A stretch of DNA of 35,582 nt, from the NCBI GenBank assembly GCA_023954255.1, contig JAMLIH010000027.1, positions 1-35,582 on the forward strand, given 5' to 3'. Positions 1 to 35,582 of this stretch are shown here, piece after piece. Origin of the DNA: Phyllobacteriaceae bacterium (GTDB lineage: Bacteria > Pseudomonadota > Alphaproteobacteria > Rhizobiales > Rhizobiaceae). Each line of letters opens with the position of its first letter. The stretch's first letter is position 1. The notes below the pieces were generated by a model. It was not told the origin of the DNA. It ran no database searches and was given only the letters and a program-made list of their open reading frames with translations. Position numbers and translations under genes: made by a program.

Positions 1-801
1 GATGCGGTTCAGGTCGAAGCCGAGCGAGTTGATGACCGGGCCGAGCGCGTGGCGCGCCGGGTAGCGCCAGAGCAGCGTGGAGCCTGTGACGCCGCGCGCC
101 GAGGCCGCGGTGACGTAGAGCTTGCCGATCTCGTCGAGCATCAGCGCGCGCACGGTCTGCAGCGCGAAGGCGGTCGCCGACCAGCCGAGGATGAAGATCG
201 GCAGCCATGCATGCGAGAGAAAGTCGACGAATTTCGGCCATGACCAGGCCGCGTCGCGGAACTCCTTGGAGAACAGGCCGGTCAGTGAATCGCCGAACAC
301 CACGGTGGAGAACAGCATGATGATCAGCGCCAGCAGGAAGTTCGGCAGGGCAAGGCCGAGATAGGAGATCAGACGCAGCGTGTTGTTGGTGGCCGCGCTG
401 GTGGAACTGGCCGATATGATGCCTATGGGCACCGCTATGAGATAACTGAGTATGAGGGCGGCCAGACAGATGCCCAGGCTGATCCAGAACTTGTCGGCGA
501 GGAGCTGGTTGATGTTGAGGCGCAGGATACAGCTGTCGCCGAACTCGCCCTTGAAGAAAACATTGCCGACCCAGCTTCCCCAGCGCACCAGGAACGGACG
601 GTCAAGCCCGAGCCGTTTTTCCTCCGCCTGGATATCGGCGATGGAAATCTGCGAGCCTTGCGTGTTCTTGAATGCCAGGTAGCGCTCAGCGCAGGTACCC
701 GGAACCAGTTCCATCAGCGTGAAGACGATCAGTGAGACCGTCAGCAGCGTGATGATGGCCATGACGGCCCTGGTGAAGGCGAATTGAAGAAACTGCGCCA
801 T
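1..801 (-). CDS. ABC transporter permease, DppB/oligopeptide type (3' end outside window)
   Basis: Inner-membrane permease of a peptide/nickel-class ABC importer, partial. The reading frame starts at the ATG at 801 and stays open to base 1, giving 267 codons without a stop, so the C-terminus lies off the left edge. A first hydrophobic segment (about residues 8-28) is followed by a periplasmic region, then several membrane segments. Near the end is an EAA-like cytoplasmic loop (YVTAASARGVTGSTLLWRYP), the contact site for the ATPase. It lies 98 nt downstream of the solute-binding protein gene on the same strand, as usual for this transporter class. Family assignment is firm; substrate is not predictable. 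Confidence 0.88.
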   Translation of the reverse strand, partial: MAQFLQFAFTRAVMAIITLLTVSLIVFTLMELVPGTCAERYLAFKNTQGSQISIADIQAEEKRLGLDRPFLVRWGSWVGNVFFKGEFGDSCILRLNINQLLADKFWISLGICLAALILSYLIAVPIGIISASSTSAATNNTLRLISYLGLALPNFLLALIIMLFSTVVFGDSLTGLFSKEFRDAAWSWPKFVDFLSHAWLPIFILGWSATAFALQTVRALMLDEIGKLYVTAASARGVTGSTLLWRYPARHALGPVINSLGFDLNRI

Positions 802-845
802 CCCCGCCGGACTTCCCCTCTCTGGCTCCCCCCGGTTGGCTTATC

Positions 846-880
846 CCGTCCCGGCAGGCGCCAAGCACCGACCGGGACGG
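846..880 (-). promoter_or_regulatory. Intergenic hairpin between binding-protein and permease genes
   Basis: A perfect 9-bp inverted repeat, CCGTCCCGG at 846-854 and CCGGGACGG at 872-880, with a 17-nt loop, fills the gap between the solute-binding protein stop and the permease start. No U-run follows on the minus strand, so it does not look like a strong terminator. Such hairpins often stabilise or partly terminate the upstream binding-protein mRNA so that it outnumbers the permease. That role is inferred. Confidence 0.5.
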
Positions 881-899
881 AAGCGATGAGCCTAGCGGC

Positions 900-2939
900 T
901 TACTCGTCGAAATACCACTGCGGTCCGCGGTACGGATAGGTGCGGTAGTACTCGTAGGACGCCGTCTTGAACTCGGGGAAGTTCTTCAGGGCATTGCGGT
1001 GGTAGATCGGGTCGGGCGTGATCGCCGTGCCGATGAACAGCAGGTTGCCGGTCATGTTGGCCACCAGTTTCTCGCCGAGCGCCTTGAACGCGTCACTGCC
1101 GGCTTCGGCGGACTGGAAGGCGTTGATGTCGGCGATCAGCTCCTTGACGTATTCCGGCGGCTCGACGCCCTTGTCACCGTTGGAGTCGACCCACTCGGCC
1201 CACAGCATGCCGGTGCGGTGAGCGAAGTAGTTCTCGAACGGCGGCACCCACAGCTCGTTGTTGGCGAGGATGATGCCGAGCGGCTGGCCCTTCTCCCACA
1301 GGCCGACGTCGAGCTGGTTGGAGGACTGCGCCGAGCGGTACTCGTCCGGCGTGATCTCCTTGACCGCGGTCTTGATGCCGACATTCGACCAGTACTGGCC
1401 GATGAGCTCGACCACCTGTCCGGCGATGCCCTGGGTTGCGAACTGCAGGTTCAGCACCAGCGGCTTGCCACTTGGCAGGTCACGGAAGCCGTCACCGTCC
1501 TTGTCGACAACGCCCAGTCCGTCGAGAGCCGCCTTGGCGCCATCCGGATCATATTCGGTGGCGAAGGTCTTCCACTTCTCGTCGACGAAATCCGGCACCG
1601 GCGAGAAGCCGGTATATTGCTGGATCGTGCCTTCGCCGAAATAGGCGACCTGGTTCAGCTCCTCGCGGTTGATTGCAACCGACATCGCCTTGCGGAAGCC
1701 AAGATCACCGAAAATGGCACGCTTTTCCTCATCCGCCGATGTGACGTTGAAGGAAATGGCATGCATGGCGATCTTCGGTTTGAGCTGGATCGTGTAGCCG
1801 CCCTTCTCCTGGTTTTCCAGAAGCAATGGCGCATCGGAAAGCTGCAGCGACTGGGTTTTGTAGTCGGCCTCACCATTGACCAGTTTCAGCAGGCGCACCT
1901 GCTGGTCGTTGGCGAAGATCTCGTCCATCTCGTTGATGTACGGCAGCTGCTGGCCGGTCGTATCGACCATGAAGAAATACGGGTTGGCTACGAAGTGGCG
2001 GCCTTCCGTGGTTTCCTTGATGACGATGTGGCTCTCGAGGGTCGGTGCAGCGGCAAGCGGCAGCTTGGCAACGGTATCGGGGTGGTTGAGCATCGGCGTT
2101 GCCGTGTCCATCCAGTCCGAATTGCCGTAATAGGCCTTGATCGCATCATAGCCATCGGCAAAGCCGAGCTCCTGCGCGCGCTTGTCGGCATCCGGGTTTA
2201 CAGCCGGATGGAACTGGCCGAGGAAGTGCTTGGCCTGGAAGCCCTGACCATAGTGCGTGGCGAAGTGGGCCAGCAGGCCCGGCTTCGGCGCCGGGAGTTT
2301 GAAGACGACGGTCGTCTCGTCAGGCGTTTCAATCTGCATGCGTTCGCCGCCGACCAGTACGTAGTCCTTCGGTTTTTCGAAAACCTTCGGATCGAGGGCG
2401 AGGTTGTCGTACCAGAATTTCACGTCGGCGGAAGTAAAGGGCTGGCCGTCAGACCATTTGTGGCCCTTGCGCAAGAAGAAAGTCAGCTCGGTGAAGTCGC
2501 CGTTCCATTGCCAGCCCTTTGCGACATTGGGAACGATCGTCTGCAGGTCGTCGGAATAGCGCACGAGATTGACGTGGCGGGTGGACATGAAGTCGGACGT
2601 GCCGGCCTCGGTGGCATTGGACAGCGCGTCCAGCGTGCCGCCATACTTGCCCACGGAATCGTAAGGCGCAACGACAAGCGGCTCTTCGGGCAGGCGTTCC
2701 GCCAGCGACGGCAAAGCCGGATTGCCCTGGATCATGCCGTTGAATTTCTCGATATCAGGATTGGCCGAGAATTCCATTTTGCAGTTGGCTGCGCCCTCGA
2801 ACTCGGAGAGTTCGAATTGCTGCGGATATTTTCCGGCGGCAACACCGTTCATTTCGGCAACCGTCACAGCAGGACAGTTGGCGTTGGCAACGGTTTGCAG
2901 TGCGAACAACGCCACGCCGGACAACAAAAGTTTCTTCAT
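900..2939 (-). CDS. ABC transporter solute-binding protein, family 5 (DppA/OppA class)
   Basis: Periplasmic ligand-binding protein of the importer whose permease lies downstream. The start is chosen at 2939 because a GGAGG at 2946-2950 sits 6 nt upstream; an adjacent ATG at 2942 is only 3 nt away. The 679-aa product begins with a Sec signal peptide (MKKLLLSGVALFALQTVANA) and then a mature form starting near Asn-Cys. Family-5 features include the YxDxLxxxxPNVAKGW-like region and the segment with KWSDGQPFTSADVKFWYD. At about 680 aa it is longer than the typical 500-550 aa family member, like the larger oligosaccharide or peptide binders. The substrate is unknown. The reading frame can extend upstream to 3017, but without a matching ribosome site. 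Confidence 0.9.
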   Translation of the reverse strand: MKKLLLSGVALFALQTVANANCPAVTVAEMNGVAAGKYPQQFELSEFEGAANCKMEFSANPDIEKFNGMIQGNPALPSLAERLPEEPLVVAPYDSVGKYGGTLDALSNATEAGTSDFMSTRHVNLVRYSDDLQTIVPNVAKGWQWNGDFTELTFFLRKGHKWSDGQPFTSADVKFWYDNLALDPKVFEKPKDYVLVGGERMQIETPDETTVVFKLPAPKPGLLAHFATHYGQGFQAKHFLGQFHPAVNPDADKRAQELGFADGYDAIKAYYGNSDWMDTATPMLNHPDTVAKLPLAAAPTLESHIVIKETTEGRHFVANPYFFMVDTTGQQLPYINEMDEIFANDQQVRLLKLVNGEADYKTQSLQLSDAPLLLENQEKGGYTIQLKPKIAMHAISFNVTSADEEKRAIFGDLGFRKAMSVAINREELNQVAYFGEGTIQQYTGFSPVPDFVDEKWKTFATEYDPDGAKAALDGLGVVDKDGDGFRDLPSGKPLVLNLQFATQGIAGQVVELIGQYWSNVGIKTAVKEITPDEYRSAQSSNQLDVGLWEKGQPLGIILANNELWVPPFENYFAHRTGMLWAEWVDSNGDKGVEPPEYVKELIADINAFQSAEAGSDAFKALGEKLVANMTGNLLFIGTAITPDPIYHRNALKNFPEFKTASYEYYRTYPYRGPQWYFDE

Positions 2940-3564
2940 CATATACCTCCACATTGCGCCCCATGCACCTGCATTTCGGGCGAACCAACATTCCACCAAC
3001 GCCAACGGCGTTGGCACACAGTGGTCCGGTTTACTGTCTGGCCAAGTCTACCCGCGAAGTCCGGAAACGGCTTTCGCGGCTCTGCCCATAGACCAAGCCG
3101 CAGAAAGACTATTCCCTGCGGCAAAAATCCGTCAAGTGGCCAACGGGCAGGACTCTGCGGACCAGACAGGCAAGCCTGCCCGGCTTGCCCTGTTTGAGGC
3201 GCCGCAGAACTGACAACCGGCATTCCGTGAAGTTCTCCTCCTCCACAGCCCAAGATCGGGCACCCTGTCAGGATGCATGGCAATCCAGCCATCTGTAAAA
3301 TCGATAATTTGTATCGCTCTATCTGTCATAGTTATAGGCGAGACACGATCTTGCATATGGTTGGCCGGATTCCCTCGATGCGAGGGCGGGAGGAAAAACG
3401 CTTCATGCCGGAAAACGATCCGGTTGCTGGCCTGCATACGCCAACGCGTCCCGCGATCCGTTTCAGACTGCGTTTGCAGCCTGATACAAAACCGGCAGGA
3501 CTGCCAAGATGTGCCCTTTGCCGGTAACAGTTTTATGACGCGCCTGCAGGCAGCGGGCGCAGTG
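2940..3564. other. Intergenic region upstream of the transporter operon
   Basis: About 625 bp with no convincing gene. It should hold the promoter of the minus-strand transporter operon and the 3' flank of the minus-strand hydrolase gene. The only clear structure is an inverted repeat, GGCAAGCC at 3169-3176 and GGCTTGCC at 3182-3189, 5-nt loop, with a few further pairs outside it across a one-base bulge. It could be a hairpin in the operon leader. Short open frames here lack a ribosome site and coding character. Confidence 0.45.
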
Positions 3565-5067
3565 TCAGTTTCTGACGACGCCTTTCGCAGTCACCATCGT
3601 ATGGGAGAACCGGCCTTCGGCGTGGGTCATGCGGTGATCGAGCATGGCACGCGTCAGCCGCAAGATAACGTCCTGCGATCCCGGCTCACGGGAAATGTCC
3701 CGCGCCTCTCCCTCCCCGGCCATGTCGAACAGCAGCGGCGGCTGCCCGCCATTGAAGTGTACAAGATTGTAGCGGCCGTCGCGGATCACGGCGAGATTGC
3801 TCTGATCGCAGGAAAGTCCAAGCTCCCTTTGCGGCAGGCTCGGATGGAGCGGGTTGCCGAATTCCAGTTCCGAGTAGGAATAACGGCGCCAGTCGGCCGG
3901 AGTTTCTCCTTCGAGTAACGGCACCAGGCTCATGCCGTCCATCGTGTCGGGAATGTTCACGCCCATCATGTCGAGCAATGTCGGCGCGACATCGACAGAC
4001 TCGCTGGGCAGGTCGAGTGCTTTTCCGGCCAGGGCGTTTCGATCGGGATCGCGGATGATCAGCGGAACCCGAAAGGCCGCATCGTGATAACTGTGCTTTC
4101 CCCACAACCCGTAATCGCCGAGCATCTCCCCGTGATCGCCGCTGACCACCACGATGGTGTCCTCGTACAGCCCTGCAGATTTCAGCGCTTCCACGATGCG
4201 TCCGAAGTGGTGATCGACTTCGGCGGCAAGCCCGAGATAGATCGCCCGTATCATCGCAATGTTCTCGTCCGTCGGCTCCAGGTCGGGAAATCCGATCAGG
4301 GTGGAAGCGATCGGTTCCCTTGCCCGTGCCGGCGCGAGATAGGGATGCTCACTTTCGCCATCAGCACTCGTCTTTGCAGGCGGCAGGCCGGCCGGATCGA
4401 TCAGCCGGTTGTAGGGGTCGGGCGCGACGAAGGGCGGGTGCGGCCTGATATAGGTGACATGGCCGAACCATCCCCTGGGCCGGGCAAGCAAATCGCCGAT
4501 GACGCGGTCGGTCAGGAATGCCGTATCGCTGTCTTCTGCCCGGTAGAGTGCCGGACTGTCCGGCTTGTCGCCCACCGGACGAAAGATTTCGGGATAACCG
4601 GGAACCTTGTATCCCCTGGCTTCAAGATGGGCGCGCCAAGGCCAGCTTTCCTCCAGCCGCATTTCCAGCGCTTCCACGAAGCCGGGCATGACCTGCTCAT
4701 AGGAATGCAGCACCGGATCCCCGGCATCGAAGATGCGCGGGTCCATCGTGGTGTCGGTATAGCCGTAGAGCAGCGGAAGATAGCCGGCCTTGCGCGCTTC
4801 GCGTGCCAGGTTCGGCTTGTCGTGCGGCAGGGGCGTGCCGTTGCGGACCGAGCGATGGTTCATTGCATACTGCCCGGTCAGAAGCGAGGCGCGTGCCGGC
4901 CCGCAGGGGCTTGTCACCGACACATGATTGTTGAAGGTCACCGCCTCTGCCATGAAGCCGCGCAGGTTGGGCAGGGGCACGTGATTGCCGAACAAGCCGG
5001 CAAGGCAGTCCGCCCGGAACTGGTCGATAACGATGAAGAGGATGTTCTTTCGGTTCTTCACAGGCAT
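3565..5067 (-). CDS. Type I sulfatase superfamily hydrolase, phosphonate monoester hydrolase-like
   Basis: Alkaline-phosphatase-fold hydrolase of 500 aa. The sulfatase signature C-G-P-A-R lies at residues 55-59, with Cys55 the expected formylglycine precursor. Metal ligands are visible as Asp15 near the N-terminus and Asp311-His312 in a GDHGEMLGD motif; His210 lies in RPHPPF and Lys324 in WGKHSYHD. The whole pattern, including the MNHRSV block after the signature, matches rhizobial and Burkholderia phosphonate monoester hydrolases better than choline sulfatase. A phosphodiester, phosphonate monoester or sulfate ester are all possible substrates because this family is promiscuous. No signal peptide is seen, so it is probably cytoplasmic. 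It is divergent from the glycosyltransferase/sulfotransferase pair. Activation would need a formylglycine-generating enzyme elsewhere. Confidence 0.85.
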   Translation of the reverse strand: MPVKNRKNILFIVIDQFRADCLAGLFGNHVPLPNLRGFMAEAVTFNNHVSVTSPCGPARASLLTGQYAMNHRSVRNGTPLPHDKPNLAREARKAGYLPLLYGYTDTTMDPRIFDAGDPVLHSYEQVMPGFVEALEMRLEESWPWRAHLEARGYKVPGYPEIFRPVGDKPDSPALYRAEDSDTAFLTDRVIGDLLARPRGWFGHVTYIRPHPPFVAPDPYNRLIDPAGLPPAKTSADGESEHPYLAPARAREPIASTLIGFPDLEPTDENIAMIRAIYLGLAAEVDHHFGRIVEALKSAGLYEDTIVVVSGDHGEMLGDYGLWGKHSYHDAAFRVPLIIRDPDRNALAGKALDLPSESVDVAPTLLDMMGVNIPDTMDGMSLVPLLEGETPADWRRYSYSELEFGNPLHPSLPQRELGLSCDQSNLAVIRDGRYNLVHFNGGQPPLLFDMAGEGEARDISREPGSQDVILRLTRAMLDHRMTHAEGRFSHTMVTAKGVVRN

Positions 5068-5249
5068 GGTGCTCCGTGTTCAGAATGCTGCCGGCTGCGG
5101 AAACCGGCATGTAAGCTGCAGGCAGGTTTGCACTCAAGTATTTCCTTGCCTGTCACATCCTAAACTCCCCGCTGGCAGGAAACCCTTTCCATTGCCGCCT
5201 GTTGTCATCGGGTTGTCGCAAAATGCATTCAGTGCACTGCCATCCGGCA

Positions 5250-6044
5250 ATGGACATGGCGCGCATGATACCGTTCCTGCACATCGTCTGTTACAAATGG
5301 GGCACCGGTTATTCCGCCGGGGAGGTCAACATTCTGCGTGCAATGGTGCAGCGTCATCTGACCGTTCCCCATGTCTTCCACTGCATAACGGACGATGCTT
5401 CCGGCCTTGCCGAGGACATCAAGGTACATGACCTGCCGCGCAACCTGCCCGGCAACGGACCCAAGATATTCTCCTTTTCCGACGGCTTTCTCGGGCTTGG
5501 CCCGGAGGACTACATCGTCAGTCTCGATGTCGATCTGGTCATCGTTGGCAGTCTCGATTTTCTTGCCGAGCAGCCACAAGAGGATTTCATCATCACCCGC
5601 CACCCCAACCGAAGGGGCGACTACGTTCTGCACGGCGCGGTCTACCGGCTCCGTGCCGGCAGTCATCATCATATTTGGGACCGTTTCATCGCGAACCCCT
5701 ATGGCAATGCCAGCCGCTTTCCCGGCGTCAACGGCAACAGCTTCTCGGAACAGTTGTGGCTGGAAGACCAGATCGATCCGGAGGACTGGCGCTTCTTCCC
5801 GGACGGCAAGATCATTCTGTTCCGAACCGATTGCCGTGCCAAGGAACCGGCACGCCACATCAATCGCATTATCGGGCATGTAGGGCTCAGCATTCCCTCC
5901 GCCGGATGGGGCAAGGCCCGTCTGCCTGGCGCCGGCGAGGCAATCGTTTCCTTTGCCGGTCAGACCAAGCCACACAACGTGCTTTCCAGACCGCACAACC
6001 GCCTGCGCCACGCGCCCTTCGTTGCCGAGCACTGGCATCTTTGA
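5250..6044 (+). CDS. Putative GT-A-type glycosyltransferase
   Basis: A protein of about 264 aa. The N-terminus reads like a nucleotide-sugar fold (IPFLHIVCYKWG), and a D-V-D motif near residues 93-95 (SLDVDLVIVGSLD) resembles the metal-binding DxD of GT-A glycosyltransferases. A later block with an acidic/tryptophan-rich segment (EQLWLEDQIDPEDW) is typical of acceptor-side regions. The start is uncertain: in-frame ATGs lie at 5223, 5250, 5256 and 5265, and none has a strong ribosome site. The gene is followed after about 80 nt by a sulfotransferase on the same strand, which suggests sulfation of a glycan or glycolipid. Function is inferred from motif and neighbour only. Confidence 0.6.
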   Translation: MDMARMIPFLHIVCYKWGTGYSAGEVNILRAMVQRHLTVPHVFHCITDDASGLAEDIKVHDLPRNLPGNGPKIFSFSDGFLGLGPEDYIVSLDVDLVIVGSLDFLAEQPQEDFIITRHPNRRGDYVLHGAVYRLRAGSHHHIWDRFIANPYGNASRFPGVNGNSFSEQLWLEDQIDPEDWRFFPDGKIILFRTDCRAKEPARHINRIIGHVGLSIPSAGWGKARLPGAGEAIVSFAGQTKPHNVLSRPHNRLRHAPFVAEHWHL

Positions 6045-6122
6045 GACCGCTGCTGCGGCTAGGCGAAATTTCCGGTTGGGCAAACTCCGGGCTTCCATTA
6101 TTTCTCGGAAGCAGAATGGAGT

Positions 6123-7247
6123 TTGCTTTTGGCAACAGGGCTCAAACACCGCTGGAGTGTCAGCTTTACCTACATGACGGGCCTTCCCTTCGGCATGTGG
6201 ATGAAGCTTCTGGCCGAGAACGGGTACCGCATCTCACCGGCATATCTTCACCGGGCAGCCTTCATCACGCTGACAAGCCTGTACAATTCCGCCGCTGCAG
6301 GCATCGAACGCCTGCGCTTTGCAAAGGCGATCGAACAAGCCGAGATCGCTGAACCGCCGGTTTTCATTCTCGGTCACTGGCGCAGCGGTACCACGCTGCT
6401 GCACGACCTGCTTGCGCAGGACGACAGGCGGTTCAATTTCCCCAACACCTATCAGGTGGTCAATCCGCACACCTTCCTGACAACCGAACGCTTTGTGAGC
6501 CGGGCTTTTGCCTGGCTGCTGCCGGACAAGCGGCCAATGGACAACATGGCGCTGGACTTCCGCTCGCCACAGGAGGACGAGTTCGGTCCCCTGCTGATGT
6601 CGCTGAAGTCCCCCTATCTCAGCCTCTGTTTTCCGCAAAACGAGGCGCATTACGAAAAGTACCTCACCTTCCGGGAGGCAAGCATCGCTGACACGGCGGT
6701 ATGGAAGAATGCCATGCTTGCCTTCTGCAAAAAACTGAGCATCGGCGACAAGCGGGCACTGCTGCTGAAATCCCCGCCGCATACCGCCCGCATCAGGACC
6801 CTTCTTGAAATCTTTCCCGATGCGCGGTTCGTTCACATTCATCGCGATCCGTACCGGGTGTTTGTCTCCCAGCGGCACTTTCTGAATACGATGGGCTGGT
6901 ACACCTATCTGCAACGCCCCAGCCCCGAGCGCATCGACGAGGCCATTCTGGCGCGTTACGTGCGCATGTATGATGCCTTCTTTGACGACCTCGCGCTTAT
7001 ACCGGAAGGCAATTACTGCGAACTGCGCTTTGAAGAACTGGAAATAGACCCGGTCGGCCAGATCGGCAACATTTACGAAAAGCTGTCACTCGGCGATTTC
7101 GGACGGGTAAGGCCAAAACTCGAAGCCTATGCCGCCACGCTCACGAACTACCGCAAAAACGACTTTGACAAACTGGATGGGGAAACCCGGCGGAAGGTTC
7201 ATGCCAGCTGGCAGCGCAGCTTCGAGAAATGGCATTACCCCGCATAG
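6123..7247 (+). CDS. Sulfotransferase family protein (PAPS-dependent)
   Basis: Predicted to transfer sulfate from PAPS to a hydroxyl acceptor. The 5'-phosphosulfate loop is visible as GHWRSGTTLLHDLL near residues 83-96, and the 3'-phosphate-binding block as RFVHIHRDPYRVFVSQ in the second half of the protein. The order and spacing are as in bacterial Sulfotransfer_3 proteins of about 370-390 aa. The frame has a stop at 6060, so the start is either TTG at 6123 (374 aa) or ATG at 6174 (357 aa, MTGLPFGMW). Homologues usually keep residues before the LPFGxW block, which favours the longer form, but the ribosome site is weak. The acceptor is unknown; the adjacent glycosyltransferase points to a glycan or lipid. 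Confidence 0.82.
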   Translation: MLLATGLKHRWSVSFTYMTGLPFGMWMKLLAENGYRISPAYLHRAAFITLTSLYNSAAAGIERLRFAKAIEQAEIAEPPVFILGHWRSGTTLLHDLLAQDDRRFNFPNTYQVVNPHTFLTTERFVSRAFAWLLPDKRPMDNMALDFRSPQEDEFGPLLMSLKSPYLSLCFPQNEAHYEKYLTFREASIADTAVWKNAMLAFCKKLSIGDKRALLLKSPPHTARIRTLLEIFPDARFVHIHRDPYRVFVSQRHFLNTMGWYTYLQRPSPERIDEAILARYVRMYDAFFDDLALIPEGNYCELRFEELEIDPVGQIGNIYEKLSLGDFGRVRPKLEAYAATLTNYRKNDFDKLDGETRRKVHASWQRSFEKWHYPA

Positions 7248-7276
7248 ACGGTGACACGACCATCCTGGCTGGTTTT

Positions 7277-7543
7277 CTAGCCGCGCTTTCTGCTCGCCAT
7301 GACGGCCAGGACATCTTCATGGTCGAGTTTGCAGCATATGCGGTAAGCTTCCAGCAGGTCGGCACCCATCCTGCCTGACCGGTGGAAGTACATGGCCGCA
7401 CCATACCGAACCATGCCGGACCCGGGCATGCCCAGCCCGATTGTCAGGAGCGCATACTGACGGCGATCCTCATCATTGAGGAGTTCTGCTTCCGGCAGAA
7501 TAACCATCACTGCTTCGCGTCTTTTTGCCGAAGACCTGTACAT
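7277..7543 (-). CDS. Small hypothetical protein at the end of the demethylase operon
   Basis: An 88-aa frame starting with ATG at 7543, 10 nt after the stop of the GcvT-like gene and on the same strand. It ends near the convergent sulfotransferase gene. The sequence is soluble-looking, with a conserved-looking core of LNDEDRRQYALLTIGLG followed by a Gly/Met-rich stretch and a charged C-terminus. There is no signal peptide, membrane segment or family I recognise. Spacing argues for cotranslation with the operon; the start could also be the internal ATG at MVILPEAE. It could be a non-coding tail, so confidence is moderate. Confidence 0.45.
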   Translation of the reverse strand: MYRSSAKRREAVMVILPEAELLNDEDRRQYALLTIGLGMPGSGMVRYGAAMYFHRSGRMGADLLEAYRICCKLDHEDVLAVMASRKRG

Positions 7544-7553
7544 CTTCAAATTC

Positions 7554-8765
7554 TCAATAATCGCCCGGCGGTGTGGCGCTGCGCCGTTGGTGGACGAAGA
7601 AGGGCTTTTCAGCGATCCGGCATCGCTCCATGCGCCGCTGCCAGCGGATCTCCTTCTGCAGGTAGATTTCAACCCATAAATCCCCGCTTTCGGTTTCCCC
7701 GTAAGGTGCGTCGAGCCAGGCATAGGCGATGTTCTGCTTGCAGGTGGGCGACCACAGCGCCGAGGTCACCATCCCGACTTCCTTCTTCTTGCGGTGGTAG
7801 ACAAGGGCATTTGCCGCAGGCTTGTCCTTGCCCACTTCCATTTGCACCAGCCTGCGGCGCGGTGTTGAACCCGCTAGGCGAAGCAGGGCGCGGCGACCGT
7901 TGAAATGGGGCTTGTCAAAGGCAATCATGCGTTCCAATCCGAGTTCGAAAGGCGTGCTCGGGCGATCTGTCCTGAGTGCTGTTCGCGATGAAAGAAAGTC
8001 GGTTTTCGGCAGCAGGAAACCCGCCTCGATGCGAGCCATCTCGACGGCCTGATAGCCGATGACGCGCAGGCCCTGCTGCCCGCCTGCCCCGACCAGGTCA
8101 TCCCAGACCGCAACCGCATCCTGCGGCTTCATCCACAATTCGTAGCCGAGATCGCCGGTGAAGCCGGTGCGTGAAAGCTCCACCACCTTCCTGCCGATCC
8201 TCACCGCGGCAAAATCGAACGGCTTGAGCTGCTCCATCTCCTTCACAGCCAGTGCCCGCAACAGCGCTGCCGATGTCGGTCCCTGCAGGGCCAGTGCCGC
8301 CATCTCGCGGCTGACGTCCCGGATGGTTGCATCGAAGCCCCATGCCACATCTTCCAGCCATGCCAGTTGCGGTTCCTGGCAGCACAGGCGGAACCGGTCT
8401 TCAGCCAGCCGGAACACGGTACCGTCGTCAATGACGTTGCCGTCCTCGTCACACCAGATGACATAGGCAACGCGGCCGGGCTTGAGCTTCCGGATATCGC
8501 GGGTGACCAGCCGGTTGACGACAGCTTCGGCGTCGGCTCCCTCGATCGCGTATTTGCACATCGGCGAAATGTCGAACAAGGTCGACTGGTTGCGGATGGC
8601 AAAATACTCGAACTCAACGTTGTCGAGAACCGAAGGCGAGGCAAATCCCATCCAGTCCATCCAGCCATACTGGCTGTTGAGCGCCGCGATCCGTTCATGG
8701 AACGGGCCGGCCTCGAGCCCCACGGCGACCTGCGGATGCGGTGCTTTGGCGTTCTTGCGGGCCAT
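7554..8765 (-). CDS. GcvT-family aminomethyltransferase (predicted THF-dependent demethylase)
   Basis: A 403-aa member of the glycine-cleavage T-protein/DmdA/sarcosine-dehydrogenase C-domain family. These proteins pass a methyl or methylene group from a substrate to tetrahydrofolate. Family motifs are visible: DISPMCKYAIEG near the N-terminus (about residues 65-76), SRTGFTGDLGYEL in the middle, and the ARIEAGF block after it. There is no H-protein or P-protein gene nearby, so a stand-alone demethylase for an N-methyl (or S-methyl) compound is more likely than glycine cleavage. The ATG directly abuts the TGA of the upstream FAD oxidoreductase (TGAATG), indicating translational coupling. It belongs to the transcript driven from the palindrome at 11892. 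Confidence 0.88.
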   Translation of the reverse strand: MARKNAKAPHPQVAVGLEAGPFHERIAALNSQYGWMDWMGFASPSVLDNVEFEYFAIRNQSTLFDISPMCKYAIEGADAEAVVNRLVTRDIRKLKPGRVAYVIWCDEDGNVIDDGTVFRLAEDRFRLCCQEPQLAWLEDVAWGFDATIRDVSREMAALALQGPTSAALLRALAVKEMEQLKPFDFAAVRIGRKVVELSRTGFTGDLGYELWMKPQDAVAVWDDLVGAGGQQGLRVIGYQAVEMARIEAGFLLPKTDFLSSRTALRTDRPSTPFELGLERMIAFDKPHFNGRRALLRLAGSTPRRRLVQMEVGKDKPAANALVYHRKKKEVGMVTSALWSPTCKQNIAYAWLDAPYGETESGDLWVEIYLQKEIRWQRRMERCRIAEKPFFVHQRRSATPPGDY

Positions 8766-10250
8766 TCAGCGCCTCCTCCCGGCAAGCAAGGCCTGCGCGC
8801 CGTTGAACCCCGGCGCGCCGGATATGTCACCGCCCGGATGCGCGCCTGCCCCGCACAGATAAAGACCTTCAACCGGCATGGCATAGTGTGCAGCCCCGTC
8901 GAACGGACGCAGCATGAGCAGTTGATCGATCCGCAATTCGCCATGATGCCAGTGACCGCCGGGAACCCGGTATGCCGCCGCCATGTCCTGCGCGGTCATC
9001 AGCCGCGCAGCCGCGGCCAGGCTCCCGAACCCCGGGAAGACCCGGGCCAGTTCCCGTTCAACCAATCTCTGCAAAGCCCGGCGGCTCTCCTCTTTCCACC
9101 CGCCTTTCAGCGAACAGGGTATGAACTGGGCACTGACGGAGAGGCGGCGATTGCGATCATCGTAATGGGCTTCCATCACTGGCTGTTTGGGCAATTCGCC
9201 ATATTTTGCGGCATTGAACGCGGCTTCCACCGCCGCTGCGCTTTCCGCGATCACGATCCGGTCCTTGCCCGAAGGCGCCGTCCCGCCGGAAAAACGGGGA
9301 GCGTCCTTGAGGTCGAAATCAATTCTGGCGACCATGCCCGTAGAGGCCGTTTTCCGGCAACGGCGAACAAACTCGGCATCGAGATGCTGTGGGCCAAGCA
9401 GATCGAGCAGCGTCGTGGCGGGCGCAGCCGAGGAGAGGACTGCGGCCGAGGGAACAATCTCCCCACCGGCAAGCTGCACACCGGTTACCCGGTCGCCCTC
9501 AACCAGGATGCGCTCAACCGGGGCGTTGGTTCTGATTTCACCGCCGCACGCCATCACCGCATTCTCGAGCTTGCCGGTCAGGATATCGATGCCACCCTTC
9601 GGCATGACCCTCATGCCGCGATTCCTCGCCATCCGCAGCAACAGCGTCAGAACGGTGCCGGGCGACCGCGGTCCCATGGCGCTGCCGAGTGTCGCGTCCA
9701 CGGCAAGGGCGGCGGCAAGCGGACCATCGCCAATCTCATCCTCGATGAGATCGTGAATGTTGGACAGGACGATCCGCAGCAGATCGCGCAGTTCCGTCTT
9801 GCCGAGGCCACGCAGCTTCAAACCCGTACCTGCCAGCCCCAGCAGATCTCCGAAGCCGGAACTTGCCAGATTCGGCGGCGGCTTCAGAAGCAATCCCGAC
9901 AAAGCCGAAGCCTGCCGCTCCAGCCTGCTCATCAGCGCCCGGTATGCGGCTGCTTGCCCGTCTTCGGCGCCCACCACCTGTTCTGTGGAGATGCCTACGA
10001 CGCCCTGGGGTGTCGGAACGAGGGTGGTCATCGGTTCGAACGCCACATCGATGCCGAGCGCCCGAAGGACCTGTGGCCACACCGCAAATGGCATTGTGGA
10101 GAGACGAAAATCGGGATCGCCCATCATTCCGCCGACATGACCGCGCGCTTCAAGGACAAGCGGTTTCAACCCCCGCTTTGCCAGCAGTCCGGCGGCGATC
10201 AGGCCGTTATGGCCCGCACCTATGACGATGACACGCTCCCCCCTTTTCAC
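8766..10250 (-). CDS. Phytoene-desaturase-like FAD-dependent oxidoreductase (COG1233 type)
   Basis: A 494-aa amine-oxidase/phytoene-desaturase-fold flavoprotein. The N-terminal dinucleotide-binding motif reads VIVIGAGHNGLIAAGLLAKRG, followed by an acidic residue that binds the FAD ribose (LVLEARGHVGG). The C-terminal flavin segment is GLYLCGAGAHPGGDISGAPG, typical of the family. No carotenoid genes are nearby, so the substrate is more likely an amine or ring compound from this catabolic locus. Its ATG overlaps the stop of the upstream paralogous oxidoreductase by 4 nt (ATGA), and its stop abuts the GcvT-like gene. The two oxidoreductases are distant paralogues and could act as a pair. Confidence 0.87.
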   Translation of the reverse strand: MKRGERVIVIGAGHNGLIAAGLLAKRGLKPLVLEARGHVGGMMGDPDFRLSTMPFAVWPQVLRALGIDVAFEPMTTLVPTPQGVVGISTEQVVGAEDGQAAAYRALMSRLERQASALSGLLLKPPPNLASSGFGDLLGLAGTGLKLRGLGKTELRDLLRIVLSNIHDLIEDEIGDGPLAAALAVDATLGSAMGPRSPGTVLTLLLRMARNRGMRVMPKGGIDILTGKLENAVMACGGEIRTNAPVERILVEGDRVTGVQLAGGEIVPSAAVLSSAAPATTLLDLLGPQHLDAEFVRRCRKTASTGMVARIDFDLKDAPRFSGGTAPSGKDRIVIAESAAAVEAAFNAAKYGELPKQPVMEAHYDDRNRRLSVSAQFIPCSLKGGWKEESRRALQRLVERELARVFPGFGSLAAAARLMTAQDMAAAYRVPGGHWHHGELRIDQLLMLRPFDGAAHYAMPVEGLYLCGAGAHPGGDISGAPGFNGAQALLAGRRR

Positions 10251-11877
10251 GCTGCCGCCCCCAGATCAAACTTGTGGCCGAGATCAGCCAGTATTTCGCG
10301 CGCGGCATTGGCGCCCGGCGCGCCCATGACCCCACCGCCCGGATGGGTTGAGGAGCCGCACATGTAAAGGCCCCTGACCGGCGAGCGGTACTGGGCATAG
10401 CCGGGCACGGGCCGGTTGAAGAGCAACTGGTCAAAAGTCAGCTCTCCCTGAAAGATGTTGCCCTCCGTCAGCCCCGTCTCGCGCTCGATATCGAGCGGTG
10501 ACCTGACCTCCTTGTGGACGATAAGCTTGCGGAAGTCGGGGCTGTGGCGGGCAATCTTCGAGATCACCGTCTCGGCAAATGCTTCGCGGTTGGCGTCGTC
10601 CCACTGCCCTTCGGCGAGCTCATAGGGAGCGTACTGAACGAAAACCGTCGCATAGTGCTTGCCGGGAGGCGCCATGGTCGGGTCGATCTGGGTCGGTATG
10701 AGAAAATCGACATAGGGGCTCACCGACCAGCGGCCTGCCTTCCAGTCGTCATAAGCGCGTTCGATCTCCTCCATGTCGTCCAGGAAATGAAGATCTCCCT
10801 TCAGGAAACGCGCATCCTTGGGAGCGCCGGAGAAGGTCGGCATGCCGTCGAGCGCAATGTTGAGCTTGCCGGATGAACCGCGAAAACGATATCGGCGAAC
10901 CGCTTTCAGGAAGTCCGATGGCAACTCCCGTTCGTCTGTGTGGTCGATGAAGGTGCGGCGAACATCCATGCCGGAAACGACGGTGCGGGCCTCGTATTCA
11001 TCGCCATTTTCCAGAACGATGCCGCGAACCTTGCCGTTGCGGATCGCGAACCGGTCGACACCCGAGTCGGTGCGGATTTCCCCGCCGCTCGCCTCGAAGG
11101 ATCGGGCCAGCGCCTTGCTGATCGACCCCATGCCGCCGCGCGCAAACCCCCAGGCCCCGATCGCACCATCGACCTCGCCCATGTAGTGATGCAGCAGCAC
11201 ATAGGCGGTGCCCGGCGAGTAAGGACCGAGGCCCGTTCCGATGATGCCCGAGCCCGCCAGATGCGCCTTGATGATCGAGGTTTCGAAATACTGGTCGAGA
11301 TATTCAGCGATGGACATGGTCCAGAATCGAATGGTTTCAGCCATCTCACGCGGCCCGAGACCATGAAAGCGCTTAAGGATGTAGGCGAGTTCGGAAACAT
11401 CGCGCGGCCGCAGGCGCACCGGATCGGGCGCAGTACGCATGAGCAGCGGCTTGATGAACTTGCACTGCCGCATGACCGAGCGGGCATATTGCTCGTAGTT
11501 GTCCGCATCCTTCGGCGAATGGCGCATCAGCTCCCGGCGCAGCGCATCATGATCCGAGAAATAGGCAAAATACCCGTCTTTGGAATCAAAGGTCGCGCCG
11601 CTTTCATAGGGTATGACCTGCAATCCGAATTTCGGCAGTTCCAATGCGCGTATGATTTCCCGGCCGCAGCAGCGAAGCAGACATAGGAACAGTTCGAATA
11701 TGTCCATCCGGGCGTCAGCGACAGGCTGACGGCCGCACCACCGATATGCGGGTTCTTTTCGACGACGAGCACCCGCAAGCCGGCCCTTTGCAGGAAACAG
11801 GCAGTCACCAGCCCGTTATGCCCGGCTCCCACGATGATGGCGTCATATTTTCCGGCACTGGTTGACGAGAAGGGCAT
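10247..11877 (-). pseudogene. Phytoene-desaturase-like FAD oxidoreductase, frameshifted near residue 67
   Basis: Second COG1233-type flavoprotein, about 540 aa if repaired. Translation from ATG 11877 (GGAAG just upstream) gives MPFSSTSAGKYDAIIVGAGH and continues through the FAD motif to ...YSNCSYVC at 11677. The rest of the protein, starting EIIRALELPKFGLQVIPYE, is in another frame and runs to 10247. Between them the third frame reads SLLRP, the residues this family normally has there. The sequence is therefore explained by one extra T (AA run at plus 11675-11676) and one extra G (CCC run at plus 11659-11661). Everything else is intact, including the C-terminal flavin motif GLYMCGSSTHPGGGVMGAPG. 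Either a recent pseudogene or homopolymer sequencing errors. It heads the operon with the second oxidoreductase and GcvT. Confidence 0.85.
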
Positions 11878-11891
11878 TGGGCTTCCAAAAA

Positions 11892-11907
11892 TTGAGCGTT
11901 TACTCAA
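11892..11907. promoter_or_regulatory. Operator copy A of the 16-bp catabolic-locus palindrome
   Basis: TTGAGCGTTTACTCAA, with perfect 5-bp arms TTGAG/CTCAA. It lies in the short divergent gap between the oxidoreductase-GcvT operon (minus) and the first tetR gene (plus). It matches copies at 12609, 18447 and 21189; its right flank (AAATTATTCC) resembles that of copy D. Likely operator of one or both TetR regulators. Confidence 0.75.
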
Positions 11908-11942
11908 ATTATTCCGCTTTGTCGCAAATGTCCAGTTGGCTT

Positions 11943-12578
11943 ATGGATACGGCCATGAAAACAGGTGAAAAACAGACCGGCACCTCACCGACGAGCAGGC
12001 GCATGCAGGCGCGCATTCTCGATGCCGTTGTCGATACCGTTGCCGAAAAGGGCATCAGCGGGACGACGCTGGCCAATGTCGCAGCAGCAGCCGGTGTATC
12101 GCAGGGTGTGCTGGTGTTTCACTTCAAGACCAAGGCCGGCCTTCTCAATGAGGCACTTCTGCGCCTGCTCGACGAATACCGGGAAGCATGGCGCCCGGCC
12201 CTGGCGGAACCGACGCCGCTTGGCCAGATTCTTGCGCTCGTGCGCGCCGACTTCGATCCATCTATCTGTACCCGCAAGAAACTCTCACTCTGGTTTGCCT
12301 TCTGGGGGGAAACATCGGCAAAACCGTTCTACAATCAGCTTGCCAGCGAGAGCGAGGAAGAGCGGTTCCAGGCCATGAAACAGGCTTGCGAGGCGCTGGC
12401 GAAGACGGTTCATGTTCCCCAGCCCGTCCTGCTTGCCCAGTCGATCGACGCTCACACGGACGGCCTCTGGCTGCAGATGCACCTGCAGGGGCCGGAGTTC
12501 GGCGTCCGGGAAGGCCTCGAGGCGGCACTGGTGCACCTGCGCCTGCTGCTGCCCGATCTTGCCAACTCGATCTCCTGA
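11943..12578 (+). CDS. TetR-family transcriptional regulator, BetI-like
   Basis: A 211-aa DNA-binding repressor. The N-terminal helix-turn-helix (about residues 20-65) contains TTLANVAAAAGVSQGVLVFHF, followed by KxGLLNEAL, the usual TetR layout. The ligand domain resembles choline-sensing BetI in the block CTRKKLSLWFAFWGE. It faces the oxidoreductase-GcvT operon with operator copy A between them, the normal arrangement for an autoregulated local repressor. In-frame ATGs at 11928, 11943 and 11955 are all possible starts, none with a strong ribosome site; 11943 is used here. A quaternary-ammonium or related N-methyl inducer is inferred from the BetI resemblance. Confidence 0.85.
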   Translation: MDTAMKTGEKQTGTSPTSRRMQARILDAVVDTVAEKGISGTTLANVAAAAGVSQGVLVFHFKTKAGLLNEALLRLLDEYREAWRPALAEPTPLGQILALVRADFDPSICTRKKLSLWFAFWGETSAKPFYNQLASESEEERFQAMKQACEALAKTVHVPQPVLLAQSIDAHTDGLWLQMHLQGPEFGVREGLEAALVHLRLLLPDLANSIS

Positions 12579-12608
12579 CCATTCCGGCAGTCAGCGCTTG
12601 GCCGCTTA

Positions 12609-12624
12609 CTGAATGGTTATTCAA
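12609..12624. promoter_or_regulatory. Operator copy B of the 16-bp catabolic-locus palindrome
   Basis: CTGAATGGTTATTCAA, with arms TGAAT/ATTCA around GGTT. It lies 57 nt upstream of the methyltransferase gene, where it would control the methyltransferase-tetR-binding-protein transcript. The flanking context (ACTGAAT...ATTCAATAA) is nearly identical to copy C. Confidence 0.72.
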
Positions 12625-12680
12625 TAAAAGTGTTGCTTTTTGCCGGAACCAGCCAGATACTTTTTGCAGGAGGGCTGCGC

Positions 12681-13490
12681 ATGGCTGGCGAAGGCATTGC
12701 AGCTTCCGGCTTTCATGAGCCGGAATATGACGAGACCGCAATCCGCTTCCTGGAGGCGCTTTGGGGCGAAGGTTATCTTTCGCCGGGCGGTCCGGACGAG
12801 GTGCGGCGGATCGTCGAAGGTATCGATTTTGCCGGCAAGCATGTTCTGGACATCGGCTGCGGCTCCGGCGGCATCACATTGTTCCTTGCTGGTGAGTATC
12901 CACTCTCACGCATTACCGGCTTCGATGTCGAGCAGCCGGTGATCGATGCCGCCCGGCGGCGGGCGGTCGAGGAAGGCCTCGAGCAACGCTGCGATTTCGT
13001 GCGCGGCGATCCCGGTCCACTGCCGTTCGATGATGGCTCCTTCGATGTGGTTTTCTCGAAGGATGCACTCATTCACGTGGCAGACAAGGAGGCGCTGTTT
13101 GCAGAAGTCTTCCGCATACTGCGCCCCGGAGGCGTTTTTGCCGCAAGCGACTGGCTGACCTCCCACGACGGCGAGCCATCGACCGACATGAAAGCCTATC
13201 TGGCAGCAGAAGGGCTCAGTTTCGGCATGGCCTCGCCACAACGCTACGAGGCAGCAATGCAGGCGGCAGGGTTTACCGGCGTCAGTACTGTCAATCGCAA
13301 TCCATGGTACCGTGAAGTGGCGCGCGGGGAACTGGGGCGGCTGGCAGGTTCGGAGCGCGAGCGAATTTCGGCAATCGTCGGCGCAGACTATGTAGACAAG
13401 AACATTCGCACATGGACGGCCATGCAGAAGGTTCTCGATTCCGGCGAGCATTGCCCGACACATCTGCGCGGTTTCAGGCCGGAAAACTGA
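12681..13490 (+). CDS. SAM-dependent methyltransferase, phosphoethanolamine N-methyltransferase-like
   Basis: A class I methyltransferase of 269 aa. The start ATG at 12681 follows GGAGGG with 6-nt spacing; an upstream frame to 12630 is not needed. Motif I is [10 protein letters not shown], followed by FDVEQPVI, a RGDPGPLPF acidic segment, and the post-motif block [19 protein letters not shown]. The last block and the early [10 protein letters not shown] sequence resemble plant and protozoan phosphoethanolamine N-methyltransferases, so an amine N-methyl transfer is plausible. It starts a plus-strand operon with a TetR gene 12 nt downstream and then a binding-protein gene. A methyltransferase inside an apparent demethylation locus is unexpected; it may regenerate or detoxify an intermediate. 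That role is a guess. Confidence 0.83.
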
Positions 13491-13502
13491 CGGAGCACCG
13501 AA

Positions 13503-14216
13503 TTGGAGAGAGGCGCTATTCTGCAGCATGACGAAGAAGGCAAGACGGATGCTCCGCCCGCCCGCCGCAGGGAATCCAGGGAGAAACGCCGCGAACAGTT
13601 GATCAATGCCACCATCGACTCCCTGGCAAAGCGCGGATACGCCGCAACAACACTCGCCAACGTCTCCGACGGGGCGAAGCTGTCGCGCGGGATTGTCAAT
13701 TTTCACTTCGACAGCAAGGAAAACCTGCTGCTCGAAACCCTGCAATACATGTCCGACGAGTATCAGGAAAACTGGAAGGCCCGATATGCGGAATCGGCGC
13801 CGGACACCGCCTCCCGGCTGGCAGCACTGGTAACTGCCGATCTCGACCGGCGCATTTGCACGCCGCGCACCATCTCCGCCTGGTTCGCGCTGATGGCGGA
13901 AGCCAAATCGCGCCCGGCCTACCAGAAACTGGTCTGGGAGCGCGACGCCAAGTATCGCGGCCGCCTTACGGAATACTGCCGGAAGGCAAAGGAAGAGGCC
14001 GGTTACGCATTCGACCCCGAGATTGTGACCGCTGCAATCTACGCCATGCAGGAAGGGCTTTGGTTAAGGCTCATGCTTTCGGGCGGCGATTACAAGCGAA
14101 CCACGGCGCTCAAGGTCGTCAAGGAGATGCTCGGAACGGTCCTTCCGAAGCATTTTACGCCGGAAGGCACCCCGCTTAGCCACGCAAGCAAGCGCAACAC
14201 AGGGAGAAAACAATGA
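13503..14216 (+). CDS. TetR-family transcriptional regulator, BetI-like (second copy)
   Basis: A 237-aa repressor-type protein. The start is TTG at 13503, supported by GGAG 7 nt upstream and by the absence of an earlier in-frame ATG. The helix-turn-helix lies at about residues 35-75 with TTLANVSDGAKLSRGIVNFHF, very similar to the first TetR protein of the locus. The ligand domain again has a BetI-like CTPRTISAWFALMAEAKSRP block. It is sandwiched in an operon between the methyltransferase and the transporter binding protein, overlapping the latter by ATGA, so it is co-expressed with uptake. Both regulators may share the four operator copies or divide them. Confidence 0.85.
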   Translation: MERGAILQHDEEGKTDAPPARRRESREKRREQLINATIDSLAKRGYAATTLANVSDGAKLSRGIVNFHFDSKENLLLETLQYMSDEYQENWKARYAESAPDTASRLAALVTADLDRRICTPRTISAWFALMAEAKSRPAYQKLVWERDAKYRGRLTEYCRKAKEEAGYAFDPEIVTAAIYAMQEGLWLRLMLSGGDYKRTTALKVVKEMLGTVLPKHFTPEGTPLSHASKRNTGRKQ

Positions 14217-15292
14217 GAAAACTCATCAAGGGAAAGATCGCTGCCGGGCTTTGCCTGGCGCTGATGTTCGGGGGCTCCACCCTGGCATATGCGGAAGACA
14301 GCGAACTGATTGTCTTCGACTGGTCAGGATACGAGGATCCGTCCTTCCATCCGGCCTATGTGGAAAAGTACAATGACTCGCCCACCTTCACCTTCTTCGG
14401 CGACGAAGAGGAAGCGTTCCAGAAACTGCGTTCCGGTTTCAAGGCGGATCTGGGGCATCCCTGCTCCCAGAGCGTGGTCAAATGGCGTGAAGCAGGCCTG
14501 CTGAAGCCGCTCGACACGTCGCGGATTGCTGCATGGGACGACATCATGCCGGGCTTCAAGGCCATGAAGGACCTGATGACCACCGAAGACGGGCAAGCCT
14601 GGCTCGTTCCCTTCGACTGGGGCAACACCGCCGTCACCTACATGACGGAAAAGGTCACATCAGAGCAAGTGCAGTCGCTCAAGGCCTTTGCCGATCCGGC
14701 CTTTGAGGGTCGTGTTTCCATCGGCGACAATGTGGATGACGCCTATGCGCTGGCGAGCCTGGCGATCGGGCTCAAGGACTGGTCCGCCATGACCGACGAG
14801 CAGTTCGCCGAAGCCTCGGAATTCCTGCGCCAGGTGCACAAAAACGTCCGGCTGTACTGGACCGACAACACCGAGCTCAGCCAGGCGATGGCGGGTGGCG
14901 AGGTGGACCTCGCCTGGGCGTGGAACGAGACGGCGACAACCCTGCAGGCCGACGGCGTTCCGGTTGCCATCAAGAAAGACACCGACGAGGGATTGTCGAC
15001 CTGGGTTTGCGGTTACACGGTTATGACGGATGCGCCCGGGAGCGAGGAAAAAGCCTATGATTTCCTGAACGCCATCCTCGATGAACGCGTGTCGTCCTAC
15101 ATCGTCTCGGAATGGGGCTACGGTCACAGCAATGCCAAGGGCATGGACGCCATCGACAAGGAAACGCTGGATGCAAGCGGCTATGGCGATCTTGCCGCAT
15201 TCGTTGACAAGACGCTGTTCCAGTCTCCGGTGCCGGCGGAACTGAAGCAAAAGATGATCGCCGAGTTCGAGAAGATCAAGGCGGGTTACTGA
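14213..15292 (+). CDS. ABC transporter solute-binding protein, polyamine type (PotD-like)
   Basis: A 359-aa periplasmic binding protein of the spermidine/putrescine class. The Sec signal peptide covers about residues 1-27 (GKIAAGLCLALMFGGSTLAYA). The mature part has the PotD-like opening LIVFDWSGYEDPSF and a later LAWAWNETATTLQADGVPV block. ATG 14213 overlaps the TetR stop and has AGGGAG upstream. The cognate permeases and ATPase are on the opposite strand at 15.4-18.3 kb. PotD relatives in alphaproteobacteria often bind quaternary amines or amino acids rather than polyamines, so the ligand cannot be assigned. A strong terminator follows at 15336. Confidence 0.88.
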   Translation: MRKLIKGKIAAGLCLALMFGGSTLAYAEDSELIVFDWSGYEDPSFHPAYVEKYNDSPTFTFFGDEEEAFQKLRSGFKADLGHPCSQSVVKWREAGLLKPLDTSRIAAWDDIMPGFKAMKDLMTTEDGQAWLVPFDWGNTAVTYMTEKVTSEQVQSLKAFADPAFEGRVSIGDNVDDAYALASLAIGLKDWSAMTDEQFAEASEFLRQVHKNVRLYWTDNTELSQAMAGGEVDLAWAWNETATTLQADGVPVAIKKDTDEGLSTWVCGYTVMTDAPGSEEKAYDFLNAILDERVSSYIVSEWGYGHSNAKGMDAIDKETLDASGYGDLAAFVDKTLFQSPVPAELKQKMIAEFEKIKAGY

Positions 15293-15335
15293 TCCGTCAG
15301 CGCTCTGACCGGAGCGCTCCACGGGCAACAGATCG

Positions 15336-15368
15336 GGGCCGGGCTGTAGCAGTCCGGCCCTTTGTTTT
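15336..15368 (+). terminator. Rho-independent terminator after the binding-protein gene
   Basis: An 11-bp GC-rich stem (15336-15346 with 15350-15360, one G-T pair, loop TAG) followed by TTTGTTTT. It ends the plus-strand methyltransferase-tetR-binding-protein operon just before the convergent ATPase gene. Confidence 0.8.
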
Positions 15369-15405
15369 GCCCCAGGAGGACAGAGCGCCGGAAGTTGGGC
15401 ACTGC

Positions 15406-16485
15406 TTACGACGGCATGTAGACGAAGGCGTCGCGGTCATAGGTCAGGCGCACCGGCGAGCCGATGGGGATGTCGTCGGCGCCGAAATCGTTCGTCTCGA
15501 CCACCGAGAGCGCTTTCTCCTGGCCCTCGATCTCGACGGCCAGATTGGTGACCTCGCCGAAGTAATGCCGGTCCGCAACCTTGCCGTTGATGACCGGATC
15601 GGCGCTTTCGCCTTCCCAGACGATACGCAGCCGTTCCGGCCGGATTCCGATAACCGGCGAGGCGCCGGTGGTGCCTGCGGAGGTTAGTTTGCCTGCGACC
15701 TTGCCAATCCCGGGAAGATCTGCGGAGAACTGGCCACCCGCCGTCCTGACCTCCTGCGCGGTCAGAAAGTTCATCCCGCCAAGGAAATCCGCGACCTGCC
15801 GGCTGGACGGGCTCTGATAGATGTCTTTCGGGGTGGCGGTCTGCGAAATCTCGCCGCCAAACATGACGGCGATGCGGTCGGACATGGCCAGCGCCTCATA
15901 CTGGTCGTGCGTGACGAGGACGAAGGTAATGCCGATCTGGCGCTGCAGATGGCGCAGTTCCACCTGCATCTGTTCCCTGAGCTTCTTGTCGAGCGCGGAC
16001 AAGGGTTCGTCGAGCAACAGCACCTTCGGCCGCATCACCAGTGCCCTGGCAAGCGCCACGCGCTGCCGCTGGCCACCGGACAGCTGGTTACCCATGCGCG
16101 GACCAAGGCCAGTGAGTTCCACTTGTGCCAATGCCTCGTCCACGCGGCGCCTTTCCTCTTCCCGCCCGAGGCGCTGGCGCTTGAGCCCGTAGGCGACATT
16201 CTCCGACACGTTGAGATGGGGGAAGATCGCATAGCTCTGAAACACCATATTGGTAGGTCTCAGATTGGCGGGCATCCCCGACATGTCGGCGCCGCCGATC
16301 GAAATCGAGCCGAGTGTCGGTTCGTCGAAGCCGCCGATCAGCCGTAACAGCGTGGTCTTTCCGCAGCCGGAGGGCCCCAGCAGGGAAAAGAATTCCCCTT
16401 CCGCTATTCCGGTACTGACGGGTCCGAGCGCGCGGAAGCTTCCATAATGCTTCTCGACGCCGTTGATTTCGATCATGTTTGCCAT
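15406..16485 (-). CDS. ABC transporter ATP-binding protein, PotA type
   Basis: A 359-aa ATPase energising the polyamine-type importer. Walker A reads GPSGCGKTTLLR, the Q-loop is NMVFQSYAIFP, the signature LSGGQRQRVALARAL, Walker B VLLLDEPLSALD, and the H-loop VLVTHDQ. The C-terminal third is a TOBE-type regulatory domain. The start MANMIEING at 16485 is preferred because the family usually begins just before the IEI strand; a frame to 16536 exists but adds unrelated residues. It is the last gene of the permease-permease-ATPase operon, 72 nt after the second permease. Confidence 0.92.
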   Translation of the reverse strand: MANMIEINGVEKHYGSFRALGPVSTGIAEGEFFSLLGPSGCGKTTLLRLIGGFDEPTLGSISIGGADMSGMPANLRPTNMVFQSYAIFPHLNVSENVAYGLKRQRLGREEERRRVDEALAQVELTGLGPRMGNQLSGGQRQRVALARALVMRPKVLLLDEPLSALDKKLREQMQVELRHLQRQIGITFVLVTHDQYEALAMSDRIAVMFGGEISQTATPKDIYQSPSSRQVADFLGGMNFLTAQEVRTAGGQFSADLPGIGKVAGKLTSAGTTGASPVIGIRPERLRIVWEGESADPVINGKVADRHYFGEVTNLAVEIEGQEKALSVVETNDFGADDIPIGSPVRLTYDRDAFVYMPS

Positions 16486-16557
16486 CCGCTCACATCCCTG
16501 TCTCCCCGGCCTTTGTCCGGCCTGTCTCCGGCACACATCATGTTGTCGTTTCCCTCA

Positions 16558-17364
16558 TCAGGTCTTCGCCGCCGTCCGTGCCTCAGCCCGCCGCCGCACG
16601 ATTTCCGCAACGGTCAGCATGATCAGCGATGCCGCGATCATCACGGATCCCAGCGCCAGAACGTTCGGAAGCTTCGCCGCAAAGCGCAGCTGGCCCCAGA
16701 TGTAGACCGGCAGGGTCGGTTCGGTGCCGCTGAGGAAAAAGGCGAGAATGAACTCGTCGAGTGATATCGTGAACGTGACCAGCAGGCTCGAAATGATCGA
16801 GGGTGCGAGCATGGGAAGCGTGACGCGCCTGAGGGTCCCCCAGGTCGTTTCGCCAAGATCGCGTGAAGCTTCCTCCATGCTTGGATCGAAACCCTCGAAA
16901 CCCGAAACCAGAACCGTCACGGAATAGGGAACGCAAATCAGCAGGTGGCCGAGAATGACGGTCAGCAGCGACAACTCGATTCCGGCACCCAGGAGCACCA
17001 CGAGCAACGAGATTGCGATGATGATTTCCGGCAGGATCAGCGGCGCCATGATCAGGCCGCTGGCGATGCCTTTGCCGGCAAACCTGTGCCGGGTGATGGC
17101 GCGGGCGGCGCATATGCCGAGGATCGTGCTCAACAAGGCTGCGCTGATGCCGACCAGCAGCGAGTTCCATGCCGCGTTGTGCATTGTCGCGTTGCTGGAC
17201 AGGCTGGAAAACCATTTGAGCGTGAAGCCGGCCAGAGGCAGTTTGGGTGTCGCCGAATCGTTGAACGAGAATACCGGCAGCAGCAGGACGGGAAAGTACA
17301 GGATCGCCACATAGAGTGCGACATAGGCGGTGATAATGCCCTTGCGAATCGACTTTCCGGTCAT
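16558..17364 (-). CDS. ABC transporter permease, PotC type
   Basis: A 268-aa inner-membrane protein with about six hydrophobic segments, the first at residues 10-33. The cytoplasmic EAA loop that docks to the ATPase reads EEASRDLGETTWGTLRRVTLP. Length and layout match PotC. Its ATG overlaps the stop of the upstream PotB-type permease by 4 nt (ATGA), so the two subunits are translationally coupled and form the heterodimeric channel. Confidence 0.92.
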   Translation of the reverse strand: MTGKSIRKGIITAYVALYVAILYFPVLLLPVFSFNDSATPKLPLAGFTLKWFSSLSSNATMHNAAWNSLLVGISAALLSTILGICAARAITRHRFAGKGIASGLIMAPLILPEIIIAISLLVVLLGAGIELSLLTVILGHLLICVPYSVTVLVSGFEGFDPSMEEASRDLGETTWGTLRRVTLPMLAPSIISSLLVTFTISLDEFILAFFLSGTEPTLPVYIWGQLRFAAKLPNVLALGSVMIAASLIMLTVAEIVRRRAEARTAAKT

Positions 17365-18281
17365 CTGAGAAGCCTCTTCAAGCCGAGCAGAAGCAGTACC
17401 ATGGCGCCGGACAGCATGCCGACGATGATCATGGTGGAAACTGCAAGCGCCGCACCGAGAGGCCAGTTTGCCGCCTTGCCGAACTGGGCCTGGATTGCAT
17501 TGGCAATCATGACCCCGTCCTTGCCGCCGACGAGTTTCGGCGTGACGTAGTCGCCGACGGTCGGGATCATCACGATCATCAGCGCTGCGATGATACCCGG
17601 CATCGTCAGGGGAAGCGTGATTCGCATGAAGCGCCGCACCGGACCGTCGCCGAGGTCGGCTGCCGCCTCGAGCAGGGTCCGGTCGACCTTTTCCAGCGAA
17701 ACGAAAAGCGGGAGGATGGCGAAGGCCGCCCAGCTATGTGCCAGGGTGATGATGACGGCATTGACGTTGTAGAGCAGCGAGGACAGCGGTTCGGAGATGA
17801 TGTGGAGATATTGCAACCCGGTATTTAGGACGCCGTTGAAGCCGAGGATCACCTTCCAGGAGAGGATGCGCAGCAGATATCCCGACCAGAAGGGGACCGT
17901 GATGATGAACAGCCAGATGCCCTTGTACTTGCCACCGTGGAACGACACGAACCAGGCAACGGGATAGGCCAGCACAACGGTGACGATGCTGACCGCCACT
18001 GAAACAAAAAGCGACCTGAACAGCAGGTCGCGATAGATGGGTTCGGTCAGCGCCTCGCGGTAATTTTTCAGCGTGAAAGTGCGGTCGATGGTCAGGTAGT
18101 CCTGGGTCCAGAAGCTGTTGGCGATAATGACCAGTATCGGCCCTGCCAGGAGGAGCAGCGCATACACGAAGGGCGGGGATATGGTGAGCCATCCCTGCCC
18201 TGCATCGGAGCGGAGCCATTTTCCGGTAGTCCGTTCCATGACGGCACCGGCGGACAATCGTCTGCTAACTTCCCCGCTCAT
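17361..18281 (-). CDS. ABC transporter permease, PotB type
   Basis: A 306-aa inner-membrane permease. The EAA loop reads LEAAADLGDGPVRRFMRITLP, and six hydrophobic segments follow a short cytoplasmic N-terminus. The start at 18281 is chosen for a perfect GGAGG (18288-18292) with 6-nt spacing and because it gives the normal PotB length. The frame stays open upstream to ATGs at 18440 and 18458, which would add 53-59 residues with no family resemblance and no ribosome site; 18458 even lies inside operator copy C. The 160-nt stretch between operator and start is thus probably a transcribed leader. First gene of the potB-potC-potA-like operon. Confidence 0.88.
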   Translation of the reverse strand: MSGEVSRRLSAGAVMERTTGKWLRSDAGQGWLTISPPFVYALLLLAGPILVIIANSFWTQDYLTIDRTFTLKNYREALTEPIYRDLLFRSLFVSVAVSIVTVVLAYPVAWFVSFHGGKYKGIWLFIITVPFWSGYLLRILSWKVILGFNGVLNTGLQYLHIISEPLSSLLYNVNAVIITLAHSWAAFAILPLFVSLEKVDRTLLEAAADLGDGPVRRFMRITLPLTMPGIIAALMIVMIPTVGDYVTPKLVGGKDGVMIANAIQAQFGKAANWPLGAALAVSTMIIVGMLSGAMVLLLLGLKRLLR

Positions 18282-18446
18282 TCCCGGCCTCCAGGACGCA
18301 GCCGCCTCGACCGCGGCTACCACATGGTTCCTGCGGTCCGCGCCTTGCGGAAGCGCGGCTGTGAATGGCGTTTCCGCGAACTGCCAACCGTGTGGATTTG
18401 ATGCCAATTCCCGATTGAGCGCAAGCGGTTTTTCTGACATTATTGA

Positions 18447-18462
18447 CTGAATGATCATTCAA
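18447..18462. promoter_or_regulatory. Operator copy C of the 16-bp catabolic-locus palindrome
   Basis: CTGAATGATCATTCAA, whose inner 14 bp (TGAATGATCATTCA) are a perfect palindrome. It lies in the divergent gap between the transporter permease operon (minus) and the aminotransferase (plus), so one site can control both. Confidence 0.78.
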
Positions 18463-18523
18463 TAACGCGCTGCCAACCAGCACCGAACCTGTGCCGGCGC
18501 AGCATTTCAGTCCGGAAAGAACC

Positions 18524-19918
18524 ATGAAAGCCCTGCCCCCGATCAGCCTTGAAAAGGCGGCAAACCTGGCCATCGACCACCTCATTCAACCCTGGCCCTA
18601 TGCGGGAAGCATCGGCAACGAAACGAGGGGCATGGTGAGTGAAGCGGAGGGCGTTTACGTCTACGACGACAAGGGGCGGCGGCTGATCGACGGTCCTGCG
18701 GGAATGTGGTGCACCAATGCCGGACACCGCAACAAGGAACTGGCGGACACGTTGCATGCGCAGGCCATGGCGCTTTCCTACAATACGCCCTGGTACACCA
18801 GCAGCCCGCCTGCCGCCGTCCTTGCCGAACGGCTGGCGCAGTACACACCCGGCGATCTCAACCACTTCTTCTTCACCACCGGCGGGTCGACCGCTGTCGA
18901 GACCGCTCTGAGATTTGCCTGGTTCTACAACAATGTCCGCGGGCGGCCGGAGAAGAAGAAGCTGCTTTGCCGCGAGGGCGGCTATCACGGCAGTACCTAT
19001 CTGGCGGCCTCTCTCAACGGCAATCCGCGCAGCCGCAACTGGATGGACAATGCCGAGGACGCGGTCATCCGGCTTTCCTCGCCGGACCCGTTCCGGCGGC
19101 CTGAAGGCATGACGCCGGAGGCTTTCACGAATCAACTCGTCGATGAGTTCGAAACAGCCATCGAAAGCCATGGCGCGGAGAACATTGCCGCCTTTGTCGG
19201 CGAGCCCATCATGGCTTCGGGCGGCGTCATCGTGCCGTCGGGAGACTACTTTGCGCGCATCCGGCAGATTTGCGCGCGTAACGACATCCTTTTCATTGCC
19301 GACGAGGTCGTCACCGCATTCGGCAGGCTCGGGCACATCTTTGCCTCGGAAGCGCGATTCGGCGTCGTGCCGGACATCATTACGTTTGCGAAGGGGGTTA
19401 CCAGCGGCTACTTCCCGCTCGGCGGCATGGCGGTTTCCGACCGGCTGCTGGAGGAACTGCGCGCCTCAAACCACCCCGAGGCAATGTTTGGCCACGGCTA
19501 TACCTATACCAGCCATCCGATCGGCAGCGCGGTTGCCCTGCGCAACCTGGATCTGCTGGAGGGTGGCATTCTGGACCATGCCCGGGAGATGGAGCCCCAT
19601 TTCCAGGCCGGGCTGAAAAGCCTGGAGGAACTGGAACTGGTTGGCGAGGTCAGGGGAATGGGCCTGATGGCCTGCGTCGAATGCGTTGCCGACCGCGAGA
19701 CGCGAAACCCGATCCGCCTCGACACGGAGGTGGGCAACCGGATCGACCGCCACTGCCAGGAGCTTGGCCTGCTGGTGCGGCCGCTCTATCACATGTGCGT
19801 CATGTCTCCGCCGCTGATCATCGACCGGGGGCAGATCGAGGAGATGGTATCGATCCTCCGCGAGGGCATCAGCAGGACCATGGAAGATCTGCGGCGCGAA
19901 GGCATCTGGAACAACTGA
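18524..19918 (+). CDS. Class III PLP-dependent aminotransferase
   Basis: A 464-aa fold-type I transaminase of the omega-amino-acid/amine:pyruvate group. The PLP-binding lysine is Lys290 in TFAKGVTSGYFPLGG; Asp260 in FIADEVVTAFGR contacts the pyridine nitrogen; the phosphate-contact motif is FTTGGSTAVETAL. The start at 18524 has GGAAAG just upstream. It is divergent from the transporter operon across operator copy C. Together with the importer, oxygenase and flavoproteins it is expected to remove a primary amino group from a downstream catabolic intermediate, with pyruvate or a similar keto acid as acceptor. The actual donor is unknown. Confidence 0.9.
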   Translation: MKALPPISLEKAANLAIDHLIQPWPYAGSIGNETRGMVSEAEGVYVYDDKGRRLIDGPAGMWCTNAGHRNKELADTLHAQAMALSYNTPWYTSSPPAAVLAERLAQYTPGDLNHFFFTTGGSTAVETALRFAWFYNNVRGRPEKKKLLCREGGYHGSTYLAASLNGNPRSRNWMDNAEDAVIRLSSPDPFRRPEGMTPEAFTNQLVDEFETAIESHGAENIAAFVGEPIMASGGVIVPSGDYFARIRQICARNDILFIADEVVTAFGRLGHIFASEARFGVVPDIITFAKGVTSGYFPLGGMAVSDRLLEELRASNHPEAMFGHGYTYTSHPIGSAVALRNLDLLEGGILDHAREMEPHFQAGLKSLEELELVGEVRGMGLMACVECVADRETRNPIRLDTEVGNRIDRHCQELGLLVRPLYHMCVMSPPLIIDRGQIEEMVSILREGISRTMEDLRREGIWNN

Positions 19919-19922
19919 CCGC

Positions 19923-19938
19923 GCCCGCAGGAGCGGGC
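19923..19938. terminator. Short hairpin between convergent genes
   Basis: GCCCGC-AGGA-GCGGGC, a perfect 6-bp stem with a 4-nt loop, lies between the convergent aminotransferase and Rieske oxygenase genes. No long T-run follows, so it is at best a weak bidirectional terminator. Confidence 0.4.
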
Positions 19939-19967
19939 AACGGGTTTCCAGTCGGCACATTCCGGGT

Positions 19968-21173
19968 TCAGCCGGCAGCCATCCGCATCGCGGTGTTGAG
20001 CCGCTCGATATCCTCTTCCGCCGGACGCTCCTCCAGGGTTGCCACGGGAAGAATGGCTCTCAAATGGTCATGATGCGTGCGTACGCCATATTCGAGATCC
20101 GATAAAAAGAAACCCTCGAAGGCGGATGAGGTCATCGCCTCGTTGGACCATTCGGTCAGCTGCACATCTTCCGCCATGGTCTGCTGATCGATGCGCAGCG
20201 CGAGCTTGCGGGCGAGCTTCTGTTCCCGAGTTTCATCGCGGTAGCGGTAGATTGCGCCGCGAAGCAGGCTTTCGCCGGTCGAGAGCGGAAACTCCTGGTA
20301 GAATTGCACCATCTCCGGCGTCACCGCGATCACCGCATTGGGGAAGAGGCCGTAATAGATCCATGCCCGCTTGATCTCTTCAGGCAAATGCTCGCGCGGT
20401 GAAAGCGCCTTGAGATAGTGGCGCACGCTCCACAGCCGGCCATTCTCGTTGCAGGTGGCGAACGAGCGGCAGACGCCGCCGACGAAAGGCTCGTCGTAAT
20501 AGGAGCGGCCGTAGAGGTCCTGCAGGGCGGGATGGGCCAATGCGACGTGATAGCCTTCATTGTCCACGTCGCGCACCGACTTCCAGTTCACGATCGAGGT
20601 TTGCGTCCAGAATCCCCTGGTCGGGATCATCTCGGCCATCCGGTAGTGGGACATCTCCTCGGCAAAGGGCTGCATCAGTTCCGCCACGCTGGGCTGCGGG
20701 CCGGGTTGCAGCCGGATGAACACGAAACCCTGCCAGACCTCGGTTTCGATCGGCGGCAGGCCGAACTCGTTCTTGTCGAGCTTGGGAAATGAATCCGGCC
20801 TGGCCGCGCCCCGCAAGGTGCCGTCGAGATTGTAGACCCAGCCGTGAAACGGACACACCAGCGCGCCCTTGCACTTGCCCGATTCATCGGCCACGACCCG
20901 GGCACCGCGATGGCGGCACAGATTGTGGAATGCGCGCACCTCGCCGTCATTGCCGCGAATGACCAGCGCGCGTTCGCCGCAAATGTCGAGCGTGATGAAA
21001 TTGCCGGGCTCCGCCACGTCGGAGATATGACAGGCGATCTGCCAGTGGGTGCGGAAAACCTCCTTTATCTCGAGATCGAGAAAGGCCTTCGAATGATAGG
21101 TCCAGCCGGGCAGTCCGCTGCGGTCCCACTCCTCGGGTACTGAAATATCCCTGCTGTTTACAATCTTGTTCAT
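19968..21173 (-). CDS. Rieske non-heme iron oxygenase, alpha subunit (quaternary-ammonium monooxygenase-like)
   Basis: A 401-aa oxygenase component. The Rieske [2Fe-2S] ligands are Cys86 and His88 (NLCRHRG) and Cys107 and His110 (CPFHGW). The mononuclear iron site is seen in DNEGYHVALAHP, with His209 and His214. It resembles the glycine-betaine/carnitine/stachydrine demethylating oxygenases, which oxidise an N-methyl group and release formaldehyde. No reductase gene is adjacent, so electrons must come from elsewhere. The start is ATG 21173 (MNKIVN) or ATG 21185; neither has a ribosome site, and operator copy D ends only 4 nt upstream of the longer start. Single-gene transcript running toward the aminotransferase. 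Confidence 0.88.
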   Translation of the reverse strand: MNKIVNSRDISVPEEWDRSGLPGWTYHSKAFLDLEIKEVFRTHWQIACHISDVAEPGNFITLDICGERALVIRGNDGEVRAFHNLCRHRGARVVADESGKCKGALVCPFHGWVYNLDGTLRGAARPDSFPKLDKNEFGLPPIETEVWQGFVFIRLQPGPQPSVAELMQPFAEEMSHYRMAEMIPTRGFWTQTSIVNWKSVRDVDNEGYHVALAHPALQDLYGRSYYDEPFVGGVCRSFATCNENGRLWSVRHYLKALSPREHLPEEIKRAWIYYGLFPNAVIAVTPEMVQFYQEFPLSTGESLLRGAIYRYRDETREQKLARKLALRIDQQTMAEDVQLTEWSNEAMTSSAFEGFFLSDLEYGVRTHHDHLRAILPVATLEERPAEEDIERLNTAMRMAAG

Positions 21174-21188
21174 GCACGGCACCATTTT

Positions 21189-21204
21189 TTGAGTGATTGC
21201 TCAA
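21189..21204. promoter_or_regulatory. Operator copy D of the 16-bp catabolic-locus palindrome
   Basis: TTGAGTGATTGCTCAA, arms TTGAG/CTCAA as in copy A, and a similar flank (TTTATTCC). It lies immediately upstream of the Rieske oxygenase gene, where bound repressor would block transcription. Confidence 0.74.
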
Positions 21205-21349
21205 TTTATTCCAATTTTCCCCGGCAGGCAATGGGGGAGGGGCCGAGAAAGGGAATTATGCACCCCGCAGCCTTGAGAAGCTGCTCTGGCGACCGTCCGG
21301 AACTGCCCGGCTTTGCGACAATGCTGCACATCAGATACGAGGGAGATAA

Positions 21350-21394
21350 TGGCGCACCCGACAGGATTCGAACCTGTGACCTCTGCCTTCGGAG
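21350..21394 (-). other. 3' fragment of tRNA-Arg(CCG): island attachment-site remnant
   Basis: Read on the minus strand, 45 nt run from the anticodon loop CTCCGAA through GGCAG, the variable region, a perfect T-arm (ACAGG-TTCGAAT-CCTGT), the 3' acceptor strand CGGGTGC, discriminator G and encoded CCA. The 5' half of the tRNA is absent; the bases beyond 21394 do not form a D-arm or acceptor. This is the expected duplicate left when an element integrates into the tRNA 3' half, and a tyrosine integrase begins 165 nt further on. It is not a functional tRNA. Confidence 0.82.
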
Positions 21395-21558
21395 CGGGCA
21401 TTTAGGTGTTTTTCGCACTGTTCCCAAACATGGCCATATTTGGAAAATACCATTATAATCATGATGTTAGAGCAATATCACGATTGACGGCTTTGGACTG
21501 AGATTTCCGACTTTTCGCTGATTTTGCTTCCGTATTGCTTCCGTGCGGGACCGCTGCC

Positions 21559-22803
21559 ATGCCGAAAATTTCCAAGCGTCTGATCGACCAGAGCCCGCCA
21601 GGTGCGAAGGATTATTTCCTGTGGTGTGACGAGCTGAAAGGCTTTGGTGTTCGCGTCTTTGCGACCGGCCAGAAGTCATTCCTGATCCAGTATCGCGACG
21701 AAAACAATCGGACGCGCCGATACACGATTGGCCGCTATGGTCACCTTACTCCCGACCAGGCGCGCACAGAGGCGATGAAGAAACTCGGTGAAGTTCGGAT
21801 GGGGCAAAACCCATCCGAACAGAAACGGCAAAAAAGAGCCGACATGACCATCGCCGAGTTGTGCGATCAGTACATGGATGACATCTGTGCCGGTCGATAT
21901 CTTACCCGTTTCAACCGGCCCAAGAAGGCAACCACGATCGCCACGGATGTCGGCCGTATCGAGACCCATATCCGCCCGCTAATCGGCAAACTTCCAGTAG
22001 CATCACTGGACCGCCGAACAGTGGAGCGGTTCGTCATCGACATCCGGGAAGGAAAGACCAAGCGCAACATCAGGTCCGGCAAAAAGCGTGGGCGCTCCAT
22101 TGTCTCTGGTGGCGGCGGAACAGCGCGCCGGACCGTTGCGCTTCTCAGTGGCATGATGACCTATGCTCGCGACATGGGATTGTGCGAAGCCAATCCTTGC
22201 CATGGCATCAGGTGCGGCGTCGATCAGAAGCGGACGCGGTTCTTCCGGCCTCAGGAATATGAAGCATTGGGACGGGCGATGGTTGAATTGGAGGCAGAAG
22301 GGATCAGTTCTGTTGCCATCAACGCAATCCGGTTATTGACGCTTACGGGATGTCGCGTCGGCGAAGTGCGGTTGCTCAAGCGCCGGGAGATCGATGAGCA
22401 TTGCGGCTGCTTCAGGTTGGAAGACTCGAAGACTGGCGCGCAAATTCGGCCAATCGGCTCGGCTGCCTTTGCGCTGATCAGTTCGCTTCCAAGTGACCGT
22501 TCATCTGAATTCCTGTTTCCGGCGGTCAGGGGTAACGGCGCGTATGATGGTCTGCGCAAAATTTGGATCCAGATTTGCCAACGCGCCGAAATCGAAGGTG
22601 CCGTAATGCACACGCTCCGCCACAGCTATGCCTCAGTCGCGGCTGAGCTCAACTATTCCGACGCTACAATTGCTGCGATGCTAGGACACAGCCTTGGCAC
22701 GGTCACCAGTCGATATACGCATTTTGTGGACGAGGTGCTAAGAGCCAGCGCGGATCGTGTGAGCAAGGAAATCGATTGCCGAATGAAGGCATATTCACCC
22801 TAA
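21559..22803 (+). CDS. Tyrosine-type site-specific integrase with Arm-binding N-domain
   Basis: A 414-aa recombinase. The N-terminal domain (MPKISKRLIDQSPPGAKDYF, then GFGVRVFATGQKSFLIQYR) is the arm-site binding domain typical of tRNA-targeting island integrases. The catalytic residues are present: Arg266 (TGCRVGEVRLL), His351 and Arg354 (HTLRHSYAS), His377 (LGHSLGTVTSRY) and the nucleophile Tyr386. It appears intact. The start at 21559 gives the family N-terminus; an in-frame TTG at 21535 only adds eight residues. It reads away from the tRNA-Arg fragment into the island and presumably catalysed its insertion. Confidence 0.92.
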   Translation: MPKISKRLIDQSPPGAKDYFLWCDELKGFGVRVFATGQKSFLIQYRDENNRTRRYTIGRYGHLTPDQARTEAMKKLGEVRMGQNPSEQKRQKRADMTIAELCDQYMDDICAGRYLTRFNRPKKATTIATDVGRIETHIRPLIGKLPVASLDRRTVERFVIDIREGKTKRNIRSGKKRGRSIVSGGGGTARRTVALLSGMMTYARDMGLCEANPCHGIRCGVDQKRTRFFRPQEYEALGRAMVELEAEGISSVAINAIRLLTLTGCRVGEVRLLKRREIDEHCGCFRLEDSKTGAQIRPIGSAAFALISSLPSDRSSEFLFPAVRGNGAYDGLRKIWIQICQRAEIEGAVMHTLRHSYASVAAELNYSDATIAAMLGHSLGTVTSRYTHFVDEVLRASADRVSKEIDCRMKAYSP

Positions 22804-23313
22804 AAAACCAAGAATGTCAGCGAATTGACTTCATTTTCTTATTGGTGATCGGTTCGACTCTTTGTAACGCCGGGTGCGGATGGGGCTTTTTCTTAAATCT
22901 TAAGACCGGCAAATGGGCGTCAATTTCTCTGGTTTCGATCAAGTTAGAGATTCCTTTGGTTGTATCGATACTGCGTCCTCACGCACTCCGCGCTCAATTG
23001 GCGTCTACCGGGGGCTGCCGGAATTGTTTCCGGTTGCCTAAAAATTTTTTGCCCTAATACGAGCGGCACCAATTTGCGCAATGTCGCGCGTTTTTCATGT
23101 TGCGATTGAGTTGTTAAGCAAACATATCGTCTGCTTCTGTCTCGCGGAGGAATTAGCGCGTCGATTGCCAAGGTTTACCCAACACCGACATTCTGGCTTT
23201 AACACAATTCGTAAGCATGAAGCTTTACATTAATGGTGCGACGGCAGCGGTAACCGCCTATGATTGCTCGTGGGTGAATGTGGAGGCGAATTGTCGATTC
23301 ATGCGGGATGTGT
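22804..23313. other. Intergenic region after the integrase
   Basis: About 510 bp, visibly AT-richer than its surroundings. I see no credible gene. It contains only short inverted repeats (for example GCGGT-A-ACCGC at about 23246-23256, and GGGTGAA/TTCACCC at 23272 and 23313, overlapping the next gene's stop). It may be a scar between two modules of the island. Confidence 0.4.
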
Positions 23314-23793
23314 TCACCCCAATTCCTCATAGCGGCTGAAGACCGTTCCGGAACCGTCACGAGCAATCAGCATGACCTCATAGGCCTCGCGTTCCTCTTC
23401 CGGCCCCATGCCGGGAGAGCCGTAAGGCATGCCTGGCACAGCCAGTCCGATGGCATCCGGCCGTTCGGTCAAGAGGCGTCGGATATCGGCGGCGGGCACG
23501 TGACCTTCGAGGACATAGCTGTCGATCATGCCGGTATGGCAGGAAATCATGCTCTGCGGCACCCCGACCTCGGATTTGTAGGTCATCAGGAGGGTGCCAT
23601 AGCGTTCCTCCTCGGTCACGCTAAACCCTTCGTCGCGCAGGTAAGCGATCCAGGCATTGCAGCATTCGCACCCGGTTCCCTTGACGACATGAATGGCGCT
23701 TGTCTGGGCCCAGGCTGAAGTGGTCCCCAGCGCGGCGGTGACCAAGCCTGACACTATCAATGCTCGACGGGAAAATCGGATCTCTCGGGTCAT
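23314..23793 (-). CDS. DUF411-family secreted metal-binding protein
   Basis: A 159-aa protein. The N-terminus has a twin-arginine-like signal (RFSRRALIVSGLVTAALG) ending at about residue 29. The mature protein carries the DUF411 core: a strand VVKGTGCECCNAW with a C-E-C-C cluster, and a later SMISCHTGMIDSYVLEGHVPA block with Cys, His and Met residues suited to Cu(I)/Cu(II). DUF411 proteins are commonly found with copper-resistance genes; the biochemical role is not settled. The start at 23793 has GGAG and AGGA upstream. Last gene of the SCO-PCuAC-SCO-DUF411 operon. Confidence 0.87.
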   Translation of the reverse strand: MTREIRFSRRALIVSGLVTAALGTTSAWAQTSAIHVVKGTGCECCNAWIAYLRDEGFSVTEEERYGTLLMTYKSEVGVPQSMISCHTGMIDSYVLEGHVPAADIRRLLTERPDAIGLAVPGMPYGSPGMGPEEEREAYEVMLIARDGSGTVFSRYEELG

Positions 23794-23851
23794 TGTCCTA
23801 CTCCGTTGCTTGTATGGTTTACGCCGGGGCCACCGGTTCCCTTTCGGCAGG

Positions 23852-24454
23852 TCACTGCATGGCCCTGCGGATCTTCGGCACCGCGAAGCGGCGGTCCTCG
23901 TGGTAGTCGATGATGCTCGCAAAGCGGCCATCGGCGCGAAACAGGAACACGCCAGCCGTGTGATCCATGGTGTAGTCGTCCTCACGCGGAACCTTCTCGA
24001 ACCGGGCACGAAACCCCGATGCTGCCCGTCCGATCTCGGACAAAGTTCCGGTCAGACCAACGATGCGTGGGTCGAAATGCGAGAGGTAGTCGGCCAGAAC
24101 TTCGGGCGAGTCACGCTCGGGATCGACGGTTATGAGCGATACGTTCAGCCGGTCGGCATCGGGGCCGAGATCGTCCAGCCATCCTGAAATGTCGCTCAGA
24201 GTGGTCGGACAGACGTCGGGGCACCACGTGAAGCCGAAGAAGACCATCGTTGGCCTGCCAATCCAGTCGGCTGGCCGCACCCGCTCGCCGCCATGGCTGA
24301 TCAGATCGAAGTCCATTTCGGAAATCGGCACGGGCAGAAGGTCAGCCGACGACGACACGGCGCCACTGCTTCGCCACCAGCCGAGACCGAGGGTGAAGGC
24401 TAGCGCGCCGAGCCCTCCGCCAATGCCAAGAATTACTGCCCGTCGGTTTCGCAA
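23852..24454 (-). CDS. SCO1/SenC/PrrC-family protein (second SCO of the operon)
   Basis: A 200-aa membrane-anchored thioredoxin-fold protein. One N-terminal membrane segment (AVILGIGGGLGALAFTLGLGWW) is followed by the SCO copper/redox site FFGFTWCPDVCPTTL (CxxxC) and the distal histidine in MDHTAGVFL. It delivers copper to, or reduces thiols in, periplasmic cuproproteins such as the cytochrome-oxidase CuA centre. The start codon is TTG at 24454, justified by GGAGGG 7 nt upstream, and it overlaps the PCuAC gene by 22 nt. It is a clear paralogue of the SCO protein at 24912-25505. Confidence 0.9.
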   Translation of the reverse strand: MRNRRAVILGIGGGLGALAFTLGLGWWRSSGAVSSSADLLPVPISEMDFDLISHGGERVRPADWIGRPTMVFFGFTWCPDVCPTTLSDISGWLDDLGPDADRLNVSLITVDPERDSPEVLADYLSHFDPRIVGLTGTLSEIGRAASGFRARFEKVPREDDYTMDHTAGVFLFRADGRFASIIDYHEDRRFAVPKIRRAMQ

Positions 24455-24906
24455 TCTGGTCCCTCCACGCGCAAGGACAGCACTTCAGCATTCACCGTAA
24501 CGTCGCCTGCCACCTCGAATGTCAGGGTGACCGGGAAAGTCTCACCCTCCTTCAGCGCCGCAGTCAGACCCATCAGCATCCCATGATAGCCGCCTGGGGC
24601 AAGCTGCACGGTCTGACCTGCCGGCAGCGGGATTGACATCGCATGCGGCATCGAGGCGACACCGTCCGTCACGGTGGTTTCATGCAGCATCGGCATGCTG
24701 GCCGCCGGGGTCGAAATGGCGACAAGGGCGTCATCGGATGCACCGTCGTTGGTAATTGCGACATAGAAGACCGCCGGACGGCCCGCGCCGATGGTCGCGC
24801 GGGACCATGGGTTGGCTATGCTGAGATCACCAAATGTCGTGCTTTCGCAGGCTATTGCCGGGGACGCGGCCATCAGAATGAGGGTGGAAATGATCTGGGT
24901 CTTCAT
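24433..24906 (-). CDS. PCuAC-type periplasmic copper chaperone
   Basis: A 157-aa secreted protein with signal peptide MKTQIISTLILMAASPAIAC. The core has the PCuAC (DUF461) Met/His copper site: MPMLHETTV, then HAMSIPLPAGQ, then GGYHGMLMGL. These proteins bind Cu(I) in the periplasm and pass it to SCO or directly to CuA sites. It is flanked by two SCO genes with overlaps or a 5-nt gap, so the three are co-translated. No cytochrome-oxidase subunit genes are present in the window, so the client cuproprotein may be the nearby multicopper oxidase. That link is an inference. Confidence 0.9.
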   Translation of the reverse strand: MKTQIISTLILMAASPAIACESTTFGDLSIANPWSRATIGAGRPAVFYVAITNDGASDDALVAISTPAASMPMLHETTVTDGVASMPHAMSIPLPAGQTVQLAPGGYHGMLMGLTAALKEGETFPVTLTFEVAGDVTVNAEVLSLRVEGPDCETDGQ

Positions 24907-24911
24907 CGCGA

Positions 24912-25505
24912 TCACAATCTCGATCTCAGGTCTGCAAGGATTTCTGCGGCGGGAGTGCCGTAGCTGAACTGCCGTAGCCATTCGCCGTCGGGTCCGACCA
25001 GATATAGCGCCGGGCTGTGGGACATTGAATACCCGTCCGGGGCGGTCGTGTCATCCTGACGCTCGTAGTGGATGTAGAAACTGTCCGCAGCCGCCCGCGT
25101 TTGTGTGTCGTCACCGGCCAGTCCCAGAATGGATGGGTGGAAGGCGCCGGTGAACTCCGCAAGTCCGAGCGCCCGATCCCGTACGGGATCGACCGAGATG
25201 AACAAGGGTTGCACATTGGCAGCCTGGTCGCCGAGGTCGTCCATGACCTGCGCCACCTCGGCCAGCGTCGTCGGACAGACGTCGGGACAATTGGTAAAGC
25301 CGAAGAAGACCAGCAGGTACTTGCCCTCAAAATCCGCTTGCGTCCGAAGCTGCCCTTCTGCGTCCGGCAGAGCAAAGGTCGGACGAAACGGCGCTTGTTC
25401 ACCGACAGATGGACCGCGATCCTGAGAGAATTGCCATAACCCGAATGCCAGCGTGGCAAAAGCGGCGGCGGACCAGAGTATTTTCTGCAGGGTTCTCAAT
25501 TGCAT
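24912..25505 (-). CDS. SCO1/SenC/PrrC-family protein (first SCO of the operon)
   Basis: A 197-aa protein with one N-terminal membrane anchor (about residues 8-27). The SCO site FFGFTNCPDVCPTTL and the distal His in SMSHSPALYLVGP are both present. It is the first gene of a four-gene operon (SCO, PCuAC, SCO, DUF411) with 5-nt, overlapping and short spacings. A MerR-type promoter lies just upstream at 25532-25562, giving a leader of about 20 nt. The two SCO proteins are diverged, which suggests different clients or a chaperone/reductase split. Confidence 0.9.
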   Translation of the reverse strand: MQLRTLQKILWSAAAFATLAFGLWQFSQDRGPSVGEQAPFRPTFALPDAEGQLRTQADFEGKYLLVFFGFTNCPDVCPTTLAEVAQVMDDLGDQAANVQPLFISVDPVRDRALGLAEFTGAFHPSILGLAGDDTQTRAAADSFYIHYERQDDTTAPDGYSMSHSPALYLVGPDGEWLRQFSYGTPAAEILADLRSRL

Positions 25506-25531
25506 CGTCTTTGGCGCTCTTCTCTTTGCAC

Positions 25532-25562
25532 TGGCTAGACCCTCTAGCGGCTATAGCTGCAA
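25532..25562 (-). promoter_or_regulatory. MerR-type promoter upstream of the SCO/PCuAC operon
   Basis: On the minus strand: -35 TTGCAG (25557-25562), a 19-bp spacer starting with the dyad CTATAG-CCG-CTAGAG (25542-25556), and -10 TAGCCA (25532-25537). The overlong spacer with the dyad against the -35 is the hallmark of MerR-activated promoters. The dyad arms are identical to those in front of the P-type ATPase at 33711-33725. Confidence 0.72.
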
Positions 25563-25657
25563 CCCCTCGCCAGGAAGATCACGCAAGTTTGAGCGGCGAT
25601 CAGAGGGCGACTCGCCGCCCACCCTGCAACGAGAGACAGGAAACGTCTGTCCACACG

Positions 25658-26839
25658 TCAGATCTTGATCAAGGCTGCCGTCGCATACATGAAGGCAATC
25701 CCGCCGAGGAAACCGCCAAGGACTGCGGGAGAAAACAGCGCCGCTTGCCGATCCGCGTTCTGGCGCAAAAGATAGGCGGTGACCTCGACCATGACCTGAA
25801 GGATCGCGCCCACCCCGACGGCAAGCGCCAGGGCCGACCATTGCGGCGCATAGGCAAGACTTCCCGCCCACATGCCAAGGATGGCCGGTCCCCCGGCGAG
25901 GAGGGTCAGAGCTGCGAAGGTCCAGAGGGCCGGGCGAGCCCGCAGCATCGGCGCCGCGATGCCGATGCCTTCGGTGACATTGTGCAGCGCAAAGCCGAGG
26001 ACGAGGAAGGTTCCCAATCCCGCCGATCCGGCCGCGAAGGCCCCGCCGATTGCCAGCCCCTCGCCGAAGTTGTGCAGCCCGATCCCGAGGGCGATGAAGA
26101 AGGCGAGCGCGATCCCTTCGGGACTGCCGCGCCATCGCCCGACCGCCATCAGCATTAGGAAACTCGCAAGAGCCGCGAGCCAGACCAGGGCAGACCCCTG
26201 GAACAGGGCCGCTGCCTCGGCCGCCAACTCCAGTGCCTCCGATGTCATGTCGATAAGAAGGAAGGCCAGAAGGCCCACCGTGAGCGCGAGAAGGAAATTC
26301 ATCCCGCGCCGCCCGACGCCTCTCATGGCGGGATAGAACATCAGGCCGAGCGCCACCGGCAGAAGCCCGACGACGGCCCCGACGACCGCCTGCAGCCGAA
26401 TTTGACTGCCGGTGGCCCGGGGCGTCGAGACGGCGACGGCGATCTCGTGTCCAAAGGTCGCGCCGGTGTTGGTCAACAGGTTGACGTGATGGGCCTCGCC
26501 GTGGACCCAAGGATAGGGAATGCGCAGCCAGACCACGCCGCCCCGCGCGATCGGCCCCGGAGGATCCTGTCGGAAGTCCCAATAGGCGTCATCCACCGCG
26601 ACCTGGGCGATCACCATGTCCTCCGAGCCGCCCGCGCGCACCAGGAGCGCGATCCCCGAACCATCGAGAATGGTGCGCTCGACCGTCAGCGCCTCGACCG
26701 GTGGCGCACCGTTGTTGAAGCCGCGCAACGGATCGAGCGAGGCGATCCAGACGAAGGCGCCCAGCATCGCGGCAAGCGGCACCGCGACCAGCAGCAGCCG
26801 GGTGAGGGGCGAGCGGGTGGGATGGCTCTGCTCGCTCAT
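25658..26839 (-). CDS. ZIP-family metal transporter with N-terminal extracytoplasmic domain
   Basis: A 393-aa membrane protein. The C-terminal 250 residues are a ZIP permease: the metal-site helices read LGIGLHNFGEGLAIGG and FALHNVTEGIGIAAP, the paired HN-x-x-EG motifs that carry Zn2+, Mn2+ or Fe2+. Ahead of it are one membrane segment (about residues 14-33) and a domain of about 100 residues that would face the periplasm (DPLRGFNNGAPP...HGEAHHVNLLTN), containing a small His cluster. Most ZIP proteins lack this domain. The gene overlaps the multicopper oxidase stop by ATGA, so they are coupled. Likely metal is manganese or zinc given MntR next door, but this is not shown. Confidence 0.85.
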   Translation of the reverse strand: MSEQSHPTRSPLTRLLLVAVPLAAMLGAFVWIASLDPLRGFNNGAPPVEALTVERTILDGSGIALLVRAGGSEDMVIAQVAVDDAYWDFRQDPPGPIARGGVVWLRIPYPWVHGEAHHVNLLTNTGATFGHEIAVAVSTPRATGSQIRLQAVVGAVVGLLPVALGLMFYPAMRGVGRRGMNFLLALTVGLLAFLLIDMTSEALELAAEAAALFQGSALVWLAALASFLMLMAVGRWRGSPEGIALAFFIALGIGLHNFGEGLAIGGAFAAGSAGLGTFLVLGFALHNVTEGIGIAAPMLRARPALWTFAALTLLAGGPAILGMWAGSLAYAPQWSALALAVGVGAILQVMVEVTAYLLRQNADRQAALFSPAVLGGFLGGIAFMYATAALIKI

Positions 26840-28023
26840 GCGCCGGGTTCCCTCACGTCGAACATGCCGACCCAGCCGAGTTCTGTGAATTCGGCCTGAT
26901 GGGCGTGGAACATGTAGAGGCCGTCCTCATGGTCGGCGAAACTGAACTCGAGGATCCCGCGCTGCGCCTGGCATTGCATGATCACATCGACCGTGCGCAG
27001 GGTCGGCGTCAGCGTTGTGCCTGTGTCGTAGTAGTCGAAGAAATTCGCGTGCAGGTGGAACGAGTTGATCGGGTCGAACTCGGTCGCGTTCATCAGGTAG
27101 ACGCGCACCGGGCGCGACTTGTCGATCCGGATCGGCTCGTTCATGTAGATCTGACCGACCGTGTTCACGGCGTAGATCTCGTTCTCGCCGTCGAAATTGG
27201 TGTCGAAGGCGTTCATCACCATCGCCAGCTCCTGCCAGCGCGCGTTTTCCGGGCTGCCAAGGACGCGGGACGCCGCGACGGAGGCAAGCGCGGGAACGGT
27301 CTGACGAGCCGGGTCTGGGTCGATCACGAAGAGGCCGTACATGCCCTTGTGCATGTGCCGTTTCAGCGGCAGGGCGTGGCAGTGGTAGAGGTGACAGCCA
27401 AAGGGCCTGGCGTCGAACTCGTAGATGAATTCCTCGCCGGGCCCGATCAGCCCGGCGCCGGGGACACCATCCATGCGGGCCGAGTGGATGCCGTGAAAGT
27501 GCATGGAATGCGGGTGCGATCCGAGGTTTCGGAACACGATCCGCAGCCGCTCGCCCTCGCGCGCTCTTAATGCCGGCCCGGGCACGCGACCGTTGAACGT
27601 CCAGGCCGGAAAGAACACTCTCGGCGCGATCTCGATCTCACGGTCAGAGGCGTCGACCTCGAAGGTCCGCAAGGTCCGGCCGTCGGGAAGGATTTTGGTG
27701 CGTCCGGTGTCCCAGTCGGTCAGCATCGCGGTCGGTTCGAAGCCGTTCCGGGCGTGGTCGACTTGGCCTACGGTCGTCATGCTGCCATGCGCCATGTCGC
27801 CGCTCGGGGCAGTGTAGGGATCGGTGGGCGTGGACATGTCGTGCCCCGCCATCGGGTCCGGCGGGGATTGCGACCGCGCTCGGCCCGCCGCGACAGCAGC
27901 TCCCCCCGCCGCGGCCAGTCCGCCGACGAGCAGTGCACGACGGGATGCCGAGACCGACGCCCAGTCACTGTTGTCTGGAGCGTGGGCTCTGTCGTGATCT
28001 CGTTTTTCGTTTTCGGAGGTCAT
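26836..28023 (-). CDS. Multicopper oxidase, Tat-exported
   Basis: A 395-aa copper oxidase. The signal contains twin arginines at residues 28-29 (SASRRALLVGGLAAAGGA), so it is folded with copper before export. Copper ligands are visible in four blocks: HSMHFHG, HLYHCHALPLKRHMHKGMYG, NSFHLHANFF and MFHAHQAEFTELGWVGMF. The short length suggests two cupredoxin domains, as in small laccases or nitrite-reductase-like oxidases. A Met/His-rich stretch after the signal (DPMAGHDMSTPT, GDMAHGSM) may bind extra copper. Substrates could be Cu(I), Mn(II), Fe(II) or phenols. The start ATG 28023 has only a weak ribosome site. First gene of the operon with the ZIP transporter, divergent from mntR. Confidence 0.9.
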   Translation of the reverse strand: MTSENEKRDHDRAHAPDNSDWASVSASRRALLVGGLAAAGGAAVAAGRARSQSPPDPMAGHDMSTPTDPYTAPSGDMAHGSMTTVGQVDHARNGFEPTAMLTDWDTGRTKILPDGRTLRTFEVDASDREIEIAPRVFFPAWTFNGRVPGPALRAREGERLRIVFRNLGSHPHSMHFHGIHSARMDGVPGAGLIGPGEEFIYEFDARPFGCHLYHCHALPLKRHMHKGMYGLFVIDPDPARQTVPALASVAASRVLGSPENARWQELAMVMNAFDTNFDGENEIYAVNTVGQIYMNEPIRIDKSRPVRVYLMNATEFDPINSFHLHANFFDYYDTGTTLTPTLRTVDVIMQCQAQRGILEFSFADHEDGLYMFHAHQAEFTELGWVGMFDVREPGA

Positions 28024-28073
28024 GGACGTTGTCTCGTTCGGCCGCGCAGATACACACGACATGGCGTAAAAAG

Positions 28074-28087
28074 TTAGCTTCGGCTAA
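28074..28087. promoter_or_regulatory. Candidate MntR/DtxR-type operator
   Basis: TTAGC-TTCG-GCTAA, a perfect 5-bp dyad, in the 115-bp divergent gap between the multicopper oxidase operon and mntR. The TTAGC/GCTAA arms resemble boxes of the DtxR/MntR superfamily. Position between regulator and target supports it; no binding evidence is available. Confidence 0.55.
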
Positions 28088-28138
28088 TAATCATTGCAAA
28101 GACTTTACGAGTCAATCGGGTTCGTGCGAAAGTAAAGT

Positions 28139-28597
28139 ATGTCGACCGACGAAAACCTAGCATCAGAACACCAGGAATCCGAAGCTCGCCCTGCCGAAGC
28201 CCGGGTGGAAGCCTTCATTGGCGTTCGAGAGGCGCGGCGCAGCGAAGTAGCCGAAGACTATGTCGAGCTGATCGCAGAGCTTATTCATGAGCAAGGCGAA
28301 GCGCGGCCCGTCGACATCGCGGCACGAATGGGGGTGACGGCGCCGACGGTTGCTAAAACGCTCGGCCGCCTGGCCCGTGACGGTCTGATCACGCGCGCCA
28401 AGTATCGCTCGGTGTTTCTGACCGAGGAGGGGCGCGCTCTCGCCAAGGAATGCCGCGAGCGGCACGAGATCGTCCTTCGCTTCCTCTTGCGCCTGGGGCT
28501 TGACCCGGAAACCGCTGAACGCGATGCCGAGGGGATCGAGCATCACGTCAGCCAGCGCACGCTTGCGCTGTTTTCGGACTTTGCCGACCGCAACTGA
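28139..28597 (+). CDS. mntR: Manganese-responsive DtxR-family regulator MntR
   Basis: A 152-aa metalloregulator. It matches E. coli-type MntR nearly block for block: a variable N-terminal tail, then [20 protein letters not shown], the winged helix [20 protein letters not shown], and [21 protein letters not shown] with the metal-binding Cys/Glu/His residues, ending in [14 protein letters not shown]. It lacks the SH3 domain of DtxR, as expected for MntR. When loaded with Mn2+ it represses. It faces the multicopper oxidase-ZIP operon across the TTAGC-N4-GCTAA dyad, so those genes are the probable targets. The gene is convergent with dsbA-like 28606. Confidence 0.9.
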
Positions 28598-28605
28598 CGC
28601 CCGTG

Positions 28606-29265
28606 TCAGGAATTCTCCACGGCGAAGCGGACTTCAGCGATCAGGCTGTCGGGGCTGAAGTTCTCCAGCCGTTTCTCGTTCACATAGAATGTCGGTGTCT
28701 GGCGAATCCCCAGAGCCTCGACGTCGGCAGAGTCCTGATTGAGCGTGCCGGTTATGCCCGGAAACAGCCTGTCGCTTTCGGCCCTTTCGACATCGAGGCC
28801 GGCAGCGGCAGCTATCTCCCAGGCAACGTCCATTTGAGGCGAACCGTGTACCGCCCAGCCTGGCTGCTGTTCGAGCAGGGCATCAAGAACCGGCTCGAAC
28901 CTGTCCTGCATGCGCGCGGCCTCGAGGATGCGCACAGCCTCGTCCGAGCCTTCGTGAAACACCGTATAGCGCAACACCACCCGAACCTGCGTCGGGAACT
29001 GACGGCGGATTTCCTGAACCACTGGATGGTAAGCGCGGCAGGCCTCGCAGGAAGGGTCGAAGAACTCAATAAGCGTCACCGGAGCGTCCGCAGGGCCGAA
29101 AGTCGGAGAGTAGGGGCGGACAAGCAATGTCGGGTCCGCGGCCGGCGTCTCCCCTGCGGCCGCTTCTGCTTCGGCCCTGCGGCGACGTTTCATCAGAAAA
29201 GCTCCTCCCCCGAAAGCGGCAAGGCCGAGGGCAGAGGCCCCGATCAAGAGAGCACGACGGTTCAT
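28606..29265 (-). CDS. DsbA-family thiol oxidoreductase
   Basis: A 219-aa periplasmic thioredoxin-fold protein. The N-terminus has a signal/anchor with twin arginines (MNRRALLIGASALGLAAFGG) then a basic stretch (KRRRR). The active site is DPSCEACRAYHP (CEAC, unlike the classical CPHC), followed by the DsbA helical insert and the cis-Pro loop IRQTPTFYVN. It forms or isomerises disulfides with the DsbB-like partner encoded just upstream (ATGA overlap). It is the last gene of the ATPase operon. Confidence 0.9.
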   Translation of the reverse strand: MNRRALLIGASALGLAAFGGGAFLMKRRRRAEAEAAAGETPAADPTLLVRPYSPTFGPADAPVTLIEFFDPSCEACRAYHPVVQEIRRQFPTQVRVVLRYTVFHEGSDEAVRILEAARMQDRFEPVLDALLEQQPGWAVHGSPQMDVAWEIAAAAGLDVERAESDRLFPGITGTLNQDSADVEALGIRQTPTFYVNEKRLENFSPDSLIAEVRFAVENS

Positions 29266-29699
29266 AGGCGGTTTCCTTTCGGCAGGATGAGACAGATCAG
29301 GATCGCGGAAAACGCGATCAGTGAGAGGTAGGGGATCGGGATGCTCAAGATCGCCTGCGCCTGATCGGTGCAGGACGGTCCGTCCCTTGTGCAGGGAGCA
29401 ACGCTTTGCGGAATCCATCCTGCATAGAGGCCAGAATGCCAAATGGCCAGCGCCATGCCGGCTAGAGTCAACGTCAGGCTGTAGGGCCTTGCCATCCCAT
29501 CGCCACGCCAGAGCGACAGGCCGAGGATTGGCACCAGCGGGAACATCGCGATGCGCTGATACCAGCAAAGCGTGCAGGGCATCTGCCCCAGCACTTCGCC
29601 GATGAAAAGCGCGCCAAGCGTCGCAGCCATTGCGATCAGGAACGCGACCGTGATGAGAAGCTCGTCGCGGTTCAGCCGCTGGGATTCAGGGTCGGTCAA
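29262..29699 (-). CDS. dsbB: Disulfide bond formation protein B (DsbB)
   Basis: A 145-aa four-helix inner-membrane quinone reductase. The first redox pair is PCTLCWYQRIAMFPL (CxxC at the end of helix 1), the second pair lies in the periplasmic loop APCTRDGPSCTDQ. It re-oxidises the DsbA-like partner and passes electrons to quinone. The start TTG 29699 is preferred because GGAG lies 7 nt upstream and the family N-terminus fits; the frame can extend to 29756. It overlaps lspA by 14 nt and dsbA by 4 nt, so the genes are coupled. Confidence 0.9.
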   Translation of the reverse strand: MTDPESQRLNRDELLITVAFLIAMAATLGALFIGEVLGQMPCTLCWYQRIAMFPLVPILGLSLWRGDGMARPYSLTLTLAGMALAIWHSGLYAGWIPQSVAPCTRDGPSCTDQAQAILSIPIPYLSLIAFSAILICLILPKGNRL

Positions 29700-30171
29700 C
29701 AACAGGCTCCTTTCGGCCGCGTGACGGAAAAGAGGCGACAAGGATGCAGAGCGCACCCAAGGTTATCGCGATATCCGCACCATTGAACGTGGGCCAGTGC
29801 CAGTCACGCCAGTAGAGATCGAGAAAATCAGTGACGGCGCCCTGCCGCAGCCGGTCGATGATGTTGCCGAGCGCCCCGCCAACCACCAGCGCCAGCCCGC
29901 CCCGCTCCAATGGGTGGCGGGCACGGAAGGCCATCACGGCGAAGATCAACGTCAAGACGCCGGTCAGAGCTGCCATCAGGACCGGTCTGCCAGCCATGAC
30001 GCCCGACAGCATGCCGAAGCTCGCACCCTCATTGAAGCCGAGCGTCAGGTTGAAGCCGGGAAGAACCGGCACCACCTCGCCACGCGAAAGCAAGGACAGC
30101 GCTGCGGCTTTTGTCAGTTGATCGGCCAACGTGGCCAAGCCGATCAGCGCCATAACCCATCGCATGTTCAT
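29686..30171 (-). CDS. lspA: Lipoprotein signal peptidase II (LspA)
   Basis: A 161-aa inner-membrane aspartyl protease. Four hydrophobic helices are present, with the conserved substrate loop NLTLGFNEGASFGM and the two catalytic aspartates in GGALGNIIDRLRQG and FNGADIAITLG. It cleaves lipoprotein precursors. The island location means it is an accessory copy; metal-resistance loci of the pbr type also carry an LspA homologue (PbrC). It overlaps the upstream ICMT-like gene by ATGA and dsbB downstream. Confidence 0.92.
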   Translation of the reverse strand: MNMRWVMALIGLATLADQLTKAAALSLLSRGEVVPVLPGFNLTLGFNEGASFGMLSGVMAGRPVLMAALTGVLTLIFAVMAFRARHPLERGGLALVVGGALGNIIDRLRQGAVTDFLDLYWRDWHWPTFNGADIAITLGALCILVASFPSRGRKEPVVDRP

Positions 30172-30791
30172 TTGGCACCCATACGGCGAAGACCGATCCA
30201 GCGCGGGACCGAAGCGGCGTAGCGTTCATACTCCTGGCCAAGAGATTGGCGCAGGGCAGCTTCCTCGCTGCGAATCTGACTGGTGGCCGACCAAAGGAAC
30301 AGAAGTGCCGCAAGGATTGTAGGGGCCGAAGGCACTGCGAGCGCGACGCCAGCCAGCAGAGCGGCCTGCCCAACGAATGTTGGGTTGCGGCTGAAGCGGA
30401 AGAGTCCGCTCGAAACCAGATCTCCGGTTGCGCCAGCCTGGACACCAACCCGCCAGGACGTACCCATCGATACCTGTGCGACAATCGCAAGTAGCGCTCC
30501 GCCACAGGCCAGGCCAACCCCTGCAAGCCCGATCAACGGGAAGCGTCCCGCGGTCCAGAGCGGGTCAAGCTTGTGAAGGCCTGGAAAGGCCAACCACGCG
30601 ATTGGGCCGAGGAAGGAGAGCACAAAGGCCGCGCGAAATCCCGCCGCGGCCCAGCGGTCCCTTCCGCGTGCCGTCCCAAACAGCCAGACCGATCGTCCCG
30701 CAGCTTGTGAGATACGCGCGTTGCCCCAGAAAAAGCAGGCGAGATAGGCAATAAAAAGCCCGAGCGCGGCCCAACCGAACCAGTTGATCAT
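30168..30791 (-). CDS. Isoprenylcysteine carboxyl methyltransferase-like membrane protein (second of two)
   Basis: A 207-aa membrane protein with about five hydrophobic segments, beginning MINWFGWAALGLFIAYL. The C-terminal SAM-binding region of the ICMT/PEMT fold is visible: SSGLFRFSRNPTFVGQAALL, then an acidic EEAALRQSLGQEYERYAASVPRW. Family members methylate phospholipids, isoprenoid cysteines or small molecules such as metals or thiols; the bacterial substrate is unknown. It starts 1 nt after the stop of the first ICMT-like gene and overlaps lspA by 4 nt, so it is a true operon member. Confidence 0.82.
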   Translation of the reverse strand: MINWFGWAALGLFIAYLACFFWGNARISQAAGRSVWLFGTARGRDRWAAAGFRAAFVLSFLGPIAWLAFPGLHKLDPLWTAGRFPLIGLAGVGLACGGALLAIVAQVSMGTSWRVGVQAGATGDLVSSGLFRFSRNPTFVGQAALLAGVALAVPSAPTILAALLFLWSATSQIRSEEAALRQSLGQEYERYAASVPRWIGLRRMGAK

Positions 30792-30792
30792 G

Positions 30793-31386
30793 TCAGCATT
30801 CCGTCTGTTCGAAGTGGTGCGAAAAGCCCAGGAACCGGGCCGTTTGGGCTTTGTAAATCTCGAACTGCGCACCATGTGATTTCAGCAGGTTGCGCTCCTC
30901 GAGAAAGATCGCAGCGACATAGAAGCCAGCCCACACAGCCAGTGCAGCAAGGATCGGCGGCGTCGGGAACGCCAGTGCCCAGCCGATCTGCCCTGCCCAG
31001 GTCGCGACGTAGATCGGGTTTCGGCTGTAGCGGAACCAGCCGCCGCGCCGGAGTGGCCCGTCCTCGCCGAAGGCCGTGGTCCAGCCCAGTTGCAGCGTTG
31101 CAAGCACGGCGACACCGAAACCCGCGATCATGAGCGCCGCCCCGACAGCAAAGCATGCTGTCCCGAGCTCGGGCGCAGCACGCGTGGCCGAGAGGATCGT
31201 CAAGGCGACCAGGCCCCAGAACAGGCACCGGAATGGCCAGATGAAGCCAGCGTAGGCGCTGCCCTTTCGATCTGCAGGCGGCCAGAAACCCATGGTTTCG
31301 TCCTGCAACGCTAGTAGCGCGCGCATGAGCAGCCAAACTCCGGCAACGAAAGGTACCCATTGAACATATGCACTCAGGTCTGACAT
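30793..31386 (-). CDS. Isoprenylcysteine carboxyl methyltransferase-like membrane protein (first of two)
   Basis: A 197-aa membrane protein with four to five hydrophobic segments. The SAM-site signature is RRGGWFRYSRNPIYVATWAG, followed by LEERNLLKSHGAQFEIYKAQ, the same core layout as its downstream paralogue at 30168-30791. Both are ICMT/PEMT-type methyltransferases. The start ATG 31386 is 6 nt after the ATPase stop. A tandem, diverged pair may form a heterodimer or act on two substrates. Function is not assignable from sequence. Confidence 0.82.
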   Translation of the reverse strand: MSDLSAYVQWVPFVAGVWLLMRALLALQDETMGFWPPADRKGSAYAGFIWPFRCLFWGLVALTILSATRAAPELGTACFAVGAALMIAGFGVAVLATLQLGWTTAFGEDGPLRRGGWFRYSRNPIYVATWAGQIGWALAFPTPPILAALAVWAGFYVAAIFLEERNLLKSHGAQFEIYKAQTARFLGFSHHFEQTEC

Positions 31387-31392
31387 CCGCCG

Positions 31393-33659
31393 TCAGCCTT
31401 CCCGTTCCGGGTTGAACCGCAGGAGCCGCAGCGCATTCAGCGTCACCAGAACCGTCGCGCCGGTATCGGCGAGGATCGCGATCCAGAGGCCGGTGACGCC
31501 GATCACGGAGGTGACGAGGAAGACGGCCTTGAGCCCGAGCGCGATGGTGACGTTCTGCCTGATGTTTGCCATCGCGCCGCGCGCAAGACGGATCTTGCCC
31601 GGAATGTCCGTGACCCGGTCGCGCAGGATCGCCGCATCGGCGGTCTCGAGTGCCACGTCGGTGCCCGATCCCATCGCGACGCCGACGCTTGCCTGTTTCA
31701 GCGCCGGCGCATCGTTGATGCCGTCGCCGATCATCATCACGCCGCCATCGGCGCTCATTTCGCGGATCGCTCGGAGCTTGTCCTCGGGCATCAAATCGGC
31801 CTGGAACTCTAGGCCAAGCCGGCCGGCGATGGCGGCGGCCGTGCGCGGGTTGTCGCCAGTCAGGATCATCGGAGCGACGCCAAGCCGTTTCAGCTGTGCC
31901 ACGGCTTCGGCCGCATCGGCGCGTGGCTCGTCGCGCATGGCGATCAGGCCCAAAGGCTGCTTCTCGCGGAACACCGCCACGGCGGTCTTGCCCTCATCCT
32001 CGAACCTGGTCGCCATCCGAACGCCAGCCCCGTCGAGCCCGCCATTCTCGCTGGCATGGCGCGGCGAGGCGACCCAGGCGGGAGCGCCGGCGACCTCGGC
32101 CGTGACGCCCTTGCCCATCAGCGCCCGCGCGTCCTTCGACGGGAGGGCTGCAACCCCCACCTCCTTCGCCCTGTTCAGAATCGCGACGGCGAGAGGATGG
32201 CTCGACCCGGTCTCGACCCCCGCGGCGACGGCCAGAAGCTCGGCTTCTGTGGTCGTGCCGAACGGCATCACATCTGTCACAGCCGGGCGCCCATGGGTCA
32301 GCGTGCCGGTCTTGTCGAAGGCGATGCGTTTGACCGATGCACCGCGGCCTCGATCACCGCGCCGCCCTTCATCAAGAGCCCGCGCCGCGCCCCGGTCGAC
32401 AGGGCCGAGGCGATCGAGGCCGGAACCGAGATCACCAGCGCGCAGGGGCAGCCGATCAGCAGCAGCGCCAGCCCGCGATAGACCCAGGTGTCCCAAGGCT
32501 GACCGAAGGCCAGAGGCGGCACCAGCACGACCAGGGTCGCGACCGCGACGATGGCCGGCATGTACCAGCGGCTGAACCGGTCGATGAAGCGCTCGGTCGG
32601 CGCGCGCGCCTCCTCGGCCTCTTCGACCAGCCGGATGATCCGGGAAATGGTATTGTCCTCGGCCGCTTTCGTCACCGTCACCCGCAACGCCGCCTCGGTG
32701 TTGATCGACCCGGCAAAGACCGCATCGCCCGGCCCCTTGGTCACCGGGACGCTCTCACCCGTGACGGGGCTGTCGTCGACCCCCGACGTGCCCTCGGCGA
32801 TCTCGCCATCCGCCGGCACGCGGTCGCCGGGCCGCACCAGAACGGTCTGTCCCACGCTCAGGCTCGCCGCGGCCACCTCTCGTGTGCTGTCTCCCACCAC
32901 GAGAAGAGCGGTCTTCGGCACGAGGTTCGCGAGCGCCCGGATCCCGTCCCGCGCCTTGCCGGCCGCGACGCCCTCCAGCACTTCGCCCACAGCGAAGAGA
33001 AACACGACCAGCGCCGCTTCTTCGGCCGCGTCGATGAAGAGCGCGCCAATGGCCGCGAGCGTCATCAGGCTTTCGATGGTGAAGGGCTGGCCCAGACGCA
33101 ACGCGGCGAAAGCGCGGCGCGCCACCGGTGCCACACCGATCAGGCAGGCCACGACGAAGGGCCATTGTCCGACGGTCGGGACCAACAGTTCGGCGATCCA
33201 GGCCAGCCCAAGCAGGAAAGCCGTGAAAATGACCAGCTTGCCCTTGCTGGTCTCGTACCATCGCTTCCCCCGGTCTGCCGGGTCGTCGTGAACGTGACCC
33301 GGGCTGCCGTGACCGATGTCCCGGGATCTACCAGAGCCATCGGACGCATGGTCGTGGTCGGCGTGGTCGTCACCGCCGTGGTCGGGTGCGCTTGCGCCGG
33401 GCAAGACAAATTCCCTTTTCGCGTCGGCGCCGCGTGGCGCGATTCTATAGCCAAGCGACTTGACGACGCTTTCGACCTTGTCGCGTCCGGTCTGTGCTTC
33501 ATCCAGCGTCATGCGCAACCGCTCGGACATCAGACCGACCTCGACATTGCTGACGCCGGGCAGCCGCCCGACCGCGTCCTTGACCTTGGTTACACAGGAC
33601 CCGCAATCCATCCCCGAGACGGTCCAGTCGCAGGTGGTGTTGTTCTCTCGGTTCGTCAT
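31393..33659 (-). pseudogene. P1B-type heavy-metal ATPase (Zn/Cd/Pb exporter type), frameshifted before the DKTGT motif
   Basis: A metal-exporting P-type ATPase of about 755 aa if repaired. ATG 33659 has GAGG upstream. In the first frame are the HMA domain with GMDCGSC (Cys19, Cys22), a His/Asp-rich linker (DDHADHDHASDG) suited to Zn/Cd/Pb, six membrane helices and the CPC motif (LIGCPCALVIS). That frame loses homology after KGGAVIEAA and ends at 32298. The rest continues one frame over: SVKRIAFDKTGTLTHG, GSSHPLA, MILTGDNPRT, GDGINDAPAL, and the final DTGATVLVTLNALRLL. Losing one G in the GCGG run (plus 32342-32343) explains it. Either a real null allele or a sequencing error. First gene of the six-gene operon under the MerR-type promoter. 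Confidence 0.88.
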
Positions 33660-33700
33660 TACGGTCCTCTTCAACGGGCGATTGATTTCATCGAATCAGA

Positions 33701-33731
33701 TATCTAATGTCTCTAGCAACTATAGCTTCAA
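33701..33731 (-). promoter_or_regulatory. MerR-type promoter of the ATPase operon
   Basis: On the minus strand: -35 TTGAAG (33726-33731), 19-bp spacer beginning with CTATAG-TTG-CTAGAG (33711-33725), -10 TAGATA (33701-33706). The arrangement is like known zntA/cadA promoters. It lies between the ATPase operon and the divergent merR gene and should be activated by that regulator. Confidence 0.82.
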
Positions 33732-33741
33732 GGGGAATCTG

Positions 33742-34182
33742 ATGCTGACGATCGGAAAGCTCGGGTCAAAGGCGGGGGTCAAGGTGCCGACGATCCGCTA
33801 TTACGAGCAAATCGGCCTTTTGCCCGAGGCCGAGCGCAGCGCCGGCAATCAACGGCTCTATGGCTCGAAGGCACTCGAAAGGCTTGCCTTCATCCGGCAC
33901 GCGCGCGACCTGGGGTTCACGCTCGAGGCGATCCGCGACCTTCTCAGCCTTTCCGACAACCCTGATCAATCCTGCGCCGCCGCAGATGCCATCGCAAAGG
34001 CACAGCTTCTCGAAGTCGAAAATCGCCTTGCGCGGTTGACAGCCCTCAAGGCCGAGCTTGAACGCATGGTGGTGCAATGCGCGGGCGGCAGGATCGCCGA
34101 CTGCCGGGTCATCGAGGTACTCGGTGACCATTCGCTTTGCGCCACGGACCATCTGCATCCCGAGACCGAGGAGACACCATGA
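33742..34182 (+). CDS. MerR-family metal regulator, CadR/PbrR/ZntR-like
   Basis: A 146-aa MerR activator. The DNA-binding winged helix starts at [20 protein letters not shown], with the usual GLL and NQRLY turns. The metal cysteines are Cys78, Cys113 and Cys121 ([17 protein letters not shown]), plus a Cys/His tail (CATDHLH), the pattern of CadR/PbrR rather than MerR (mercury) or CueR. It should sense Cd2+, Pb2+ or Zn2+ and activate the divergent ATPase operon by untwisting the 19-bp spacer. ATG 33742 has AGGGG upstream. A second copy of its dyad sits at 25542-25556. Confidence 0.92.
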
Positions 34183-34520
34183 ACGTTCCGGCGACGCTCG
34201 CAATCTACGGCGGGGCTGCTCTGGCCGAGATCGCCGGTTGCTTTGCCTTCTGGTCCTGGATGCGACAGGGCGCCGGCGCGATCTGGCTATTGCCGGGGAT
34301 GGTCAGTCTTGCCGTATTCGCGTGGCTCCTGACGCTGGCACCCGCCGAATTCGCGGGGCGCGCCTATGCAGCCTATGGCGGGGTCTACATTCTTGCGTCG
34401 CTCTCCTGGCTTTGGGTCGCCGAAGGACGCCGTCCGGATATCTGGGATCTCGCAGGCGGAACCGTTTGCCTGATCGGCGCCGCGATCATCCTGTTCGCGC
34501 CGAGGACGATCGGAAATTGA
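34179..34520 (+). CDS. YnfA/UPF0060-family small membrane protein
   Basis: A 113-aa protein with four membrane helices. Family landmarks are [16 protein letters not shown] at the start, FAWLLTLAP and [20 protein letters not shown] in the middle, and [10 protein letters not shown] at the end. UPF0060 proteins belong to the small multidrug resistance-like superfamily; their transport role is not well defined. It overlaps the merR stop by ATGA and is co-expressed with it. Confidence 0.9.
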
Positions 34521-34627
34521 GGCGGCTATAAACCGAGTTTTCATGGCGGAAACTCGAACCGCAACGAATTTGTGATTTTCCTTTTAAAAATTTCGTATGG
34601 AGCTTCCTCTCCATTAATCTGAAGTCG

Positions 34628-34996
34628 ATGGAAGTGAACAGCCTTTTCCGTTTGACCCTCCTTGTCGGTCTTCTTTTTGCATCGCTTGGCGGTTCCCATG
34701 CCGCGAATGCGGAAACGATGATAGTTGTGGAAAGCGAACAGGCCCTCCTCATTTCCGGCGGGCACGATGACATTCAGGTCAAGAGCGATAAAAGTCATTG
34801 TCCGGATGAAATCGACGAGTCCGTGCAAACCAACCCTGGCTCGGGTTGCTGTATCGCTGCGTGCAATGCGTTCCAGCTGTCCGAACCCGTGATTTCGACT
34901 TTTCATCGCCTGCCAATCCAGATATTGGTCCCGTCGATGGTCCAATCTGCCGAAGGTTTGAAGCCGGAGAGCGTTTACCGACCTCCCCAAGCCTAA
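34628..34996 (+). CDS. Hypothetical secreted cysteine-containing protein
   Basis: A 122-aa protein with a signal peptide (LFRLTLLVGLLFASLGGSHA). The mature part has a cluster SHCPDE then SGCCIAACNAF, i.e. Cys and His residues that could bind metal or form disulfides. No family is recognised with confidence. It lies 108 bp after ynfA on the same strand and stops 19 nt before the putative IS end. The location in a metal island and the cysteine cluster suggest a metal-related periplasmic role, which is inference. Confidence 0.6.
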   Translation: MEVNSLFRLTLLVGLLFASLGGSHAANAETMIVVESEQALLISGGHDDIQVKSDKSHCPDEIDESVQTNPGSGCCIAACNAFQLSEPVISTFHRLPIQILVPSMVQSAEGLKPESVYRPPQA

Positions 34997-35075
34997 GCGA
35001 CGCGTTGATCTGCTTGGCCTGCTGCCGGTTTCGTGGACACCGAGATAAGGTGTTTAACGGAACAGGAGAATGGGA

Positions 35076-35366
35076 ATGGGAAGAAGGAAGTTCAGCCGCG
35101 AGTTCAAGCTTGAGGCGGTTAGATTGATCAAGGATCGGGGCGTATCGGTCGCGCAAGCGTCCCGGGATCTGGACATTCACGAGAATGTGTTGCGCAAGTG
35201 GATTGCGGCTTTTGGGGCCGATCCGCAGCATGCGTTTCCCGGCCATGGCCAGATGAAGCCGGAGCAACTGGAGATAGACCGGTTGCGCAAGTAAGTCGCC
35301 AAGCTGAAGGCGGAGCGCGGCATCCTGAAAAAGGCGGCGGCCTACTTCGCGAGGGAAGTGACATGA
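35076..35366 (+). pseudogene. IS3-family transposase orfA with in-frame stop
   Basis: Helix-turn-helix transposase subunit. ATG 35076 has AGGAG 7 nt upstream. The frame reads GRRKFSREFKLEAVRLIKDR, then ASRDLDIHENVLRKWIAAFG, standard for IS3 orfA. A TAA at 35292-35294 interrupts the leucine-zipper region after EIDRLRK, where related elements have a Glu or Gln codon; the frame then continues normally (VAKLKAERGILKKAAAYFA) to TGA at 35364-35366. A single substitution explains it. The AAAAAG run just before the end is a possible frameshift site for the OrfAB fusion, which this stop would also prevent. Confidence 0.8.
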
Positions 35367-35582
35367 AGTTCGCTTTTATCGCGAGGCACCGGGGCATCTG
35401 GCCGGTGGCATGGCTGTGCGCGGCGCTGGATGTCTCCCGTTCGAGCTTTCATGCCTGGCTGAACCGCAGCCCCAGTGCGCGTGGTCGCAACGATGAGGCG
35501 TTGGTGACGGCGATCGACTGCAGCTTCAAGAGCAGTGATCGCACCTACGGCGCCCGGCGTGTCTGGCACGACGTGCTGGCGT
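35363..35582 (+). CDS. IS3-family transposase orfB, 5' part
   Basis: Starts at ATG 35363, overlapping the end of orfA (ATGA), and runs off the window after 73 codons. The protein begins MKFAFIARHRGIWPVAWLC and continues through an HTH_21-type segment (VSRSSFHAWLNR) to SSDRTYGARRVWHDVLA. The DDE catalytic core lies outside the window. Open as far as visible. Confidence 0.85.
   Translation, partial: MKFAFIARHRGIWPVAWLCAALDVSRSSFHAWLNRSPSARGRNDEALVTAIDCSFKSSDRTYGARRVWHDVLA

What the first reader, a model, noticed from the sequence alone, without database searches (positions are those of the whole stretch)
11892..21204. Four copies of one 16-bp palindrome sit at every promoter of the 14-kb catabolic locus
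Seen: TTGAGCGTTTACTCAA (11892), CTGAATGGTTATTCAA (12609), CTGAATGATCATTCAA (18447), TTGAGTGATTGCTCAA (21189); consensus YTGARYGDTYRYTCAA. The flanks also pair up (A with D, B with C). The four sites lie in the four intergenic gaps from which all transcripts between 7.3 and 21.2 kb must start; I found no further copy by eye in the other promoters I examined. Inference: they are operators of the two BetI-like TetR proteins and define a single regulon joining transporter, Rieske oxygenase, flavoproteins, GcvT-like demethylase, methyltransferase and aminotransferase.
Basis: partly seen in the sequence, partly recalled or inferred. Interest (0 to 1): 0.82.

Follow-up and report, generated by a model that had tools for sequence, protein, structure and literature searches.

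The report
Two repressors split one catabolic locus
Four look-alike DNA switches control a cluster of bacterial degradation genes, and comparison with relatives suggests that they are two pairs, told apart chiefly by one base and each read by its own repressor protein.

Summary
The four 16-bp sites are real and specific: in the 3.34-Mb genome only they match within one mismatch, and 100 shuffled windows gave no exact match. They recur at the same promoters of orthologous clusters in Hoeflea, Mesorhizobium and other relatives.

In the 12 loci with TetR1, position 5 is G at sites A (12 of 12; flavoproteins/GcvT | TetR1) and D (10 of 10; Rieske oxygenase), while positions 5/12 are A/T at B (12 of 12; methyltransferase-TetR2-binding protein) and C (11 of 11; permeases | aminotransferase). 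In 66 loci without TetR1 all 138 scored sites are A/T. The recognition helices differ: VSQG(V/A)LVFHF in TetR1, mostly LSRGIVNFHF in TetR2. Four distant clusters with a Q-type TetR beside the flavoprotein gene also have TTGAG there, three of them in altered frames.

Best model, inferred and not shown by biochemistry: two autoregulated BetI-like repressors divide the locus, TetR2 holding uptake and transamination, TetR1 the oxygenase, flavoproteins and demethylase. Precedent: two BetIs in Ruegeria pomeroyi. New variant of a known kind; substrate unknown.

The parts
11892..11907 (.). Site A, TTGAGCGTTTACTCAA, G class; inferred TetR1 operator in the gap FADox2 | TetR1
   Evidence: Exact position; G at position 5 in 12 of 12 TetR1+ loci, C at position 12 in 3 of those 12
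12609..12624 (.). Site B, CTGAATGGTTATTCAA, A/T class; inferred TetR2 operator before MTase-TetR2-SBP
   Evidence: A/T in 12 of 12 TetR1+ loci
18447..18462 (.). Site C, CTGAATGATCATTCAA, A/T class; inferred TetR2 operator in the gap permease | aminotransferase
   Evidence: A/T in 11 of 11 TetR1+ loci that reach this gap
21189..21204 (.). Site D, TTGAGTGATTGCTCAA, G class; inferred TetR1 operator before the Rieske gene
   Evidence: G/C in 10 of 10 TetR1+ loci that reach this gap, one of them (L087) a weak site of score 13
7554..8765 (-). GcvT-like folate-dependent demethylase
   Evidence: Pfam GCV_T, GCV_T_C; best NCBIfam model far below its cut-off
8766..10250 (-). FADox1, CrtO/amine-oxidase-like flavoprotein
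10247..11850 (-). FADox2, CrtO/amine-oxidase-like flavoprotein; reading frame interrupted near 11677-11689, open part 10247-11707
   Evidence: break seen by tblastn with the Hoeflea protein
11955..12578 (+). TetR1, BetI-like repressor, recognition helix VSQGVLVFHF (start may be 11943)
   Evidence: Pfam TetR_N and TetR_C_6; BetI model 93.2 bits, cut-off 201.3
12681..13490 (+). SAM-dependent methyltransferase (MTase)
   Evidence: used as search profile
13503..14216 (+). TetR2, BetI-like repressor, recognition helix LSRGIVNFHF
   Evidence: Pfam TetR_N and TetR_C_6; BetI model 113.2 bits, cut-off 201.3
14213..15292 (+). PotD-like periplasmic binding protein (SBP)
15406..16536 (-). ABC transporter ATPase with TOBE domain
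16558..17364 (-). ABC transporter permease 2
17361..18257 (-). ABC transporter permease 1 (start codon uncertain; the open frame runs to 18458)
18524..19918 (+). Class-III aminotransferase (NCBIfam PRK07036 model over its cut-off)
19968..21185 (-). Rieske oxygenase large subunit, nearest solved relative carnitine monooxygenase

Best explanation
The four sites are operators of two BetI-like, autoregulated TetR repressors that divide one catabolic locus. TetR2 (13503-14216) binds the A/T-class sites B and C and represses MTase-TetR2-SBP, the ABC permeases/ATPase and the aminotransferase. TetR1 (11955-12578) binds the G-class sites A and D and represses FADox2-FADox1-GcvT, its own gene and the Rieske oxygenase. 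Position 5 of a shared 16-bp frame (G or A), with position 12 mirroring it in most but not all G-class sites, matches changed residues in the recognition helix (Gln and Val in TetR1 where TetR2 has Arg and Asn) and keeps the two apart. Shown by sequence: the sites, their conservation, the class split and its link to the presence of TetR1. Inferred: protein-DNA binding, which protein reads which class, repression by covering the promoter, and release of the two halves by separate effectors (imported substrate for TetR2, a downstream intermediate for TetR1).
For: Uniqueness of the four sites in the own genome. Class split in 12 TetR1+ loci: G at position 5 at A 12 of 12 and D 10 of 10; A/T at B 12 of 12 and C 11 of 11; in 66 TetR1- loci 138 of 138 scored sites A/T. 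TetR1 is confined to 7 of 394 family genomes at E 1e-55, the same ones that carry the G class. Recognition helix SQG..V in all 14 TetR1 rows (two are duplicates), LSRGIVNFHF in 84 of 92 rows labelled TetR2. In class-level clusters, 4 of 4 Q-type TetRs beside FADox2 have TTGAG in that gap. Across 7 whole TetR1+ genomes 18 of 21 places of the A/T pattern are B, C or one shared extra site; backwards control 0.
Against: No binding data. TetR1+ loci come from few lineages (Nitratireductor-type and Hoeflea-type; 2 changes of state on the MTase tree), so the class switch may be one or two events. Site A has G, not C, at position 12 in 9 of 12 loci, so only one half-site is of G class there. The distant Q-type cases are imperfect: L203 and L228 have a shorter palindrome TTGAGCGCTCAA, L205 only a left half. 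Two R-type TetR clusters (L230, L233) have no recognisable site. The symmetric G/C pattern also hits 3 unexplained places and the tandem pair of another system, and its backwards control hits 2 of 6 genomes.
Confidence: 0.72

Rival explanations
1. One joint regulon: both TetR proteins bind all four sites, competing or as heterodimers, and the base at position 5 only tunes affinity.
For: All four sites share one 16-bp frame and fit one consensus; the two TetR proteins share the BetI-type C domain; site A of 9 Hoeflea-type loci has unlike half-sites, as a mixed dimer might read.
Against: The strict split of classes between A/D and B/C in 12 loci and its absence in 66 TetR1- loci; different recognition helices.
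Confidence: 0.17
2. The choline repressor BetI, or another TetR of the genome, reads some of the sites, so the locus is tied to choline or betaine status.
For: A BetI-like protein is encoded at G000:C87 (192.4 bits, cut-off 201.3), and like-framed sites stand upstream of BetI-like genes.
Against: In 15 of 19 BetI-like loci the like-framed site has T or C at position 5, including TTGATTGACGAGTCAA in the own genome; none of the sites A-D has T or C there. Two of 19 have A, two none.
Confidence: 0.06
3. The resemblance of the four sites is chance or reflects promoter composition, with no regulator involved.
For: At 3 mismatches the window is not above chance; 15 of 21 isolated hits examined in relatives lie within called open frames, as chance hits would.
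Against: No exact match in 100 shuffles, uniqueness in the genome, and recurrence in orthologous promoter gaps: 186 of 199 assigned sites score 15 or more.
Confidence: 0.02

Closest known systems
Two-BetI control of choline-O-sulfate and choline catabolism in Ruegeria pomeroyi DSS-3 (PMC12442346; outline with abstract, passages and section 20 read)
   Same: Two BetI-type TetR repressors in one alphaproteobacterium share out one catabolic gene set and read different palindromes; BetI2 boxes share AAACTTGAAC and do not match the betI box.
   Different: There both sense choline and the genes are bet genes. Here the genes are an uncharacterised Rieske/flavoprotein/GcvT cluster, both TetRs score far below the BetI cut-off, and the classes differ chiefly at position 5. 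I had no sequence of R. pomeroyi BetI2 to compare.
BetI, choline-responsive repressor of bet genes
   Same: Same family of HTH and C domain and a like-framed operator in the same genomes.
   Different: Operator position 5 is T/C in 15 of 19 BetI-like loci; other gene content; other recognition helices.
TetR-tetO (PMC7102968; passages read)
   Same: Those passages name Gln38, Pro39 and Thr40 as specificity residues and Gln38 and Arg28 as the only side chains with hydrogen bonds to bases. TetR1 Gln50 would sit at Gln38 in an alignment that I recall and did not compute.
   Different: Only the HTH is comparable; no structure of TetR1 or TetR2 was made here.

Membership tests
TetR family regulators | TetR_N helix-turn-helix domain over the Pfam gathering score | tested here: met
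   TetR1 44.9 and TetR2 41.4 bits against 24
BetI (TIGR03384 equivalog) | Whole-protein score over the curated cut-off of 201.3 bits | tested here: not met
   TetR1 93.2, TetR2 113.2 bits
BetI (TIGR03384 equivalog) | Choline as effector | not testable with these tools
   No binding assay; no bet genes were identified among the cluster genes scanned
Conserved regulon with its own operators | Sites recur upstream of orthologous genes in relatives and are rare elsewhere | tested here: met
Conserved regulon with its own operators | The regulator binds the sites | not testable with these tools
   Needs EMSA or footprinting
Two-repressor split with operator classes | Operator class follows presence of the second repressor | tested here: met
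   12 TetR1+ and 66 TetR1- loci of 83, 5 undecided; few independent events
Recent duplication of TetR2 as the origin of TetR1 | TetR1 nested in or sister to TetR2 of the same genomes | tested here: not met
   TetR1 is its own clade (100/100) outside the TetR2 clade of the same genomes (100/98); its exact place is unsure because of a long branch (65 of 116 rows)

The most novel reading that the evidence does not exclude
Three BetI-type repressors in one genome use the same 16-bp operator frame and are kept apart mainly by one base per half-site: T/C at position 5 for BetI, G for TetR1, A for TetR2, each tied to characteristic recognition-helix residues. Clusters that hold both TetR1 and TetR2 combine two regulators of which, in other lineages, only one serves the same oxidoreductase genes, and so cut the pathway into separately inducible uptake and oxidation halves.
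Probability: 0.4. Interest if true: 0.62.

Novelty: new variant of a known kind. Interest (0 to 1): 0.52.

Why it matters
It is a compact natural case in which the presence of a second repressor goes with a base switch at exactly two of four operators of one locus, with many relatives as the unswitched comparison. That makes a recognition code for BetI-like TetR proteins testable with a handful of short DNA probes, and it predicts that a conserved, uncharacterised pathway is induced in two separate steps. The predicted regulons also say which genes of the cluster act together.

Tried and rejected
Single regulon for all four sites: rejected as the best reading because of the class split. Motif owned by BetI proper: thought unlikely, since 15 of 19 sites at BetI-like genes have T/C at position 5. 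Isolated exact matches in relatives as a wider regulon: of 21 such loci examined, 15 fall within called open frames, three of them at the very start; the tandem TTGAG pairs in G051, G111 and G016 stand before a gene with a weak match, below cut-off, to a peroxidase-related family. Recent duplication of TetR2 into TetR1: not supported by the tree. A sigma-70 scan of 11800-12720 found no promoter; the other gaps were not scanned. Substrate: the solved relatives (carnitine monooxygenase, polyamine-binding proteins, class-III aminotransferases), extra genes in relatives and paper searches did not settle it. Paper searches were made; in their listings I saw no report of this split, but lists were cut (for example 20 of 92) and most subscription papers are not held.

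Rows dropped before counts: L166, L167 and L045 as duplicates of L090, L097 and L169. Five of 83 loci whose contig or gene content does not show the TetR1 position were kept apart as undecided. Promoter regions running off the contig and scoring under 14 were not counted. Four TetR1- rows scored weak because the FADox2 start was misplaced; the same gap has the site from the MTase side. One of the 138 TetR1- sites (L130, 9707, score 14) is probably a chance hit next to the real site of that gap. Of 21 FADox2 matches, the own genome and G1076 were not mapped; L203 (G519) was added.
Full report
Observation. The stated consensus has 4 exact matches in the window and none in 100 dinucleotide shuffles; with 3 mismatches the signal is lost (16 against a mean of 13.71). 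In the whole own genome, 3.34 Mb in 139 contigs, only these four places match within one mismatch, and the backwards control matches nowhere. The much looser frame TGANYGNNYRNTCA is not specific (28 match rows, control 14). As palindromes they are imperfect, 5 to 7 of 8 pairs.

Genes. Family scans give a GcvT-like demethylase, two CrtO/amine-oxidase-like flavoproteins, TetR1, a SAM methyltransferase, TetR2, a PotD-like binding protein, an ABC ATPase and two permeases, a class-III aminotransferase and a Rieske oxygenase, whose nearest solved relative is carnitine monooxygenase and whose best NCBIfam model is GbcA, far below its cut-off. Both TetR proteins have a BetI-type C domain but score 93 and 113 bits against the BetI cut-off of 201.3. 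Site A lies between FADox2 and TetR1, B before MTase-TetR2-SBP, C between permease and aminotransferase, D just before the Rieske gene.

Recurrence. An exact pattern search of 121 genomes (own plus 120 relatives) hit 41, with 70 match rows (both strands) against 19 for the backwards control. About half of the 40 regions fetched from these genomes held at least part of an orthologous cluster, with sites in the same gaps; the others held isolated hits. A scan of named genomes with a methyltransferase profile kept the best 80 of 444 loci: Nitratireductor MAGs, Hoeflea, Mesorhizobium, Rhizobium and others. In the window plus these 80 plus two more loci, 199 sites were assigned, 186 with a score of 15 or 16 of 16; 12 further sites with such a score lie elsewhere in these loci, 1.58 Mb in all.

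Two classes. The scoring pattern treats G and A at position 5 alike. The 83 loci fall into 12 with TetR1, 66 without and 5 undecided. With TetR1: site A has G at position 5 in 12 of 12 (with C at position 12 in 3, G in 9); site D is G/C in the 10 of 12 loci that reach it (L087 with a score of only 13); site B is A/T in 12 of 12 and site C in the 11 loci that reach it. Without TetR1: 67 A/B-gap, 55 C and 16 D sites with a score of 14 or more, all A/T; one of the 67 (L130, 9707) is probably a chance hit beside the real site. Of the undecided loci, L088, a Hoeflea contig that starts after the TetR1 position, has a G/C D site; the other 7 sites of score 14 or more there are A/T and 4 rows are weak. 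Hoeflea marina (L107) lacks TetR1 and has A/T at all three gaps. Fisher tests within TetR1+ loci give 2.4e-13 by site and 5.1e-7 by distinct sequence, but related genomes are not independent: the MTase tree needs only 2 changes of TetR1 state.

Proteins. All 14 TetR1 rows (12 loci and 2 duplicates) carry VSQGVLVFHF (6) or VSQGALVFHF (8); 84 of 92 rows labelled TetR2 carry LSRGIVNFHF. TetR2 keeps this helix whether or not TetR1 is present, which fits its keeping the A/T class. The differing residues lie in the recognition helix; passages of PMC7102968 name Gln38 of TetR among the specificity residues, and placing TetR1 Gln50 at Gln38 is from recall. TetR1 is a clade of its own, outside the TetR2 of the same genomes, with an unsure place. 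It is rare: 7 of 394 family genomes, own included, at E 1e-55.

Other lineages. Order and class searches found TetR1-like proteins in G519, G979 and G1145, beside FADox2. A class-wide FADox2 search gave 21 matches in 19 of 385 genomes. Of 20 loci mapped, 4 have a Q-type TetR beside FADox2 (L203, L204, L205, L228), and all 4 have TTGAG in that gap: the shorter palindrome TTGAGCGCTCAA in L203 and L228, TTGAGCGTTTATTCAA in L204, and TTGAGCAGTTATTTAA, with a degenerate right half, in L205. Five clusters with helices ending in VNFYF or MNFHF have A-class sites (L232 TTGATTGAACGTTCAATCAA; L234, L235, L238, L239 with CTGAATG or TTGAATG sites before FADox2); in these the TetR lies in the cluster, not always next to FADox2. 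L230 and L233 (R-type) have no recognisable site. The other 9 of 20 had no TetR found on the stretch; one of them, L227, has TTGAGCGCTTATTTAA before FADox2. Small numbers, but the link of helix type to position 5 is also seen outside the family.

Whole TetR1+ genomes. The A/T pattern has 21 places in 7 genomes: 14 are B and C, 4 are one identical extra site (G051, G191, G352, G005), 3 are unexplained; backwards control 0. In the two regions read around the extra site (G051, G005) it stands before a second polyamine-type ABC transporter. The symmetric G/C pattern has 13 places in 6 genomes (own genome not given to that call): 6 are D, 2 are A, 2 the tandem pair of another system in G051, 3 unexplained; the control hits 2 of 6 genomes.

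BetI proper. The own genome encodes a BetI-like protein at G000:C87 (192.4 bits, just under the cut-off). Of 19 BetI-like loci, 15 have a like-framed site with T or C at position 5 (in L173 only as the second-best hit), including TTGATTGACGAGTCAA in the own genome; two have A, two none. This suggests, without proving it, that one frame serves three repressors.

Mechanism. Each repressor would control its own gene and one half of the pathway. The sites lie about 4 to 62 bp from the nearest predicted start codons, as expected for covering a promoter, but no promoter was mapped and a consensus scan of 11800-12720 found none. I propose that the imported substrate releases TetR2 and a later intermediate releases TetR1; this is inference. 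The substrate is probably an N-methylated amine or betaine, judged from the families present, not shown.

Known work. The nearest precedent is the two-BetI system of Ruegeria pomeroyi (PMC12442346; outline with abstract, passages and section 20). I could not compare its BetI2 with TetR1 or TetR2. The listings of my paper searches showed no description of this locus or split.

Noticed in passing
window 11677-11689: The reading frame of FADox2 is interrupted: residues 2-59 and 57-534 of the Hoeflea protein align in two frames. The window is a contig of an incomplete assembly, so this may be an assembly error or a real lesion.
   Followed up: partly
window 21355-22803: A tyrosine recombinase gene (21535-22803) follows a stretch that by eye resembles the 3' part of a tRNA gene (about 21357-21403), close to site D. 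ARAGORN finds no complete tRNA in the window. The locus may border an integrated element.
   Followed up: partly
L058 7401-7440, L059 7233-7272, L060 7517-7556: Tandem TTGAG-type palindromes with starts 24 bp apart stand near a gene with a weak match to a peroxidase-related family in three genomes, probably operators of another regulator.
   Followed up: partly
L045 3596-3611; L065 10013-10028; G191:C41:31363; G352:C12:134304: One identical A/T-class site (CTGAACGATCATTCAA on one strand) occurs in four TetR1+ genomes; in the two regions read it stands before a second polyamine-type ABC transporter, a likely extra TetR2 target that is not seen in the own genome.
   Followed up: partly
L232 3145-3164; L117 and L157 near 14127: A perfect 20-bp palindrome (TTGATTGAACGTTCAATCAA) holds a BetI-like and an A-class half-site in overlap; the Rieske promoter sites of L117 and L157 lie in a longer palindrome.
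   Followed up: no
window 3565-7247: A sulfatase and a sulfotransferase gene lie next to the locus; no match to them was found in the 40 regions of relatives compared.
   Followed up: no
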